Source: Paenibacillus sp. FSL M7-0420 (GTDB lineage: Bacteria; Bacillota; Bacilli; Paenibacillales; Paenibacillaceae). Taken from it: 64,000 nucleotides of DNA. Shown here piece after piece: positions 1 to 64,000 of the stretch. The stretch lies in NCBI RefSeq assembly GCF_038002345.1, contig NZ_JBBOCJ010000001.1, positions 4,836,001 through 4,900,000 on the forward strand, written 5' to 3'. The translations under genes were made by a program, and so were the position numbers. Numbering within the stretch: the stretch's first letter is position 1; every line of letters starts with the position of its first letter. The notes beneath the pieces are model-generated. The model did not search any database and had not been told where the DNA came from. It was given only the letters and a program-made list of their open reading frames with translations.

Positions 1-1
1 G

Positions 2-658
2 AATGCCATCCTGCTGAAGCAGAATGAGATCAAATTCAAAATGATGGCCAGCCAGATCAATCCCCATTTCCTGTTTAATGCCCTGGAGTCGATCCGGATG
101 AAGGCCCACACCCGGGGCCAGACCGATATTGCGCAGGTAGTCCGGCTGCTGGGCAAGATGATGCGCAAGAACTTAGAGGTCGGCGGAGGCAGAATCACCC
201 TGCAAAGTGAGCTGGAGACCGTGAACTGCTACCTGGTCATCCAGAAATTCCGCTACAATGACCGGCTGGCCTACGAGCTGTATGTAGATCCGGCAGCGAA
301 TACGCTAAGGATTCCGCCGCTTATTATTCAGCCGCTGGTGGAGAATTGTGTCATTCACGGCCTGGAGGACCGGATGGACGGCGGAATGGTCCGGGTAGAT
401 ATCCGGGTGGAGGAGGCCATACTTAAGGTTCAGGTCTCCGATAACGGAACCGGAATCCCGCCGGCCCGGCTCGCAGAGCTGCGGCAGATGCTGGACAACA
501 ACGATGACTATGAGACCCACAGTATCGGAATGCGTAACATACATCTGCGGCTGAAGCTGACCTATGGCCCGGAATGCGGCTTGATTCTGGCCAGCCAGAG
601 CGGATACGGAACACAAATCAGCTTCGCCATCCCTTTAAGGAGTGATTCCTATGTATAG
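2..658 (+). CDS. YesM-type sensor histidine kinase, C-terminal part (5' end outside window)
   Basis: The reading frame is open from the first bases, so the N-terminal sensor and membrane parts lie upstream of the window. What remains is the catalytic end of a LytS/YesM-class kinase: the phosphoacceptor motif SQINPHFLFN just after the window edge, then a HATPase region with the N-box NCVIHGLEDR and the G1-type motif SDNGTGIPP. Such kinases sit in the membrane, sense an extracellular sugar or its binding protein, and phosphorylate the adjacent YesN-type regulator. The 3' end overlaps the regulator start by 8 bases, so the two are translationally coupled. Sensing specificity cannot be read from this fragment. 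Confidence 0.93.
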   Translation, partial: NAILLKQNEIKFKMMASQINPHFLFNALESIRMKAHTRGQTDIAQVVRLLGKMMRKNLEVGGGRITLQSELETVNCYLVIQKFRYNDRLAYELYVDPAANTLRIPPLIIQPLVENCVIHGLEDRMDGGMVRVDIRVEEAILKVQVSDNGTGIPPARLAELRQMLDNNDDYETHSIGMRNIHLRLKLTYGPECGLILASQSGYGTQISFAIPLRSDSYV

Positions 659-2243
659 TGTGTTAATTGTTGATGATGAATTGTCTATCCGCGAAGGACT
701 TGTCACTCTGCTGGACTGGGAGAGCCTCGGCTACCGGGTGGTAGATACAGCGGCCAATGCGATTGAAGCCAGGCATAAGGCTAAGCTGTATTCCCCGGAT
801 CTGATGATTGTGGATATCCGTATGCCCGGGAAGGATGGACTGGAGCTGATCGGTGAGCTGCGGGAGGATCATGAGGAGCTGCATATTCTCATCCTGAGCG
901 GCTATGCCGACTTCAGCTATGCTAAGCGCGCGCTATCTTACAATATCGATAACTATCTGCTTAAGCCGGTCGATGAGGAGGAATTGCAGCTGTATCTTAC
1001 CGGACTGTCCACCGTGCTGAACGCACGGCTGGCACACCGCAAGAATCATGAAGCCGTTAAGGTCTGGAGCCGGGAGATGCTGGTTCAATCCCTGCTGATG
1101 GAGAGCAGTCTGCATCCCGCCCCGGCACTGATGGAGTCGGCGCTGGAAGCGGGGCTGCTATGGGATTCCTACCAGATCGTGCTGATCCGGCTGCTGCTCC
1201 AGGATCATGCGGACAACGGACCCTCTAGTAGCGTCAAGTCCCGGCTGACGTCAAGCTTCGAGGACAACCGCTGGGGCATCGTTTTCGCGCTCGATTCTTA
1301 TCTCGGGGTGCTGCTGCAGCCCTCTTACCAGAAGGAGCTGGTAAGCAAACGGATGGCCCTGCAGATCCGTGAGGCTGCTGCCGCAGAAGGACTGGAGTGC
1401 ATCATCACTGCCGGGGATATGGTGGACATTCTGACGGAGCTGCCGGTCTCGCATCAGTCGGCGCTGGCGCGGATGAAGGATCATTTCTTCTATGATGAGC
1501 CGGGGATGATTGGACCGGATTCGCTCAGGCTGAAGCAGGGGCTGCCTGCGAACCCCCAGGATACGGAGAGCAGGCTCGCTCCCGTGATGGACCGGCTGTA
1601 CTTCGCCCTGGATACCGGCAATCTCAGCGTAATCTCTGCCCTGATCCAGGAAGCAGGGGACCTTATGGCTGCTGCGGGCTTATCCGAGATGGCGGTGAAA
1701 TCCTATTATGTCCGGGCCGTCACCTCCATGTCTGGCAAGCTCTCCGTTCATTATAAGGAGCTTAGCGCTGCGCAGAGCCGGATGGAGGAGCAGATTCAGC
1801 AGATCTACAGGCATACCTCCCTCCCCCAGCTCCAGCGCTATATCACAGGTCTGCTGGAGGAATATGCTGGCGGGATTATCCGCGACGATATGGATGTCCT
1901 GATGAAGCGGATGGTCGATCTGATCCACCGGCACTATGACGAGAATCTGAAGCTGGAGACGCTGGCCGATGTGTTCACCTATAGCAGTGCCTATCTGGGT
2001 AAGCTGTTCAAAAACACCATGGGCTGCTCCTTCAACACTTATCTGGATACGATCCGCATTGAGAAGGCCAAGGAGCTGCTGGACCAGGGCTGCAAAATCC
2101 ATCAGGCAGCCAGCAGCGTCGGCTTCAGCGATGTCGATTATTTCCGTGAGAAGTTCAAAAAAATCACAGGCACCTCCCCCTCCGCTTACCGGAGAAAGGA
2201 GCCGGAGAATGTTTTTTCAGAAAGCGCTTACGAAAAAGACTGA
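651..2243 (+). CDS. YesN-type response regulator with AraC DNA-binding domain
   Basis: The protein is 530 residues when started at ATG 651, which has AAGGAG 8 bases upstream; an in-frame GTG at 642 lies inside that ribosome site and is less likely. Residues 1-120 form a receiver domain with the acidic pair in LIVDDE, phosphoacceptor Asp55 in IVDIRMPG and the Lys of LLKPVD. A long central linker (about 120-420) is typical of YesN proteins. The C-terminal 100 residues are two AraC-type helix-turn-helix units (SSAYLGKLFKN and VDYFREKFKK). It is the partner of the kinase just upstream and most likely activates the importer genes that follow in the same direction. Confidence 0.93.
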   Translation: MYSVLIVDDELSIREGLVTLLDWESLGYRVVDTAANAIEARHKAKLYSPDLMIVDIRMPGKDGLELIGELREDHEELHILILSGYADFSYAKRALSYNIDNYLLKPVDEEELQLYLTGLSTVLNARLAHRKNHEAVKVWSREMLVQSLLMESSLHPAPALMESALEAGLLWDSYQIVLIRLLLQDHADNGPSSSVKSRLTSSFEDNRWGIVFALDSYLGVLLQPSYQKELVSKRMALQIREAAAAEGLECIITAGDMVDILTELPVSHQSALARMKDHFFYDEPGMIGPDSLRLKQGLPANPQDTESRLAPVMDRLYFALDTGNLSVISALIQEAGDLMAAAGLSEMAVKSYYVRAVTSMSGKLSVHYKELSAAQSRMEEQIQQIYRHTSLPQLQRYITGLLEEYAGGIIRDDMDVLMKRMVDLIHRHYDENLKLETLADVFTYSSAYLGKLFKNTMGCSFNTYLDTIRIEKAKELLDQGCKIHQAASSVGFSDVDYFREKFKKITGTSPSAYRRKEPENVFSESAYEKD

Positions 2244-2330
2244 TTTCCCCCTGTTTTTACACTTAAATCTTCGGGTGTTTCCCGTCCTGGCGGCAGATTA
2301 TGATAAAGCTATATCGAAGGAGGGACATAA

Positions 2331-3287
2331 ATGAAAGCGATTACCACCGCGATGAAGCCGGAGCCTAAGAAATCCTCCTCCAGCTTCTGGGAGAAATTCC
2401 GGCAGCAGAAATACCTCTATATGATGGCTGTTCCTTTTGTCCTCTGGGCCTTTGTCTTCAGCTATCTTCCGTTATGGGGGTGGATGATGGCCTTCCAGAA
2501 GTATAAGCCGGGCAAATCCTTTTTCGAGCAAAAATGGGTCGGCCTCCAGTACTTCCGGGAGCTCTTCCAGGATGAGCAATTCTTCAACGCCCTGCGCAAT
2601 ACGCTGGCCATGAGTATTATGGGACTGCTGGCAGGCTTTATCATTCCGATTATCTTCGCTATTCTGCTGAATGAGGTCCGGCTGCAGGTGCTGAAGCGCT
2701 TCGTTCAGACGGTGTCGTATCTGCCGCACTTTGTGTCCTGGGTGGTTGCCGCCGGGATCATTACCAAGATGCTCTCCACGGACAACGGCGCAGTCAATGA
2801 CCTGCTGATGGGTCTTCATATCATCAGTGAACCGATCCAGTTCATGGCTAAGGGCAATCTGTTCTGGGGCATTGTCACCGCCTCGGATGTCTGGAAGGAG
2901 ACGGGCTGGAATACCATTATCTATCTCGCCGCCATCTCGGGCATCGGGCCGGAGCTGTACGAAGCAGCCAGGGTGGACGGAGCCAGCCGGCTCCAGCAAG
3001 TGCGTCATATTACTTTTCCGGGCATCCGGGGTACCATCGTGATCCTGCTGATTATGTCCATCGGCCATCTGATCAGCATCGGGTTCGAGAAGCAGTTCCT
3101 GCTCGGCAACAATCTGGTGCGTGACTACTCGCAGACCCTTGACCTGTATGCCCTGAATTACGGGCTGGGGATGGGACGGTTCTCCTTCGGAACGGCGATT
3201 AATATTTTCAACTCTGTGGTGAGTGTGATCCTGCTCTTTACCGCCAACGGCATCTTCAAAAAAATAACCAAGGAAAGCATCATATAG
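2331..3287 (+). CDS. Carbohydrate ABC transporter permease, LplB type
   Basis: A 318-residue integral membrane protein with about six hydrophobic segments and the binding-protein-dependent transport EAA loop (EAARVDGASRLQQ, around residues 204-216) that contacts the ATPase. It belongs to the LplB/YteP branch of permeases used for oligosaccharides or modified sugars in Bacillales. The start has GAAGGAGGG just upstream. It is followed after 12 bases by the second permease and then by the lipoprotein, so regulator, permeases and binding protein read as one unit. No ATP-binding subunit is encoded nearby; in Bacillales this role is often filled by a shared MsmX-type ATPase elsewhere. The substrate cannot be deduced. 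Confidence 0.93.
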   Translation: MKAITTAMKPEPKKSSSSFWEKFRQQKYLYMMAVPFVLWAFVFSYLPLWGWMMAFQKYKPGKSFFEQKWVGLQYFRELFQDEQFFNALRNTLAMSIMGLLAGFIIPIIFAILLNEVRLQVLKRFVQTVSYLPHFVSWVVAAGIITKMLSTDNGAVNDLLMGLHIISEPIQFMAKGNLFWGIVTASDVWKETGWNTIIYLAAISGIGPELYEAARVDGASRLQQVRHITFPGIRGTIVILLIMSIGHLISIGFEKQFLLGNNLVRDYSQTLDLYALNYGLGMGRFSFGTAINIFNSVVSVILLFTANGIFKKITKESII

Positions 3288-3299
3288 GAGGCCCTGCTC

Positions 3300-4199
3300 A
3301 TGATTAAAAAACTGGCTGCGGCATCCTGGTCGGACCGCATCTTCGATTTGGTTGTCTATCTCGCGATTACGGTGGTTACCGTCGCTACGCTATACCCTTT
3401 TCTGAACGTGTTGGCGATCTCCTTCAATGACTCGACAGACAGCATCAAGGGCGGGATTACGATCTATCCCCGGATGTTCACCTTCAAGAATTATGAGACG
3501 ATCTTCGCCTTCTCCGGACTGATTACCGGGTTCAAAATTTCGGTGCTGCGGACGATTATCGGGACCCTGCTCGGACTGGTCAGTGCCTCCATGCTGGCCT
3601 TCACCTTAAGCCGGGTGGACTTCCAGGCCCGCAAGTTCGTCTCTACCTTCCTGGCGCTGACGATGTACGTATCGGGAGGGCTGATCCCCTTTTACATTCT
3701 GATCAAAGATTTGCATATGATGGGCACCTTCGGCGTGTATGTTCTGCCCGGTCTGGTGAGCGCCTTCAATGTGTTCGTGATCCGCTCCTTCATCGACGGT
3801 CTGCCGTACGCTCTTCAGGAATCTGCCAAGCTGGACGGAGCCAATGACTTCACCATCTACTGGCGTGTCATTCTGCCGCTGACCAAGCCTGCGCTGGCGA
3901 CCATCGCCCTGTTCCTGGCTGTCGGCCAGTGGAATGCCTGGATTGATACCTATCTGTATAACGGCTCGAAGGACTCGCTGACCACCCTGCAGTTCGAGCT
4001 GATGAAGGTCATTCAGAGCACCACGACCAATGCGGATAATTTCCGCGGGCGCAACATGACTGAGGTGATGGCTCAGATCTCCCCGGAATCGGTCAAAATG
4101 GCGATCACCATTGTCGTCACCGTACCCATTCTGGTGGTCTATCCGTTCCTGCAGCGCTATTTCGTCAAGGGCATGACGCTGGGTTCGGTCAAAAGCTAA
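3300..4199 (+). CDS. Carbohydrate ABC transporter permease, YtcP/LplC type
   Basis: A 299-residue permease, partner of the one immediately upstream. It shows six hydrophobic stretches, the conserved early motif NVLAISFND typical of YtcP/LplC proteins, and the EAA-loop equivalent ESAKLDGANDFTIY near residue 176. The ribosome site TAGGAGG lies 8 bases before ATG. It should form the membrane channel heterodimer with the 2331-3287 product. The order permease-permease-lipoprotein behind a YesM/YesN pair is the standard arrangement for this transporter class. Confidence 0.93.
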   Translation: MIKKLAAASWSDRIFDLVVYLAITVVTVATLYPFLNVLAISFNDSTDSIKGGITIYPRMFTFKNYETIFAFSGLITGFKISVLRTIIGTLLGLVSASMLAFTLSRVDFQARKFVSTFLALTMYVSGGLIPFYILIKDLHMMGTFGVYVLPGLVSAFNVFVIRSFIDGLPYALQESAKLDGANDFTIYWRVILPLTKPALATIALFLAVGQWNAWIDTYLYNGSKDSLTTLQFELMKVIQSTTTNADNFRGRNMTEVMAQISPESVKMAITIVVTVPILVVYPFLQRYFVKGMTLGSVKS

Positions 4200-4276
4200 G
4201 CTGCTTAAGCGGTATCTTCAGGCTGCGGCCTGTGAATACAATATGATTCTACCAGACAAAGGGAGGGTTTCAATTC

Positions 4277-6031
4277 ATGACAAGAAAGACGGCGAAACCG
4301 GTTGTGGCGCTGATGGTGCTGACCTTGCTGCTCAGTGTGCTGGCAGGCTGCGGCGGGGGCAATAATAACGGCAACAAGAATACGGCTGAGAATACCGGGG
4401 CCAAGGCCACGAACAGCGGCAATGCCACGGCAACAGCTGAGGCTACGGCGGCGGCTGAGGACCTAAGTCCCCTGACACTCTCCTTCTTCGCGGAAGATCC
4501 CAATCCGAACTGGAACAATATGAAGGATGAGGTCAGTACCGTCATTACACAAAAGACAGGCGTCACCCTCGATGCCGAATTCGCTGTCGGTGATCCGCAG
4601 CAGAAGATTGCCCTCATTGCAGCGGGCGGGGATTATCCCGACATTATCTCTGCTAAAGGCGACATCGGGAAGCTGGTGGACGCCGGCGCGGTCCTGGATC
4701 TCACCGATCTGATCGATAAGCATGCCCCTAACATTAAGCGCGTGCTCGGCGATAATCTGGCCCGGGCCAAGTACACGAATGAAGACCAGTCGATCTACGC
4801 TATCCCAACCTGGGCAGCCGTGGATGAGAAGAAATTCGTAGCGGGCGGCGGCTTCGAGCTGCAGCACCGGGTAGTGAAGGAAGCCGGTTACCCGGAGATT
4901 CGCACCGTCAAGGATTACGAGAACGTAATTAAAGCCTATCTGGAGAAGCATCCGACCGATGAGAACGGCAACAAAAACATCGGCGTCTCCCTGAATGCAG
5001 ATGACTGGCATATGTATATTTCCGTAACCAACCCTGCAGTTGCGACAACCGGCGGCTCCGATGACGGTGAATATTTCATCGACCAGGAGACTCATGAAGC
5101 AATCTATCATTTCCGCCGGCCTGAAGAGAAGGAATACTTCCGCTGGCTGAACCACATGAACGATATCGGCCTGCTTGATAAGGAGAGCTTCGTTCAGAAA
5201 TACGACCAGTACAAAGCCAAAGTAGCGACTGGACGCGTGCTTGGCCTGATTGACCAGGACTGGGATTACAACGACGCGCAGCAGGCGCTCAAAGCCGCCG
5301 GCAAATTCGATCAGACCTACGGACACTATCCGGTCACCTTGACAGAAGAATACAAGGAAACCAGCTTCTGGCCTACCGGCTTCATGGGCGGCTACGGCAT
5401 CTCCATCTCCACCACCAACCCCGATCCTGTGCGGACGATCAAGTTCCTGGATTACCTGGCCTCCGATGAAGGTCAGATCCTGAACAACTGGGGTGTTGAA
5501 GGCAAGCACTATAAAGTGGAGAACGGCAAACGCGTAGTTCCTGCCGAGGTTCAAGACCGCATTAATAACGACAACACCGCCTTCACGAAGGAAACGGGCA
5601 TTGGCTTCTACTGGAACATGATGGTTCACTATGGTGACGGTGCCAAGGATTCTACGGGCAACTACTACACCAAGAACTTCCCTGAGCAGCTGGTGCTGGG
5701 CTATAGCGATGTTGAGAAAGAGACGCTGGCAGCCTACAAAGCTACGACCTGGAAGGATCTGTTCCCGAAAGAGGAAGAATTCAAGGAGAAAGCCTACGGC
5801 GCAGCCTGGAACATTTCAATTCCCGGTGAGGATGAAGTCTCCATTCTGGGCAATAAAATGAAGGATATTACGTGGAAGCGCATCCCGCAAGCGATTCTGG
5901 CCAAACCGGCTGAATTCGATAAAATCTGGGATGATTACATGGCCGATCTGGAAAAAGCCGGCGTGAAGAAAATGGAAGCTGGCTATACCAAGTATGTGCA
6001 GGACCGTGTGGAGCTGTGGACTAGCAAATAA
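4277..6031 (+). CDS. Extracellular solute-binding lipoprotein (LplA/YtcQ-like)
   Basis: A 584-residue secreted lipoprotein. Residues 1-24 are a signal peptide ending in the lipobox LAGC, so the mature protein is lipid-anchored on the outer face of the membrane; a Gly/Asn/Ala/Thr-rich linker follows. The rest resembles family 1 solute-binding proteins of the long LplA type, which are larger than the roughly 420-450 residues of ordinary sugar-binding proteins (compare the other two in this window). It closes the importer operon and supplies substrate to the two permeases. GGGAGGG precedes ATG by 8-9 bases. Confidence 0.92.
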   Translation: MTRKTAKPVVALMVLTLLLSVLAGCGGGNNNGNKNTAENTGAKATNSGNATATAEATAAAEDLSPLTLSFFAEDPNPNWNNMKDEVSTVITQKTGVTLDAEFAVGDPQQKIALIAAGGDYPDIISAKGDIGKLVDAGAVLDLTDLIDKHAPNIKRVLGDNLARAKYTNEDQSIYAIPTWAAVDEKKFVAGGGFELQHRVVKEAGYPEIRTVKDYENVIKAYLEKHPTDENGNKNIGVSLNADDWHMYISVTNPAVATTGGSDDGEYFIDQETHEAIYHFRRPEEKEYFRWLNHMNDIGLLDKESFVQKYDQYKAKVATGRVLGLIDQDWDYNDAQQALKAAGKFDQTYGHYPVTLTEEYKETSFWPTGFMGGYGISISTTNPDPVRTIKFLDYLASDEGQILNNWGVEGKHYKVENGKRVVPAEVQDRINNDNTAFTKETGIGFYWNMMVHYGDGAKDSTGNYYTKNFPEQLVLGYSDVEKETLAAYKATTWKDLFPKEEEFKEKAYGAAWNISIPGEDEVSILGNKMKDITWKRIPQAILAKPAEFDKIWDDYMADLEKAGVKKMEAGYTKYVQDRVELWTSK

Positions 6032-6084
6032 GCAATTCAGATAGCTTGAGCTTAAATGCACAGATCAAAGGAGTAGTCGCCACT

Positions 6085-6211
6085 GCGGAGATTTTGGACT
6101 TCCGGCCGCTGTTGTTGTAAGAATTTCTTGATTTATGCCGCTCTACGCGGTAGAAATCCGTAAACAAAGCGGACGCTACCGCTCCTACAGTTCCAAAATC
6201 TCCTCCGTCGC
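6085..6211. repeat. Dispersed palindromic element, copy A1
   Basis: About 127 bases whose ends are inverted copies (GCGGAGATTTTGG near the left end, CCAAAATCTCC near the right end) enclosing internal inverted segments such as CCGCTCTACGCGG and GCGGACGCTACCGC. A clearly related copy lies at 35949-36078, sharing TTGGACTTCCGGCCGCTG, CGCGGTAGAAATCC and CGCTACCGCTCCT. It is non-coding and lies in the 349-base gap after the lipoprotein gene. It could be a small non-autonomous mobile repeat or a structured REP-like element. Confidence 0.7.
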
Positions 6212-6264
6212 TCCTTCCTATTGACTAAAGTTTGTAGTTCAACCTATATTCCATTGCAGAAGGG

Positions 6265-6294
6265 CACCCGTGCGGAATAGCACGGGTGTTGTTT
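6265..6294 (+). terminator. Rho-independent terminator after the first importer operon
   Basis: A perfect 9-base stem CACCCGTGC / GCACGGGTG with a six-base loop, followed by TTGTTT. It lies between the end of the lipoprotein gene and the convergent XRE regulator and could serve both strands. Confidence 0.75.
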
Positions 6295-6380
6295 GCTGTG
6301 CTAGGATGCTGTAGTCGCTGGAACGATCGCAACTGCATTTTATACAACAGAATGCTGGAAGAAGGGCTTCGAAATACAAT

Positions 6381-7586
6381 CTAGCTATGCAGCTCGTAGT
6401 AAGTTTTGTTAATCATATCGGTGTATATGGAAGGCGGGTATTCCTTCACCTGATCATAAGCGATTTGGGACAGGCGTAGTGCTTCCTCCTTCAGGCCCCG
6501 GCGCATACAGATCTGTGCGCGGTAAGCATAAGCTGTCAACAGGTTGGCGCGGTCAAGCGGGTGGTAGACCTGATCCCCCGGCTCGGCCTTGGACAGGCTG
6601 ACCAGCGCTTCATCGTCCTGGCCGAGATGAACCCGGGCGATGCCGCACATGAGCTGGACGCTGGATGCATACGGTTCATCCTCCAGCGGATACTGCTCCG
6701 CCAGCGAGAGAACCTTACTGTATTCTCCCTTAGCTACCGCGAGTCTGATCTCTCCGATCTCCACCAGCTTCAGTGAATCTTGTGATTCAGTGAATTCTGC
6801 GAATGCCCGGGCCTTCTTCATGGCTTCCTCTGCCGCCAAGGTCTCTCCTTCGGTCAGCGCCAGAATCCCAAGCACCCGGTACAGATGATCCGTCATATAG
6901 TAGATTCCCTCTTCCCGCGACACCTGAAGCGCCGACAGCGCCGCCGCACGGCTTCCCGCATAGTCCCCCAGGGCAGACAAGCTAATGCTCTCTGCATAAT
7001 GAAGCTCGATTTCAAAGATAAAATCATTCCCCACCTTATTATCCTCGTACTCCTTACGGACCCGGCGGATCAGCTCCAGCCCTTCCGCGTATCTGCTCTG
7101 TGCGAAATTCAGGGCATAGGAAATATACTGCACCTTCGCCCGTTCCACGAATAAGCCGAAGCGTTCATAGATCAGCGCTGCCCGCGCAAGCTCCGCTTCC
7201 CCGCCTCCGGCGCCTGTATAGAAAAGGGAGCTTACATAGAACTCCAGCAGACGCGCAGCGTCAATCGTCATCGGAAGCGTTCGCTCCGTTAGCGGCTGGA
7301 GCCGCTGGATGACCTCTCTGTAATTCTTCGCCTTAAACTCCGCCTCCATCTCCCGGACAAGCGGAGCCAGCTCCGCCTCCTCCTCGCCTTCAAGGAAGTA
7401 GCCCGGATCAACGCCCAGCCGGCCGGCCAGAACCTGCAGGCTGTTCATTGAGGGCAAGGCCCGGCCATTCTCGATTTGACTCAGCATGCTCTTGGTCATA
7501 TGGTCTCCGGCGAGGTCCGTCTGCGTAAGCCCCTTAGCCTTGCGCAGTTGCTTGACTTTCTCTCCGATGGTTTGTTTGGTGGTCAT
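6381..7586 (-). CDS. XRE-family transcriptional regulator with TPR domain
   Basis: A 401-residue protein. Residues 9-62 form a Cro/CI-type helix-turn-helix (GLTQTDLAGDHMTKSMLSQI). The remainder is all-helical with TPR-like repeats, the architecture of peptide-responsive regulators such as PlcR, Rgg or Rap-like proteins. It is divergent from an MFS exporter; the 173-base gap holds two almost identical palindromes, one of which overlaps the exporter promoter. The simplest reading is a regulator that controls its neighbour and perhaps itself. Whether it senses a peptide or a small exported molecule is unknown, and no small peptide gene was seen next to it. Confidence 0.88.
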   Translation of the reverse strand: MTTKQTIGEKVKQLRKAKGLTQTDLAGDHMTKSMLSQIENGRALPSMNSLQVLAGRLGVDPGYFLEGEEEAELAPLVREMEAEFKAKNYREVIQRLQPLTERTLPMTIDAARLLEFYVSSLFYTGAGGGEAELARAALIYERFGLFVERAKVQYISYALNFAQSRYAEGLELIRRVRKEYEDNKVGNDFIFEIELHYAESISLSALGDYAGSRAAALSALQVSREEGIYYMTDHLYRVLGILALTEGETLAAEEAMKKARAFAEFTESQDSLKLVEIGEIRLAVAKGEYSKVLSLAEQYPLEDEPYASSVQLMCGIARVHLGQDDEALVSLSKAEPGDQVYHPLDRANLLTAYAYRAQICMRRGLKEEALRLSQIAYDQVKEYPPSIYTDMINKTYYELHS

Positions 7587-7663
7587 CTGCTTGCCAACTT
7601 TCCAGGTAGCTTTTCTTTTCAGTATAGCTTACCTATACCCTAAGAGAAAGCTGGAAATACCTT

Positions 7664-7686
7664 AAAGTTAAATTATATTAAACTTT
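7664..7686. promoter_or_regulatory. Operator-like palindrome O1
   Basis: A 23-base near-perfect palindrome, AAAGTTAAATT...TTAAACTTT. Its reverse complement matches the second palindrome at 7718-7740 at nearly all positions. It lies just upstream of the MFS promoter -35 box. Centre-to-centre distance to O2 is 54 bases, about five helical turns. Confidence 0.7.
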
Positions 7687-7689
7687 TTG

Positions 7690-7718
7690 TTGCATTTCTG
7701 AACTTTCACTCTTACAAT
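7690..7718 (+). promoter_or_regulatory. Sigma-A-like promoter of the MFS exporter
   Basis: TTGCAT at 7690-7695, a 17-base spacer and TACAAT at 7713-7718. The promoter sits between the two palindromes, and the second begins on the last base of the -10 box. Confidence 0.65.
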
Positions 7719-7740
7719 AAGTTTAATTAAATTTAACTTT
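7718..7740. promoter_or_regulatory. Operator-like palindrome O2
   Basis: A 23-base palindrome, TAAGTTTAATT...TTTAACTTT, covering the expected transcription start of the exporter gene. Occupation here would block RNA polymerase, which suggests repression by the divergent XRE-TPR regulator. Confidence 0.7.
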
Positions 7741-7759
7741 TGACCAAGGGAGTGCTAGT

Positions 7760-9106
7760 ATGTCTCAAATAACATCCGCAACCCATGATAAGACAGCGAC
7801 TAACCGTAACATATTCCTCTTCTTCGGCAGCAAACTGGTCTCTGTTCTCGGCTCCAGTATGTACACCTTCGTAGCCGGTCTGTACATTCTGAACGAGACC
7901 GGTTCCGGGAGCAGTTTCGCTGTTACACTGCTGTGCGGTCTTCTGCCCGGCATCCTGATGTCCCCATTCGCCGGTGTGCTCGCCGACAGAGTCAGCCGCC
8001 GCAGGCTGCTGATCGGCTCGGATCTGGCGAGTGCCCTGATTATGTCCCTGGCCTTCCTGTTTGTCGCGCTGGAAGGGATGTCCGTATGGCCTATCTATCT
8101 GTCACTCATTCTATTATCTATCTGCTCTACCTTCTATAGTATCTCTGTCTCCTCCTCGATGATGATGCTTGTAGACAGCGGCTCCGTCCAGCGGGCCGGA
8201 TCACTGAATCAGATTGCCGGATCGGCTGGCCACCTGCTGGCTCCGATTCTCGCCGGCCTGCTGTATGCCTTTCTCCCGCTACAGGATTTCATGCTGTTGA
8301 ACGCGGCAGGCTTCACCGTTTCGACTGTGATGGGCTGCATGCTGAAGTACAAGCCGATTCCGCGGCTTCAAGCTGCCAGTGAACCCGCCGAAGCCGCAGG
8401 TCCCCGGCCGCTCTTCGAACGTCTGGGCACTGCTGTTAACGGGGTCCGCACGAATCTGCAGGAAGGCTTCGCTTATGTGATCCGCCGTCCGGTCCTCCGT
8501 TCCCTGATGGGGATTGTGTTCTGGATTAATTTCTTCGTTGTCGCCCTGAATGTTGTGCTGCCCTATGTTGCAGTACAGACGCTGGGACTCTCCTCAAGGC
8601 AATATGGAGTCCTCGAAGCGATGCTGGCAGCAGGCGTACTATTGATGTCGCTGCTGCTTGCTATACTTCCCCAGAGCAAGAGTCCGGTGAAGCCAATCCT
8701 CGGAGGCTTAAGCGCGCTGGCAGTGTTATTCCTCGCACTGGCGGTTCCGCTGCTGCTGCATTTCACCCCGAATGCCACCTTCCTTCTCTTCTTGCCGCTG
8801 CTGGTCCTTATCGGCGTCATGATTATGTTCATTAACATTCCGATTCAGGTCTATCTGCAGCAGACCACCGAGGAAGAGTACCGTGGACGCGTATTCGGGC
8901 TGGTGGAGGGCATCGCCGGTTCCATCGCTCCGCTCGGAATGCTGCTCTATGGAGTCCTCCTCGACCGGATTCCCGGCTCGTTCATTCTGCTCGGCTCCGG
9001 TGCAGCTATTCTGGCGGTCACGCTGGCCGGATGGAGAGGCCTCATCCGCAGCGGTGCCGCTGATCAACAGGTTGCCCAGGGGAAGACAGAGCAGGCGGGA
9101 GCCTGA
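7760..9106 (+). CDS. MFS transporter, probable drug/metabolite exporter
   Basis: A 448-residue membrane protein with about 12 hydrophobic segments and the MFS motif A between the second and third of them (GVLADRVSRRR, residues 72-82). The pattern fits the MFS_3-type efflux group that contains macrolide and siderophore exporters. It is divergent from the XRE-TPR gene with two operators and a good promoter in between, the usual layout of an inducible efflux pump. AAGGGAG lies 7 bases before ATG. The substrate is not readable from sequence. Confidence 0.9.
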   Translation: MSQITSATHDKTATNRNIFLFFGSKLVSVLGSSMYTFVAGLYILNETGSGSSFAVTLLCGLLPGILMSPFAGVLADRVSRRRLLIGSDLASALIMSLAFLFVALEGMSVWPIYLSLILLSICSTFYSISVSSSMMMLVDSGSVQRAGSLNQIAGSAGHLLAPILAGLLYAFLPLQDFMLLNAAGFTVSTVMGCMLKYKPIPRLQAASEPAEAAGPRPLFERLGTAVNGVRTNLQEGFAYVIRRPVLRSLMGIVFWINFFVVALNVVLPYVAVQTLGLSSRQYGVLEAMLAAGVLLMSLLLAILPQSKSPVKPILGGLSALAVLFLALAVPLLLHFTPNATFLLFLPLLVLIGVMIMFINIPIQVYLQQTTEEEYRGRVFGLVEGIAGSIAPLGMLLYGVLLDRIPGSFILLGSGAAILAVTLAGWRGLIRSGAADQQVAQGKTEQAGA

Positions 9107-9189
9107 ATGTCTGAATTGACCATAGCTGGCAAGCTGTCCAATTGATACGCTTAACACAGCAGAATCTAATCAAGGAGGCGGAACGTTAT

Positions 9190-9978
9190 ATGCACGCGCA
9201 CCATAGACAGACGCTGGAGAAGCTGGCGGAGAAGCTGGAGCAAGACCCTTCTTGTCTGGCGGCAATCACCAGCGGATCTGTAGCCAAGGGGACCGCCAGC
9301 GAGACTTCGGATGTGGATGTACATCTGGTCTTCACCGATGAAGCCTATGCGGAATATGAGCGGAACAACAGGCTCTCCTATGTGGACCGGGAAGTCAGCA
9401 CCTATGAAGGCGGATATGCCGATATCAAGGTGATCAACCGACGGTTTCTGGAGCTTGCCGCCCGGCGGGGCAATGAGCCGACAAGGTATGCTTTTACCGG
9501 TGCAGAGGTTCTATTCTCCAGAATTCCGGAGCTGGGTGAGCTGGTGGCCCGGATTCCCGTCTACCCCGAGGAGAACCGCGAGCGTAATTTGCGGGAATTC
9601 TGCGCTCAGATCTACCTGTACGGGCTGTATTTCGCCAAGGAAGCGGGCCAAAATAATGACGCCTACCTGCTCGCTCATACGGCGGGCCAACTGGTGTTTT
9701 TTAGCGGAAGGATGATTCTGGCGTATAACCGGCTGCTTTTTCCAAGCCACAAAGGTCTGCTGGATGCTGTCGATGCTGCAGAAGCCCAGCCGAAGAATTT
9801 CCGTACGCTGGCAACAGAGCTGCTGCAAGCGCCCAGTGCACATAAGAGTGTGCGCTTCGCCGCGAAGATGCTGACTTTCTATAATCATGGCTTGTCCTTC
9901 GAGCAGGCACTCGGGATCTATGTGCTGAACAACGAGCGTGCCTGGATGGACCAGTCCCTTTCCTTACAGGACCGCTAG
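9190..9978 (+). CDS. Nucleotidyltransferase-fold protein (aminoglycoside-adenylyltransferase-like)
   Basis: The protein carries the minimal nucleotidyltransferase signature: SGSVAKG (residues 28-34) followed by SDVDVHLVF, with Asp41 and Asp43 as the metal-binding pair. The C-terminal half is helical. The family transfers nucleotides to small molecules, toxins or antibiotics; many members are uncharacterised. ATG 9190 is preceded by AAGGAGG at 9172-9178; an in-frame TTG at 9142 would add 16 residues that also read like protein, so the start is not certain. It stands alone between the exporter and a convergent biosynthetic operon. Confidence 0.8.
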   Translation: MHAHHRQTLEKLAEKLEQDPSCLAAITSGSVAKGTASETSDVDVHLVFTDEAYAEYERNNRLSYVDREVSTYEGGYADIKVINRRFLELAARRGNEPTRYAFTGAEVLFSRIPELGELVARIPVYPEENRERNLREFCAQIYLYGLYFAKEAGQNNDAYLLAHTAGQLVFFSGRMILAYNRLLFPSHKGLLDAVDAAEAQPKNFRTLATELLQAPSAHKSVRFAAKMLTFYNHGLSFEQALGIYVLNNERAWMDQSLSLQDR

Positions 9979-10033
9979 TGCAGCGTCAGAATTAATTTAT
10001 GGATAGGATCAGTAAAGCGGAACTATATAGTGG

Positions 10034-10079
10034 AACAGCAAACAGCGGCCCCCCACAAAGGGAGTCGCTGTTTGCTGTT
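10034..10079. terminator. Bidirectional terminator-like hairpin
   Basis: A perfect 14-base stem, AACAGCAAACAGCG / CGCTGTTTGCTGTT, with an inner C-run/G-run that can extend it. It sits between two convergent genes. There is no strong T-tract, so it may be weak or act by another route. Confidence 0.55.
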
Positions 10080-10124
10080 GCTGGAAATTGCAGCTGTCGA
10101 TGGTCTCACTCTGCTGGCACTTTA

Positions 10125-11150
10125 CTATAGTGGAAGTACCTCAGAGACCCGGCGCCGCTGTGCTTCGGCCATGATCAGGGACTGCAGCTGCACCCGTTCC
10201 CAGGTAGCGTCCAGGCCCTCGGCCTGTTGACCGCCCATGATTGCTGCAAAAGCCTCCAGCTGGCCCACATAATAGTTCAGCGGTTCGAATTCACATAGGG
10301 TGGTACGGTTGTCCGGCAGATCATGCCGGATTTTGAGCTTGTAGAACCCCTTGACTGGCCGGAAGAAATCCGGGACTGTGAGTACAGTATGGTCGAAATA
10401 CAGGGTATGCGAGGCCCGGAATGGCAACTCGAAGGAAGTGAGACACTCCGCCCTCAGCCCGTTCTTGTATTGCAGCGCCGCCTGAAAGGTCCAATCGCAG
10501 CCATCCGGCCCGTCAAAGGCCGACTGCGCCAATATCTCCTCCGGCTGAAGACCGGCAAGGGTCTGCACGAACTGCAGCCAGTAGCAGCCCAGATCGGCAA
10601 AAGCACCTCCGCCCTTCCCCCTGACACTCCGGTAATTGCCCGCATGCCCGTTCTTGGCTGGAACAGAGATTCTGGTACTGATTCTGCGCAGCGCACCGAA
10701 TTCGCCCGAATCGACGATGCCCTTCAGCGCCTGCTGCCAGGGGTGACAGGCAATCATCAGACCCTCGGCCAGCTTCGGGGCAGCAGGGTTACTCTTCACC
10801 AGCCTTAACTGCTCCGCTTCTTCAGGATGCAGACAGATCGGCTTTTCCACCAAGACATGCTTGCCCGCGTTCAAGGCCCGGATCGCCCACTGCGCATGAA
10901 GCTCATTACTGAGCGCAATATACACCCCGTCCAGCTCGTCTATCTCCAGCAGCTCATCCAGACTGCCCGCCACATTGGGAATCTGGTACGCCTCCGCCAT
11001 GGCCTCCGCTTTCGCCAAGGTACGGTTGGCAATCGCCGTGATCTTCACCTTGTCCACGACCCGAGCCGGCTCCAGCATCGCTGGAACAGCAATATTCGAG
11101 GCGCCCAGAATGCCGAGCTTATAGCTTGGCTCCTCTACCACACTGCTCAT
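10125..11150 (-). CDS. Gfo/Idh/MocA-family oxidoreductase
   Basis: A 341-residue NAD(P)-dependent dehydrogenase. Residues 11-24 hold the Rossmann motif (LGILGASNIA) and EKP at 102-104 is the conserved substrate-site motif of the Gfo/Idh family, which oxidises or reduces hydroxyl groups on sugars and cyclitols. It is the last gene of a five-gene minus-strand operon: its start overlaps the stop of the radical SAM gene by 4 bases. With a glycosyltransferase and a carrier protein in the same operon, it probably modifies a sugar or cyclitol intermediate. Confidence 0.9.
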   Translation of the reverse strand: MSSVVEEPSYKLGILGASNIAVPAMLEPARVVDKVKITAIANRTLAKAEAMAEAYQIPNVAGSLDELLEIDELDGVYIALSNELHAQWAIRALNAGKHVLVEKPICLHPEEAEQLRLVKSNPAAPKLAEGLMIACHPWQQALKGIVDSGEFGALRRISTRISVPAKNGHAGNYRSVRGKGGGAFADLGCYWLQFVQTLAGLQPEEILAQSAFDGPDGCDWTFQAALQYKNGLRAECLTSFELPFRASHTLYFDHTVLTVPDFFRPVKGFYKLKIRHDLPDNRTTLCEFEPLNYYVGQLEAFAAIMGGQQAEGLDATWERVQLQSLIMAEAQRRRVSEVLPL

Positions 11151-12340
11151 ATCTGCGCCAGCGCAGCATAGGTGTTGAGGTACAGCACATTACATTTGGA
11201 GCAGGCCGGGGACAAGCCTTCGTCCATAATCCGCCGCAGCCGATCATATCGCGCAGAATTCCATATGTCTGTCAGCGTCAGATCCTTCACATTGCCAATA
11301 GCCAGCTCCCCAAAAAATTTACAGGCGCTCACCATGCCATTCGGGGCAATATCCACCCGGGTACTGAGCGCCAGACATTTCGACGTACTGCGGGATTTCA
11401 TCGGCTTGCCGGCCACGAAATCCTCAATCTCATCAAAGTCCAGCCCCGGCTGATAGCGGATTCGGGTATTGTGCCAGGTGTTACTGTTAATCCGCCGCAG
11501 GTCATCGGTTAGTCTGGTGATATTCTCCGGCTGGATATGGTATTTGAACGCATGCCAGCTGCTCCGGTGATCCGGCGGAAGCTCGGCCAGCCACTGGAAG
11601 TGTTCATCGTAGAAGCGGTCCATCGCAAGACTGGTGTCTTCCGAGATATACCAGGGGAAGCAGAGCAGAACCAGATCCACACCCTTTTGTTCAAAAAACT
11701 CCACCAGCTCATATAATCTCCCGATCATATTGTCGTTGATCACATTATGCACCGAGATCCGGCCGCGGAAGCGGCCCTGCTCGCGCAGCTCCAGCAAACG
11801 GTCAACGGCGTCGATGACCTTCTGGAACGAATTCTTGCCGCGCAGGAAATCATGCTCCTCCTGGAACCCCTCGATCGGGATCAGCAGCTCCAGATTGTCG
11901 GAGATGGCACACAGCTCCTCTTCGAACTTAGGGATCATATAGGCATTGGTGCAGATGGTCGTGTCCCGGGGATGCTCCTTGAGCAGCTCCAGAATCTCCT
12001 TGGCCTGCCGGTGGAACAGCGGCTCTCCTCCCCATAAATACAGGCGGGACTGCGCTTCATCCGTCTCCTCCAGCAGCCTCTGGATCATTCCCAGATCCAT
12101 ATCCAGATTCTGCTCAGCGGTATCCATATCATGATGGTAGCCGTCTTCATTCCATTGATAGCAATGCTTGCAGCGCAGATTACAGCGGTTGGTCAGCTTG
12201 AGGGACATAATCTCGGGCATCACCGTCTTGAAGCCGGGATCATGCTTGCGTTCCCGGTGCGGGACCACCACATTCTTGATTGTACGTTTCAATGCCTCAA
12301 AGGACTGCTCGTCCAGGCTCACTCTACTGGTAGGCTGCAT
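11147..12340 (-). CDS. Radical SAM enzyme with short SPASM/Twitch-type C-terminus
   Basis: A 397-residue radical SAM protein. The cluster motif CNLRCKHC (Cys53, Cys57, Cys60) binds the SAM-linked iron-sulfur cluster, and YLWGGEPL is the usual GGE motif. The C-terminal part has only four obvious further cysteines (one before VDIAPNG, one in SACKF, and the CSKC pair). That suits a single auxiliary cluster (Twitch) as in the butirosin dehydrogenase BtrN better than the full seven-Cys SPASM of peptide maturases. Its start shares one base with the stop of the glycosyltransferase gene. The role is inferred as oxidation of a small-molecule intermediate, but the substrate is unknown. Confidence 0.88.
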   Translation of the reverse strand: MQPTSRVSLDEQSFEALKRTIKNVVVPHRERKHDPGFKTVMPEIMSLKLTNRCNLRCKHCYQWNEDGYHHDMDTAEQNLDMDLGMIQRLLEETDEAQSRLYLWGGEPLFHRQAKEILELLKEHPRDTTICTNAYMIPKFEEELCAISDNLELLIPIEGFQEEHDFLRGKNSFQKVIDAVDRLLELREQGRFRGRISVHNVINDNMIGRLYELVEFFEQKGVDLVLLCFPWYISEDTSLAMDRFYDEHFQWLAELPPDHRSSWHAFKYHIQPENITRLTDDLRRINSNTWHNTRIRYQPGLDFDEIEDFVAGKPMKSRSTSKCLALSTRVDIAPNGMVSACKFFGELAIGNVKDLTLTDIWNSARYDRLRRIMDEGLSPACSKCNVLYLNTYAALAQI

Positions 12341-13461
12341 TAGATTCTCCCTCCAGCTGTGGATAATTGTCCGGCATAGCTTGCCGCATAGTCCGGGTAT
12401 TGACCGCTGGCGGCTCTGAGATTATCTGCCAGCTTGCGAAGTTCATCATAATCATATCCTGACGCGGCCCACTCCCCGTAAGTGATACCGTAACCAAGCC
12501 CCACCCACAGATCACTGTTAATCTTCTCGTGCGAGCCGAAGGGATCGAGCAGCACCAGCGGTGTACCCGAAGCCAGGGAATCAATCAAAGCGCCGCCGCC
12601 CGGCTTGCTAATGACTGCGGAAGCCTGCCGGATGACTCCGTACATCCCCTCCCCGTAGCTCTCGCAGGGCGGAAAATGCCCGGTCCGGTTACCCGTTACC
12701 TCTGCAAACGGCGGAAAGGTATATTGCCCGCTGCCGTCCTTCGTCCAGGTGCGCCACTGCGGATCATTCATATAATAACGTCTGCCGCGGACAGCCCCGC
12801 CAATCTCCTGAATGCTGTAAGCGGCGATATCCAGCTCGTACCCCGCCGTCTCCAGCGCATCAAACTTCTCGCGGAAGGTTCCGATTCCCCAGCCGCCCCC
12901 ATGAACGACCAGCCGTCCGTTCCGGGCCGCAGCAGGCAGTGCTTCCGCAGGTCCGGCATCAATGCTGCACAGAATCTCCTGCTTCCCGGGATCATACAGG
13001 CTTACTTCATGGTAGCCTTCCGCGTAACCCGGATTCAGTTTGCGGAGATTCTTCCACGATGGCGACAGGTCAGCGTCGATATACAGCAAATCGGCATATA
13101 CAGTCATACCTGCCATCTCACGGTACCGGTCCATGACATGTACCCAGTGCCCGGACAAGACGATGAAGCGCTGCCGTTCCTCTTGCTTCCATTGCTCCAG
13201 CAATTGTTCAACGGCTGCAGGGTCAAGGCTGCTTCTTATATCGGACGGTATTTTCTGTGAGGTCAGGGCGACAGCAAAGCTCTGCTGGTATGCCCTGCGG
13301 CTGTTGTCTGTCTGCTCCTTTTTGTGGTCAGGCATTAAGGCCTCAAACACCTCAACCTCTGCCTGAAGGCCCATCGCTGTGAACTTCCGTTCCAGCAGCA
13401 GACCAGGGACATAGAAACCCAAGCCAAAGCCTGAGCATAGAATCGTCACGGTGTTATTCAT
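12340..13461 (-). CDS. Glycosyltransferase-like protein (GT-B fold)
   Basis: A 373-residue protein starting at ATG 13461; a longer frame upstream overlaps the preceding gene and lacks a ribosome site. It begins with an N-terminal Rossmann-like strand and glycine loop (TILCSGFGLGFYVPG), has HGGGWGIG at 187-194, and a nucleotide-sugar-site-like segment KPGGG (286-290) followed by SLASGTPLVLLDPFG, as in GT-B UDP-glycosyltransferases. It probably transfers a sugar in the small-molecule pathway of this operon. Annotation as glycosyltransferase rests on these motifs only; acceptor and donor are unknown. Confidence 0.72.
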   Translation of the reverse strand: MNNTVTILCSGFGLGFYVPGLLLERKFTAMGLQAEVEVFEALMPDHKKEQTDNSRRAYQQSFAVALTSQKIPSDIRSSLDPAAVEQLLEQWKQEERQRFIVLSGHWVHVMDRYREMAGMTVYADLLYIDADLSPSWKNLRKLNPGYAEGYHEVSLYDPGKQEILCSIDAGPAEALPAAARNGRLVVHGGGWGIGTFREKFDALETAGYELDIAAYSIQEIGGAVRGRRYYMNDPQWRTWTKDGSGQYTFPPFAEVTGNRTGHFPPCESYGEGMYGVIRQASAVISKPGGGALIDSLASGTPLVLLDPFGSHEKINSDLWVGLGYGITYGEWAASGYDYDELRKLADNLRAASGQYPDYAASYAGQLSTAGGRI

Positions 13462-13477
13462 TGGAGGATTCCTTTCT

Positions 13478-14818
13478 TTATCGCAGGATAGTATAGCCTG
13501 TGCGCAGGAGAGACTCGTCCAGCGTACGGATGAGGCTCTGCTTGCTGTCTTCACTCCGGTAAGTCAGGGCCGCATACAGCTTGCCCTTCGTGGAACCGGC
13601 AGCACGGGCGGGGTCCAGCGGCTGGAGCGCGCTTGAGGTCAAGGGCATCACACCTTCACCTGCCTCCAGCGAGAATAAAATCCCCGTCTCCTCCATCCGC
13701 TCCAGCAGCTCCTCATAATGAACTTTGCCCATAGCCGCCAGCGGCACCTGTATCAGACAAGTGTGCATGCCCTCCTGCTTGAACCGGCGGTCCACATGAT
13801 GCTTAATCAGACTCATCGACTTGCGGGCATTGATCTCGACGAGAGGCGCCAGGCTTCCGTCACGCAGCTGCATCGAATCGACACATACTTCACCGTAATA
13901 TCCGTCAGAGTACAGCTCACGGCCTATGCTGTGCATGGTCTCCCAGTAGCCTTCCTTGTCCAGCTTGTCCAGCAGAGACGGATGCGGGGAGTGGGATTCG
14001 CCGAAGGCGAAGCCCTGGTTCACCAGCTGCTGAACCGACAGCAGATTGATCCGGCCTTCCGGATCAATCTGAAACTGGCAGGAGAAGTCTGTCTCCCGGT
14101 CCAGCAGAGGCTCAAGGACAAACCGGATTCTTTTGCCCTGATTGCGGCTCGACTCCAGATACCCGGCCATCCGGCGCAGCATACGCTCGGAATCCACCAG
14201 CTGATTTCCTTTACCGGATACCCCATACTCGTCCTTGATCAGGAAGGCCCCCTTCTCCAGCAGCGCTTGTCCCGATTGCAGCAGCTCCTCCAGACTGTGG
14301 ACCACTACCGCAATATTCGGCAGCCCGAGCCGGTCCCGCATGGCTGTAGAATAGCTCTTGGTATTCACTGCCCGTACAATCTCTTCATCAGGCAACGTGG
14401 GCAAAAGCTTGTACCGGCTAACCGCAGCCTGTGTCCCGGGAAGCACGGCAAAGGGCTCCAGCAGCGCTCCTTCCGGTATTAAGCGTTCCGGCTCCTGCCC
14501 GGCCTCCATCCGGCCCAGCAGTTCAAATACATTCAGCGCCGCCTGTGCGGGAGCAGACGCCTCCGCCTCCAGACTGAGCGGCCCCATGTTGGTGCTGAAT
14601 GAATAACCGAGCGATTGCAGATAGTCATATTGTGCCCGGTTCATCCCCTGGCGGGTTAAGAGAACATCGCCGCTCCCGCAGAAGACAAACAGCATTTCAT
14701 CCATCGCCTGAACGATAGCCAGCGCCTTCGCATCGGGAATGGCCGGCAAGGAGGCCAGATCCTCCTCCCGCCAGTACCGCTCCGACTCCAGGCTGCCGCA
14801 GTGCACAGCGTTCCTCAT
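13478..14818 (-). CDS. ATP-grasp ligase (BtrJ-like carrier-protein aminoacylation candidate)
   Basis: A 446-residue ATP-grasp protein. The ATP-binding segment LIKDEYGVSGKGN (193-205, Lys195), the acidic GEVCVDS (309-315) and the metal-binding LVEINAR (326-332) are the expected landmarks. ATP-grasp enzymes join a carboxylate to an amine or thiol through an acyl phosphate. Its start overlaps the stop of an acyl carrier protein gene by 4 bases, so the nearest partner is that carrier. In butirosin biosynthesis the ATP-grasp BtrJ loads glutamate on the ACP BtrI; an equivalent role is proposed here by context. The amino acid or acid used is unknown. Confidence 0.82.
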   Translation of the reverse strand: MRNAVHCGSLESERYWREEDLASLPAIPDAKALAIVQAMDEMLFVFCGSGDVLLTRQGMNRAQYDYLQSLGYSFSTNMGPLSLEAEASAPAQAALNVFELLGRMEAGQEPERLIPEGALLEPFAVLPGTQAAVSRYKLLPTLPDEEIVRAVNTKSYSTAMRDRLGLPNIAVVVHSLEELLQSGQALLEKGAFLIKDEYGVSGKGNQLVDSERMLRRMAGYLESSRNQGKRIRFVLEPLLDRETDFSCQFQIDPEGRINLLSVQQLVNQGFAFGESHSPHPSLLDKLDKEGYWETMHSIGRELYSDGYYGEVCVDSMQLRDGSLAPLVEINARKSMSLIKHHVDRRFKQEGMHTCLIQVPLAAMGKVHYEELLERMEETGILFSLEAGEGVMPLTSSALQPLDPARAAGSTKGKLYAALTYRSEDSKQSLIRTLDESLLRTGYTILR

Positions 14819-15057
14819 TGTACGGCAAGCCCGGCGACATAAGCGGAGAACCGGTCCACTGATTTCAGGTGCTCCAGATCAAAGGTGTCGAAATCTACCT
14901 CTATATTGAATTCATCCTCGACTCTCAGAATAAAATTAATGATCTGCAGGGAGTCAAGTGCGGCGTCCAGAGTCAGGTCAGAAGCTCCGCTGAGCGTCTG
15001 AAGCAAGCCTGGTTCCTCCTTGATTTCGGCGATAATCTCAATGACTTTCTGCTGCAT
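14815..15057 (-). CDS. Acyl carrier protein
   Basis: An 80-residue helical acidic protein with the phosphopantetheine attachment motif DSLQ (Ser36) and the usual helix after it. ATG 15057 has AAAGGGG 7 bases upstream; an in-frame ATG at 15081 lies upstream of that site and is less likely. It is the first gene of the minus-strand operon carrier-ligase-glycosyltransferase-radical SAM-oxidoreductase. It is not in a fatty-acid synthesis context, so it is probably a dedicated carrier for an amino acid or acid in a secondary pathway. Confidence 0.9.
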   Translation of the reverse strand: MQQKVIEIIAEIKEEPGLLQTLSGASDLTLDAALDSLQIINFILRVEDEFNIEVDFDTFDLEHLKSVDRFSAYVAGLAVQ

Positions 15058-15132
15058 GTGTCTACCCCTTTCAGGTTGCATAATTGGAATGAATAGGATG
15101 AATATACCAAATTTTAAGTTGTTAATATATGG

Positions 15133-15161
15133 TTGAATGCGCCAAAATATTGAGATATACT
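15133..15161 (+). promoter_or_regulatory. Sigma-A-like promoter of the AraC regulator
   Basis: TTGAAT at 15133-15138, a spacer of exactly 17 bases and TATACT at 15156-15161, in the 156-base gap between the divergent carrier protein and AraC genes. Confidence 0.6.
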
Positions 15162-15213
15162 AGGGTGGATTCCAGTCATCCAACATAAGGAAGCAGGAAA
15201 CGGAGGTTTGTTT

Positions 15214-16134
15214 ATGGAAGCTTTTCCGCTATTTACGGGGGACTATTTATTCGACTCCTGTTCGCCCGTACAAATGCTCCTGACTCAAAAAACGGTCACT
15301 TCCGTACGTCATCAGCACGACTTCGTAGAGCTGGCCTACGTGGTTCAAGGGACAGGCATTCATCTGGCTGGCGAAGATAAAATGCAGGTAATGCAGGGGG
15401 ATGTGCTCGTGATTCCGCCGGGGGTGTCCCATGTCTTTCATCCGCAGGATCTGAGCGGCGCGGAGCCGCTGCTGATCCTGAGTTGTATGCTAAGGCCCGG
15501 GCTTGGCAGGATGCTCAGTCAGCTGCCGGGGCCCTTGTCCGAAGAGGTCCGCAGGCCGCTGCTGAAGCTTCTGGAGGTGCGGCAATGGTTCGGATACAGG
15601 GAGAAGAACAAGGAAATTCTCTTCCTGCTCGGGCGGCTGCAGGGGATGCTGAATTCTGGCCTGCTCATGGATGAGCAGCGGCTATACCCGCCGCTGCTGG
15701 AGCTGGCGAAGCTGATTATGCCCGCAGCAGACGTCCCCTTCACCAGGCGCCCGGAGCCTCAGTATGACCCGCTGCATGATGTCATCCTATATATGATCAG
15801 CAACTATAGTGAGCGGATCACGCTGAATGAGATGAGCGGGCACCTCTCGATGAGCTCCCGCCAGTTCCAGCGGCTGCTCAAGAATAAGACCGGCAGATCC
15901 TACATCCAGATCTTCCAGGAGATCCGGATGAAATACAGCTGCATCCTGCTCCTGTTCACGAAGCTTGGCGTGCAGTCCGTGGCCCTTAAGGTCGGCATTT
16001 ACGACATGAAATATTTCTACCGGCTCTTCCGCGAATTCAGCGGCATGACTCCCGCTTCTTATCGCAACCGGCTGCACAGCCACTCCAGCTCGGCGAAGGA
16101 GATGATAAGCAGTGTTGAACATTGCTCCTGTTAA
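15214..16134 (+). CDS. AraC-family regulator with cupin sensor domain
   Basis: A 306-residue protein starting at ATG 15214 (GGAGG 7 bases upstream; a TTG two codons earlier is too close to that site). The N-terminal part has the cupin pattern of AraC sensors (HQHDFVELAYVVQG and later GDVLVIPPGVSH). The C-terminal 100 residues carry two helix-turn-helix units (LNEMSGHLSMSSRQFQRLLK and KYFYRLFREFSG). It is divergent from the carrier-protein operon and overlaps the following BtrH-like gene by 23 bases, so it is probably the pathway-specific regulator for both transcription units. Confidence 0.9.
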   Translation: MEAFPLFTGDYLFDSCSPVQMLLTQKTVTSVRHQHDFVELAYVVQGTGIHLAGEDKMQVMQGDVLVIPPGVSHVFHPQDLSGAEPLLILSCMLRPGLGRMLSQLPGPLSEEVRRPLLKLLEVRQWFGYREKNKEILFLLGRLQGMLNSGLLMDEQRLYPPLLELAKLIMPAADVPFTRRPEPQYDPLHDVILYMISNYSERITLNEMSGHLSMSSRQFQRLLKNKTGRSYIQIFQEIRMKYSCILLLFTKLGVQSVALKVGIYDMKYFYRLFREFSGMTPASYRNRLHSHSSSAKEMISSVEHCSC

Positions 16135-17098
16135 GAGTACCCCATACCCTAAGCTGCGCAGCTGCATTGATGATTGCATCCAGTCTGTAGCGCAGTGGCA
16201 GAGCCTGGACAGCAAAGGCATGTACGGCGATGCCTGGCAGATGTTCCTGGATGAGCCGCAAGCCCCGGATCAGCCGCTGATTGAGCGGATCCGTCTGCCC
16301 CGGATCAATACCGGCTATTTGTCCGCGTACCATGGCCTTACCTTCAGTTATATAGAACGCACTGAACCGGCAATGGATAGAAGCCACATGCTTGACCTGC
16401 TGGAGAATCAGCTGTCCTCCGGCATGCCGGTTCTGGTCGGCTTCGATTCCTATGACTGTCCCTGGTGTGTAGTATACCGCAGGCTGCATACGAACCACGC
16501 CTGTCTTGCCGTGGGTCTGGACAGGGAGAAGAGCCTGATCTATCTGACGGATGCCTACTATGGCAGGGATCTTGAAGCGATAGATTTCGGCATCCTTGAA
16601 GGGGCCTGTCATTTCTATGCTTTATTCGGGCGGTGTGAAGTCTCCCGTTCCTGCTCCGACTGGCAGACCATCCTTCAGGAGGTACTTACCAGCCAAGCCC
16701 CGCTGGTTCGTCCGGATCAGGTGGGCGTCCAGCTCAGAGCGTATGCCCAGGCCTATCTGGAGACCGGGATTAAGGCTGATAACTCAGCCGAAGCCAGTTC
16801 AGCCTTCAAAATCTATGCCAACGCCCTGCCAATCAGCCGGATCCGGTTCAGCCAATTCCTGCAGCTGCTGGAGCGCGAAGGCCCGGCGCCTGCTCTCTCC
16901 CGGGCAGCTGAAGGCTACCGTCAGGCAGGCGAGAAGTGGGATCTGATCAATCAGTTCATGATTAAGGGGATGTACTCGGGCAACAAACCCGCCGCACGGG
17001 TGAAGCTTCACAGGAATATGTGTGAGATCATCCGCTTAGAGGAGCAGCTTCTGGAGGAGCTGGTGGATTTGGCGATGACGACGCAGCCTAGCAGATAG
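16112..17098 (+). CDS. BtrH-like acyltransferase/cysteine-protease-fold protein
   Basis: A 328-residue protein starting at GTG 16112, with AAGGAG at 16096-16101 inside the end of the AraC gene. The N-terminal half has the layout of the BtrH_N/C39-like fold: an early Cys (Cys18 or Cys22), a His in RRLHTNHACLAVG (His126 or His129) and an Asp in YLTDAYYG (Asp147), a possible catalytic triad. In butirosin biosynthesis BtrH moves the acyl group from carrier protein to the aminoglycoside. Together with the divergent ACP and ATP-grasp genes this suggests transfer of an ACP-bound group to a sugar-type acceptor. The family match is by pattern and is less certain than the context. Confidence 0.65.
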   Translation: MLNIAPVKSTPYPKLRSCIDDCIQSVAQWQSLDSKGMYGDAWQMFLDEPQAPDQPLIERIRLPRINTGYLSAYHGLTFSYIERTEPAMDRSHMLDLLENQLSSGMPVLVGFDSYDCPWCVVYRRLHTNHACLAVGLDREKSLIYLTDAYYGRDLEAIDFGILEGACHFYALFGRCEVSRSCSDWQTILQEVLTSQAPLVRPDQVGVQLRAYAQAYLETGIKADNSAEASSAFKIYANALPISRIRFSQFLQLLEREGPAPALSRAAEGYRQAGEKWDLINQFMIKGMYSGNKPAARVKLHRNMCEIIRLEEQLLEELVDLAMTTQPSR

Positions 17099-17131
17099 AT
17101 TATCGTGTGAACCCTTGGTGTGTGATTGGTT

Positions 17132-17178
17132 ACACAAAGAAGCAGCGGCCCCCAACCGGGAGCCGCTGCTCTACTTGT
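17132..17178. terminator. Bidirectional terminator between convergent genes
   Basis: Inner perfect stem AGCAGCGGC (17141-17149) / GCCGCTGCT (17162-17170), extended outward by ACACAAAG pairing with ACTTGTGT. It separates the BtrH-like gene from the convergent FusB-type gene. Confidence 0.7.
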
Positions 17179-17200
17179 GTCACACTATCCTGTTATTCTG

Positions 17201-17848
17201 CTACTTGCGAACCGAGAGGACGAACCGCTCCAGCGCGCTTATATCCGTAATGCTCTGATTGCAGCCCTGATTATCCATACATACGTACTGGCCCACGGAA
17301 GCAAAATTATCTGCTGCCGCCAGCTCCGGCTTGGTCTTGACGGTCAGGAAGGCAAGCTCCTGCTGCCGGTTGCAGAACAGGCAGTAGCCCTTCTTATGCA
17401 CCGGCAGCATCCGGCCTTCCACACCAATGAACTGCCCTTCATGCGGATAGACGATGAACAGCTTGTTTGTGGCGATGTCCACCCAGGCCAGATACGTGAC
17501 ATAGCGGAAATCAAATGACTGCAGGTCAGGCAGCTTCATCTTTTTATTCTTGGGAAACAGCTTCTGAATCTGCTTCAGTGTAATCGGCGGAAACGGCTCC
17601 AGATAAGGCTCCAGCCCGCTGGTATACTGCTGGAAGTCCTCGGCCTTCTCGAAGGTGGAGATTGCCCGCAGCATCTGCTCCTGCCCCTCGGTCAGTGAGG
17701 CGAAAGCCCCCGTCACGTTGAGCTCGGCGCTGTATCTTACGGTCTCCAGGACACGGCGGTCCGCTACCGAACGCAGTGTTTTCAGCACAAAATCCGCTTG
17801 TTTCTTAATATAATTATATTGATGGTTTCTAATAAATGTTGGTTTCAC
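17201..17848 (-). CDS. FusB/Fbp-type elongation factor G-binding protein
   Basis: A 215-residue protein with a helical N-terminal half and a C-terminal treble-clef zinc finger formed by Cys156, Cys159 (YCLFCN), Cys190 and Cys196 (CMDNQGC). This is the layout of FusB-family proteins, which bind EF-G and free it from fusidic-acid-stalled ribosomes. Homologues occur as chromosomal genes in many Firmicutes, so intrinsic fusidic acid tolerance is possible but not shown. The start is GTG 17848 with AAGGGG 10 bases upstream. It is preceded by a leader peptide and hairpins that could hide its ribosome site. Confidence 0.85.
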   Translation of the reverse strand: MKPTFIRNHQYNYIKKQADFVLKTLRSVADRRVLETVRYSAELNVTGAFASLTEGQEQMLRAISTFEKAEDFQQYTSGLEPYLEPFPPITLKQIQKLFPKNKKMKLPDLQSFDFRYVTYLAWVDIATNKLFIVYPHEGQFIGVEGRMLPVHKKGYCLFCNRQQELAFLTVKTKPELAAADNFASVGQYVCMDNQGCNQSITDISALERFVLSVRK

Positions 17849-17860
17849 AGCTCTTCAGCC

Positions 17861-17985
17861 CCTTATTATGATTGATTACAGCAATAAGGTGCAGAGCCTG
17901 CGATTAGAAACGATAATATCTGTTTGGGCGATCAAGATTGTCCTGCCGCACCCCACGCAAAGTATCGCCCCGGATCAGGCTCTGC
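17861..17985 (-). promoter_or_regulatory. Attenuator-like nested hairpins upstream of the FusB-type gene
   Basis: Read on the minus strand: a 10-base arm GCAGAGCCTG (17985-17976) pairs perfectly with CAGGCTCTGC (17900-17891). Nested inside, GGGCGAT (17970-17964) pairs with ATCGCCC (17932-17926). Downstream, CCTTATT (17889-17883) pairs with AATAAGG (17867-17861), which covers part of the AAGGGG ribosome site of the FusB-type gene. The first arm lies in the last codons of a 15-residue leader peptide. The set resembles translational attenuators of ribosome-targeting resistance genes; the mechanism is inferred. Confidence 0.65.
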
Positions 17986-18022
17986 ATGAGGACTCCCTAG
18001 CTAATGAGCAATTCGTTGCCAT
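17975..18022 (-). CDS. Leader peptide of the FusB-type gene (15 residues)
   Basis: ATG 18022 has AGGGGG at 18031-18036 (8-base spacing) and encodes MATNCSLARESSCRA, ending in TGA inside the first arm of the attenuator stem. A promoter lies 33 bases upstream. Translation of these codons would open the stem, as expected for an antibiotic-sensing leader. It is too short for standard gene calling, and no homology is claimed. Confidence 0.6.
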   Translation of the reverse strand: MATNCSLARESSCRA

Positions 18023-18054
18023 CCGTGTAACCCCCTATCAACTAACCTGACAAA

Positions 18055-18083
18055 AGTATAGCAGGAAATTACGGACGGAACAA
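18055..18083 (-). promoter_or_regulatory. Sigma-A-like promoter of the leader peptide/FusB-type gene
   Basis: On the minus strand: TTGTTC (18083-18078), a 17-base spacer, TATACT (18060-18055). It predicts a transcript starting near 18048, just ahead of the leader peptide ribosome site. Confidence 0.65.
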
Positions 18084-18142
18084 TTCCAATAGTGTACACA
18101 GCAGAGTGCCTGAAGGGATGACGGCGGCATGGCGTAGCTATT

Positions 18143-19477
18143 TTATAGCAGGAGTGTATTAAAAGATTCCGCATCCAGCTCCAGCTTGTAATGCGTGCCG
18201 TCATTCGAGAGGGTAACCGTCCGCGATTCCTTGAACGGATTGGCAATGACGAGAACCCGTCTGCCCTCCGGCGTCTCGAAGGCGACTGCATTTCCGGTCC
18301 ATTTGCCCTTGAGTCCGATTCTGCTGGAGCCGGGACCCACGAAATGGGCGAAATGCTTCATGACATAGAACTCGGGATTATGCACTGCCTGAACGCCGCC
18401 CGGGTCTACAGTAATCATAGAGTTCTGTTCCCATCCCCACGTACTGCGCCCCTTAGGCAGCAACACCATATTCCAGTAGATATACGCGTTCACGCCGTTA
18501 GTGAAATAATGCTGATACAGGTTGAATACATATTTGGCATAGAACCAGGTATTCTCCCCGTCCCCGCACTCATTCTCCGTCTGCATATAACGCAGTTCAG
18601 GATAGGCCTGTACCGTACGCTGGATGCCGTATTTACCTACCCACTGGTATCCGACTCCCTTCACATACTTATAAGCTTCAGGATCACTTAATACCGTATG
18701 GGCATAGGCATCGAAGCTGCTGTCCTTCTTCTTCATCCACTCATCCCAAGGCTCCGGCGCGTTGATCGTGCCCAGCCAGATCTCCGTACCCAGTCCATGC
18801 TGTTCAAAAGCCGGCCCCAGATAATCACGGATGAATTCACGGAGTTGTTCGCCCGTCCACACGCAGGAAGGGAATTTCTGATCGGCCACCACCTCGTTCT
18901 GCACATGCACCTGATGTATAGTAATCCCCTCTTCGGCATACGCCTGGACGAACTTCACGAAGTATAGCGCATAGGCCTCCAGAATATCCTTCTCCCAGCG
19001 CAAGGTGCCGTAATTGTAGGCGCGCGGGAATTTCATCCACGTGGGCGGACTCCAGGGGGAGGCGAATAATTTCAGCTCCGGGTTCAGCTTGAGAGCTTCG
19101 CGGATATAGGGGATCAGATACTTGCGGTCCCGCGCGATGGAGAAATGCTCCATGGCGTAATCGCCGTCGGTCTCATTCAGGCTGTACCATTCCAGGGCAT
19201 AGTCGCTGGCCCCGATCGGCAGGCGGCAAATGCTGAACCGCTGATCCCCTTCCGGGTGAAACAGCGAATGCAGTACAGCGCTTCGGTCTTCATCCGCGAG
19301 GAGGTTCAGCGCCTCGAACCCCAGCTCATTGAAGCATCCGCCGAACCCTTCGATATTCTGATGCAATTGTCCGGTGAACGCCAGATCCACTGCTTCTGCA
19401 GTGGTGGCTTCCAGGGGATGGGATACCCAAGGCTCATTTTCTGTACTCGATATCCATACTTGTCCTGTAACGTCCAC
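18143..19477 (-). CDS. Glycoside hydrolase family 30 enzyme
   Basis: A 444-residue enzyme with the GH30 barrel pattern: FEGFGG-like start (NIEGFGGCFNE, 41-51), SPWSPPTWMK (140-149), the acid/base Glu195 in HVQNEVV and the nucleophile Glu301 in MQTENECG. There is no signal peptide, so it should act in the cytoplasm on imported oligosaccharides. It starts at GTG 19477 with GGAGG 7 bases upstream. It is the last gene of the importer-GH42-GH30 operon. GH30 covers beta-glucosylceramidase, beta-1,6-glucanase, beta-xylosidase and galactanase-like activities; the exact linkage is not readable, though the GH42 neighbour favours galactose-containing substrates. Confidence 0.9.
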   Translation of the reverse strand: MDVTGQVWISSTENEPWVSHPLEATTAEAVDLAFTGQLHQNIEGFGGCFNELGFEALNLLADEDRSAVLHSLFHPEGDQRFSICRLPIGASDYALEWYSLNETDGDYAMEHFSIARDRKYLIPYIREALKLNPELKLFASPWSPPTWMKFPRAYNYGTLRWEKDILEAYALYFVKFVQAYAEEGITIHQVHVQNEVVADQKFPSCVWTGEQLREFIRDYLGPAFEQHGLGTEIWLGTINAPEPWDEWMKKKDSSFDAYAHTVLSDPEAYKYVKGVGYQWVGKYGIQRTVQAYPELRYMQTENECGDGENTWFYAKYVFNLYQHYFTNGVNAYIYWNMVLLPKGRSTWGWEQNSMITVDPGGVQAVHNPEFYVMKHFAHFVGPGSSRIGLKGKWTGNAVAFETPEGRRVLVIANPFKESRTVTLSNDGTHYKLELDAESFNTLLL

Positions 19478-19501
19478 GCTTCTGCCTCCTAATGCTATTA
19501 G

Positions 19502-21505
19502 TTAACTAATAATCATAACGCCCCAAGCATCAAGCGTCAGTTCTTCATCCTGCGCCACCGCATTGCCGGACAACAGCTCCTGACCGGCCTCACGCGGATA
19601 TTGGAAGCTGAGCGGCTGGGCTGAGTAGTTATAGTAGTAGCGGATGGTGCTTCCCTGGCGGTTCACACCGGACTTCACGATGAGCGGGAACGACAGCTGC
19701 TGGTCCGCTCCCCATAATCCGGCCGTTTGGAGCGTATCGCGCAGGATCTCCGCAAGTGCGGCAGGTCCGGTCATGCAGCCGATGTAGGTGGCTGTTCCTT
19801 CGCCGAAGGTATTTCTGGTGACCGCCGCATATTCGCCCCACTGGGGATGATCATAGCTGGCCAGCACCTCCGCTGAACCGGGAACAATCATCTCCATCCA
19901 GGTGCGGACGGTGTGAACGCCTGCTTCGGCTCCCTCAGGGAACAGCTTGCCGGTAAGTCCCGTAACCGCATTCGGTGTGGCAAAATGACTGTAAGCAATC
20001 CCGCAGGCCTCATGAATGATCCCGGGTTGTGCGGTATGACGAACCTTCACCTGTTCATCGGTGAACCCGCTCTTGAAGGAATAGACTACATGGCCGCCGC
20101 TGCGGACGTAGTCATTCAACTGCTGCAGCGCTTCATCGGAGACGGCGTATAACGCAGGAACCACGACCAGCTCATACTCGCTTAGGCGCGGGCTGCCCGG
20201 CTGGATGAAATCGCAGGCGATGTTCATTTTATATAATTCATCGTACATCCAGCGGACCACATCGTTGTAGTTGAGACCGCCGGGAAGCTTGAACCAGTCG
20301 ATCGCCGACAGCGCCTCATTGCTGACCATAACAGCCACCTTACTGGTCTTCTTCAGTCCGATCAGCTGGTCGCTTAACCGCTTGAAGTCCGCGCCGATAG
20401 TCATAGCTTCCTTATATACCGGGTTAGGCAGGAAGTCATGGCTGAGCAGCCCCTTCCAGTAGGTCTCGAAGGAGTTATGAATCGAATGCCAATGCCAGTA
20501 AGCGACCATCGAAGCACCTGAGCCCAGATGGCTGAATGCCAGCTGCCGCAGCTGGCCGGGATACGGCGTCCACTCCGGGAACGCCTGTGCCTGCGTCTCC
20601 AGCACGAAGTAATTATCCTGCTTCAGCGAGCGGATCAGATCTCCCCCGAAGGCAATCTCGGCACCGGTCAGCTGGTCCTGGGAGGGATGATAAATATCTG
20701 TACCGGCAATGTCAAAAGGCTGCGAAGCCGCAAAATGATCCACCGAAGGCTGAACACCGAAGGAATGGCCCCGCCACTCGAAATCGAAGTTATGCGTGGT
20801 GAACTGCCCCGGCTGCTTATACTCATTCACAATTCCGACCTGCCACGCCAGGAACTCATTCACCAGCCCCCGCTGGAACCGGGCGAATTCCGCCCCCAGA
20901 CTGCCGTTAATCGTCCCAACCATGGACGGGAAGTCCTCCCAGCTGTCGATCCGGTTACTCCAGTAATCCAGACCGAACTGGTGGTTGATGGCTTCGAGCG
21001 TTCCATAAGTCTCCCTCATGTATTTGACGAATCTAAGCTGGACGTTCGGCCCGACCGTCTCATAATGCTTGGTCTCATTATCGATCTGGTAGCCGATCAC
21101 CGCCGGATGCTTATGTACCACAGCCATCAGCTTGCGGATGATACGCTCCGAGTAGAACAGATACGCCGGACTGGTGATATCCATAATCTGTCTGGCACCA
21201 TATTTGCCTTCCCCGTTCACGGTGACCGCCAGCACCTCCGGGTGCTCCTTGACCATCCAGGCCGGAACCGCATAGGTAGGTGTTCCTACAATGACATGAA
21301 TTCCGGCCTCATGCATCGCATCCAGCACTCTACGTACAGAGGAGAAGTCGAATACCCCGTTCTGCGGCTCATGTGTGCTCCAGGTGGATTCGGCAATCCG
21401 GACGGTATTAATGCCCGCATCCTTCATCATTTGGATGTCCTGCGCAAGACGGTCATAAGGCATGTATTCATCATAATAAGCAACGCCGTATAACAAGTGA
21501 TCCAT
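19502..21505 (-). CDS. Beta-galactosidase, GH42
   Basis: A 667-residue enzyme starting at ATG 21505, with AGGAGG upstream. The acid/base Glu144 is in the GH42 hallmark YQIDNETKHY, and the nucleophile Glu303 is in FVLETQAQAFPEW. The middle third is the trimerisation domain with KVAVMVSNEA and the end is a small beta domain. There is no signal peptide, so it is intracellular. Of the two glycosidases in the operon it lies first, 66 bases after the second permease gene. It should release terminal galactose from oligosaccharides brought in by the importer. Confidence 0.94.
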   Translation of the reverse strand: MDHLLYGVAYYDEYMPYDRLAQDIQMMKDAGINTVRIAESTWSTHEPQNGVFDFSSVRRVLDAMHEAGIHVIVGTPTYAVPAWMVKEHPEVLAVTVNGEGKYGARQIMDITSPAYLFYSERIIRKLMAVVHKHPAVIGYQIDNETKHYETVGPNVQLRFVKYMRETYGTLEAINHQFGLDYWSNRIDSWEDFPSMVGTINGSLGAEFARFQRGLVNEFLAWQVGIVNEYKQPGQFTTHNFDFEWRGHSFGVQPSVDHFAASQPFDIAGTDIYHPSQDQLTGAEIAFGGDLIRSLKQDNYFVLETQAQAFPEWTPYPGQLRQLAFSHLGSGASMVAYWHWHSIHNSFETYWKGLLSHDFLPNPVYKEAMTIGADFKRLSDQLIGLKKTSKVAVMVSNEALSAIDWFKLPGGLNYNDVVRWMYDELYKMNIACDFIQPGSPRLSEYELVVVPALYAVSDEALQQLNDYVRSGGHVVYSFKSGFTDEQVKVRHTAQPGIIHEACGIAYSHFATPNAVTGLTGKLFPEGAEAGVHTVRTWMEMIVPGSAEVLASYDHPQWGEYAAVTRNTFGEGTATYIGCMTGPAALAEILRDTLQTAGLWGADQQLSFPLIVKSGVNRQGSTIRYYYNYSAQPLSFQYPREAGQELLSGNAVAQDEELTLDAWGVMIIS

Positions 21506-21570
21506 TATAGTCCTCCTGAAAGTTTTGATAGCATACGCTAAGAGTTTTGATAGCATTTTACACGATAAGT

Positions 21571-22395
21571 TTAGCCTTTTACCGCGCCCGCTGTCACGCC
21601 CTTGGTAATCTGTTCGTTGAAGATGGCATAGATAACAATGGCCGGGATCGATGTCAGCACCATGACCGCAAATTGTGAGCCGTAGTCTGAGGAATACTGG
21701 CCGGCGAAGTTCATGACCGAGAAGGGCAGCGTCTTCAGCGCATCCTTGCTGAGGAAGGTCGATGCCATAATGAATTCATTCCAGCAGTTCAGGAACGTTG
21801 TAACGATAACCGTCACCAGCGCAGGCGCGGTAAGCGGCGCGATGATCTGGAAGACAATCCGGTAAATGTTCGCGCCGTCTACTACCGCGGACTCTTCCAT
21901 TGCTTTTGGAATGCTCCTCATGAAGCCGGTCAGGATGAAGGTCCCCAGCGGCACAGACACTGCGGTGTATGGCAGAATCAGCCCCAGATAGGAATTCGTC
22001 AAGCCCAGCGCCTTGAAGATGGCGAAGTTAGGCAGCAGGGTCGCATGAATCGGAATCATAATCCCCAGCAGGATAATGGTGAAGAAGACAGGGCGCAGCT
22101 TCCACTGCATACGGGTGAAGGCATAGCCGAGGGTAAGGGACAGAATCACCGTTAACAGAATAGTTACTGAGGTCACGAAGGCACTGTTAATGAAGTAGCG
22201 CAGGAATTTGCCGTCTACCCAGGCGTTAATGTAGTTCTGCCATTGGGGGTCACTCGGCCATTTCAGGACGCTGGAGGAGTAGAACTCATTGCTGCTGAGG
22301 AATGAGAAATCTACCAGCCAGATGAGCGGGAACAGCTGGACCAGGGCGACGATCAGGAAGAACACCCATAGTATGGTTTTTGTACTTTTTGTCAT
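21571..22395 (-). CDS. Carbohydrate ABC transporter permease, MalG/UgpE type
   Basis: A 274-residue permease with six hydrophobic segments and the EAA loop (MEESAVVDGANIYRIV). It ends in GVTAGAVKG, the conserved tail of this group that also closes the permease at 41996. It is separated by 12 bases from the partner permease upstream and is probably the second channel subunit of the galactoside importer. No ATPase gene is present in the operon. Confidence 0.93.
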   Translation of the reverse strand: MTKSTKTILWVFFLIVALVQLFPLIWLVDFSFLSSNEFYSSSVLKWPSDPQWQNYINAWVDGKFLRYFINSAFVTSVTILLTVILSLTLGYAFTRMQWKLRPVFFTIILLGIMIPIHATLLPNFAIFKALGLTNSYLGLILPYTAVSVPLGTFILTGFMRSIPKAMEESAVVDGANIYRIVFQIIAPLTAPALVTVIVTTFLNCWNEFIMASTFLSKDALKTLPFSVMNFAGQYSSDYGSQFAVMVLTSIPAIVIYAIFNEQITKGVTAGAVKG

Positions 22396-22407
22396 GGTGA
22401 GTCCTCC

Positions 22408-23298
22408 TTAGAATTCCGTCGCATCACTGCGGGTCAGTTTGTTGCTGAGATAGGTGGCAAGCAGGCAGACAATGATGAACAGAATCGAGATGGCGTTGGC
22501 ATAACCATATTGGCTTGCCGAGAACGCCTTGTTATAGAGATACACGGCCAGGAATTGGGTGGAATCGCCGGGACCGCCGTTGGTGGTCAGGAACACCGTT
22601 TCCATCTGTTTCAAGGCGGTAATCATAGCCAAAGTAATCTGCACCGTAATAACCGGTGACAGCAGCGGAACGGTAATCCGCCAGTGCAATCGGAAGCCGG
22701 AGGCTCCGTCCAGTGAAGCGGCTTCATACATATCATCGGGAATGCCTTTGAGTCCTGCATAATAGAACAGCAATCCCCAGCCGAAGCCGGCCCAGATCAG
22801 GATGAACAGCATGGAGATCAGCGCGGTGCTGCTATCCCCCAGCCAAGCGTGCTTAAGGAAGCCGAGTCCCAGAGAATCCAGCATTTTGTTGAAGGCCCCG
22901 AAGGTCGGGTCCAGCAGGGACAGCCACATTTTCGAGATGACGACTACAGATATTACGCATGGGATGAAGAAAATCGTTCTAAACCACTTCTCTGCTTTCC
23001 CGCCCAGACGGTCCAGCATAATGGCAAAAAAGATGGCAATCGGATGTTGGATCAGGATAAAGCCCAAACCGAGCAACACGGCATTTCTAAGCGCCAGCCA
23101 GAACCGTGAATCGTGAAACAGCAGCTCTGTATAGTTGGCGAATCCGATGAATGCCGAGGGCGTTCCTGGAGACAAAGTGTCTCTGAACGAGTAATAGGCG
23201 CTGAGTACAATCGGTACAAGAAAGGTTAGGGCGAACAGGAGAATCCCCGGAAAGACGAACAGAAAGATTGCCATTTTGTTGTTGAATACTTTTTGCAT
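22408..23298 (-). CDS. Carbohydrate ABC transporter permease, MalF/UgpA type
   Basis: A 296-residue permease with six hydrophobic segments and the EAA loop YEAASLDGASGFRLHW. TTNGGPGDST near the C-terminus is typical of UgpA-type subunits. It lies 85 bases after the lipoprotein gene; this gap may hold weak structure that lowers permease relative to binding-protein expression, but no clear terminator was seen there. It is the first channel subunit of the importer. Confidence 0.93.
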   Translation of the reverse strand: MQKVFNNKMAIFLFVFPGILLFALTFLVPIVLSAYYSFRDTLSPGTPSAFIGFANYTELLFHDSRFWLALRNAVLLGLGFILIQHPIAIFFAIMLDRLGGKAEKWFRTIFFIPCVISVVVISKMWLSLLDPTFGAFNKMLDSLGLGFLKHAWLGDSSTALISMLFILIWAGFGWGLLFYYAGLKGIPDDMYEAASLDGASGFRLHWRITVPLLSPVITVQITLAMITALKQMETVFLTTNGGPGDSTQFLAVYLYNKAFSASQYGYANAISILFIIVCLLATYLSNKLTRSDATEF

Positions 23299-23383
23299 GG
23301 AACTCCAACTCCATCCTTAAGATTAGAGAGGGGCAAGAATGCCTCCCGCCCCGTCTCCTTTCACTCTCTATAGTGGTGATCTG

Positions 23384-24736
23384 TTATTGTGTTTCCGCAG
23401 CCTTCTGAAGATCGGCCAGCAGCTGCTGCGGCGTTGATCCGCCGGCGAAGAACTTGCCGAAGGCATTCTGTGCATCATCCTTGAACTTAGGCGTGCCGGA
23501 GTCGAGGGCGATGGAGCCCGCTGTGCTTGTTGCACCGGTCAGAACCTCGGTCAATTGTTTCTGCAGCTCGCTCTCTTTGCCGGACAGCTCATACTTCTGT
23601 GCCGGTACAGCTGCTCCGGTATCCCACACAATCTTGGCCCATTGATCGGCGGACATCATATAGTCGAAGAACTTCTTGGCTTCTTCAGGATGCTTCGAGC
23701 TGCTGACCAGCGAGTATCCGCCGCCGTTCCAGGCCAGAAGATCGGTGTCCTTGCCTTTGCCGCCTTCGACAACCGGGAATTTCAGTACATTCACATTGTT
23801 GCGGAAGTCTTCCGGCAGCTTGTCATTCGTTGCCATCCCTGCTTCCCACGAGCCCATGTACCACATGGCTGCACGGCCCTGAGTGAACAGGTTCTGCGAT
23901 GCGCCGTAATCTGCTGTCATGAACGATTCCTGGAACAGCTTGGTGTCTCTGGCCTGGGCCAGCAGCTCAGCAGCCTTCGTGAAGTTCTCATCGCCAGTGA
24001 AATTCTTCTTCTTCGCTACCGCATCCAGCATCAGGTTCTGATCGCCGGTGAGGCGTACGACAAGATCCTGGAAGAAGGCCGCGAAGCTCCACAGGTCCTT
24101 ACCGTTCATCGACATCGGCTCAATGCCTTTGGCGCGGAACTGCTTGCCCGCTTCCAGCAGCTCGGCATAGGTGGAAGGAATCTTGATGCCGTTGTCATCG
24201 AACAGCTTTTTGTTATAATAGATCACTTCATAGTCACTGTTGCGGGGCAAGCCGTAGAGCTTGTCGTTAAAGGTGAATGATTTGTACACGCCCGGCAGGA
24301 ATTTGTAAGTATCTCCTTCGTATTCCGCAGGGTTCAGCTCTTTCACATAGCCGGCTTGTACCAGCGTATTCAGCTCTGCTCCGCCGTGAACCATGGTCAC
24401 ATCCAGCGCTTCGTTGGAGGCCATGTACGCCTTCAGCTTGTTTTTGAACGGCTCCTCGGCGAGGGTTTCGATATCGATCTTGACATTGGGATTCGCTTTG
24501 ATATAGTTGTCGATTACCATTTGCTCTGCCAGACCCTGGCCCGATTTACGGTCGGGAAGGTTCGAGAACAGACGCAGCGTTACTTCCTTGTCCGCAGAGC
24601 CGGCTGTGCCGCCGTTCGTACCGCTGCCTGCATTATTGTTCTTGTCATTGCCGCCTCCGCATGCGCTGAGCACCGAGACTGCCGCAAGGGCCGTAACCAG
24701 CAGTATATTACGTGTGGATTTTGAATTCATAGCCAT
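23384..24736 (-). CDS. Extracellular sugar-binding lipoprotein (family 1)
   Basis: A 450-residue lipoprotein: signal peptide with lipobox LSAC near residue 26, a Gly/Asn-rich linker, then a family 1 solute-binding fold with sugar-site-like segments (SDYEVIYYNKKLF and MWYMGSWEAGMA). It is the first gene of the minus-strand operon and divergent from the kinase gene at 24928, which probably senses the same substrate. ATG 24736 has AGGGGG 7 bases upstream; a second ATG two codons later is possible. Confidence 0.92.
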   Translation of the reverse strand: MAMNSKSTRNILLVTALAAVSVLSACGGGNDKNNNAGSGTNGGTAGSADKEVTLRLFSNLPDRKSGQGLAEQMVIDNYIKANPNVKIDIETLAEEPFKNKLKAYMASNEALDVTMVHGGAELNTLVQAGYVKELNPAEYEGDTYKFLPGVYKSFTFNDKLYGLPRNSDYEVIYYNKKLFDDNGIKIPSTYAELLEAGKQFRAKGIEPMSMNGKDLWSFAAFFQDLVVRLTGDQNLMLDAVAKKKNFTGDENFTKAAELLAQARDTKLFQESFMTADYGASQNLFTQGRAAMWYMGSWEAGMATNDKLPEDFRNNVNVLKFPVVEGGKGKDTDLLAWNGGGYSLVSSSKHPEEAKKFFDYMMSADQWAKIVWDTGAAVPAQKYELSGKESELQKQLTEVLTGATSTAGSIALDSGTPKFKDDAQNAFGKFFAGGSTPQQLLADLQKAAETQ

Positions 24737-24927
24737 GTCATTTCCCCCTAATTGTTATGGATCGTGGGTTGCCTTCTTTGTTTCTGAACACATCGTACCA
24801 GAGCACCAGAGCCAGGGTCAGTAGAGAAAAAGAGAGTAAAGTTGAAAATTGTCGACTTCAATCGTCAGCTCCCTTGTGTATACCCGGCATTACGCATAAG
24901 ATAAAAAACAAAAAGGTTAGTGATCCT

Positions 24928-26736
24928 GTGCTGCGCTACTACTTGAATATGAACCTGCGATACAAGATAACCATACTGATCTTCCTGCTGATTACAGGGG
25001 TGGCCTGCACGCTGGGCGCTTACTCCTATAAGATCTCCAAGCAGCAGATTATCAATAAGGTGAGCAATTCCAACCAGAGTGTGCTCAAGCAGATTGACAG
25101 TAATCTCGCCCGTATGCAAAAGACGTTAGCCGACTGGGTCACCGTATTCAGCCTCGCTCCAGTCGTCCAGGACACTCTGAGGAGCAATACCCCGGATTCG
25201 GCGAAGATCGAGAACCAGCTCTATAACGGACCCACCGCGTCGATCATGAACCAGATGCTGGTGACCGGAAGCTTCGACTATCTGGCTCTGTATGGCAGCT
25301 TGTCCGAGCCGCTGTTTCAGGTCGCTACCGATGACAGCAGCGGTGCGTATAGTTTGAGCAAAATTACCTCAAATGATACTTATAAACAGACCGTTGCCTT
25401 AAACGGTGCCTCCTACTGGTTCCCGCTGACGGAAGAGAACAATGTATTCATTCAGAGCAACCGCAATGACAAGCTCGGCATGACCCGGATTATCCGCGAT
25501 ATTGTGAACGGGAACCGGATCGGCTTTGTATTCGTCGGCATTAATCTGGAGACCATCCGCCGAACCTATCTGACGAATCTGTATGACAAGGATCACGGCA
25601 TCCTCATTCTGAGTGAACATGGCGCACAGCTGCTGTCGGCAGGCAAAGAGACCTACAGCCCCGAAGCCGTAGACTTCGTGATGAAGCAGGCCAAGGCCGG
25701 CATTCTGTCCGGCAACACCATCGTCAGCCTGGAGGGCAAGGATACGCTGCTGAATTACAACATCAACGAGGATGGCTGGATCACTCTGTACAGTGTTCCA
25801 CTGCGTTCGCTGACCCAAGAGCTTAATTCCATCAAATCGGCAGTGCTCGTGATGGTATTAGCCAGCCTGGTGCTGAGTATTCCTCTGCTGATGTTCTTCT
25901 CCTCCTTCCTGACCGCGCCGATCAAGACGCTGCTGCTGTCCATGCGGCGCTTCCAGAACGGGCAGTTCGAGGAGAAGGTGGAGATCAAATATTGGGATGA
26001 GATCGGCCAGCTGAGCCGGGGCTACAATAATATGGTCGGCAACATCAAAGCGCTTGTGGACGATGCTTATCTGCTGAAGCTGAAGGAGCAGGAGGCAGAG
26101 CTGAAGGCACTGCAATCGCAGATCAACCCCCATTTTCTCTACAACATGCTCGACACGATCTTCTGGGAAGCGGAGGCGGCAGGACAGGACAAAATCAGCG
26201 AGATGGTGATCAACCTCTCCCGGCTCTTCCGGTTAAGTCTGAATCAGGGCAAGAGCTTCACCAGCGTAGCCAAGGAAAAAGAGCTGATCGAGCTGTATCT
26301 GTCGCTCCAGAAGATGCGGTTCCAGGAATCTCTGGAGTATGTGATCGACATTCCTGAGGAGCTGTACGCCTATGTCATCCTGAAGCTCAGCCTGCAGCCG
26401 TTCATTGAGAACGCGCTGATCCACGGCATTGAACGCAAGCGCGGCGGCGGACGGGTAAGCATCAGCGGACAGCGTACCGGAGATCAGCTGAGGTTCGTGA
26501 TTGAGGATAACGGGGGCGGAATGAGCAGTGATACGCTGCAAAAGATTCTTGCCATGCCTGACGAGACAGATGTGTATACTGCCCGGGATGTCGGCGGCTA
26601 TGCGGTGCAGAATGTACAGGCACGGCTGAAGCATTTTTATAAAGGTGACTATGCCTTGAACTATACCAGTGTCCCCGGAGAGGGAACTCGCGTGGAGATC
26701 GTAGTTCCGGTGATCGTAAATGACATGCAAGAATAA
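24928..26736 (+). CDS. YesM-type sensor histidine kinase
   Basis: A 602-residue kinase if started at GTG 24928, giving LRYYLNMNLRYKI before the first membrane segment (ITILIFLLITGVACTLGAYS). A longer open frame upstream reads poorly. An extracellular sensor domain follows (about 35-290), then a second membrane segment (VLVMVLASLVLSIPLLMFFS), a HAMP region, the phosphoacceptor motif SQINPHFLYN and an ATPase domain with ENALIHGIER and EDNGGGMS. It is divergent from the galactoside importer and followed by its regulator after 51 bases. The exact start is uncertain. Confidence 0.9.
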   Translation: MLRYYLNMNLRYKITILIFLLITGVACTLGAYSYKISKQQIINKVSNSNQSVLKQIDSNLARMQKTLADWVTVFSLAPVVQDTLRSNTPDSAKIENQLYNGPTASIMNQMLVTGSFDYLALYGSLSEPLFQVATDDSSGAYSLSKITSNDTYKQTVALNGASYWFPLTEENNVFIQSNRNDKLGMTRIIRDIVNGNRIGFVFVGINLETIRRTYLTNLYDKDHGILILSEHGAQLLSAGKETYSPEAVDFVMKQAKAGILSGNTIVSLEGKDTLLNYNINEDGWITLYSVPLRSLTQELNSIKSAVLVMVLASLVLSIPLLMFFSSFLTAPIKTLLLSMRRFQNGQFEEKVEIKYWDEIGQLSRGYNNMVGNIKALVDDAYLLKLKEQEAELKALQSQINPHFLYNMLDTIFWEAEAAGQDKISEMVINLSRLFRLSLNQGKSFTSVAKEKELIELYLSLQKMRFQESLEYVIDIPEELYAYVILKLSLQPFIENALIHGIERKRGGGRVSISGQRTGDQLRFVIEDNGGGMSSDTLQKILAMPDETDVYTARDVGGYAVQNVQARLKHFYKGDYALNYTSVPGEGTRVEIVVPVIVNDMQE

Positions 26737-26787
26737 AAGAAGCCGGGGCGAATAAACAATACGAATACAGATCGGAGGGGATGTCCC

Positions 26788-28386
26788 TTGTATAATATGA
26801 TTATTGTGGACGATGAGGAGCGGGCGCGGGTAGGCATAAGGACTCTGATTGACTGGCATTCGCACGGCATCCATATTGCAGGCGAAGCCAGAGACGGCCT
26901 GGAGGCACTTGAACTCCTGGATACCTATTCCGTCGATATCATGCTAACGGATATCCGGATGCCGCAAATGGACGGCCTGGAGTTAATCAAGGTTGTCTCG
27001 GAGAAATACCCCCGCGTCAAATCGGTCATTATGAGCGGATATGATGATTTCGCCTATGCCCAGCAAGCGATAAGATCCGGGGTCAGCAACTATCTGCTGA
27101 AGCCGAGCCGCCGTCAGGAGATTCTGAGTACGGTTCTGGCCATCACGGAGCAGATTCAATCCGAGAAGCTGGAGATTACCACGCTTGAGCATCTGCGGCA
27201 AGGCTTCCGGGAGAGTCTGCCCCTGCTGAAGGAGAAGACGTTAAGCCAGCTCATTCTCACTGAGAGTCCTGCGTATTCCCGGCTGCTGGCTAATCTGAAG
27301 ATGAACCAGCTGGTTTTTCCCTATTTGCTGTACGGCATCATTCTGCTGCGGATCGACAATTTCCAGCTGCTGCATGAGAAGTATATGCATGAGGATACGG
27401 AGCTGTTGAAGTACGGGCTGAAGAATATTTGCGAGGAGTCGCTGCCGGAGGCTGTGCTATGCGTTGCCTTCGAGCACCAGGACGATATTGTGCTAATCCT
27501 TAATATGGACGAGCTGCCGGATCAGGAGGAATTAAGCGGTTATATCCGGATTATTCAGGAGAATATCGCCAGCTTCCTGAAATTCACCGTGTCCGCCGGG
27601 ATCGGAAGTATCGACAAGAATATCGGGCATCTGCGCCATTCGTTCGTGGAGGCCTGCCAGGCCTTGAATACAACCAACTACACCGGCATCGCTAAAATCG
27701 TGGAGTACAGCGGAGAATTCGATGCCGAGTCCTCTCAATCCTCCTATCCCCTGCATGAGGAGCAGGAGGTGCTGAAGGCGGTACGCGGCGGTTCCCCCGC
27801 AGACATCGCCGATAAGCTGACGCTGTTCAACGTAGCCCTGCAGCCCGAGACGGTGTCCAGGGACCAGGTGATCAAATCGAGCTTCGCCCTGTTCTTCGCC
27901 CTGTATAAATTATGTATCGAGAACAATGTCAATGTAAATAAAGTCTTTGGGCAGAATCTGACCGAGCTGATCCATGTCCTGTCCCGCTCCAGTCTGGATA
28001 ATCTGTTCCAGTCTCTGCTGGAGACGGCCCAGCGGGTCAGTGAGCATCTGACGTCCAAGAAGAACAGCAACAAGCTGCTCGAAGCGGCCAAGAGCTATAT
28101 CGGCGAGCACTTCATGAAGGATATCAACCGCGAGATCGTCGCCAGGGAGATCTATATTACCCCGGGATATTTAAGCCTGCTGTTCAAGCAGCAGCTTAAG
28201 ATCAGCTTCATCGATTATCTGCATAAGGTCCGCATCGAGCATGCCTGCCAGCTATTCAAAGATCCCGGAATGCGGATTGAGGATATCGCTCTGCAGTCCG
28301 GGTACAACGACACGAAATACTTCTACCAGGTATTCAAAAAGTATAAAGGGCTCACGCCCAATCAGTTCCGCAGCAATACGGAATAA
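26788..28386 (+). CDS. YesN-type response regulator with AraC domain
   Basis: A 532-residue protein. The receiver domain spans 1-120 with phosphoacceptor Asp55 in LTDIRMPQMDG. A long YesN linker follows, and the C-terminal AraC domain has ITPGYLSLLFKQQ and TKYFYQVFKKYKG. The start is TTG 26788 with GGAGGGG 7 bases upstream. It is the partner of the kinase upstream and probably activates the divergent importer-GH42-GH30 operon. Confidence 0.93.
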   Translation: MYNMIIVDDEERARVGIRTLIDWHSHGIHIAGEARDGLEALELLDTYSVDIMLTDIRMPQMDGLELIKVVSEKYPRVKSVIMSGYDDFAYAQQAIRSGVSNYLLKPSRRQEILSTVLAITEQIQSEKLEITTLEHLRQGFRESLPLLKEKTLSQLILTESPAYSRLLANLKMNQLVFPYLLYGIILLRIDNFQLLHEKYMHEDTELLKYGLKNICEESLPEAVLCVAFEHQDDIVLILNMDELPDQEELSGYIRIIQENIASFLKFTVSAGIGSIDKNIGHLRHSFVEACQALNTTNYTGIAKIVEYSGEFDAESSQSSYPLHEEQEVLKAVRGGSPADIADKLTLFNVALQPETVSRDQVIKSSFALFFALYKLCIENNVNVNKVFGQNLTELIHVLSRSSLDNLFQSLLETAQRVSEHLTSKKNSNKLLEAAKSYIGEHFMKDINREIVAREIYITPGYLSLLFKQQLKISFIDYLHKVRIEHACQLFKDPGMRIEDIALQSGYNDTKYFYQVFKKYKGLTPNQFRSNTE

Positions 28387-28463
28387 TGGATATTGTTCAT
28401 ACTGCCCGCCCTGCTCCCTGCACCGGATGCTTCATATGCGTGCAGGGGCTTGTGGCCGCACCC

Positions 28464-28662
28464 GGTCCAATTGTGTTCGGTTTTTAACATACATTTTGGT
28501 CCACTCGCCGCATCCAGGCCAATTGTAATCGGTTTTTCGATTACATTTGGTCCATGCGCTGCATCCAGGCCAATTGTGATTGGTTTTTCGATTACATTTG
28601 CCCCACCCGCCGCATCCAGGCCAATTGTGATCGGTTTTTAACATACATTTTGGTCCACGAGC
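28464..28662. repeat. Tandem 51-53 base repeat, four copies
   Basis: Copies begin at 28464, 28517, 28568 and 28619. Each contains CCAATTGTRWTYGGTTTTT, then either CGATTACATTTG or AACATACATTTTGG, then a CCRC(A/T)..GC(C/T)GCATCCA segment. In copy 2, TGTAATCG and CGATTACA form a perfect eight-base hairpin around GTTTTT; the outer copies carry the AACATACA variant instead. The 51-base period is a multiple of three, so repeat-bearing frames stay open on both strands, but no ribosome site accompanies them. The array lies in the 433-base gap after the response regulator. Confidence 0.8.
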
Positions 28663-28669
28663 CTCGAAA

Positions 28670-28703
28670 GGCCAGCAGCCTCTCCAAAGGAGAAGCTGCT
28701 GGC
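28670..28703. terminator. Terminator-like hairpin between convergent genes
   Basis: GGCCAGCAGCC with TCTCC, loop AAA, then GGAGA with AGCTGCTGGCC: a near-perfect 15-16 base stem. It lies between the response regulator and the convergent DUF2264 gene and may serve both. The T-tract is weak. Confidence 0.6.
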
Positions 28704-28744
28704 CTGCTTGTGTAGGTGGCACTAAAGAGCCGATGTTGAGTTAT

Positions 28745-28803
28745 TGACCGAAATTGCTGTACTATGACCAAATTGCTGTACTATGACCAAAATGCTGTGT
28801 TTT
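28745..28803. repeat. Tandem 19-20 base repeat, about three copies
   Basis: GACCGAAATTGCTGTACTAT, GACCAAATTGCTGTACTAT and GACCAAAATGCTGTGTTTT follow one another directly, with weaker echoes (ATTTCTGCTC, GGAATGCTGAG) after. It is non-coding, next to the 3' end of the DUF2264 gene. Confidence 0.7.
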
Positions 28804-28819
28804 CGCACCATATTTCTGC

Positions 28820-30745
28820 TCATTGCACCGGAATGCTGAGCTCTGTCCCGCCGGAGGTTAGCACCGTAATCCGCTCTCCGGCAAGCTTGATCTGGAGCAG
28901 GTCTTCAGGAGTCTGTTCCAGCATCAGGCCGAGTTCCTTTGCCCCGTCTGTCAGCGGCGCAGATGAAGGGTCGCCGTACACAGCAGAAGCCAGCCAATGA
29001 ACTCCAGGCTCCAGCGATGCCGTCAGGGTAGGCAGCACGGTCCGTGGATGAAGCAGGTTCGTGTTGGCATTCGGCGAGATTAGCTGAGCCTTGGTATAAC
29101 CCATCAGCCCCTTGATGGCGCTTGTGCCCCATGGGGTCGCTGCCGCCGCCTCCAGTTCGTCCAGCTGCTGCACAAGCTCCGTCTCTTGTCCCAGCGCGAA
29201 GCCTCCCTCGGCAACGTCCAGCGCCCGGCCCGTCTCGATCCGGTGAATCCGGATATGCCACGGCAGACCCGCTACCACCCATGTACGTACCTCAACATCA
29301 GCCCAAGGCTTCCAGACGGACCGCAGGACGTTGTCTGTGATCTCTGATTCCAGATTCCGCCGCCGAACGCGGTACAGATTGTCCCCGCCTTCACTTAGCG
29401 CCAGCATGGAGTCATAGGCACCCTGCGACAATCCCCATTCTGAGCGGGGAACGCTGAACCCGAAGCCTGTGGAATAGACGAATTTCTCGTATTTGGCCGA
29501 GGTATGGGTATGCTCATTGGTGGACAGATGCCCGCTGTTGAAGGCGGCTACATGACCGGAAGCCGGTTCGCGGACCAGAACCAGATGCGGCGGATGCTGC
29601 ACCGTCACAGCCGGAAGCTCCGGCAGCGGCAGCTCCGGTTCTCTCCAGAACGGATGCTCCGCGCCGAGGGCAAGCGGCAGGAAGGTCTTCAGCGCCCAGT
29701 AAGGCGAGCCGGGCGCATTATAATTCTCCGCCATGACCAGATTCGGATACGTGTATCCGATGGTCAGCACACCGGCTGCATCGAAGATAGGCTGGCGGAA
29801 CCACCAGCGCAGGTTGCGCAGGACGATGCCTTTGACCACACCGGCAGAGAAGCCCTCCACCTCTGCATACGCCAAGGCGTTCCAGAAGGCAGACTGGGCG
29901 AACCGGTACGCCAGACTGCGGCCATAGGGAAGCGCAGCGCCATCCGGGGCGAACCAGCCTATGAATTCAGCGGCGAACAGCCGGGCGCGTTCTTTGAACA
30001 GACGGGAACGCTCCGGGTCTTCCCGTTCCATCAGCTTCGCATACAGCAGCGAATAGTAATGGATGGCGAAGGGCCCATAATAATCGCAGTGTCCGCCAAC
30101 ACCGTCACTGTACCAGCCTTCACCCAGATAAAAGGCATCCATCCGCTCCAGATTCCGCTCCAGTTGAATCGCATCATAGGGGCGTCCTATCGTACGGAAG
30201 CCGACATTCACCAGCACGTTGAAGAACAGCCAGTTGCAGTCATAGCAGGGACGGGAATTGATCTGATTCAGCCAGTTGTATAGATGCTCCTGTTCCTGCT
30301 TGTCAAGCGGCAACCAGATATGCTCCGGCACTGCCGCCAGCGCGAAGCCGAAGGCGGCCATCTCCACCAGCCGCTGGTCGTAGTCCTGCACCTCGCCCCA
30401 ATACTCCTCATGGGCGGGATCGGTGCCGTGCCGGATGCCGTCCAGCACAGTGGCCCATAGCTCACTGTTCCCGCCTCCGGCGAGCAGTGGAATTAGTCCC
30501 CAGAGCACCCGGGAGAAGCCCTCCATTCCGGCGGTGGCTGACGGATAGCTCGCTCCCGTAATCCCGATCTCAAGTCTTGCGCTGCCTCTGCTATAGAGCG
30601 GCCGAAGCGGCTCTGTCAGCTGCTCAAGGGCAGCCAGCAGGTCGTCCCGGGTCTTCAGCGGATTGCTCTGAATCCCCAGCTTGCCCGTCGCCGGATCGCC
30701 TGTCCCCAGATTTCCAACCACCGGAGTCCTCTTATCGTTCGTCAT
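28820..30745 (-). CDS. DUF2264-domain protein (glycan-degradation associated)
   Basis: A 641-residue protein starting at ATG 30745; AGGAGG ends 9 bases before this ATG and only 3 bases before the in-frame ATG at 30751. The N-terminal two thirds are an all-helical toroid-like region with NWLFFNVLVN and GWYSDGVGGHCDYYGPF, matching the DUF2264 family found in polysaccharide loci. The C-terminal third is a beta-rich part (HLVLVREPASGHVAAFNSG onward). There is no signal peptide. It is the last of four genes in a uronate-glycan operon, 13 bases after GH88. A lyase or hydrolase role is plausible by fold but not shown. Confidence 0.8.
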   Translation of the reverse strand: MTNDKRTPVVGNLGTGDPATGKLGIQSNPLKTRDDLLAALEQLTEPLRPLYSRGSARLEIGITGASYPSATAGMEGFSRVLWGLIPLLAGGGNSELWATVLDGIRHGTDPAHEEYWGEVQDYDQRLVEMAAFGFALAAVPEHIWLPLDKQEQEHLYNWLNQINSRPCYDCNWLFFNVLVNVGFRTIGRPYDAIQLERNLERMDAFYLGEGWYSDGVGGHCDYYGPFAIHYYSLLYAKLMEREDPERSRLFKERARLFAAEFIGWFAPDGAALPYGRSLAYRFAQSAFWNALAYAEVEGFSAGVVKGIVLRNLRWWFRQPIFDAAGVLTIGYTYPNLVMAENYNAPGSPYWALKTFLPLALGAEHPFWREPELPLPELPAVTVQHPPHLVLVREPASGHVAAFNSGHLSTNEHTHTSAKYEKFVYSTGFGFSVPRSEWGLSQGAYDSMLALSEGGDNLYRVRRRNLESEITDNVLRSVWKPWADVEVRTWVVAGLPWHIRIHRIETGRALDVAEGGFALGQETELVQQLDELEAAAATPWGTSAIKGLMGYTKAQLISPNANTNLLHPRTVLPTLTASLEPGVHWLASAVYGDPSSAPLTDGAKELGLMLEQTPEDLLQIKLAGERITVLTSGGTELSIPVQ

Positions 30746-30758
30746 GATCATACTCCTC

Positions 30759-31895
30759 CTACTCCCAATAGAACGGGCCTGCTCCCTTAATCCGGGCCAG
30801 TGCCTCGACATAGAAGAAATCCCCGTAGATCAGCGGCACATCGATGTTCCGGTCCTCAGGAAAGTTACTGGTACCGTGAAGCAGCAGCCCCTGTTCGGCG
30901 GGATTGTCCCAAGTTCCATAATTGCGGTAGAGAGATTCCGTGATTCTAAGCGCCCCGTTCCGGTAGACTTGAGCCTCTGATTCTTCCACCAGCCCGGCCA
31001 GCAGCAGCAGACCGCTTGCCGCACAGGAACCGGCCGAAGAATCGCGAATCTCGCCAACATCGCCGGGAGCGCGGAAATCCCAATGCGGCACCTGATCCTC
31101 CGGCAGCCGGGTCAGGAAGAAATGCGCAACCTGCTTGGACGCATGCAGGTAGCTAAGCTTGCCCGTATGGTGATAGGCCAGCGCCAGCCCGTATAGTGCC
31201 CAAGCCGCGCCGCGCGACCAGGCCGATTCCGGCGCATAGCCCTGTCCGCCCAGCTTCTCTGCCACTTCGCCCGTCTCCGGGTTGAAGTTGACAATATGAT
31301 AGACGGAGCCGTCCGGCCGGATGAAATGCTCCAGCACCGTATCCATATGTGCCTCCGCGATATGCCGGTAACGCGGGTCTCCCGTGACTTCGGAGGCCCA
31401 GAACAACAGGCTGGTGTTCATGCTACAGTCAATGATGGCGACCCCGCTGTTGTCCTCGCCTTCTCTCCAGGGATTCCAGGCCCGGATGTAGCGGCCCTTC
31501 AGGTTGAAGCGGGCGGCCAGATAGTTGGCGGCCTTCAGCCCGCGAACCCGTGATTCTTCCCTGCCCGTCAGCTTGTAATTGGCAACACTGGTCAGCAGCC
31601 ACATGAAGCCCAGGTCATGGTCCAGCTTCACATAGCCGTCCAGCACCTCATCCAGCCGCTCCTCGCAGCGCTCGGCTACCGCTTTCAGGCTCTCATCGCC
31701 GCTCCCTGCGTAGAGCTGCCAGAGCATGCCCGGCCAGAAGCCGGCAGTCCACCAGCTCGGCACTTCCAGTACATACTTGCCGCCTTGGCTGGCATGCGGG
31801 AACTCCGCCCCGATGCTGATACTGTTCGTTCTCGTCTTCTCCAGCGCCTTACTCCAAGCCTCATCTACCCATGTCTGATCTATGGTTCTGCTCAT
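30759..31895 (-). CDS. Unsaturated glucuronyl hydrolase, GH88
   Basis: A 378-residue cytoplasmic enzyme starting at ATG 31895. The (alpha/alpha)6 barrel motifs of GH88 are present: PSWWTAGFWPGMLW (46-59), Asp92/Asp94 in LDHDLGF and Asp156 in AIIDCSMN, the pair used to hydrate the unsaturated uronic acid. GH88 enzymes remove the unsaturated uronate left at the end of oligosaccharides by polysaccharide lyases. The neighbouring heparinase II/III-type gene supplies such a lyase, so the two make a consistent pathway. Confidence 0.92.
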   Translation of the reverse strand: MSRTIDQTWVDEAWSKALEKTRTNSISIGAEFPHASQGGKYVLEVPSWWTAGFWPGMLWQLYAGSGDESLKAVAERCEERLDEVLDGYVKLDHDLGFMWLLTSVANYKLTGREESRVRGLKAANYLAARFNLKGRYIRAWNPWREGEDNSGVAIIDCSMNTSLLFWASEVTGDPRYRHIAEAHMDTVLEHFIRPDGSVYHIVNFNPETGEVAEKLGGQGYAPESAWSRGAAWALYGLALAYHHTGKLSYLHASKQVAHFFLTRLPEDQVPHWDFRAPGDVGEIRDSSAGSCAASGLLLLAGLVEESEAQVYRNGALRITESLYRNYGTWDNPAEQGLLLHGTSNFPEDRNIDVPLIYGDFFYVEALARIKGAGPFYWE

Positions 31896-31937
31896 CTGAA
31901 TCCCGCCTTTATCTGAATGGTATACGCCTGCCGTCAT

Positions 31938-33752
31938 CTACAGAAATTCAAAAGTAAACAACAATACGCCTTCCGCCCCGGGCTGGAGAACCTGAAAGTC
32001 CAGACTATGCCACACCTTGTCCTGGCCATAGTGATCCTGGTACACATGTGCGGTAATCTCCGGCCGGACGATCTGCGGATTATAGGTTACCTCAACGCCG
32101 TTCCCCTCAGCAGCTCCCGGCAGCCTTACGCTCCCCGGTTCCCGCACCTCCGGTCTGCGCCACGTTACGAACCGTTCCGTCCAGCTTGCCGGAGCTCCGT
32201 CATAGCGGTAAGTGTCCGTCAGCTCCAGACGGGGCAGCTCCTCCTTGTGCCAGACCAGCGAACGGACCAGGGATTGCAGTCCGGCTACCGGGTACGCCCG
32301 GGCCAGCTCCAGCATCAGCTCATCCTTCGCCTCCGCTGCCGATGCATACAGCACCGTTGCCTGGAACTCCCGTCCTGCCCCCTGGTACTGGCCGTCAATA
32401 ATCGGCACACTGTGGCCCTGCGACCCGTTACAGTCATAGCCGTAACGGCCGGCACCGAAATAGTCCGCCGTGTACTCACCGCTGCCCAGATCGGCCGCGA
32501 AGATCTCCCCCCGGCCGCTCAGAATGAATTGGCCCAGGTCATTATGATTATGCGGCTCGTCGTTATGGCCGCCCTTGGCCGCGAAGCCGAAGGCGCCGGC
32601 AGCGGAGATATGCCGTGCTACCAGCCAGGCTGCATCGGGCAGATAGCTGCTGCCTGCCTCCCACGACTCCTTCTCCTCTCCGGCTCTTGTCCAGATCAGA
32701 TTGCGCAGCGCCGGGGCGAAGCGGCTGCAATGATCCTCTGTGAACGGGGCGCGCAGCGCAGAAGGCGGGCGCAGGACATCCGGATAGACGTCCGCCAGAT
32801 AATGGGAGAGTCCCATATGCACCCGCACCCGGGGCACGGAATCGGAGAAATTAGCGACATAGCTGCCGTCTATGAAGCATTGCTGCTGGAAGCGGGCGAT
32901 CTGTGCCACCTTCTCCTGCTTGAACCAGTCCAGCGTGCCTCCGCTTCTTGCACGGAGCAGATCGCTGTAATAAGTGAAATAGCCGAACCCGTAATTCCAG
33001 TAGCCCAGCCCTTCCTGGCAGGCCCCGTCTGCCCCGAAGCCCTGCAAATAATAATTCATGCTGCTCTCTGTCTTCAGCAGAATCTCCGCCAGCATGTCCT
33101 TGTCCTTCACAAGCAGCAGTGCAGCCGCCCCGACAGAGCCTGCGCAGACCGCCGCCCAATTGTGAGTCGAAGTCTCCCAGAAATAAGGGCCATGCGCAAG
33201 GAATGGCCGGAAGATTCTATTCTCCACCTCACTGCGTATCCGGGAGCGGAGCAGCAGCGGGAGTCGCTCTCCGAGCAGCAGCAGACATTCGCTTAAGGTA
33301 AAGCCTGTCTCGGAGGAGAACAGATCGATATGGCGGTTGATCTCAGCAGCCTCATGCTTCTCAGGAAGATGAGCGGGAACACACCATGTGTACTCATCGC
33401 AGATCGCCCATAGAATATCTGTAAGCTGCTCCAGAGCTGCTGCGTTCTCCGGCTCCAGCAGACTAAGGAACACATACGTATTCAGTCTTCTTCTCCGTTC
33501 AAAATAAGGCCGCTCATACTCCAGTCTCGACCCCGTCTGCCGGAAAAGGGTAAACAAACGATACGTCAGCAGCGGTATAGGCTGCCCTTCCAGCCTCCGT
33601 GCCTCTGCACGAATCTCACTGATACTGGCCTGCAAAAATTTAGAAGATGCCGCCTCTCTCCAAAAAGCAGCCGAATCTCCTTGCGGATAATATAAGCTGA
33701 GATCTGCCGGCTTCATGTTCTCTACGATTGCCTTAAGTTCCTGTATGTTCAT
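31938..33752 (-). CDS. Heparinase II/III-family polysaccharide/oligosaccharide lyase
   Basis: A 604-residue protein starting at ATG 33752 (AGGGAG 7 bases upstream); the longer frame overlaps the preceding gene. The N-terminal helical region includes the Asn-Trp segment STHNWAAVCAGSVGAAAL. The C-terminal heparinase II/III-like beta region includes GGHNDEPHNHNDLGQFILSG, rich in the His/Asn residues of this family's active site, then FAADLGSGEYTADYF. No signal peptide is visible, so it may act on imported oligosaccharides. It sits between two enzymes for uronic-acid glycans. The substrate (heparinoid, alginate or other) is not readable. Confidence 0.87.
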   Translation of the reverse strand: MNIQELKAIVENMKPADLSLYYPQGDSAAFWREAASSKFLQASISEIRAEARRLEGQPIPLLTYRLFTLFRQTGSRLEYERPYFERRRRLNTYVFLSLLEPENAAALEQLTDILWAICDEYTWCVPAHLPEKHEAAEINRHIDLFSSETGFTLSECLLLLGERLPLLLRSRIRSEVENRIFRPFLAHGPYFWETSTHNWAAVCAGSVGAAALLLVKDKDMLAEILLKTESSMNYYLQGFGADGACQEGLGYWNYGFGYFTYYSDLLRARSGGTLDWFKQEKVAQIARFQQQCFIDGSYVANFSDSVPRVRVHMGLSHYLADVYPDVLRPPSALRAPFTEDHCSRFAPALRNLIWTRAGEEKESWEAGSSYLPDAAWLVARHISAAGAFGFAAKGGHNDEPHNHNDLGQFILSGRGEIFAADLGSGEYTADYFGAGRYGYDCNGSQGHSVPIIDGQYQGAGREFQATVLYASAAEAKDELMLELARAYPVAGLQSLVRSLVWHKEELPRLELTDTYRYDGAPASWTERFVTWRRPEVREPGSVRLPGAAEGNGVEVTYNPQIVRPEITAHVYQDHYGQDKVWHSLDFQVLQPGAEGVLLFTFEFL

Positions 33753-33790
33753 GCCCAAGCTCCCTCTCCTGTTCGCTGTGTCTGCATCCC

Positions 33791-34933
33791 TTATTCCAAA
33801 GCATGGTCCCGCATCACATTCTCGCCGTCTGCGATTCTCCGGGCCGTCCATTTCATGTCCTCTCCCGACCAGAAGGGGTCAGCCGGAGGCAGCCCCAGCG
33901 GCAGGAAAACAGCAGCACACAGATACAGACTGCCCGTATTAATGTAGCTCTCGGCCAGCTCCGGCTGATAGCCGTAGATCCCCGGCTGCAGCCAGCCGTT
34001 CTCATCCAGCGTGCCCGGGTATTGCATAATCCGGCTAATGACAGCGGTCAAGGCGCAGCGCACCTGGGCCGGGGGCAGCGAATCTTCCAGGAGATGCTGG
34101 AGCGCCGCCTGCGACAGCAGCTGAAATGCCCCGAACCGGTAAACGATAGAACGCCCAAGGAACGGATACGTTCCGTCCGGGGCGATGCTGCGCTCCAGCA
34201 CGGAGGCATATCTCTGCGCCCGCTGCAGGACCAAGGGTCTAAGCCGGGCATACTCCTCATTCTCCTGTTCGAAAAGGGTAACCACATCCAACAGCATCGG
34301 CTGAATCACGAAGCTGTTGTAGTAATCCCAGTGGAAGTCCTTCCCGTCGCCGTAGACTCCGTCACCCTTGTACCAATCCATGAACATGTGGACCGCATAA
34401 CCCACCCGCATCCGGTCATACTCCGGGTCGCCCAGCAGGTATAAGGCTGCTTCCACCATCGCACTGAACAGCAGCCAGTTGCTGCCGCTGGGGGCGGTCC
34501 GCCGCGTCTGCTTGAGCGCCGCAATCAGATTGCTTTTGACCCGTGTGTCCAGCCGGGCTGTAACCGCTTTCGGTGCCCGCACCAGAGCATGGGCCAGAAA
34601 TGCCGCATCGACCAGCGGCTGGCCTTCAGTCTTGAATTCCATATAGTCAGGCGACTGCGGATCGACCGCCGCAGCAATTGCTTCCAGCATCAGCCCGGCA
34701 TAACGGGCCCTCAGCTGCTCTTCTTCACCCTCAAGCCCCTGAAGCTCCAGCCAGGGAGCCATTCCGCAAGCCAGCCTTGCAAAAGCTTCCAGATGCGCAA
34801 ACTGGCTGCGCCCGCTATGAAACTCCGCAGGTAACTGTTCTTTCAGTTTCCGCGCGGAGAGCGCCTCCAGGACCGGCGTTCCAATCCGCAGCATCGTATC
34901 CAGCCAGTATTTACGCTGTTCTATCCCACTCAT
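33791..34933 (-). CDS. DUF2264-domain protein, short form
   Basis: A 380-residue, all-helical protein with GSNWLLFSAMVEAALYLLG and the DUF2264 hallmark WYKGDGVYGDGKDFHWDYYNSF. It corresponds to the N-terminal part of the 28820-30745 product, without that protein's beta-rich C-terminus. It is the first gene of the four-gene operon and divergent from an AraC regulator. ATG 34933 is chosen; a GTG 12 bases upstream lacks ribosome-site spacing. The two DUF2264 forms bracketing one operon suggest different steps or substrates. Confidence 0.83.
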   Translation of the reverse strand: MSGIEQRKYWLDTMLRIGTPVLEALSARKLKEQLPAEFHSGRSQFAHLEAFARLACGMAPWLELQGLEGEEEQLRARYAGLMLEAIAAAVDPQSPDYMEFKTEGQPLVDAAFLAHALVRAPKAVTARLDTRVKSNLIAALKQTRRTAPSGSNWLLFSAMVEAALYLLGDPEYDRMRVGYAVHMFMDWYKGDGVYGDGKDFHWDYYNSFVIQPMLLDVVTLFEQENEEYARLRPLVLQRAQRYASVLERSIAPDGTYPFLGRSIVYRFGAFQLLSQAALQHLLEDSLPPAQVRCALTAVISRIMQYPGTLDENGWLQPGIYGYQPELAESYINTGSLYLCAAVFLPLGLPPADPFWSGEDMKWTARRIADGENVMRDHALE

Positions 34934-35054
34934 CCCTAGTTCCACCCTCTCAGGTATTCTTCTTCTCTAGTGTATTGTGGTATTATTGCAATGTCTTTGC
35001 GAATAGTGATGAAATATTGCGTATATTGTGATCAACATGAAAGGGGCTGTGACA

Positions 35055-35885
35055 ATGAAGCATGCCCGGTATTATGAAACGTTCGACGGCGATATTCTGG
35101 CCGGTATCGGCAATTCTCCGATCTCTCCGACGAGGGATTTCCATATCCATGACCACTATGAAATCTTCCTGTTCCTCGGCGGCAGCGTGAACGGCTTCGT
35201 AGACCAGTACAGCTATCCGCTGGAGCGCGGCGACGTCCTGTTATTCAATAATCATGAGATTCATAAAATCATCAACCGGTCCCCCGAGCCTTATAAGCGG
35301 CTGACCATTCATTTCAAAGCCCCATTGGTCTACCCGTTCTGTACGGCGACCACGAATCTGCTGGCCTGCTTCCAGAACCGCCAGCCCGGGGAGAATAACC
35401 TGGCGCGGATGGAGGAGCCGCTGCTCTCAGAGTATACCGCCCTCTCCTCCCGGCTGATTGCAGCTCTGGAGCGCAAGCAGTACGGCAGCGAGGTGCTGGC
35501 CCTGACGTATCTGATTCAGCTTCTGGTGCTGGTCAACGAGCTGTACAGCCGCTCCCGTGCTGCCGTGCCCAGCACCATCTCTTCCCATATTCAATCTGCC
35601 ATGAGCTATATCGACAACCACCTGCACCTGAATCTGTCGCTGGATCACATCGCCGGGGAGCTGGGCCTGGATAAATACTATCTCAGCCATCTGTTCAAGC
35701 AGCAGACCGGAGGCACCATCTACCGTTATGTCCTGCTCAAAAAGATCGCGTTATCCAAGCAGCTTCTGTCCGCCGGCAACTCCGTGTCCGATACCTGCTA
35801 CCTGTCCGGCTTCAATGATTATGCCAATTTCATCCGCACCTTCAAGAACATTACGGGCATCCCACCGGGAAAATACGGCAAATAA
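35055..35885 (+). CDS. AraC-family regulator with cupin domain
   Basis: A 276-residue protein starting at ATG 35055 with AAAGGGG 8 bases upstream. The N-terminal cupin has FHIHDHYEIFLFLGG and the sensor loop RGDVLLFNNHEIHK. The C-terminal AraC domain has LDHIAGELGLDKYYLSHLFKQ and NDYANFIRTFKNITG. It is divergent from the DUF2264/heparinase/GH88 operon across a gap of about 120 bases, so it most likely controls that operon in response to a sugar. Confidence 0.92.
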   Translation: MKHARYYETFDGDILAGIGNSPISPTRDFHIHDHYEIFLFLGGSVNGFVDQYSYPLERGDVLLFNNHEIHKIINRSPEPYKRLTIHFKAPLVYPFCTATTNLLACFQNRQPGENNLARMEEPLLSEYTALSSRLIAALERKQYGSEVLALTYLIQLLVLVNELYSRSRAAVPSTISSHIQSAMSYIDNHLHLNLSLDHIAGELGLDKYYLSHLFKQQTGGTIYRYVLLKKIALSKQLLSAGNSVSDTCYLSGFNDYANFIRTFKNITGIPPGKYGK

Positions 35886-35887
35886 AG

Positions 35888-35916
35888 ACGGCAGCGCCTA
35901 TCCGCAGCGCTGCCGT
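35888..35916. terminator. Hairpin with T-rich flank on the minus strand
   Basis: A perfect 10-base stem ACGGCAGCGC / GCGCTGCCGT. On the minus strand it is followed by CTTTATTT. It sits just after the AraC stop codon. Confidence 0.5.
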
Positions 35917-35948
35917 AAAATGAACGATATAACTCGAAGCTTCGTCGT

Positions 35949-36078
35949 CACTGCGGTGAACATTTGGACTTCCGGCCGCTGCCCAATTTAGATTCCTTGA
36001 TTAGAACCGCTCTTCGCGGTAGAAATCCAAATACAAAGGCGGTCGCTACCGCTCCTTCAGTTCCAAATTTCCCCTCCG
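35949..36078. repeat. Dispersed palindromic element, copy A2
   Basis: Second copy of the element at 6085-6211: shared TTGGACTTCCGGCCGCTG, then CCGCTCTTCGCGGTAGAAA, then CGCTACCGCTCCTTCAGTTCC, with inverted ends (CATTTGGACT / AGTTCCAAATTT). It fills most of the 210-base gap between two convergent genes. Confidence 0.7.
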
Positions 36079-36095
36079 CTTCTTTTTGCTTTTTG

Positions 36096-36866
36096 TTAGT
36101 AACCCCGCTCCCCTCCCCTATACTCCGTAGGACTTACGCCCGTATAGTCCTTGAACACCTTGGAGAAATAATGCTGGTCGCCGAAGGACAGCAGCTCCGA
36201 CAGCTCCTTCACCTTCAGCTCCGGCCTCAGCGCAATCAGCCGGCAGGCTTCGGCTATCTTCAGCCGCATGCTGTAATGCACGAAGGTCTGGTGCGAATAG
36301 CGCTTGAAGATCCGGCTGACATAGGAAGGGCTCACGTGGAACTTAAGCGCGGCCTCGGTAATGGAGAGCGGAGCGTAGAGCTGCTCCTGTACATATTGCT
36401 CCAGCTGCCGGAACAGCTCCTCACTGCTCTTAGGCCGCTGCTGCCCGGCAGAGATCGCTCCCTCCGGCAAACCTATTCTGCTGCCCTCCTGCTCCTGCAG
36501 ATGGGCGACCAGCCGCTGCATCACTTCGGCAAGCTGCTGCCGCTCCACCGGCTTCAGCAGATAATCGAATACCTGCAGATTCAGCGCTTTGCGCGTATAC
36601 TCGAAGTCGCTGTACCCGCTGATCAGCACCGCCTTGAGCGCCGGATTCACCTGCCTGCACTGCCCGATCAGCGCAAGCCCGTCCAGCTTGGGCATGCGGA
36701 TATCGGTCAGCAGGATATCCACCGGGTTAGCCTTGATGTATTCCATGGCATCCAGCCCGTTCGAGGCGGTGGCGGATATACGGACAGGCAGCTCCATAGA
36801 CTGCAAAAGAGCCTCGATATTCCGCAGAATCGGCTTGCTGTCCTCTGCAATGATAGCGGTATACAT
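36096..36866 (-). CDS. Short response regulator with AraC domain
   Basis: A 256-residue protein. The receiver domain has phosphoacceptor Asp55 in LLTDIRMPKLDG and the switch Lys in YLLKPVE; the AraC domain has VSPSYVSRIFKRYS and QHYFSKVFKDYTG. It lacks the long YesN linker of the other two regulators here, so receiver and DNA-binding parts are joined by only about 35 residues. GGGGAGG precedes ATG 36866. It is 18 bases downstream of its kinase gene and likely controls the divergent importer at 38875-41996. Confidence 0.93.
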   Translation of the reverse strand: MYTAIIAEDSKPILRNIEALLQSMELPVRISATASNGLDAMEYIKANPVDILLTDIRMPKLDGLALIGQCRQVNPALKAVLISGYSDFEYTRKALNLQVFDYLLKPVERQQLAEVMQRLVAHLQEQEGSRIGLPEGAISAGQQRPKSSEELFRQLEQYVQEQLYAPLSITEAALKFHVSPSYVSRIFKRYSHQTFVHYSMRLKIAEACRLIALRPELKVKELSELLSFGDQHYFSKVFKDYTGVSPTEYRGGERGY

Positions 36867-36884
36867 AGCGGTACCTCCCCGGTT

Positions 36885-38681
36885 CTAGTAGAAGTCTTTA
36901 CTCATAGATGCGATAATCTGGACCGTGGCACCCTTTTCCCCGCCCAAGTGGTTGTAGATGTTGAAGAACAGCCGGTTCCTGTACATCAGCTTCAGCCGGT
37001 TCACCGTATTCACAATCCCTATATTCCCAATTCCTGAGGTATCATGCCGAAGCTCGCTAACCCCGGAATCCGAGTCCTCAATATTGTCCAGAATCTCCCT
37101 GATCCTGCCCGGCGCGAAGCCTTCTCCGTTATCCCGGATTTCGATGGCCCACAGGCCGTTATATACCTTCACCCGCACCTCAATCCTCCAAGGAGGGTCT
37201 GTATTCTTAAAAGCATGCTCGATACAATTCTCCACGAACGGCTGAATCACCAGCCGGGGCAGCTCAATCCGCTCAAGGCCCCCGTCCCCGTCAATCTCCC
37301 ACTCCAGGTCGTCCTCGAAATTATGCTGAATCAGGGACAAATAATGCCGGGTATGCTTCAGCTCCTCCGTCAATGTCACATGCTGATAAGGGGAGGACAC
37401 AATATAGCGCAGGCTGTCCGACAGATGCTTGCACATTTCAGTCACAACGCTATTCTTCCCTTCCTGGGCGGCAATACTGATCAGATACAAGACATTGTGG
37501 ATGAAATGGGGGGCGATCTGGGCCTGCAAGGCGGAATTCCGCGACTTCACTTCTTCGTGGAGCGCAAGCTTTTCCCGTTCGATGGATTCCTGCAGCCGCT
37601 CCAGCAGCTCCTGAAAAGCGCTATTCAGTTGAATCAGCTCATTGTTGTGGGTACGGGGGCCCGTCTTCATATTCAGGTTGCTGTAGTTCATCCGCAGAAT
37701 CTGGCTGCGCAGCTTGCGGATCGGAAGCAGCAAGTTCCGGGTCGAGAAGTAGATGAAGATGAACGAGAACAGAATCAGCGCGGTGATCAGCAGAATGGAG
37801 AGGTATTTCACCGAATTGACCGGGCCCAGCACCACATTCCTTGGATTCACCACGTAGGTAGTCCAGCCCGTCTCAGCAGAGCGGTGATACGCCACATAGT
37901 TCTGGCCGCTGCTTAGATAGATTCCGTTAGCTGCTGCAGATTCAGAGGGAGACGCTGCGAATTCGGGGACCTTCTCCCCTTCCCGTAGTGCCGGAGAGCT
38001 GGAGACCAGCCGCCGGTCCTGATCCATAATATAGACTTTGCCGCCCGCCAGGCCTGCAGCAGATCTGTTCAAATACCGCTGGTCGAGCTGCACCGCCAGA
38101 TAGCCGAACACCTGACCATTCTGGTTCCTGATCGCCCGCACAAAAGAGATGGCATCCGCCCCCTGCCGGTACAGCGCGTAACCGCTTGCATTCCAGGTCG
38201 GCAGGTTGCTGCTCTCTTCCAGAAACGGCCTGAGCGAAGCCGGGCTATCCGCATATCCGATATAGGATGCCACCCGCTCCCCTGTCAGATCATAGATCAT
38301 CATATCCTCAATGTTCAGACTCGGCCCCAGCGCCTGGAACATGATGTCTTTCAGCCGGCGGCTCCGGGTCAGCCCTTCAAGGGTAAGCTGTGAGTAATCG
38401 CCTGCGGACAGCAGCGTGAACACCTCTTTGTTCGACAGAATCCGCTGGGAGAGCTGGTTCTGGTTACTGATATACAGGTTCAGCTGATCGCTGACCTGGG
38501 CAGCAGCCAGCTTCATTTCGTTCTCCGTCTTGTCCTTGAGCGGCTGGATCACCATATAATTCACGTAGACCAGGAAGCAGCCCAGCACAATCAGCAGCAG
38601 CAGCATGAAGGTGAAGAAGAACTTTGTTTGCAGACTGGCCTGAACCCTGCCTCCGCGTAATTTCTGTATAATAGTCGCCAA
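36885..38681 (-). CDS. YesM-type sensor histidine kinase
   Basis: A 598-residue kinase starting at TTG 38681, with GGGAGG 8 bases upstream; the longer open frame has no ribosome site. It has a first membrane segment FFFTFMLLLLIVLGCFLVYV, a Cache-like extracellular domain, a second segment SILLITALILFSFIFIYFS, HAMP, the phosphoacceptor motif QAQIAPHFIHN (Ala replaces the usual Asn of QINPHF) and an ATPase domain with ENCIEHAFK and RDNGEGFAPG. It is divergent from the importer lipoprotein. Part of its extracellular domain is duplicated as a relic at 48528-48612. Confidence 0.92.
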   Translation of the reverse strand: MATIIQKLRGGRVQASLQTKFFFTFMLLLLIVLGCFLVYVNYMVIQPLKDKTENEMKLAAAQVSDQLNLYISNQNQLSQRILSNKEVFTLLSAGDYSQLTLEGLTRSRRLKDIMFQALGPSLNIEDMMIYDLTGERVASYIGYADSPASLRPFLEESSNLPTWNASGYALYRQGADAISFVRAIRNQNGQVFGYLAVQLDQRYLNRSAAGLAGGKVYIMDQDRRLVSSSPALREGEKVPEFAASPSESAAANGIYLSSGQNYVAYHRSAETGWTTYVVNPRNVVLGPVNSVKYLSILLITALILFSFIFIYFSTRNLLLPIRKLRSQILRMNYSNLNMKTGPRTHNNELIQLNSAFQELLERLQESIEREKLALHEEVKSRNSALQAQIAPHFIHNVLYLISIAAQEGKNSVVTEMCKHLSDSLRYIVSSPYQHVTLTEELKHTRHYLSLIQHNFEDDLEWEIDGDGGLERIELPRLVIQPFVENCIEHAFKNTDPPWRIEVRVKVYNGLWAIEIRDNGEGFAPGRIREILDNIEDSDSGVSELRHDTSGIGNIGIVNTVNRLKLMYRNRLFFNIYNHLGGEKGATVQIIASMSKDFY

Positions 38682-38816
38682 GCCCGAGCCCTCCCTGAAC
38701 CTTAGGATGCTGCCTACTTTACAACCAATCGGGCGAAATGACAAGCCATCACCGGAGTTCAGAATATTACACAGAAAGTGTCAAGTACAAACATGTACCT
38801 TGTGCTCTCCTCATTC

Positions 38817-38822
38817 TATAAT
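38817..38822 (+). promoter_or_regulatory. Probable -10 box of the third importer operon
   Basis: A perfect TATAAT 53 bases before the lipoprotein start. No good -35 box lies at the right distance, which fits a promoter needing the AraC-type regulator. Confidence 0.45.
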
Positions 38823-38874
38823 GGGCAATGTAAACGGATTCAGTTCACAGAAAATACACTACGGGGGCGATCAC

Positions 38875-40209
38875 ATGAGTAAGCAAATGAAAAAAATCGC
38901 AACAGGCCTGCTCGCTGGAATCATGACCTTAACGCTGGCGGCATGCGGCTCTGACAATTCAGGCAAGGGCAATGCTGCGGCAACGGACAACGGAGGCGGT
39001 AACAGCGGAGGCAGCAGCGGCAAAAAGGTAACCATCGAGCTGGCCATCTCCAAAAGCTCGCAGGATTCGGCGTTCGTGGCCCAGGATGTGCTGGATGAAT
39101 TCGAACAGAAAACCAATATCAAAGTGAATCTGCAGCTGCTTCCGGCAGAGCAGACCGCCACCGTACTCCAGACCAAGCTGGCCGTTGACGAGGTGCCTGA
39201 CCTGATTCAATATAATCTCGCCAGTGCGACCACGGACCTGAATCTAGAGCGTAATTTCGAGATTCTCGATAATGAGCCTTGGGTAAGCCGGCTGCTGAAC
39301 AAGGATGTGCTCTCTGCTTACGATCATGTCTACAGCTTCCATTACAGCCAGGATACAGGGATGCAGGGAGTCGTCTACAACAAGGATATTTTCAAAGACC
39401 TAGGACTTGAGATTCCGAAGAATTACGAGGAGTTCCTGGCGGTCTGTGAGAAGATCAAGGCCAGCGGCATTACGCCAGTGTTCATGCCGTTCAAGGACAA
39501 CTGGGCGGCGAATATCTGGCCGGCGGCTGCTTTTGCCGACTGGGCGGCCAAGAACGAGCCGTCTCTGTTCGAAGACATTAATGCCGGCCGCAAGAAGTGG
39601 TCCGATGTTCCCGAGTTCGCCACCTTCCTGGAGCAGCAGTATGAGGTCTACAAGAAGGGCTACACCAACACCGACATTCTCAGCGACAGTTACGATATGG
39701 CTGTGGGCAAATTCCTGAACAAGGAAACGGCGATGATGTTCATGGGCGACTGGCTGATTGTGAACGTGGCTGAGAAGGACCCGAATGTGCATCTGGGACT
39801 GTTCGCCATCCCTTCTTCTGAAGACGCCAATCTCGGCGCAAGCCCGCTGGGCGGCCAGTTGTTCATTCCGAAGAAAGCCAAGCATATGGATGAAGCGAAG
39901 AAATTCCTGGAGTTCCTCGCCACCAAAGAAGTTGCGCAGAAAATGGTGGACAGCCAAGGTTCCGTCTCCAACTTCAGCGATGTTACTACGCCGAAGCTCC
40001 CGGAATACAAGCAAGAGATTGTCGATCAATATATCACCCCGAAGAAAACTACGCTGACCACCGACGCTTACATGATCGTGGACCGCAGCGAGCTGTACCG
40101 TCTGCTTCAGGATGAATTCGCCGGCGGCCTGGACGCCAAGGGCGTACTTAAGGCCTGGGATGAGAAATTCAGCCAGCTGATGAAGGACAAAGGCGTCGAA
40201 GGCTTTTAA
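38875..40209 (+). CDS. Extracellular sugar-binding lipoprotein (family 1)
   Basis: A 444-residue lipoprotein starting at ATG 38875: basic start MSKQMKK, hydrophobic core, lipobox LAAC at about residues 19-22, Gly/Asn/Ser linker, then a family 1 sugar-binding fold with GMQGVVYNKDIFKDLG and AMMFMGDWLI. A longer frame upstream includes the non-coding promoter region and was not used. It is first in the operon with two permeases and divergent from the kinase pair. A decayed duplicate of its middle lies at 48619-48860. Confidence 0.92.
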   Translation: MSKQMKKIATGLLAGIMTLTLAACGSDNSGKGNAAATDNGGGNSGGSSGKKVTIELAISKSSQDSAFVAQDVLDEFEQKTNIKVNLQLLPAEQTATVLQTKLAVDEVPDLIQYNLASATTDLNLERNFEILDNEPWVSRLLNKDVLSAYDHVYSFHYSQDTGMQGVVYNKDIFKDLGLEIPKNYEEFLAVCEKIKASGITPVFMPFKDNWAANIWPAAAFADWAAKNEPSLFEDINAGRKKWSDVPEFATFLEQQYEVYKKGYTNTDILSDSYDMAVGKFLNKETAMMFMGDWLIVNVAEKDPNVHLGLFAIPSSEDANLGASPLGGQLFIPKKAKHMDEAKKFLEFLATKEVAQKMVDSQGSVSNFSDVTTPKLPEYKQEIVDQYITPKKTTLTTDAYMIVDRSELYRLLQDEFAGGLDAKGVLKAWDEKFSQLMKDKGVEGF

Positions 40210-40235
40210 CTAGAGCAAATAACTATTACAACAGG

Positions 40236-40266
40236 CAGAATAAAGCCCGTCCAGGGCTTTATTCTG
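40236..40266 (+). terminator. Intercistronic hairpin between lipoprotein and permease genes
   Basis: A perfect 13-base stem CAGAATAAAGCCC / GGGCTTTATTCTG with a five-base loop, between the lipoprotein stop and the permease ribosome site. It probably lets binding protein be made in excess over permeases, by partial termination or by protecting the upstream message. Confidence 0.65.
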
Positions 40267-40293
40267 TCCCTGGCTATATAGGAGTGTGAAGAG

Positions 40294-41166
40294 ATGAATG
40301 TATCCAAGAGACTATACTCGTATTACCTGATCTGGCCTGCACTGCTCATCTATTCGATCTTCTTCGTGCTGCCAGCGCTGATCGGACTCTTCTATTCCTT
40401 CACCGACTGGCGGCTGGACCGGGAAGCTATCAAGTTTATCGGCTGGGACAATTTCGAACGGATTTTCACAGATCGAACGCTATTGCTTGCGATGAAAAAT
40501 ACAACGATCTTCGCCATCGTTACCGTACTCGGTAAAAATCTGCTCGGCATCGCGCTTGCGGTCGGCCTGAACATGAAGCTGAAGTCCAAAAACCTGCTGC
40601 GGGCGATTTTCTACTCGCCGTCGATCCTCAGCGTGCTGGTCATCAGCATTGTGTTCACGCCCATGCTGCGCTCCGACGGAACGATTAACCGTATCTTCGA
40701 AGCTGTGGGGCTGCCTTCGCTGAGCCAGGCCTGGCTGACCAATCCGGCCCTTGTCATCTGGACCGTAGCCTTTGTGTCCATCTGGCAGCATACCGGCTTC
40801 CAAATGGCGATCTACCTGGCCGGACTCCAGTCGATCTCCAAAGAGTATTATGAAGCCGCCACCATTGACGGCGCCGGTTCCTGGCGGAGCTTCCGCAGCA
40901 TCACGATTCCACTGCTGCTCCCTGCGATCAACATCAATCTGATGCTCACCCTGATCGGCGGGCTCAAGGTGTTCTCCGAGGTATTCGTGCTCACCGGCGG
41001 GGGGCCGGGCAATGCCTCCCAAGTAGTCGGCACGATCATCCTCCGCTCGTTCGGAGAAGGAAGCTGGGGGCTGGGTACAGCCGTCAATACCCTGCTCTTC
41101 GCTGCTGTAACCATCATCGCCATTCCCCTGCTGATCTTCATGCGGCGTAAGGAGGTATCGGAATAA
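40294..41166 (+). CDS. Carbohydrate ABC transporter permease, UgpA type
   Basis: A 290-residue permease with six hydrophobic segments, the EAA loop EYYEAATIDGAGSWRSF and the C-terminal VLTGGGPGNAS. GGAGTG lies 7-8 bases before ATG. The stop shares a base with the next start (TAATG), so the two permeases are translationally coupled and should be made in equal amounts. Confidence 0.93.
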   Translation: MNVSKRLYSYYLIWPALLIYSIFFVLPALIGLFYSFTDWRLDREAIKFIGWDNFERIFTDRTLLLAMKNTTIFAIVTVLGKNLLGIALAVGLNMKLKSKNLLRAIFYSPSILSVLVISIVFTPMLRSDGTINRIFEAVGLPSLSQAWLTNPALVIWTVAFVSIWQHTGFQMAIYLAGLQSISKEYYEAATIDGAGSWRSFRSITIPLLLPAININLMLTLIGGLKVFSEVFVLTGGGPGNASQVVGTIILRSFGEGSWGLGTAVNTLLFAAVTIIAIPLLIFMRRKEVSE

Positions 41167-41996
41167 TGAGCTTTTCACGTAAAATGGCCTGGCGCAACTA
41201 TCTGGTAGAAGGGTTCCTGATCCTGGCCTCCCTGCTGATTATCCTGCCGCTGCTGATCATGCTGTTCGGAAGCTTCATGACAAGCGCCGAGGTGCTGAAG
41301 TTCTCCTTGCGGCTCCCGGAGAAGTGGAACTTCTCCAACTATACAACGGTCTTCCGTGAAGGGGGACTGGGGCGGGCATTCCTGAACGGGATGCTGATTA
41401 CCGGCGTCTCTTCCGTGCTGAATATCTTCACCTCCTCGGCAGCCTCGTTCATTCTGGTGCGCCGGGAGACCAAATGGTCGAATTTCCTGTACATGTTCTT
41501 CTTCATGGGCCTGATCGCGCCGATGTCCACGATTACAACGATCCGCGTTGTGCAGTGGATGGGCTTCTACGGCAGCATCACCAGCGTCATCCTGATCTAT
41601 GCTTCGCTCAACACAGCGTTCAGCGTGTTCCTGTACAGCGGATTCATCCGGTCTATTCCGAAGGCGCTGGATGAGGTAGCTTTCCTGGAGGGGGCGAATA
41701 CATTCGATGTGTTCTTCCGAATCGTCACCCCGCTGATCGTCCCGGTGAACGCCACCGTAGCGATTATGGTCTTCATGTCTGTCTGGAACGACATTACCAT
41801 TCCGCTCTATTTCCTGACAGACAGCTCAGACTGGACGATGCCGCTCTCGGTATACAATTTCTACGGCAAATACAGCCGGGACTGGAATTTGATTTTCGCC
41901 GATCTGGTGCTGACCTCGCTGCCGGTGCTGATCCTGTACATTTTCTGCCAAAAGTACATTGTTAGCGGACTTACGGCGGGAGCGGTGAAGGGATAA
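41166..41996 (+). CDS. Carbohydrate ABC transporter permease, UgpE type
   Basis: A 276-residue permease with six hydrophobic segments and the EAA-type loop DEVAFLEGANTFDVF. It ends in VSGLTAGAVKG. It is the last gene of the third importer. The final 164 codons are duplicated, with small changes, as a relic at 48858-49348, and short pieces of its last codons recur in gaps of the propeller array. Confidence 0.93.
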   Translation: MSFSRKMAWRNYLVEGFLILASLLIILPLLIMLFGSFMTSAEVLKFSLRLPEKWNFSNYTTVFREGGLGRAFLNGMLITGVSSVLNIFTSSAASFILVRRETKWSNFLYMFFFMGLIAPMSTITTIRVVQWMGFYGSITSVILIYASLNTAFSVFLYSGFIRSIPKALDEVAFLEGANTFDVFFRIVTPLIVPVNATVAIMVFMSVWNDITIPLYFLTDSSDWTMPLSVYNFYGKYSRDWNLIFADLVLTSLPVLILYIFCQKYIVSGLTAGAVKG

Positions 41997-42034
41997 TGAA
42001 GGTGTGGAGAATAGGTTCTGTCAACCTGTGATGT

Positions 42035-42088
42035 AAAAGGAGCTATCCCGACAGCCATTGAAATAGTTGCTTGGGACGGCTCCTTTTT
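42035..42088. terminator. Bidirectional terminator after the third importer
   Basis: AAAAGGAGCTATCCC pairs with GGGACGGCTCCTTTT; T-runs lie on both ends. It separates the importer from the convergent RiPP operon and marks the change to AT-rich sequence. Confidence 0.7.
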
Positions 42089-42096
42089 AGTGAAAT

Positions 42097-43926
42097 TCAC
42101 GTAAGCACTTCCCCCTGAATTGCTCGCTCTCTTTGAAAGGCTTCTGCTTCATCAGAAAATAGTTTATAATAAATCCCTCGTTTAACAATTAATTGTTGGT
42201 GTGTTCCGAATTCTACTACCTGACCTTCATTTAATACAATAATCCTATTCGCATATAAGACAGATGTATATCTATGCGATATGTATACACCTATCTTTCC
42301 TTCTATATAATTTTGGAATTGCAGAAATACTTGTTTTTCTGATTCCGGATCAAGAAAAGAGCTTGGTTCATCCATAATATAAAGATCAGCATCTTTAAAG
42401 AAAGCTCTGGATATGGCTATTTTTTGCCATTGCCCACCAGAAATTTGAACCCCTCCTTCAAAGTTCCTTCCTAGCTGTTGATCTATTTGATTGGGGAAAC
42501 TTTTAATTAGTTCATCTGCACCAGTAAGTTGGGCTGAATTCCCTATTTCAGAGGTACTATCCATCTTTTCGAGGTCACCAAAACCAATATTTTCTCTAAC
42601 AGTAAAATCAAATTGGATAAAATCCTGAAATATAACACCAATTTTTTTGTATAATGTATCTTTACTGTAATTATGTATGGATATTGAATTAATTAATATT
42701 TCACCTGTAAAATCATCATATAAGCCTGTCATTAATTTAATTATCGTTGATTTCCCCGATCCGTTTCTTCCAACAAATGCAACAGAGTCATTTGTTTGTA
42801 TTTTGAAATTGAGGTCTTTTAGCGCGTAAACTGTTTGACCAGGATAAATAAAGGAAACATTTATAAACTCTATACTTTCTATTTGATCCATTTTAACGAA
42901 ACTCTGCTTTAACAGCGTATTTTCATAACTTTTTTGACTTTTATTTAGAAATGAGAATAATTCATCCAAGTATAAATTATTTTCGCACAAGGAAATTAAT
43001 CCTTGAGAGATAGCATTAATATTCTGGTTTGTAAGCAATACTGCTTGTACCAAACCATATATACTACCTAAGAGTAGACTCTCTTGAAATGACACATATA
43101 CAATAATATAAAGAACTATCGAGATAAAAAGAGTACTAATTAATTGAAAGAATAGATATAAAACTGTTCGTCTTTTTGATAGGTCTTTATCCTCCTTATA
43201 AAATCTATTAAAAATATCTTTGTACCTAATACTTAAATAGTCATTTAAGCGATATAGTTTAATTTCTTTGAATGCCTTATCATTCGTTAACAAAAAATTA
43301 ATATAACTTGCTTTCCTTTGCAAAGGAGATCTTTTTCTTTTTGAAATATATTGAATTTGTGCGAACTTCAATAACGAATAGAATGAAAATAAAGGTGACA
43401 CAAGAAGAATAATCACTAACCACCACTTGAAATTTAGTATAATAACAATACTAGAAATCAGAGTAATAATTGAGCTTATAAGATTTATTAATAACTTATA
43501 TACTTGGATGGGCCGGTCTATCGAATCTTGCATAACTCTTCTTAGCTGATTATGAATTTCAGGATCTTCATAATCACGTAGCATAAAATCAGAGGTTTTT
43601 GTTACTATTGAAACTTGCAAGTGGTTTATTAATAATAGCTGGTATAACTTTTCAAAGTGTTCAAGAATAGACGTAACAAAGAGACTACAAATCAGAACAA
43701 AAATCAAAGGCAGAATAGGGTATATCATCACGTTGAATGATCGCTCTTCGATTTTCATCACTAAAAATTGAATGGAAAAAAGATTTATTATTGGTAAAAA
43801 ACCTTTAATTATATAACAAAAAATAATTAATGAAAAATAACTTCTTTTTGCCCTCCATAATAATTTCCCAAGTTCCGGCCAGTACCGAAATGATGCAAAT
43901 ATAGTTTTGATATTGATCCCATCCAT
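42097..43926 (-). CDS. ABC exporter (fused membrane and ATPase domains), RiPP operon
   Basis: A 609-residue half-transporter starting at ATG 43926 (GGAGGG upstream). An N-terminal membrane domain of about 320 residues is followed by an ATPase domain with Walker A GRNGSGKST, signature ISGGQWQK and Walker B LYIMDEPSSFLD. It lacks the N-terminal C39 peptidase of bacteriocin exporters, so it would not cleave a leader itself. It is the last gene of the AT-rich operon that begins with the Cys-rich precursor peptide, and is the natural candidate for export of the mature peptide. Self-immunity is an alternative role. Confidence 0.88.
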   Translation of the reverse strand: MDGINIKTIFASFRYWPELGKLLWRAKRSYFSLIIFCYIIKGFLPIINLFSIQFLVMKIEERSFNVMIYPILPLIFVLICSLFVTSILEHFEKLYQLLLINHLQVSIVTKTSDFMLRDYEDPEIHNQLRRVMQDSIDRPIQVYKLLINLISSIITLISSIVIILNFKWWLVIILLVSPLFSFYSLLKFAQIQYISKRKRSPLQRKASYINFLLTNDKAFKEIKLYRLNDYLSIRYKDIFNRFYKEDKDLSKRRTVLYLFFQLISTLFISIVLYIIVYVSFQESLLLGSIYGLVQAVLLTNQNINAISQGLISLCENNLYLDELFSFLNKSQKSYENTLLKQSFVKMDQIESIEFINVSFIYPGQTVYALKDLNFKIQTNDSVAFVGRNGSGKSTIIKLMTGLYDDFTGEILINSISIHNYSKDTLYKKIGVIFQDFIQFDFTVRENIGFGDLEKMDSTSEIGNSAQLTGADELIKSFPNQIDQQLGRNFEGGVQISGGQWQKIAISRAFFKDADLYIMDEPSSFLDPESEKQVFLQFQNYIEGKIGVYISHRYTSVLYANRIIVLNEGQVVEFGTHQQLIVKRGIYYKLFSDEAEAFQRERAIQGEVLT

Positions 43927-43970
43927 CTTACCCTCCAAAGCTTTACCTTCTCCCATTATTTCGCGCTAAA

Positions 43971-45128
43971 TCAATCGTTAATGGTAAGTTTTTGACGACG
44001 ACTTTCCGTATAGATATTCATTGGGTTTTCTTCAAGTGTTTTTTTGATCATTTGATGTTTCAAGAGATTAATATTATCCTTTGAAGTACCCGTATCATTA
44101 GTTAATATGTAATCTATCCATTTGCTTACCCAGTCAAATCCATAATTAAAATCTAGCAGTTTGTTAGAATATATGTTAATGATCAGTTGGTCACCATTCT
44201 TCATCATGACTTTTGGTTCTACAGAGGATACAGCATAACGTTGAGTAATTTCTAAAGAGTAGCGCTTTGGAGCTATATGAAGCCCATCAGCTATATTGTA
44301 TAAATAATCTATAACAACACCGAACTTCTCAGCCCTATCCCTACTCATTCCTTTGTAATGGACCTGTGTTGTTCCAATTTTTATAATTTTAAATTCATTA
44401 CTTTCAAGCCGCTTATCATGCGTATATTCATAGATACGTATGCCACTAAATAGACACAACGCAATTCCAACGGTTAACCACGTAATCAGACTTTTCTTCC
44501 CACCTCCTCGACGATACGAAAATATAGTTGCCATTCCATAAAACAATAGAACCGCAGCAAAAATCGAAATAATATTCCTAAAGTTTATTAGGTAGGGATT
44601 GTAAATATTAAGCACTGGAGATACATATCTGAATTTTTCGTGTAGAGTCCATGGAATTAATCCAATGGTTAAATATAAAGTAATCAGAATCAGTATTCCT
44701 AAACCATGCTTGCGGATTACTTCACCTACCAAAAGACCTGATACAACAGCAAAAAAGCCGGAAAAAAGGGCAATAAGCCCAATATTAAAGTCTGGAACAT
44801 CCCCAAACCAGATACGTAATGTGCCCCATATTATTATTATCACAGGTGAAGTTATGATTACTGCTACAATTCCTTGATTAAAAATTTTACGGTTGGTAGA
44901 GATTATTGACAAAAATACAAATTGCTCTGCTTGATATCTTTTGCTTAAATTAGCCGCCTGCAGTGCAAACAAAGCAATAAATAATAAATCCAGGCTAATT
45001 TTCAAAATCAAATCTTCATTCATTTGAAAATTAAAATATACTATTACCATTAAAGAAAACAGGTATATTCCTGTATTGGCCTTGCCAAAGAAAAGAAGCA
45101 ACCAAAATCGTATTAGATTTAAGTTCAT
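43971..45128 (-). CDS. Membrane protein of unknown function, RiPP operon
   Basis: A 385-residue protein starting at ATG 45128, overlapping the upstream stop by 4 bases. The first 230 residues hold about six hydrophobic segments; the last 150 form a soluble domain (from about EFKIIKIGTTQVHYKGM onward). No HExxH, Ser-protease or Cys-protease motif was seen. Its place between the ABC-2 permease and the ABC exporter suggests a part in export, leader removal or immunity. Not recognised as a named family. Confidence 0.7.
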   Translation of the reverse strand: MNLNLIRFWLLLFFGKANTGIYLFSLMVIVYFNFQMNEDLILKISLDLLFIALFALQAANLSKRYQAEQFVFLSIISTNRKIFNQGIVAVIITSPVIIIIWGTLRIWFGDVPDFNIGLIALFSGFFAVVSGLLVGEVIRKHGLGILILITLYLTIGLIPWTLHEKFRYVSPVLNIYNPYLINFRNIISIFAAVLLFYGMATIFSYRRGGGKKSLITWLTVGIALCLFSGIRIYEYTHDKRLESNEFKIIKIGTTQVHYKGMSRDRAEKFGVVIDYLYNIADGLHIAPKRYSLEITQRYAVSSVEPKVMMKNGDQLIINIYSNKLLDFNYGFDWVSKWIDYILTNDTGTSKDNINLLKHQMIKKTLEENPMNIYTESRRQKLTIND

Positions 45129-45811
45129 AATCTCCCCCTTGCTTTCCACAGACGATTGCTAAAATACATTAGAATTAATGCAATACACAATATAAAAGTT
45201 CTTCCTACAAAAAAAGACGAGTCAAAAAAATGACTGGTAATCCAATCCGGGTTAAACCATATCGAAAAGGCCGGAGAATTCACTGACATCCCTATAACAA
45301 GAAAAATAATATTAAATATATTTACGTATACCTGTTTTTTTAATAATAAGCTCAAAAGAGCAGCAATTTGAACAGATATACCAATTGTCGTAAACGAGGT
45401 GTAAATTAACGGAAGTATTAAATCAAAAAAGTTGACTCCATAAAATAACACATGACCTCCGAGAATAAGGATTAAGCAACTGGATTGTGCCAGAAAGATA
45501 ATCCCCCACAAAACACAAACTTTACATACAAGATATAGGTAGTTTGAATGCAATTTAGGAATGATGGTTGAATAGATCATCGCTTGCTTATCATCGTCAT
45601 AAAGAAAAGAATATAGAATTGGCATTGCTAAAATACAGAAAAATAATTGTCCGTGCAACAAGAATACCCACATTTCTTTATCCTTTGAACCCGTAGATAA
45701 ATACAGAAACATAGGTATCAAAAAAGTGATCAGGAAAACCAAAATGTTATATAATAAATTTTTCTTTAACAACAGTATTTCAAATCGAACTAAAACTTTC
45801 ACCTCCCTCAC
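45125..45811 (-). CDS. ABC-2-type permease, RiPP operon
   Basis: A 228-residue membrane protein with about six hydrophobic segments, starting at GTG 45811 with GAGGGGG 10 bases upstream, directly after the ATPase gene; longer starts inside that gene lack ribosome sites. It is the membrane partner of the 45816-46697 ATPase. Pairs of this kind in peptide clusters usually give immunity by pumping the product out. The start choice is not certain. Confidence 0.78.
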   Translation of the reverse strand: MREVKVLVRFEILLLKKNLLYNILVFLITFLIPMFLYLSTGSKDKEMWVFLLHGQLFFCILAMPILYSFLYDDDKQAMIYSTIIPKLHSNYLYLVCKVCVLWGIIFLAQSSCLILILGGHVLFYGVNFFDLILPLIYTSFTTIGISVQIAALLSLLLKKQVYVNIFNIIFLVIGMSVNSPAFSIWFNPDWITSHFFDSSFFVGRTFILCIALILMYFSNRLWKARGRL

Positions 45812-45815
45812 TCTA

Positions 45816-46697
45816 TTAAGGCCCCCTCTCATTATCAGATATATACAGATAAGCATCTTCCAGGTTTGGAGTCTCTAGTGTATATTCCCCATATTTTTCC
45901 GGAGGACTGTTATCTAGCAAACGAACTTGCATTAACCCCCTTTTCCTAACAACAGATATGATCCGGCTTTCATTACTTAATTGTTGCAACTGCCCTTTAT
46001 CCACTTCAACTAACCATATTTTCCCTTCCACTTTATGGATAGCCTCATCAACACTCCCATTATAAAGACAGCTTCCTTTCTTTAAAATAAGTACATTGTC
46101 ACAGGTGCTTGAGATATCCGGTACAATATGCGTAGATAACAATACAATGCGATCTTCCGAAAAACTGTGAAGCAAGTTTCTAAAAGCAATTCGCTCCTTT
46201 GGATCAAGCCCCACCGTAGGTTCATCAATAATTAACAACTGGGGAAGGTTTAACATAGCTTGAGCGATACCAAATCGTTGTTTCATACCGCCTGAAAGTT
46301 GCTTGATTTTTTTATGAGCATGTTCTTCAAGACCCACTTCAACTAGTCTTTGTGAAATTTCTTCCTGTATTCTTCGTTGACCTATTAACCCCTTTAAAGC
46401 AGCAAAATAATTCATGGACTCAGTGATTGTTGCATCAGGGAAAAAATCAAAATTTTGTGGAAGATATCCTAACATGGAACGAATTGCATCAGGCTCTTTT
46501 CTTAGCGAATATCCAAACATACTTACATCGCCCTCGTTAAACCCTAGCAGTGTTGCTAGAATTTTCATTAAGGTAGTTTTACCAGCCCCATTATCACCAA
46601 GCAAACCAAAAATCCCCTTATTAATTTGAAAACTTAACTGATTAATGACTTGATTACTGCCGTATTTTTTACTCAATGCTTCCACTTCAACTGACAA
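45816..46697 (-). CDS. ABC transporter ATP-binding protein, RiPP operon
   Basis: A 293-residue ATPase of the CcmA/BcrA type: Walker A GDNGAGKTT, signature LSGGMKQR, Walker B LLIIDEPTVGLDP. It starts at TTG 46697 with AAGGAGG 9 bases upstream, overlapping the end of the maturase gene by 11 bases. Together with the adjacent ABC-2 permease it forms a transporter separate from the fused exporter at the operon end. Confidence 0.9.
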   Translation of the reverse strand: MSVEVEALSKKYGSNQVINQLSFQINKGIFGLLGDNGAGKTTLMKILATLLGFNEGDVSMFGYSLRKEPDAIRSMLGYLPQNFDFFPDATITESMNYFAALKGLIGQRRIQEEISQRLVEVGLEEHAHKKIKQLSGGMKQRFGIAQAMLNLPQLLIIDEPTVGLDPKERIAFRNLLHSFSEDRIVLLSTHIVPDISSTCDNVLILKKGSCLYNGSVDEAIHKVEGKIWLVEVDKGQLQQLSNESRIISVVRKRGLMQVRLLDNSPPEKYGEYTLETPNLEDAYLYISDNERGP

Positions 46698-48099
46698 TCA
46701 TTTCTTCCTCCTTTATCATCTTGTTATTAAACAATTTATCTTTATCCTCCTCGTCCAACCTCAAGTATAATCTGATGCAATCATTTATTGCACTTCTAGT
46801 AAACTCACAGGAAATTTCTAGCGGATCTTCTATAGCTCCAGTGTTCTTTAAATTTTCATGTGGGCAATCTCCACCACATAAGTTAATTGCCCAACATTCC
46901 TTACACTTTGTTCTTTCTTCTAGACTAAATTCCTTTAATATTTCCTTCTCCCTAAGGCGGGAAACTCCTTTATTCACATTTCCCAGAGAATAATTTTTTT
47001 CACTAACAAATCTTTGACATGGATACAAATCTCCATGAACATCAACAGCTAGCATATGGGAAGCAGCCCCACAATAATAATGCCGTTTGGAAGATGAATG
47101 AACCCTTCTTAGATATTTGTATATATTTGAGATTTCCCGAGCCTTCTTATACTCCTTACTATGTATTAAAGTCTCAAAATAATTTACCAGTTTGGTGAAT
47201 TCAAGTGAGTAATCCTCATAATCCTTAACATTAAGCATCTGAACTGCAGGATACATAGCAACATTTCGAAATCCAATTTCATTTAAATGTTTTAATGTAT
47301 AGGTAATATCGAGTTGAACCGGGGAGACAGTAGCTCTCGCTGAGATCATTCCATTCTTTCTTAATTTCTCAGTCCTATTAAGAATAAGATCATAGCTGCC
47401 TTCTTTATTCTGAAAATAGCGGTTAAAATCATGAGTTTTCTGATCTCCATCCAGACTCACTTGTATTGCTACCTGATGCTCCATTAAATAGTCAACAACG
47501 TCTTTAGTAAGCAAGGTTCCATTTGTGGTCATACTATACCTTACTCTTTTCCCTGTTTGTTTTTCTTTGCTTTGGACATAAGGAATGATATCCTGAATGA
47601 GTTTATAATTAAGTAATGGCTCTCCACCGAAAAAACAAATGCTTAGTTCTTCCTCCAAAGCTTGATCAAATAAAAAATCTATAGCTTGGGTAGCTGTATC
47701 CATGTCCATCCTGCCACGGTCATTGTATTCTCCATTAACACCATAACAATAAGAACATCTCAGATTACATTCTTGAACCAGCATAAGAATCAGAGAAGAG
47801 ACCCCGTTCGTCTCTTTTATACAAGCACAGGAATCTGTATTAATGTCATCCACTGAATCTTGCACACGTAAAACTCCTGCTTTCTCTAGCGTAGTAAGTA
47901 ATTCACTTAACTCTTCCATGCTATATTTATTTTTTAGAAGTTGGTAAAGTTCTTCAATAGTTTTCCCGTCACTGTTGCAAATATCTACTATTGTGTCATC
48001 TACTTGAAATATCCCGCTATTCTCAACATTATATAGATATAAATTATCTTGCTCTTCGAAAAATTTTACAGCTTTAATTGTTATTAGACTATTAAACAT
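46687..48099 (-). CDS. Radical SAM/SPASM peptide maturase (PapB-like ranthipeptide synthase candidate)
   Basis: A 470-residue enzyme if started at ATG 48099 (GTG 48111 lies almost on top of the AAGGA site). The N-terminal 85 residues have the length and mixed alpha/beta look of a RiPP recognition element. The cluster motif is CNLRCSYC (Cys111, 115, 118), followed by ICFFGGEPLL. The C-terminal SPASM domain is complete: Cys-x16-Gly-x4-Cys, then CKECWAINLCGGDC (Cys-x2-Cys-x5-Cys-x3-Cys), then a further Cys. This is the architecture of thioether-forming maturases of sactipeptides and ranthipeptides. It lies 85 bases downstream of the six-Cys precursor gene. Confidence 0.9.
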   Translation of the reverse strand: MFNSLITIKAVKFFEEQDNLYLYNVENSGIFQVDDTIVDICNSDGKTIEELYQLLKNKYSMEELSELLTTLEKAGVLRVQDSVDDINTDSCACIKETNGVSSLILMLVQECNLRCSYCYGVNGEYNDRGRMDMDTATQAIDFLFDQALEEELSICFFGGEPLLNYKLIQDIIPYVQSKEKQTGKRVRYSMTTNGTLLTKDVVDYLMEHQVAIQVSLDGDQKTHDFNRYFQNKEGSYDLILNRTEKLRKNGMISARATVSPVQLDITYTLKHLNEIGFRNVAMYPAVQMLNVKDYEDYSLEFTKLVNYFETLIHSKEYKKAREISNIYKYLRRVHSSSKRHYYCGAASHMLAVDVHGDLYPCQRFVSEKNYSLGNVNKGVSRLREKEILKEFSLEERTKCKECWAINLCGGDCPHENLKNTGAIEDPLEISCEFTRSAINDCIRLYLRLDEEDKDKLFNNKMIKEEEMIVS

Positions 48100-48128
48100 T
48101 AATAACTTCACTTCCTTCTCAAAATATT

Positions 48129-48160
48129 AGAAAGCCTAAGAATTGCTTCTTAGACTTTCT
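48129..48160 (-). terminator. Hairpin between precursor peptide and maturase genes
   Basis: On the minus strand AGAAAGTCTAAGAA pairs with TTCTTAGGCTTTCT around a four-base loop, followed by AATATTTT. It probably ends most transcripts after the precursor, giving substrate peptide in excess over the maturase. Confidence 0.75.
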
Positions 48161-48183
48161 TTTGTTTATAGATGAAAATTCAA

Positions 48184-48339
48184 TCAATCCCCATCATTAC
48201 GAATACACCAACCACTCTCGTTGTTTCCACAAATAAAGTCAAAAGCATCACAGTCTACGCATTTGTCTCTTGCATCGCATGTTATGCAAAACATAGGTGA
48301 CACACTACCACTTGCAACGACATTAACAGGTTTAAACAT
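48184..48339 (-). CDS. Freyrasin-like ranthipeptide precursor (51 residues, six Cx3D/E motifs)
   Basis: ATG 48339 has a perfect AGGAGGT 7 bases upstream. The 51-residue product has a short Cys-free N-terminus (residues 1-17, beginning MFKPVNVVASG) and a Cys/Asp-rich core. All six cysteines are followed four residues later by an acid: Cys18-Asp22, Cys21-Asp25, Cys27-Asp31, Cys30-Asp34, Cys37-Glu41, Cys45-Asp49. The first four come as two interleaved eight-residue repeats, CITCDARD and CVDCDAFD. Freyrasin, a Paenibacillus ranthipeptide, also has six Cys-x3-Asp units joined as thioethers to the Asp beta carbon by PapB. The maturase and transporters follow in the same direction. Alternative: a small CxxC metal-binding protein, which would not explain the strict x3 spacing. 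Confidence 0.85.
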   Translation of the reverse strand: MFKPVNVVASGSVSPMFCITCDARDKCVDCDAFDFICGNNESGWCIRNDGD

Positions 48340-48527
48340 CCGACTACCTCCTATATTTTGGAATTATGTAATACTTAGTTAGTTTAGCTCGTTCATTCGC
48401 TTTTATCTACATATAAACAGGATTTTTTTGAATATTTTGTTAATGTTTTTAAATTAAAGTATTTTTTAACTAATAGAGATCATGTTCGGCTTGGTTATTA
48501 TCAAACGGAATGCATGGACGTAGCGGT

Positions 48528-48612
48528 TGGTCTCCAACTCCCCCACATTGCGGGAAGGAGAAAAGGCTCCGGCATTCGCTGCATCTGCATCTGTTAACGG
48601 AATCTACCTGAG
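48528..48612 (+). pseudogene. Relic of sensor kinase extracellular domain
   Basis: GGTTGGTCTCCAACTC onward matches, with scattered changes, the kinase gene segment near 37920-38010 (minus strand), and includes GGAATCTACCTGAGCAGC. It is on the plus strand, so it is inverted relative to the intact kinase. It ends abruptly at the lipoprotein relic. Confidence 0.75.
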
Positions 48613-48618
48613 CAGCAG

Positions 48619-48860
48619 CCTGAGCCGTCCCTGTTCGAGGACATTAATGCCGGCCGCAAAAAAGTGGTCCGATGTTCCCGAGTTCGCCACCTTCCTGGAG
48701 CAAACAGTATGAGGTCTACAAGAAAGACTACACCACGACATTCTCAGCGACAGCTACGATATGGCAGTAGGCAAATTCCTGAATCAAGGAAACGGCGATG
48801 ATGTTCATGGGCGACTGGCTGATTGTGAACGCGGCCGAGAAGGACCGAATATGCATCTGG
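48619..48860 (+). pseudogene. Relic of sugar-binding lipoprotein gene
   Basis: Matches 39556-39800 of the intact lipoprotein gene (for example ACATTAATGCCGGCCGCAA and TTCATGGGCGACTGGCTGAT). Single-base insertions and deletions break the frame at several points, such as an extra A in GCAAAAAAGTGG and a lost C before GAATATGC. Clearly non-functional. Confidence 0.82.
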
Positions 48861-49348
48861 GCCTGATTGCCCCAATGTCCACGATCACCACGATCCGTGT
48901 CGTGCAGTGGATGGGCTTCTACGGCAGCATCACCAGCGTTATTCTGATCTACGCTTCGCTCAACACGGCGTTCAGTGTGTTCCTGTACAGCGGATTCATC
49001 CGGTCCATTCCGAAGGCGCTGGATGAGGTGGCTTTTCTGGAGGGGGCGAATACATTCGATGTGTTCTTCAAGATCGTCACCCCGCTGATCGTCCCGGTGA
49101 ACGCTACCGTAGCCATTATGGTCTTCATGTCCGTGTGGAATGATATCACCATACCGCTCTACTTCCTGACCGACAGCTCGGATTGGACGATGCCGCTCTC
49201 CGTGTACAATTTCTACGGCAAATACAGCCGGGACTGGAACCTGATCTTCGCCGATCTGGTATTAACCTCCCTACCCGTACTGATCCTGTATATCTTCTGC
49301 CAGAAATACATTGTTAGCGGACTTACGGCGGGAGCGGTGAAGGGATAA
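48858..49348 (+). pseudogene. Relic of UgpE-type permease, C-terminal two thirds
   Basis: Near-identical at protein level to residues from LIAPMSTITTIRVVQ to the C-terminal GLTAGAVKG of the 41166-41996 permease. It is joined to the lipoprotein relic at a short shared sequence (CTGGGCCTG / ATGGGCCTG), suggesting deletion at microhomology. The first membrane segments are missing, so it should not work, although the remaining frame is intact. Confidence 0.85.
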
Positions 49349-49384
49349 CCTCAGCCCCTTTTGTGGCTTTCTAGGACTTTGGAT

Positions 49385-49515
49385 CATTCGGGCCGGAGCA
49401 TTCAGACATAACATACAGCAGACAACCTGATGCGGCATCCGGGAGATCCGGCGCGCCTGCCCATCCGGTTGTCCGTCCGCCGGGCCCGGCGAGTCCATGA
49501 GCCAGAAGCACATGA
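49385..49515 (+). repeat. Propeller-gene leader, copy L1
   Basis: A conserved leader before the first propeller gene: GGGCCGGAGCATTCAGACAT, then a GC-rich block GGCGCGCC, CCATCCGGTTGTCCGTCCG and the 14-base perfect palindrome CGCCGGGCCCGGCG (49478-49491), then AGCACATGAAAGGGG, the ribosome site. The same order recurs before four more copies. Confidence 0.85.
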
Positions 49516-49530
49516 AAGGGGTTTTTAATT

Positions 49531-50700
49531 ATGAATACAAAAATAGCAAACCACAGAAGAAATCTAGCATCAAATTTTAATCCTTACGTGTTTGCGAGTT
49601 ATGAACTTTCCTATTATTTTGGCTACGTCGCTGTCATTGATCCTGTATACAATAAGGTCACCAAACGGATTCCGGTAGGCCTTAACCCTGGTCCTATGTG
49701 CTTGAATCCAAGTGAGGATAAGCTCTATGTAGTAAATACGGGCAATGATTCGGTCACTATCATTGATGCATATAACTTTAACGTTATCAAAACCCTTCAC
49801 ATTGGCTCTTCGTCCACCTCTAGCGCTCCTGTTGCTATCTTCGCTGCTGCTAACGTGAACAAAGTCTATGTAGCCCATTCGGGTAACAGGGCCGTTACAA
49901 TTATTGACTCCGTCACAGATACGGTTATTAAGCAAGTGGATTTGCCTAGCGGAAGCGGCTACCCTTTTGCCTTTGCCGGTAAGGTGAACAGTCTCTTTGT
50001 CTTTGTTGCCTGCAAGTCTAAAGATAATGATAAAGGTAATGTTGTCGCCATTTCCGTTGACGATGATACCGCCCATCCAGTTGGGGATGATACTCCGCTT
50101 GAATTTGACGGGACCCACAACCCCTTGACCGTGTACCCAGGCGGAGTGGAACTGGTCACACTTGGGCAGACTGGCATGCTGACTCATTTTGAACAACTTA
50201 CAATGGGTCCGTCCAAAACTTCAAGTATGCTGGACAATACGGTATCCGGGATCTATCTGGATAACAAAATGTTATTTTGCACCTCGCGGGAAGATAGAGC
50301 CTATCTGAAAAAATTCAACAACCTGTTCATGGACCAGCAAGGAAACATCACCCATGATCAATTCACAGAAATCCCTAGCTACAAAGGCCAGGATAAAATC
50401 CGTGTTTCAAGTGATCAAAGTACTATTTGCATCACCATTCAACCCACCACTTTCCCGACAGGTGGTCTGCAAATTTACGATGTAAACGCTGCTAGCTCAA
50501 AGTTTGTTCCGCTCCCTTATGTCGGTGATTTAGCACTTTACGATGACATCATTGCCTATGTAGGACAACTGACTTCGATTCAACCGATTGCTTTGGGAAA
50601 TCCAAGTAATCCCATTCCTGCTATTCCGATTGGCACAAGTCTCTCAGACCGCGTCAACGTGAAGAACATTATTTCCGGTTATAGCAATCAGTCCTTGTAA
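49531..50700 (+). CDS. YVTN/YncE-like beta-propeller protein, copy 1
   Basis: A 389-residue protein built of propeller blades with the YVTN pattern (YGYVAVID-like FGYVAVIDPVYNKVTKRI, then KLYVVNTGNDSVTIID and KVYVAHSGNRAVTIID). It ends in the array-wide tail IISGYSNQS. No signal peptide, lipobox or membrane segment is visible, so it appears cytoplasmic unless exported in an unusual way. AAAGGGG lies 9 bases before ATG. YncE-type propellers bind ligands or partners, and no catalytic residues can be assigned. It heads a tandem family of seven. Function unknown. Confidence 0.87.
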   Translation: MNTKIANHRRNLASNFNPYVFASYELSYYFGYVAVIDPVYNKVTKRIPVGLNPGPMCLNPSEDKLYVVNTGNDSVTIIDAYNFNVIKTLHIGSSSTSSAPVAIFAAANVNKVYVAHSGNRAVTIIDSVTDTVIKQVDLPSGSGYPFAFAGKVNSLFVFVACKSKDNDKGNVVAISVDDDTAHPVGDDTPLEFDGTHNPLTVYPGGVELVTLGQTGMLTHFEQLTMGPSKTSSMLDNTVSGIYLDNKMLFCTSREDRAYLKKFNNLFMDQQGNITHDQFTEIPSYKGQDKIRVSSDQSTICITIQPTTFPTGGLQIYDVNAASSKFVPLPYVGDLALYDDIIAYVGQLTSIQPIALGNPSNPIPAIPIGTSLSDRVNVKNIISGYSNQSL

Positions 50701-50721
50701 TGCACATTTAATATAAAAATC

Positions 50722-50766
50722 GAGCTCTCTTCAAGTCGAAACGGACTTGAGGACAGCTCTTTTTTT
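50722..50766 (+). terminator. Terminator after propeller copy 1
   Basis: GAGCTCTCTTCAAGTC pairs with GACTTGAGGACAGCTC, followed by a run of seven T. The same stem with small changes follows copies 2 to 5. Confidence 0.85.
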
Positions 50767-50853
50767 GCCAGAAATGCATTGTAAGCGGACTTACAGCGGG
50801 AGCGGTGAAGGGTAATCTCAGCCCTTTTTGTGGCTTTATTGGACAAATGTATT

Positions 50854-50985
50854 AATCGGGCCGGAGCATTCAGACATAACATACAGTAGACAACCTGATG
50901 CGGTATCCGGTAGATCCCGGCGCGCCTGCCCATCCGGTTGTCCGTCCGCCGGGCCCGGCGGGTCCATTATCCAGCAACACATGAA
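50854..50985 (+). repeat. Propeller-gene leader, copy L2
   Basis: Close copy of L1 with the palindrome extended to CCGCCGGGCCCGGCGG. It is preceded at 50768-50815 by about 45 bases matching the end of the permease gene (AGCGGACTTACAGCGGGAGC), a trace of how the unit was duplicated. Confidence 0.85.
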
Positions 50986-50999
50986 AGGGGTTTTTATTC

Positions 51000-52175
51000 G
51001 TGAATACGAATATGGCAAAGCGTCGCAGAAATTTATCATCAGGTACTAATCCTTACGTGTTTGTGAGTTATGAACATTCCCTTTACTTTGGCTATATTGC
51101 TGTCGTTGATCCTGCACAAAATAAGATCATTGAACGGATTATGGTGGGCCCAAAGCCCGTATCTATGTGCTTGAATAACCAGGAGGATAAGCTTTATGTA
51201 GTGAGTAATGCCCAGGATTCGGTCACTATCATTGATGCGTATGAATTTAAAATTATCAAAACCCTTCCCATTAACACTTCGTCCGCTAATAGCGCTCCTG
51301 TTGCTATCTTCGCTGCTGCTGGCGTGAACCAAGTCTATGTAGCCCATTCTGGTGACAAGGTCGTTACAATTATTGACGCCGACAAGGACGAGGTTATTGT
51401 ACAAGTGGAATTGCCTGACGGAAGTGGCTACCCGTTCGCCTTTGCCGGCCAGATGAATAGCGCCTTCGTCTTTGTTGCCTGCAAGTCTAAAGATAATGAT
51501 AAAGGTAATGTTGTCGCTATTGATGTTAATTCTAACATCGCTCAACCTGTTGGGGATGATATTGAGCTTGAATTTGACGGGACCCACAACCCCTTGGCCC
51601 CATCCGTAGCGGGGCTAACCACATTTGGACCGACTGGCATGTTGACTTTTTTTTCATTTCATTTAATTGTTGAATCCAAAACTACAAGTCTGCTGGACAA
51701 TACGGTATCCGGAGTCCACCTGGACAACAATTTGTTATTTTGCACATCGCAAAAAGATAGAGCTTATCTGAAAAAATTTAAAAAGCTAGCTCTTACCGGG
51801 ACAGGAAACATTATCTATGATGAGTTTACAGAACCCGCCAGCTTCAAGGGCCAAGATAAAATTCGTGCTACACGTAGTCAAAATTATATTGGCGTCACCA
51901 TACAGCCCACCACTTCCCCGACAGGTGGTCTGCAACTCTACGATGTAAACACTTCTAGTTCAAAGTTTGTTCCGCTCCCCTATGTAGGTGATCTAGCGTT
52001 TGCCGGTGACAGCACGGCTTATGTAGGAGAGGTGAACTCGATTGTTCCGATTGATGTGGGAACGGCAACAGCGCTGCCCGCTCTTCTGATTGGCTACAAT
52101 TCCACTGATCGCATCACCGTCAATAATATAATCTGCGGTTATAGCAATCAATCCTTGAATGTAGATTTAGTATAA
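51000..52175 (+). CDS. YVTN/YncE-like beta-propeller protein, copy 2
   Basis: A 391-residue paralogue starting at GTG 51000 (AAAGGGG 9 bases upstream). The blades match copy 1. Its first 75 residues and last 120 residues are almost the same as copy 4, while the middle differs at many positions; the tail is extended to NQSLNVDLV as in copy 4. No secretion signal. The pattern suggests recent duplication or gene conversion at both ends with the middle kept different. Confidence 0.87.
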   Translation: MNTNMAKRRRNLSSGTNPYVFVSYEHSLYFGYIAVVDPAQNKIIERIMVGPKPVSMCLNNQEDKLYVVSNAQDSVTIIDAYEFKIIKTLPINTSSANSAPVAIFAAAGVNQVYVAHSGDKVVTIIDADKDEVIVQVELPDGSGYPFAFAGQMNSAFVFVACKSKDNDKGNVVAIDVNSNIAQPVGDDIELEFDGTHNPLAPSVAGLTTFGPTGMLTFFSFHLIVESKTTSLLDNTVSGVHLDNNLLFCTSQKDRAYLKKFKKLALTGTGNIIYDEFTEPASFKGQDKIRATRSQNYIGVTIQPTTSPTGGLQLYDVNTSSSKFVPLPYVGDLAFAGDSTAYVGEVNSIVPIDVGTATALPALLIGYNSTDRITVNNIICGYSNQSLNVDLV

Positions 52176-52181
52176 AAATCG

Positions 52182-52228
52182 AGCTGTCGCTTCAAGTCTA
52201 ACTGGACTTGGGGGACAGCTTTTTTTCT
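52182..52228 (+). terminator. Terminator after propeller copy 2
   Basis: AGCTGTCGCTTCAAGTC with GACTTGGGGGACAGCT and a T-run; shared design with the other copies. Confidence 0.83.
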
Positions 52229-52248
52229 ATCTTACTGGACATTAGGAC

Positions 52249-52380
52249 TATTCGGGCCGGAGCATTCAGACATAACATATAGCAGACAACCTGATGAGGC
52301 ATCCGGGAGAATCCGGCGCGCCTGCCCATCCGGTTGTCCGTCTGCCGGGCCCGGCGAGTCCATTAAATAGAGCTGCATGA
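52249..52380 (+). repeat. Propeller-gene leader, copy L3
   Basis: Leader before copy 3, with GGCGCGCC and CCGGGCCCGGCG (here CTGCCGGGCCCGGCGAG, so the left arm of the palindrome has one change). No permease trace precedes it. Confidence 0.83.
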
Positions 52381-52395
52381 AAGGGGATTTTATCT

Positions 52396-53538
52396 ATGAA
52401 TGTGAATCTAACAGCAAACCATAACAGAAATACACGCAGCGGCCTTTCTTATGTGTATGCATCTTATGTACTCAACAATTACGCAGGATATGTTGCTGTT
52501 ATTGATCCCAATACTGATGAGATCATCAAGCGGATTTCAACAGGCCAAAATCCTACCGCTATGTGCCTGACTCCCTCTGGGGATAAGCTTTACGTGGCGG
52601 ATGAGACTGGGAATGTAGTCTTTGTCTATAGTACGGATAACTTTCGCCTTTTAGGCGGAATTGCAGTTGGCAGCAAACCTGCTGCTATCTTCATAGAATC
52701 TAGTGGCAACAAAGGCTATATAGCCAGCTATGAGGCTTCCAGCGTGATCATTTTTGATGCCCACACTTATAGTATAATTACAACTAAAAATATAAAGAAC
52801 TACGGCATGCCTTTCGCCATTGCGAGCAATGAAAAGAGCCCCTACGTCTATATTGCCTGCAAGAGAGATCCTGCATTAGGAGATTCTGTTCTTGCCTTTG
52901 ACATTAATGATACTGGGGCTAATGTTATTTCGATTGGACCAGATCTGAAACGTGTATATGATTCGACCCGCAACCCCTTGATCGTTCACCCGAATGGACA
53001 CACACTGATCGAGCTCGCTGATGTTGGAGTCCTTAATTATGCTGATTTTACGGGTAATTTCACATCTAATACGACAAGTTTTCTGGACAATACGGTATCT
53101 GGGGTTTATCTGGACAACGGCTGGTTATTCTGCACTATGCGAGAAGAAAGGGACTTTTTGAAAGTATTTGAGAACCTGGATATTGATGTGTATGGGAACA
53201 TCACCTCTGAGTATAGCAAAGAAATCCCCAGTTACAAAAGTCAGGATAAAATTCGCACTTCGCTTAACCAAAAGTATGTTGGTGTCACCCTTCAACCCAC
53301 GTATAACCCGGCGGGTAAATTGCAAATCATCGATGTAGACAGCTTTAATTCGAGGTTTTTTGAATTTGACCTTGTCGGCGATCTGGCGTTCTACTCCGAC
53401 TCCAAAGCCTATGTGGGAGAAGTAAGCAGGGTTCGTCCCGTTAATCTGGCCACTGGAACAACTATACCTATTATAGACGTCGCGGGAAACTACATGGTGA
53501 GGAACATTATTTCCGGATATAGCAATCAATCTTCCTAA
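52396..53538 (+). CDS. YVTN/YncE-like beta-propeller protein, copy 3
   Basis: A 380-residue paralogue and one of the more divergent (KLYVADETGNVVFVYS replaces the usual NTGNDSVTIID blade). It keeps LDNTVSGVYLDN, SYKSQDKIR and the tail ISGYSNQS. ATG 52396 follows GAAAGGGGATTTTATCT. No signal peptide. Its divergence from copies 2 and 4 on either side means the array was not made by one simple expansion. Confidence 0.87.
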   Translation: MNVNLTANHNRNTRSGLSYVYASYVLNNYAGYVAVIDPNTDEIIKRISTGQNPTAMCLTPSGDKLYVADETGNVVFVYSTDNFRLLGGIAVGSKPAAIFIESSGNKGYIASYEASSVIIFDAHTYSIITTKNIKNYGMPFAIASNEKSPYVYIACKRDPALGDSVLAFDINDTGANVISIGPDLKRVYDSTRNPLIVHPNGHTLIELADVGVLNYADFTGNFTSNTTSFLDNTVSGVYLDNGWLFCTMREERDFLKVFENLDIDVYGNITSEYSKEIPSYKSQDKIRTSLNQKYVGVTLQPTYNPAGKLQIIDVDSFNSRFFEFDLVGDLAFYSDSKAYVGEVSRVRPVNLATGTTIPIIDVAGNYMVRNIISGYSNQSS

Positions 53539-53559
53539 TGCATTTTTAGTATAGAAACC

Positions 53560-53605
53560 GAGCTGTCTCTTTAAGTCGAAACGGACTTGGGGGCAGCTCT
53601 TTTTT
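53560..53605 (+). terminator. Terminator after propeller copy 3
   Basis: GAGCTGTCTCTTTAAGTC with GACTTGGGGGCAGCTC and a T-run. Confidence 0.83.
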
Positions 53606-53694
53606 GCCAGAAATGCATTGTTAGCGGACTTACGGCGGGAGCAGTGAAGGGGTGAGCTCTGCCCTTTTTGTGACTTTCATGGACAAATGGATTA

Positions 53695-53825
53695 TTCGGG
53701 TCGGAGCATTCAGACATAACATATAGCAGACAACCTGATGCGGCATCCGGATACAACCGGCGCGCCTGCCCATCCGGTCGTCCGTCCGCCGGGCCCGGCG
53801 GGTCCATTATCCAGCAGCACATGAA
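53695..53825 (+). repeat. Propeller-gene leader, copy L4
   Basis: Leader with the 16-base palindrome CCGCCGGGCCCGGCGG. A permease-tail trace (CAGAAATGCATTGTTAGCGG) precedes it at 53608-53653, as before copy 2. Confidence 0.85.
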
Positions 53826-53839
53826 AGGGGTTTTTATTC

Positions 53840-55021
53840 GTGAATACGAATACTACAAACCGTCACAGAAATTTATTATCAGGTACTAATCCTTACGTGT
53901 TTGTGAGTTATGAACATTCCCTTTACTTTGGCTATATTGCTGTCGTTGATCCTGCACAAAATAAGATCATTGAACGGATTATGGTGGGCCCAAAGCCCGT
54001 ATCTATGTGCTTGAATAACCAGGAGGATAAGCTTTATGTAGTGAGTAATGTCCAGGATTCGGTCACTATCATTGATGCGTATTCCTTTAAAGTTATCAAA
54101 ACCCTTCCCATTAGCAGTTCGTCCGCTCAAATTGCTCCTGTTGCTATCTTCGCTGCTCCTCGCGTGAACAAAGTCTATGTAGCCCATTCTGGTGACAAGG
54201 CCGTTACAATTATTGACGCTGACAAGGACGAGGTTATTGCACAAGTGGAATTGCCTGACGGAAGTGGCTACCCGTTCGCCTTTGCCGGTAACATGAATAA
54301 CGACTTTGTCTTTGTTGCCTGCAAGTCTAAAGATAATGATAAAGGTAATGTTGTCGGTATTGATGTTGAATATAACACCGCTCAACCTGTTGGGGATGAT
54401 ATTGAGCTTGAATTTGACGGGATCCACAACCCCTTGACCTTTTATCCAAACGGAGCGGGGCTGGTCACATTTGGACCGACTGGCATGGTGGTTGTTTCTT
54501 CATTTCATGCAATTTTAGAGTCCAAAGCTACAAGTCTGCTGGACAATACAGTATCTGGAGTATACCTGGACAACAATTTGTTATTTTGCACATCGCAAGA
54601 AGATAGAGCTTATCTGAAAAAATTTAAAAACCTATTTTTTAACGGGCAAGGAAACATTACCTATGATGAATTTACAGAACCCGCCAGCTTCAAGGGCCAA
54701 GATAAAATTCGTGCTACACGTAGTCAAAATTATATTGGCGTCACCATACAGCCCACCACTTCCCCGACAGGTGGTCTGCAACTCTACGATGTAAACACTT
54801 CTAGTTCAAAGTTTGTTCCGCTCCCCTATGTAGGTGATCTAGCGTTTGCCGGTGACAGCACGGCTTATGTAGGAGAGGTGAACTCGATTGTTCCGATTGA
54901 TGTGGGAACGGCAACAGCGCTGCCCGCTCTTCTGATTGGCTACAATTCCACTGATCGCATCACCGTCAATAATATAATCTGCGGTTATAGCAATCAATCC
55001 TTGAATGTAGATTTAGTATAA
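53840..55021 (+). CDS. YVTN/YncE-like beta-propeller protein, copy 4
   Basis: A 393-residue paralogue starting at GTG 53840. It is nearly identical to copy 2 over its N-terminal blade (YFGYIAVVDPAQNKIIERI) and its final third (from about SFKGQDKIRATRSQ to NVDLV), with a more diverged middle (FYPNGAGLVTFGPTGMVVV). No secretion signal. Together with copy 2 it shows recent exchange within the array. Function unknown. Confidence 0.87.
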   Translation: MNTNTTNRHRNLLSGTNPYVFVSYEHSLYFGYIAVVDPAQNKIIERIMVGPKPVSMCLNNQEDKLYVVSNVQDSVTIIDAYSFKVIKTLPISSSSAQIAPVAIFAAPRVNKVYVAHSGDKAVTIIDADKDEVIAQVELPDGSGYPFAFAGNMNNDFVFVACKSKDNDKGNVVGIDVEYNTAQPVGDDIELEFDGIHNPLTFYPNGAGLVTFGPTGMVVVSSFHAILESKATSLLDNTVSGVYLDNNLLFCTSQEDRAYLKKFKNLFFNGQGNITYDEFTEPASFKGQDKIRATRSQNYIGVTIQPTTSPTGGLQLYDVNTSSSKFVPLPYVGDLAFAGDSTAYVGEVNSIVPIDVGTATALPALLIGYNSTDRITVNNIICGYSNQSLNVDLV

Positions 55022-55026
55022 AAATC

Positions 55027-55072
55027 GAGCTGTCGCTTCAAGTCGAACTGACTTGGGCGGCAGCTTTTTTTC
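55027..55072 (+). terminator. Terminator after propeller copy 4
   Basis: AGCTGTCGCTTCAAGTC with GACTTGGGCGGCAGCT and a T-run, matching the terminator of copy 2. Confidence 0.83.
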
Positions 55073-55093
55073 TATCTTACTGGACATTAGGAC

Positions 55094-55225
55094 TATTCGG
55101 GCCGGAGCATCCGGACATAACATATAGCAGACAACCTTATGAGGCTTCCGGGAGAATCCGGAGCGCCTGCCCATCCGGTTGTCCGTCTGCCGGGCCCGGC
55201 GAGTCCATGAGCTAGAAGCACATGA
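55094..55225 (+). repeat. Propeller-gene leader, copy L5
   Basis: Leader before copy 5, with slight decay: GGAGCGCC replaces GGCGCGCC, and the palindrome is the imperfect TGCCGGGCCCGGCGA as in L3. The ribosome-site segment CACATGAAAGGGGTTTTTATTC is kept. Confidence 0.8.
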
Positions 55226-55240
55226 AAGGGGTTTTTATTC

Positions 55241-56395
55241 GTGAACACGAATATGGCAAACTGCAGAAGGAATCTATCAGCAGCTCATCCTTATGTCTAT
55301 GTAAGTTATGAAATAAATTCCAATTATGGATATATCGCCGTCATTGATCCTGTACAAGATACGATAGTCAAAAGGATTAGAGTGGGCAGCCGGCCTGGAC
55401 CCATGTGCATGGACCCCGCAGAGGAAAAGCTTTTCGTGGTTAATACTGATAGTGATTCAGTTACCATCATCGATACGAATACCTTGAAGGTTCTGAATAG
55501 TGTTCATATTGGCAATTCGCTCTACAGGAGCTATCCTAATGCTATCTTCGCTGCTCCTAAAGGCGATAAAATCTACGTAGGCCATTCAGGTGATTCGAGC
55601 GTTACAATTATTGACTCCGTCACCAATGAGGTTATTAAACAAGTGGAAATGGTCCCACCCGGAATTGGCATCCCTTTCGCCTTTGCGGGCAATAAGAATA
55701 GCTCCTATGTCTATGTTGCACGCACGTTTGCTGATTTGGCACGAGATAGAGTGGTCGCTATTGGCATTGACGATGATATCGCTCATCCGTATGGTGAAGA
55801 TATTGAGCTAAACTTTGAACCAACCAGCAACCCCTTGGCCGTTCATCCGGACGGGCACACCCAAGTCACGTTAGGATATAACGGCATGCTCACCTATTTT
55901 GACGGTGATGCAATTGGGGAATCCAGTACGTCAAGTTTGCTCGCCAACACGGTTTCCGGGGTCTACACGGACGACAAAAGACTATTCTGTACTATGCGCG
56001 AAGACAGAAATTATCTGAAAGGAATTAAAAATCTGTCCATAGATAAGTATGGAATCATCACCTATGAGAGTTTTGTGGATTTCCCCAGTTACAAAGGGCA
56101 GGATAAAATTCGTCTTTCCCGTAAGCAACTCTACATGGGCGTTACCATTCAACCCACTGATTTCCATACAGGTGGAGTGCAAATCGTTGACTTAAGCGAA
56201 GGCTATCGCGATTTAGTTACACTTCCTGTTGTCGGTGATCTGGCGTTTTATTCAGATACCAAGGCTTATGTGGGAGAACTGAACACGGTTCGTCCGATTG
56301 ATGTGGCAACTTTCACAGTTCTACCCGCTATCCAGATTGGGCGAGAGAACATCACTGTCAAGAATTTAATTTCTGGTTATAGCACTCAATCCTAG
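55241..56395 (+). CDS. YVTN/YncE-like beta-propeller protein, copy 5
   Basis: A 384-residue paralogue starting at GTG 55241. Blades include YGYIAVIDPVQDTIVKRI, KLFVVNTDSDSVTIID and KIYVGHSGDSSVTIID. The middle carries RTFADLARDRVVAIG in place of the CKSKDNDKGNVVAI loop of copies 1, 2 and 4. It ends in ISGYSTQS. No secretion signal. Confidence 0.87.
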   Translation: MNTNMANCRRNLSAAHPYVYVSYEINSNYGYIAVIDPVQDTIVKRIRVGSRPGPMCMDPAEEKLFVVNTDSDSVTIIDTNTLKVLNSVHIGNSLYRSYPNAIFAAPKGDKIYVGHSGDSSVTIIDSVTNEVIKQVEMVPPGIGIPFAFAGNKNSSYVYVARTFADLARDRVVAIGIDDDIAHPYGEDIELNFEPTSNPLAVHPDGHTQVTLGYNGMLTYFDGDAIGESSTSSLLANTVSGVYTDDKRLFCTMREDRNYLKGIKNLSIDKYGIITYESFVDFPSYKGQDKIRLSRKQLYMGVTIQPTDFHTGGVQIVDLSEGYRDLVTLPVVGDLAFYSDTKAYVGELNTVRPIDVATFTVLPAIQIGRENITVKNLISGYSTQS

Positions 56396-56432
56396 CAGTA
56401 ATCAATTATATAGGCCATTAACCGTTAAGGCG

Positions 56433-56478
56433 GAGCTGTCTCTTAAGGTCGAATTTGACTTGTAGGCAGCTCTTTTTT
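56433..56478 (+). terminator. Terminator after propeller copy 5
   Basis: GAGCTGTCTCTTAAGGTC with a mostly complementary TTGACTTGTAGGCAGCTC and a run of six T. Confidence 0.8.
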
Positions 56479-56671
56479 CATCCTCATGAGTCTCTTATCT
56501 TCTTCGTTACCCCTGCCCGTTGTGTGGACGAAACTGGACGTTATAGTTGTTCTGACTTGAGAATCCATACATACCCTATAACAGACATCCAATCGCAGTT
56601 TTCTGACAATATATTACATATTCACCCTGGTTGTCGGTCCGCCGGGTCCATCCGATTCATACACAAGAAAG

Positions 56672-57664
56672 GGTATTTCAACCTTATATGGTCATGTCGC
56701 TGTAATTGATCCGATACAAGACCGGTTGACCAAACGAATTCCGGTAGAAGCCAATGCTGGCCCTATGGCTATGGATCCGACAGAAAAGAGATTATACGTT
56801 GTGAATACCGGCGCAGATACTGTCACCGTCATTGGCCACAAAGCCTATGTAGCCAATTTCAATGACAGAGCCGTAACGATTATTAATACCCAAACGAATA
56901 AGGTTATAACAAAAAAGGATATGGGCCCCGGTAAGCCTTTCGCCTTTGCGAGCAATGAGAAAAGCTCCTTTGTCTATGTCGCCTGCAGGGTTGCCGATGG
57001 ACGCGATTACATTGTCGCCTTTTCCATTGAGGATAACATTGGCTATCAGTATGGCAACGAATTTAATCTTACCTTTGATGAGACCCGCAACCCCTTGACT
57101 GTTTCCCCGGATGGAAACACCCAAATCACGTTGGGAACTAACGGTATCCTTTGTTTTTTTGATGATGATGTGAAAGGCCAGCCTACCACATTAAGTTTAC
57201 TGGACAATACGGTATCCGCAGTCTACCTGGATAACAAATTGTTATTTTGTACCTCGCAAGAAGGAAAGAGCTATCTGAAACGAATTGTTGACCTCACTGT
57301 TAGTCCGAACGGACAAATAAGCTATGATGATTTTAAAGATATTAACAGCTTCAAAGGGCAGGATAAAATTCGTTTTTCCCGCAATCAAAAGTATATAGGC
57401 ATTACCGTACAGCCAACTAATTTCCCGAGGGGTGGTCTGCAAATCTACAATATAACCGCTATCCAGTCCCGGTACGTCTCGCTTGATTCAGTCGGCGATC
57501 TGGCATTCTTCTCAGACACCAAGGCCTATGTGGGAGAATTTCAAGGGATTCGTCCGATCGATCTGGATACTGCAACGGCCCTCCCCGCTATCACACTTGG
57601 TTCCTATGACACCACTCCAGTTCAAGTCAAGAATATTATCTCCGGTTATCGCAACCAATCCTAG
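56672..57664 (+). pseudogene. YVTN beta-propeller, copy 6, truncated and internally deleted
   Basis: In frame from about 56672 it reads GISTLYGHVAVIDPIQDRL, matching the first blade of its neighbours, but the usual start and about 20-25 N-terminal residues are missing. No ATG/GTG/TTG stands at the expected distance from AGAAAGGG; the first standard start is TTG 56726. A further in-frame deletion of roughly 30 residues joins DTVTVIG to HKAYVANFNDRAVTII. The remainder is intact to ISGYRNQS. Its leader is reduced to GTCGGTCCGCCGGGTCCATCCG. It is either a pseudogene or a short variant translated from a weak start. Confidence 0.75.
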
Positions 57665-57690
57665 CAACGCCCTTGAAAGGAGATGTAACC

Positions 57691-58833
57691 ATGACCACAG
57701 ACATGACCAAAACAAAGACAGCAGCCTCTGGTAGTTTTTACCTCTATGTTGACTATGTAAATTATAATGTTTCCGGGTATCTTGCCTTTATAGATCCTGA
57801 GCGCGATGAGGTGATCCGCACTATTATAGTGGGCTTCGATCCTGGCCCAATGTGCATTGATGTTGATGAAAAGATGCTTTATGTGCTGAGCAGCTTGGGC
57901 AGCTCCGTTACTGTCGTTGATACAAAAACAATGAAGGTTACGACTAGCCTTCACGTTGGCCAAGGAAATGCTTCCTACCCTGTTGCAATCTTCGCTTCTC
58001 CAGTAGGCGGAAAACTCTATATAGCCGATTCCGGTGAAAAAACAGTTGTGATTATTAATACCCTCACGAATGCTATTATAAAGGATGTGGATGTGGGCCC
58101 AGGCAAGCCCTTTGCCTTTGCGAGCAATAAGAATAGCAATTTTGTCTATGTTGCCTGTAAGGTTGCCGATGGTGAAGATTACGTTGTCGCTATTTCTCTC
58201 AAGGATGACAGCGCTTATGCGTATGGCAAGGAAATGGGGCTTACCTTTGACGGAACTCACAACCCCTTAGTGGTCCACCCGGATGGGCATACCCAAATTA
58301 CGCTGGGAACTACTGGTATGCTTGTTCACACAGATGATAAAATTGGCAAGCCGGTTACGTCAAGTTTGCTGGACGATACGGTTTCCGGCGTCTACCTGGA
58401 CAACAAAATGTTGCTTTGTACCATGGACGCAGGAAAAAAATATCTGAAACGATTTACAGATCTGGCTGTTGATAAAGAAGGGCACATAACTTACGATGAT
58501 TTTATAGATGTCCCCAGCTTTGAAAGTCAGGATGTAATTCGTTATTCGCGTATGCAAGGCTTTATTTGCATCACCATACAGCCCACAACTACACCCTTGG
58601 CTGCAGTGCAAATCTACACTTCAACCGGTATTAATTTCCCGCTAGCAAGATTTCCTCATGTCGGCGATCTGGCGTTTTCCTCGGATACCAAGGCCTATGT
58701 GGCATTAATTAATAGTATTTGTCCGATTGATCTGAACACCGCAAGGGTCCTGCCCGAAATCCCGATGAGTCCTATAAACAAGGATACTAACCAAGTCAGA
58801 AGTATTGTTTGCGGTTATCGCAATCAATCCTAG
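57691..58833 (+). CDS. YVTN/YncE-like beta-propeller protein, copy 7
   Basis: A 380-residue paralogue starting at ATG 57691 (AAAGGAG 8 bases upstream; an in-frame TTG at 57673 overlaps the ribosome site). It lies only 26 bases after copy 6, without terminator or leader of its own, so it depends on transcription through copy 6. Blades include SGYLAFIDPERDEVIRTI and KLYIADSGEKTVVIIN. It ends in VCGYRNQS. No secretion signal. Confidence 0.87.
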   Translation: MTTDMTKTKTAASGSFYLYVDYVNYNVSGYLAFIDPERDEVIRTIIVGFDPGPMCIDVDEKMLYVLSSLGSSVTVVDTKTMKVTTSLHVGQGNASYPVAIFASPVGGKLYIADSGEKTVVIINTLTNAIIKDVDVGPGKPFAFASNKNSNFVYVACKVADGEDYVVAISLKDDSAYAYGKEMGLTFDGTHNPLVVHPDGHTQITLGTTGMLVHTDDKIGKPVTSSLLDDTVSGVYLDNKMLLCTMDAGKKYLKRFTDLAVDKEGHITYDDFIDVPSFESQDVIRYSRMQGFICITIQPTTTPLAAVQIYTSTGINFPLARFPHVGDLAFSSDTKAYVALINSICPIDLNTARVLPEIPMSPINKDTNQVRSIVCGYRNQS

Positions 58834-58939
58834 CAATGCTCTTTTTACAAGCCAGCAGGATGTTGCCTTTGAGGCAATGAGAATAGCGATTTTGTCATCC
58901 ACACATGGCTCATCGTTTTCTGAGTAAAGACAAAAATAC

Positions 58940-58968
58940 AGCGGATCTCCAATTATTGGAGATCCGCT
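58940..58968 (-). terminator. Terminator of the GH59-SLH gene (possibly bidirectional)
   Basis: A perfect 13-base stem AGCGGATCTCCAA / TTGGAGATCCGCT with a three-base loop. The minus strand continues GTATTTTTGTCTTT, a good T-tract; the plus strand has GCTTTGTTAG, so it may also end the propeller transcript. Confidence 0.8.
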
Positions 58969-59039
58969 GCTTTGTTAGACTTTAATGTTCTGGAGCATGG
59001 ACAGCGTTAATTCATTAGCAACCCGTCCAATCCGCCTGC

Positions 59040-62000
59040 TTACATATGCCCCAGCAGATTGGAGATGACTTGCGCGCTCTCGGCGCGGGTCATGGTCTCC
59101 TGAGGCGCGAATTGCTGGTTGCCGCGTCCTTGGATCAGGCCCATCTGTTCAGCGGTAACGGCAGCGTTCTTCGCCCAATCCTGAATCCGGGAATAGTCAC
59201 TGAACGAGCTGGCAGCAGATTCACTGCTGCTCTTGCTTCCCTTCAAGTGTACATAAGCACGGACAATCATGACTGCCATTTCCTCGCGGGTAATGCGCTC
59301 ATCCGGAGCGAAGGTCTCCTTGCTGCGTCCCTGCACAATGCCTGCTTCGTTCACTGCTGCTACAGCTTCGGTGTACCAGGCTTTGGCATCCACATCGGTG
59401 AAGACTGATGCGGCTGAGCTTGCCGCCTTAAGGCCAAGCGCACGTGTAATCATCGCGGCGAATTGCGCCCTTGTGACTTCTCCTTGCGGATTAAATTGGC
59501 CGCTGGAAATCCCTTCAATAATATGCTTCGCAGCCATGGACTTGATTACACCGCTGGCCCAGCTGTTGCTGCTGACATCGGTGAAGCTCTTATCGTACTC
59601 CAGTACGGCGTACTGGCTGAAATGCTGGACAGCGGCAGTAAACTTTCGATTACTATCTACCAGCTTACCGCCCACATATTCCACTGCTCCGCTGGCAGCG
59701 ATATGGTAGACGCCAAGCAAATCGCGGTTCGCCATAGAATCTACTGCGAAGGTCACAGTCAGCGGCTTGGCAAAAGCCGTCACCGGTACGGTGCTTCCGT
59801 CCGCAGCAACAACCTCCAGGCTGAAGCTGATTACCTCGCTCGCCGCTGTTAACCGGACAGACCCGTTGACTGCCGGATTATTCATCCGCTGTTGTAGGCT
59901 GTCAGCGTCTGTCTTCACCGCAGATAGCCTGATGGCAACTCCATCGGCTTGACCTCCACCTGCAACAACAGTATTCAGGATACTCTTCAAAGCTTCCGGG
60001 CCCAGATCAACAGCAATTGTATTCCAGGCAAGACGCAGGGTGTTCGCGCCTGTCATGCTTGTGACTCCTGCCGGAAGCAGCACGGATTCCGTAGCGTCCG
60101 TAAGCTGAATGGTTACGATTCCGTCTGCCGGAGCCGTGAAATCATCCTGATGAAGCACCTTCTCCGTCTGTGGAGACGGGGAAGGCGTTACAGCCGGTTT
60201 CGGTGTTGGTGTTGCAGTCGGTGCCGGTATCCATACCGGCTCATTCGTTGGAGCCGATGTGGCTGACGGTTCAGGAGCTGGTGTTGGCGTCGGGGTTGGT
60301 GGCTGCTCCACCGGCGGCAGCTCTTCTTCGCTTACCGTCACCGTTCTTGTCACTTCTTCGGCTGCGTTGCCGGCTGTATCTCTGACATTATAATGGAAGA
60401 TATATTCCCCTGCTTGCGCCGTATCCAGTTCGGTCAAGCTGTAGACATCACTGGTTACGGTGGTCTCAATGCGTTCTGTGATATCTCCGTCCTGATCGTC
60501 ATAAGCGGTAGCTCCCGCATCGGTGTATTCCGCTCCGACCGGCAGATTGACTGTCGCCTCGCCATTTAGGGTGATTACCGGCGGTACCGTATCCGGTTCC
60601 GGCAGCGTGATCGTTCCGCTGGCAACGCCCGCTGCCGCTGCTTCTCCCTTGCTTAAGGTTACCGAGAAGGTGAAGCTGCCTTCAGCATCCTCAGTGGCTT
60701 CCTGGAATGCAGACAAGGTAATGTCACCCAAGGTAACGCCCGTAGCCTGGAAGCCAGGCCATCCGCCTATCGTCTGCGCCAGCCAGTTCTGTACAGCTTC
60801 TTCACTATTCGCTTGCGCCTTCTTGACGCTGTAAACCGCTCCTTCAATCATACTCTTCGCCTCAAGCACAGCCTGTTCATTGGCTGTACTGACCAAGTCC
60901 TTCGCCACAGCCAGATAGCTGATCAGCGAAGCCTGGCTGAAAGTATTGTTCACCGAATATTTCACCGTACCGCTGACCGGCAGCGTGAAATCATGTTGAA
61001 CCTTCACTCCGCCCAGACCAGCAACCAGTCCGGTCTTTACCGTCTCGGTCACAATCTCTCCCTCGGCATCAGGATAGCTGATTGTAATATCCATCGTCCG
61101 GTTCAGGTTATTCCACCAGTCCAGATGATAGGAAGTAACCGTATATTTACCTGCACTCAGAGGCAGGTTGTAGACCAGCGGCGTATTTTTCGTATTCGAG
61201 CTGTACACTCCGGTCTGGGCTTTATTGGTGGTAACTACATCACCGCCCAGCCCTTTGACACTGTAGTTACCACCCGTATTCGTATGTCCCCATACTGAAT
61301 CCCCTGTGGACAGTTGATCCGCTTTATGATTCAGCAGACTGTCGCCTGCAAGACCCTTGACCGCTGAATAAGGCGGAGTGTCGCCATCCCCGGCAACACC
61401 CATGTCCAGGAAGTACACCAGCCCCTCAGGAACCACTTCCACATAGGTAATAGTCTTCAGGCTTCCATAGGTGCCAGTGACCGCTACCCGTTCATATGGA
61501 GTATTGAAGTTAAGCGTATCGAGATTCCACTTCACAGCTACCTGTATGGTCGTGCCGTCTGCGAGCATGGCCTCAACTTTGGCTGGAAGCTCCGGCAGTT
61601 GCCCTGCATAGGTGGCCCTGTCTGGAATGGACGCAAGCTCTCTCACATCTCCGAGCAGCAGCAGATTCAGAGAGGAAGACAGACGTTCCGCCAGCTGCGT
61701 TGCCCCTTCCTGGTCCAGCCGGTAGAGAACGGGATCATTCAGTGCTGCCTGGGCTGTATCCAGGGCATTCGTGAACATCCTCCAATCCTTCTCCGGGTAG
61801 CCCTCTTCCCTGCTGACCGCAAGCGCAGCACTCACCGCCTGCTGAAGACCCGCCGTATCCGGACTGCCTGCTCCTTCACCGCCGATGACCGCTACGGAAT
61901 CCACGGCCAGAGTTCCGCTCAGCACCTTGAGCTGAACCGTATGCTCAGCGTATTTCAGTCCACGGAGCGTGAAGGTCTGGTATAGCTCCTTCGCTGCGTT

Positions 62001-64000
62001 AGCAGCGCCCGCGACTACCAGGGTCTCGCCGTCCACCACAGCTTCCAGCTTCGCGGAGCCGTCGTTTGGCCCCAGAATATCAAGTCCCGCACCGGTAAAA
62101 GTATACTTCAGCACCGCACCGGCCCCTTGGCTGGTAGAGAGGGAACGCTGATAGACATACATGCCTTTGCCATTCTCATGGGCCCAGCCGCCTTCATAGA
62201 CCAGCTTGGTCCCTGGGACCTCAGCCAGATCCGTCATCTCCAGATTATCCAGCTGCTCGGCATAGTAAGGGGTATAACCATCTACTTTTTCAACCTTCAG
62301 ATTATCGAAGCGCGCATGATAGAAGCCGCTGGCGAGCTGTACGCGCCCGGAGAGCTTCGGATTCGGATCGGTGTAGGAGGCAAGCTCAACCTGATCCAAA
62401 TAAGCAGTCACCGTATCACCGGCCACCTGAATGGCAAGGTTATGCCACGCGTCATGTGCCGTATTGAAATTCGAAATCTTCACACCGCCGGAGCCGGTAG
62501 CTGCGTTGCCGCTGGCCACAACGGTGCCGCTGGACAGCAGCTGCCAGCCGCCATCGAACCAGAACTTGAGCGCATAAGGGGTGCCGTTAATCGTCTGCGG
62601 CCCGCCCTGGTATCTGGCTCCAACCGCTGCGTAATTGTTCCCTCCATACGTGCTATTCTGTTCAAAAGATACATCGGCACTCGCCTTGTAATTGGTCCAG
62701 CGGTAATCCCCGATTGCAGTAACCGGGTCGCCGCCATTCCAGGCGCCGCCTACCCCGGTGGTCGTCTGGTCCAGCTGCTGCCGCAGGACATAGTTATCCG
62801 TGCCATCGACCAGATAGCCCTCGAACGCTCCGTTGAGGTCCTGCGTATAACGCGGCATGACACTATACGGGCCGCCGCGCGAGCTGACATAGCTCTGCAT
62901 GCCAGTAATCTGCCCGCCCTCTCCGATCACGGGAACACTCCGGTCGCCATAATTGAAGTCATCGGCGTACAGCGTCTGATCCTCCGTATTCTGCACAGAA
63001 CCGGTAGCATCGGTATCAAGCACTGTGCGTTCGCCCTCCACCGGGAGCGGTGTGTTGAATCCTGCCTTATTGCGGTTATCCAGCGTGGTAACCGTGACAA
63101 TGGAGAACGGCTTCACACGGATGGTATACACACCGCTGCCGTCTGCATGCACATCCCCAAGATCTTTCATATAATTGCTGTTAAAAGCCTGACCTGTCTC
63201 CGCCGCACGCGTCTCCCACATTTCCAGGGAAGGATTGCCGGTATAGGCCATGTTGACGGCTTGGAGCTTGTAGATCTTCTCAGCCTCGCTGTCATTGATA
63301 ATTACCGTCGAGAAATCCTGCTTGTCAGGTGAAGCCAGTGTCATATAGCTCGGAGTTCCGTTGCGCCCGCTTACCGGGTTCGTGCCGGTTGCTCCGGTGT
63401 AGCTCGCCTGGGGAACAGCTCGCCAGATTCCTGCCGTATTGTCTTCGTTCTCCCAGCCGGTCTTGGCGAACCCATTAAAATGCTTCAGAACCAGCAGTCC
63501 AGCGTCATAATGTATGAAGCCCGACCACGGGTCACGGGCGCTGAGCAGCTCCTTGAACGAGTACTGCCCGCCTTCATAGAAGGAGCCAATTGCCGGCTGA
63601 TAGATGAAATGCGTCCGGCGTGAATTCACAAAGCCCTTAATAATGGTATTGCCCATCTCCAGCGGTCCGCCGGTGCCGCCGATCCCCGTGCCGGGCTTAG
63701 ATGGGTCCTTCATATTATTGTGGGGCCGGAAGGCCGAGTTACTGAACGTGGCCTGTGCTTCACTATTCCAGATCTCCTTGTCGAATTCATCCGCCAGCCG
63801 CTTGAAATTTCCTTTGCTGTCGTCATCAGTATTGTAATGATACCCGGCAGCGGCTACAGCTTCGCGCAGGGACAAGTCATTCACCAGCGCATCGCCGAAG
63901 GAGCCGATGCCGACTTCATCGGAAATGACCAGCTTAATGCTGTGGTACAGCTCTTTCTCCTGCTCGCCTTCAAACCCGGTAACATCCGCTTTGACCCTCT
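59040..64000 (-). CDS. SLH-anchored GH59 (galactocerebrosidase-like) multidomain enzyme, 5' end outside window
   Basis: The frame is open to the window edge, so signal peptide and the start of the catalytic barrel are missing; over 1,650 residues are visible. From the N-terminal side: the end of a GH59 barrel with the nucleophile Glu in KEIWNSEAQ, a beta-sandwich, and a lectin-like domain with the GH59 hallmark AIGDYRWTNYKASADV (near 62,690). Then come a FIVAR-like helical region (near 61,750), a Big_4-like Ig domain, a malectin-like region, a DUF5011/HYR-type Ig domain (PPVITLNGEATVNL), a Pro/Thr linker (60,160-60,320) and three SLH domains (59,043-59,600). SLH domains bind secondary cell-wall polymer, placing the enzyme on the cell surface. 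Likely substrate: beta-galactosides or galactolipid-like glycans. Confidence 0.88.
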   Translation of the reverse strand, partial: RVKADVTGFEGEQEKELYHSIKLVISDEVGIGSFGDALVNDLSLREAVAAAGYHYNTDDDSKGNFKRLADEFDKEIWNSEAQATFSNSAFRPHNNMKDPSKPGTGIGGTGGPLEMGNTIIKGFVNSRRTHFIYQPAIGSFYEGGQYSFKELLSARDPWSGFIHYDAGLLVLKHFNGFAKTGWENEDNTAGIWRAVPQASYTGATGTNPVSGRNGTPSYMTLASPDKQDFSTVIINDSEAEKIYKLQAVNMAYTGNPSLEMWETRAAETGQAFNSNYMKDLGDVHADGSGVYTIRVKPFSIVTVTTLDNRNKAGFNTPLPVEGERTVLDTDATGSVQNTEDQTLYADDFNYGDRSVPVIGEGGQITGMQSYVSSRGGPYSVMPRYTQDLNGAFEGYLVDGTDNYVLRQQLDQTTTGVGGAWNGGDPVTAIGDYRWTNYKASADVSFEQNSTYGGNNYAAVGARYQGGPQTINGTPYALKFWFDGGWQLLSSGTVVASGNAATGSGGVKISNFNTAHDAWHNLAIQVAGDTVTAYLDQVELASYTDPNPKLSGRVQLASGFYHARFDNLKVEKVDGYTPYYAEQLDNLEMTDLAEVPGTKLVYEGGWAHENGKGMYVYQRSLSTSQGAGAVLKYTFTGAGLDILGPNDGSAKLEAVVDGETLVVAGAANAAKELYQTFTLRGLKYAEHTVQLKVLSGTLAVDSVAVIGGEGAGSPDTAGLQQAVSAALAVSREEGYPEKDWRMFTNALDTAQAALNDPVLYRLDQEGATQLAERLSSSLNLLLLGDVRELASIPDRATYAGQLPELPAKVEAMLADGTTIQVAVKWNLDTLNFNTPYERVAVTGTYGSLKTITYVEVVPEGLVYFLDMGVAGDGDTPPYSAVKGLAGDSLLNHKADQLSTGDSVWGHTNTGGNYSVKGLGGDVVTTNKAQTGVYSSNTKNTPLVYNLPLSAGKYTVTSYHLDWWNNLNRTMDITISYPDAEGEIVTETVKTGLVAGLGGVKVQHDFTLPVSGTVKYSVNNTFSQASLISYLAVAKDLVSTANEQAVLEAKSMIEGAVYSVKKAQANSEEAVQNWLAQTIGGWPGFQATGVTLGDITLSAFQEATEDAEGSFTFSVTLSKGEAAAAGVASGTITLPEPDTVPPVITLNGEATVNLPVGAEYTDAGATAYDDQDGDITERIETTVTSDVYSLTELDTAQAGEYIFHYNVRDTAGNAAEEVTRTVTVSEEELPPVEQPPTPTPTPAPEPSATSAPTNEPVWIPAPTATPTPKPAVTPSPSPQTEKVLHQDDFTAPADGIVTIQLTDATESVLLPAGVTSMTGANTLRLAWNTIAVDLGPEALKSILNTVVAGGGQADGVAIRLSAVKTDADSLQQRMNNPAVNGSVRLTAASEVISFSLEVVAADGSTVPVTAFAKPLTVTFAVDSMANRDLLGVYHIAASGAVEYVGGKLVDSNRKFTAAVQHFSQYAVLEYDKSFTDVSSNSWASGVIKSMAAKHIIEGISSGQFNPQGEVTRAQFAAMITRALGLKAASSAASVFTDVDAKAWYTEAVAAVNEAGIVQGRSKETFAPDERITREEMAVMIVRAYVHLKGSKSSSESAASSFSDYSRIQDWAKNAAVTAEQMGLIQGRGNQQFAPQETMTRAESAQVISNLLGHM

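Follow-up and report, generated by a model that had tools for sequence, protein, structure and literature searches.

The window analysed here is a stretch of 64,000 nucleotides from Paenibacillus sp. FSL M7-0420, and it carries a six-gene operon on the minus strand (Table 1). A short peptide gene is followed by a radical SAM/SPASM maturase, with two ABC systems (abcA with perm, and the abcX exporter) and an unannotated membrane protein, memb, as its neighbours, in agreement with an earlier sequence-only reading of this DNA. No family match was obtained for perm in the profile searches, and it is presumed to be an ABC-2-type permease because it is located between abcA and memb. The true start of abcX is probably slightly downstream of the longest-ORF start, since codon 5 of the abcX frame is a stop in genome G067.

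Table 1. Positions in the window of the genes and other features at the locus.
Feature	Position	Strand	Remarks
abcX, fused membrane/ATPase ABC exporter	42097..43956	-	PF00005; MsbA-like matches under curated cutoffs
memb, membrane protein	43971..45149	-	Unannotated; fold comparison
perm, presumed ABC-2-type permease	45125..45856	-	Overlaps abcA
abcA, ABC ATPase of ABC-2-type system	45816..46697	-	PF00005; conserved with the cluster
PapB-family radical SAM/SPASM maturase	46687..48111	-	NF047865 match; CNLRCSYC, SPASM cysteines, N-terminal RRE-like region
14-bp stem-loop, terminator/attenuator-like	48129..48160	-	Between precursor and maturase; folding z -5.27
Precursor peptide ORF	48184..48339	-	51 residues; leader MFKPVN...SP with family-invariant Asn6
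Precursor Shine-Dalgarno AGGAGGT	48346..48352	-	Ends 6 bases before ATG
Inserted segment	41997..49348 (about)		Operon, and a patchwork duplicate of the adjacent sugar-transport genes (about 48522-49348)

The island is common to the window and G067. It is missing at this site in eight relatives, in which right-flank sequence comes directly after the left-flank permease and the operon is lacking. The GC content in 1-kb bins is 29-36% at 42001-48000, 53-55% at 37001-42000, and 43-49% at 49001-59000; the operon had been described as AT-rich and unlike its flanks, which applies sharply to the left flank and less so to the right. Judged from the sequence, the six-gene cassette is a horizontally acquired AT-rich insertion.

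Precursor peptide and maturase

The peptide gene was placed correctly by the sequence-only reading in coordinates, strand, and sequence, as was its perfect ribosome site. All six Cys of the precursor have an acid at +4, as that reading had claimed (Cys18/Asp22, 21/25, 27/31, 30/34, 37/Glu41, and 45/Asp49), five acceptors being Asp and the fifth Glu41. When the non-Cys residues of positions 18-51 were shuffled, the full set of six was recovered in 32 of 500,000 trials. In a 17-row alignment, M1, N6, and C21 are invariant, with the leader Asn in 17/17 rows, and a role for the leader Asn has been described (PMC9413430). The relatives conserve the Cys-X3-acid spacing, beyond CxxC pairs alone. For this peptide, earlier described as uncalled, the database search returned one match, P0001, with 96% identity, and G067 encodes an identical peptide. 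Against NF037957, the freyrasin family precursor model, the peptide scores 26.5 bits, under the curated cutoff of 30; several freyrasin-type relatives bear the NCBI name "freyrasin family ranthipeptide". Locus L119 of genome G043 also matches NF037957, but weakly and with an internal stop. At L137, L144, and L152, no precursor ORF of the kind sought turned up.

The maturase scores 415.3 bits against NF047865 (PapB family ranthipeptide maturase; curated cutoff 340), which upholds the earlier assignment of the gene next to the precursor to the radical SAM/SPASM enzymes and places it in the PapB family. SCIFF or another SPASM class was rejected, as the other NCBIfam models are all below their own cutoffs among the best 25 of 80 matches, with the SCIFF maturase model TIGR03974 at 257.8 bits, far under its cutoff of 425. 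In 37 maturase sequences, CNLRCSYC (CX3CX2C), C347, C365, C403, C406, C412, C416, C435, and R367 are invariant. Arg367 (474-aa numbering) corresponds to PapB Arg372, and the freyrasin-type enzyme of L131 has Arg at 372. The start at ATG 48099 is more likely than GTG 48111 because the resulting protein, like database protein P0002, has 470 aa. Among PDB entries, CteB matches best both by sequence and by fold. As to a putative N-terminal RRE domain, the strands and helices there were modelled with confidence and lie inside the CteB match; a PqqD match reached only an E value of 0.07 and scored under its cutoff. The enzyme is 39-41% identical to freyrasin-type maturases, and a quick tree leaves its position relative to them unsettled. 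The scan of genome contigs gave other SPASM maturases of 26-36% identity among the matches listed (at least 80 loci), most of them presumed to be SCIFF-type; only L009 and L077 among the listed loci were used for PapB-type precursors.

The gap between precursor and maturase holds a stem of at least 12 bp in six of the seven relatives folded, with whole-gap z values of -1.30 to -4.45. The stem-loop of the window probably keeps the precursor transcript more abundant than that of the maturase.

Proposed peptide product, producer protection, and Glu ring

With the PapB-family maturase over its cutoff and the Cys-X3-acid motif conserved in relatives, the operon is, on sequence grounds, a freyrasin-family (PapA/PapB) ranthipeptide operon, as had been suggested. 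The best explanation, to which a probability of about 0.8 is given, is that the cassette serves to produce a freyrasin-type ranthipeptide and to export it, with a second transporter most likely protecting the producer. It is built on the maturase family, the motif and operon conservation, and the horizontal insertion, all taken from the sequence, while the links, the Glu ring, export, immunity, and toxicity are what we infer. The precursor would be made in excess of the maturase via the intergenic stem-loop, and the N-terminal RRE-like region of the enzyme would bind the short leader containing Asn6. The sulfur of each Cys would then be joined to the acid at +4, by S-Cbeta thioethers to the five Asp and by an S-Cgamma thioether to Glu41 at the fifth site. 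Up to six rings would result (-12 Da), and four of these would make up two interlocked pairs. AbcX is likely to export the modified peptide; none of the operon genes was recognised as a leader peptidase. AbcA, Perm, and Memb would most likely form a second, ABC-2-type transporter that protects the producer.

A decayed or silent import without any product is distinctly improbable, even though the AT-rich island lies beside scrambled flank copies, broken clusters exist in relatives, and no promoter signal rises above shuffled sequence, because all six window ORFs are free of internal stops. The same holds for five ORFs of the G067 copy, whose exporter is interrupted only at codon 5, probably upstream of the true start; the precursor differs between the two by three synonymous and zero nonsynonymous changes, and dN/dS is 0.16-0.29 for maturase, abcA, perm, and memb. 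The role of the second transporter is a closer question. The six-gene operon occurs at 40-71% identity in Paenibacillus ottowii and G345 and is present too in G774 and G757, and abcA-perm-memb accompanies the maturase in 9/9 group-2 and group-3 clusters having an intact maturase. Five broken clusters belong to these groups. The module is intact in three (G105, G751, and G756), where precursor, maturase, and exporter are lost or broken and G105 keeps an 18-codon remnant of the exporter end, while G277 lost the three genes and G750 has a stop in abcA and a short perm. This retention pattern fits self-immunity, which would imply that the product is toxic. It is nevertheless quite possible, though somewhat short of an even chance, that the module is a second exporter or a peptide-sensing or peptide-processing transporter and that the orphan modules were left behind by chance when genes were deleted. 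The broken clusters are few, two of the five lack an intact module, and the search that led to four of them had used memb itself, so that their retention of memb partly reflects how they were found. When the exporter was used for a counter-search instead (295 genomes; group 2 only), five genomes had a group-2 exporter of at least 61% identity, four of them complete and G277 the sole one without the module. The N-terminal half of Memb tentatively resembles an ABC-2 transmembrane domain and its C-terminal domain an M1/gluzincin peptidase core, a fold that could bind or process a peptide, but the latter has no HExxH motif and is therefore unlikely to be a zinc peptidase. Against chance leftovers, two deletions, each at its own locus, stop close to the exporter 3' end and spare the three genes, and dN/dS between orphan and complete clusters is 0.05-0.22 for abcA and memb, although this partly predates the deletions. 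On the other side stands the perm dN/dS in orphan modules, 0.27-0.48 on few changes. A three-gene transporter that outlives the biosynthetic genes offers a direct way to test self-immunity, hence toxicity. What freyrasin-type ranthipeptides do is not settled: one paper calls an antibacterial function of ranthipeptides unclear (PMC12935882), and another argues from the wide spread of SCIFFs that these are not antimicrobial (PMC8326336).

The other question concerns the fifth ring. Glu is the constant partner of the fifth Cys both in the group to which the window belongs and in a second Paenibacillus group, at a spacing of 3, 2, or 4, as CX3E (CGNNE) in the window, CX2E (CSKE) in the P. ottowii type, and CX4E in group 3, while the other five sites of group-2 and group-3 precursors keep X3-Asp. 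This variation would suit a product with five rings only, its fifth Cys free or paired otherwise, as would the report that PapB failed on CX4D and mostly failed on CX2D (PMC8172795). Such a product is nonetheless rather unlikely, as Glu is retained in 8/8 tabulated group-2 and group-3 precursors despite the spacing shifts, and P0131, which lacks a sixth Cys, extends just one residue beyond the CX4E site of its fifth Cys. Moreover, PapB is elsewhere reported to accept n = 0-6 and Glu (PMC9413430). These accounts of ring-size tolerance conflict, and the CX2E/CX3E/CX4E species series is a natural test set for the ring-size strictness of PapB-type enzymes. A natural Cys-Xn-Glu ring of drifting size is plausible from the precursor comparison. 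The Glu acceptor had been proposed as a possible source of a new topology, which is half borne out: the Cys-Glu chemistry is not new because PapB accepts Glu both in mutants and in substrates made by design (PMC9413430, PMC8172795), but a naturally conserved Glu with drifting spacing is apparently undescribed in the literature passages covered, the primary freyrasin papers aside. A fuller picture, rather unlikely in its entirety, would be a freyrasin-family branch with a dedicated Cys-Xn-Glu (S-Cgamma) ring drifting over n = 2, 3, and 4 beside five fixed Asp rings, an antimicrobial product, and a producer guarded by an ABC-2 transporter whose dead peptidase domain acts as a peptide sensor.

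Comparison with known systems

SCIFF/CteB ranthipeptides have the radical SAM/SPASM maturase fold in common with the window but another precursor type. The freyrasin system of Paenibacillus polymyxa (PapA/PapB; NF047865, NF037957) is alike in its PapB-family maturase and neighbouring ABC exporter (L131, L195) and in its precursor of about 50 residues, which has six Cys-X3-acid motifs behind a short leader of the form M-[LF]-x-x-[IV]-N. The two interleaved CxxCDxxD blocks are also shared, both occurring in each of the seven freyrasin-type precursors compared (L142, L143, L145, P0124, P0127, P0128, and P0129), and natural PapA has in-line and nested links (PMC9413430), which rules out the interleaved repeats as the new topology that had been suggested as possible. 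The block order differs, being interleaved-interleaved-single-single in the window and single-interleaved-interleaved-single in the freyrasin type. The window further departs from freyrasin in its fifth acceptor, in the extra abcA-perm-memb, in maturase identity, and in a precursor under the NF037957 cutoff. Paenibacillus group 3 (G273, G348, and G769) resembles the window in the two interleaved blocks, the fifth-Cys Glu, and abcA-perm-memb, but the exporter stands before the module, the fifth motif is different, and the maturase is about 38% identical. The P. ottowii-type cluster (L009, L132, L190, and L191) has the same six genes in the same order, with a precursor identity of 51-55% (tblastn; L009 and L132) and a maturase identity of about 59-60%, and differs from the window in its fifth motif and its other neighbour genes.

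The freyrasin-family operon

The cluster is a real, horizontally acquired member of the freyrasin family and is apparently intact. The sequence-only reading had proposed a short peptide gene with an acid at +4 of every cysteine, and both the open reading frame and its motifs were borne out; when the non-Cys residues of positions 18–51 were shuffled, an acid fell at +4 of all six cysteines in 32 of 500,000 trials. Downstream on the minus strand lie the gene of a radical SAM/SPASM enzyme (the maturase), abcA for an ABC ATPase, perm for a permease, memb for a membrane protein lacking annotation, and abcX for a fused ABC exporter, and all six operon frames are without internal stops. The precursor scores 26.5 bits against the freyrasin family precursor model NF037957, under its cutoff of 30, and 13 of 17 aligned precursors match this model at E up to 1. 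The gap between precursor and maturase contains a 14-bp stem-loop (z −5.27). Stems of at least 12 bp, with sequences that vary between groups, occur in this gap in six of the seven relatives folded, the seventh (locus L134) having a 7-bp stem only; whole-gap z-scores in the relatives folded range from −1.30 to −4.45.

The maturase passed the PapB equivalog model NF047865 with 415.3 bits (cutoff of 340). The SCIFF, nif11, and QhpD models scored below their own cutoffs for this enzyme, as did all other models in the best 25 of 80. Across 37 aligned homologues, there is no variation at the radical SAM cysteines, at seven cysteines of the C-terminal part, or at Arg367. Arg367 occupies the position of Arg372 in the freyrasin-type enzyme of locus L131, and Arg372 is reported to be required for PapB activity (PMC9413430). 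The structure model has a mean pLDDT of 89, and CteB is its best PDB match, by sequence as well. Another radical SAM enzyme of this genome scores 188 bits against NF047865, below the cutoff.

Features located in the window and in related genomes
Location	Coordinates	Strand	Feature
Window	48184-48339	minus	Precursor gene
Window	48522-49348		Right island edge: patchwork copies (about 91%) of sugar-transport genes from 39.5-42.0 kb (substrate-binding-protein gene, permease 3' end); more diverged (71%) inverted stretch resembling kinase gene
Window	49531-58900		Tandem array of beta-propeller-like genes, varying between relatives
Window	50761-50816; 53600-53653		52-57 bp repeats of permease 3' end between propeller genes; also in relatives
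Window's genome	G000:C1:3611348-3612340		Another radical SAM enzyme
L133 (G277)	8791-10093		Orphan group-2 precursor adjoining open frame that fuses maturase and exporter pieces, product of deletion
L187 (G750)	5460-5615		Orphan group-3-like precursor; Glu in first motif; fifth Cys CTGGSE (CX4E)
L194 (G749)	7069-8124		Freyrasin-type cluster, maturase shortened N-terminally

Relatives and mobility

A maturase over the cutoff was found in 15 of 394 Paenibacillaceae-level genomes, at 16 places in all. Nine of these genomes carry the window's own cluster group (group 2) or a second Paenibacillus group (group 3), namely, G000 (the window's own), G067, G351, G774, G757, G345, G273, G348, and G769; identical coordinates suggest that G351 is the P. 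ottowii genome holding locus L009. In a maturase tree of 66 rows made by a quick method, the six group-2 loci and two database proteins form one fully supported clade, and the group-3 loci branch with the freyrasin type at 85%, the base of the tree giving no firm order. G345 has two clusters, one freyrasin-type and one group-2. A precursor was looked for beside the cluster of G749, and none was found.

The GC content of the operon is about 33%, compared with 53–55% to the left and 43–49% to the right. In eight relatives (G046, G094, G086, G050, G084, G083, G085, and G059) the site is free of the operon, and right-flank sequence comes after the left-flank permease; the island is common to the window and G067 at 95.5% identity. 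The cassette was therefore inserted in an ancestor shared by both genomes, or it passed from one to the other. The longest exporter frame of G067 has a stop at codon 5, which is probably upstream of the true start because exporter proteins of relatives align from about residue 5–7. Beyond the island, the short permease repeats may be a recombination hotspot. The array genes, which we take to be of the YVTN type by their repeats, had no match in the stretches of G067 and G059 compared.

The abcA-perm-memb module

The three module genes are present in all nine group-2/3 genomes with a maturase over the cutoff. Searching with memb gave matches in 13 of 394 genomes, four of them (G105, G751, G756, and G750) without such a maturase. 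G105 and G751 align on both sides to complete clusters (G348 and G273), with an internal gap from which the precursor, the maturase, and almost the whole exporter are missing before alignment resumes near the exporter 3' end; the 18-codon exporter remnant that persists in G105 speaks for loss, not gain. G756 retains maturase stumps, a split exporter, and an intact module, and no precursor was detectable in its broken cluster. G750 has kept memb, but abcA contains a stop and perm is short, and G277, found via its precursor, has lost the module. The module is thus intact in three of five broken clusters, a count biased by the memb search, which had brought up four of them.

In a counter-search with the window's exporter against 295 genomes, the matches listed include five genomes at ≥61% identity, comprising four complete clusters and G277, which has half an exporter and is the only one of the five lacking the module; G756, G757, G774, G105, G751, and G750 are not among the matches listed. 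Weaker matches, at 30–42% identity in further genomes, resemble ABC exporters of a general kind. Among the matches listed in this small sample, no whole group-2 exporter stood in a cluster lacking the module. The distribution of the module in intact and broken clusters fits a role in immunity without proving it.

Ring topology and the conserved glutamate

Among 27 tabulated precursors (near-duplicates among the others left out), 117 of 141 cysteines have an acid at X3, i.e., with three residues between Cys and acid. The interleaved CxxCDxxD repeats had been proposed as a new topology; this no longer counts as novelty because two such blocks, with six of six cysteines at X3, occur in all seven freyrasin-type precursors tabulated, a label that follows NCBI names for P0124, P0127, P0128, and P0129 and similarity for the other three. 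In-line and nested links are also reported in natural PapA (PMC9413430).

In group 2 (six precursors, including the G277 orphan), five sites are X3-Asp in every member, and the fifth Cys has Glu at X3 (window and database protein P0001) or X2 (loci L146, L147, L148, and L118). Glu stands at X4 in group 3 (L149 and L150, the latter repeated as L151), and P0131, a Lysinibacillus protein named freyrasin family ranthipeptide, ends in CSGGWET without a sixth Cys. As both groups, P0131, and the G750 orphan all have Glu, this residue is, judging by the precursor sequences, kept at the fifth Cys while its spacing drifts. Other PapB-family precursors (L089, L123, and L138–L141) retain X3-Asp for the leading Cys of every CxxCD pair, but in the last pair the Asp of the second Cys stands at X4 or X5, which hints that ring size depends on position across the family.

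Two points are still of interest, the candidate immunity module and the putative Glu ring, conserved yet varying in size. Outside the primary freyrasin papers, no title or abstract opening among the literature listed describes a ranthipeptide whose Glu ring is conserved by nature. PapB is reported to take Glu in mutants and designed substrates, giving S-Cgamma links (PMC9413430, PMC8172795), and natural Cys-Glu S-Cgamma links are reported for QhpD in quinohemoprotein amine dehydrogenase (PMC11002830).
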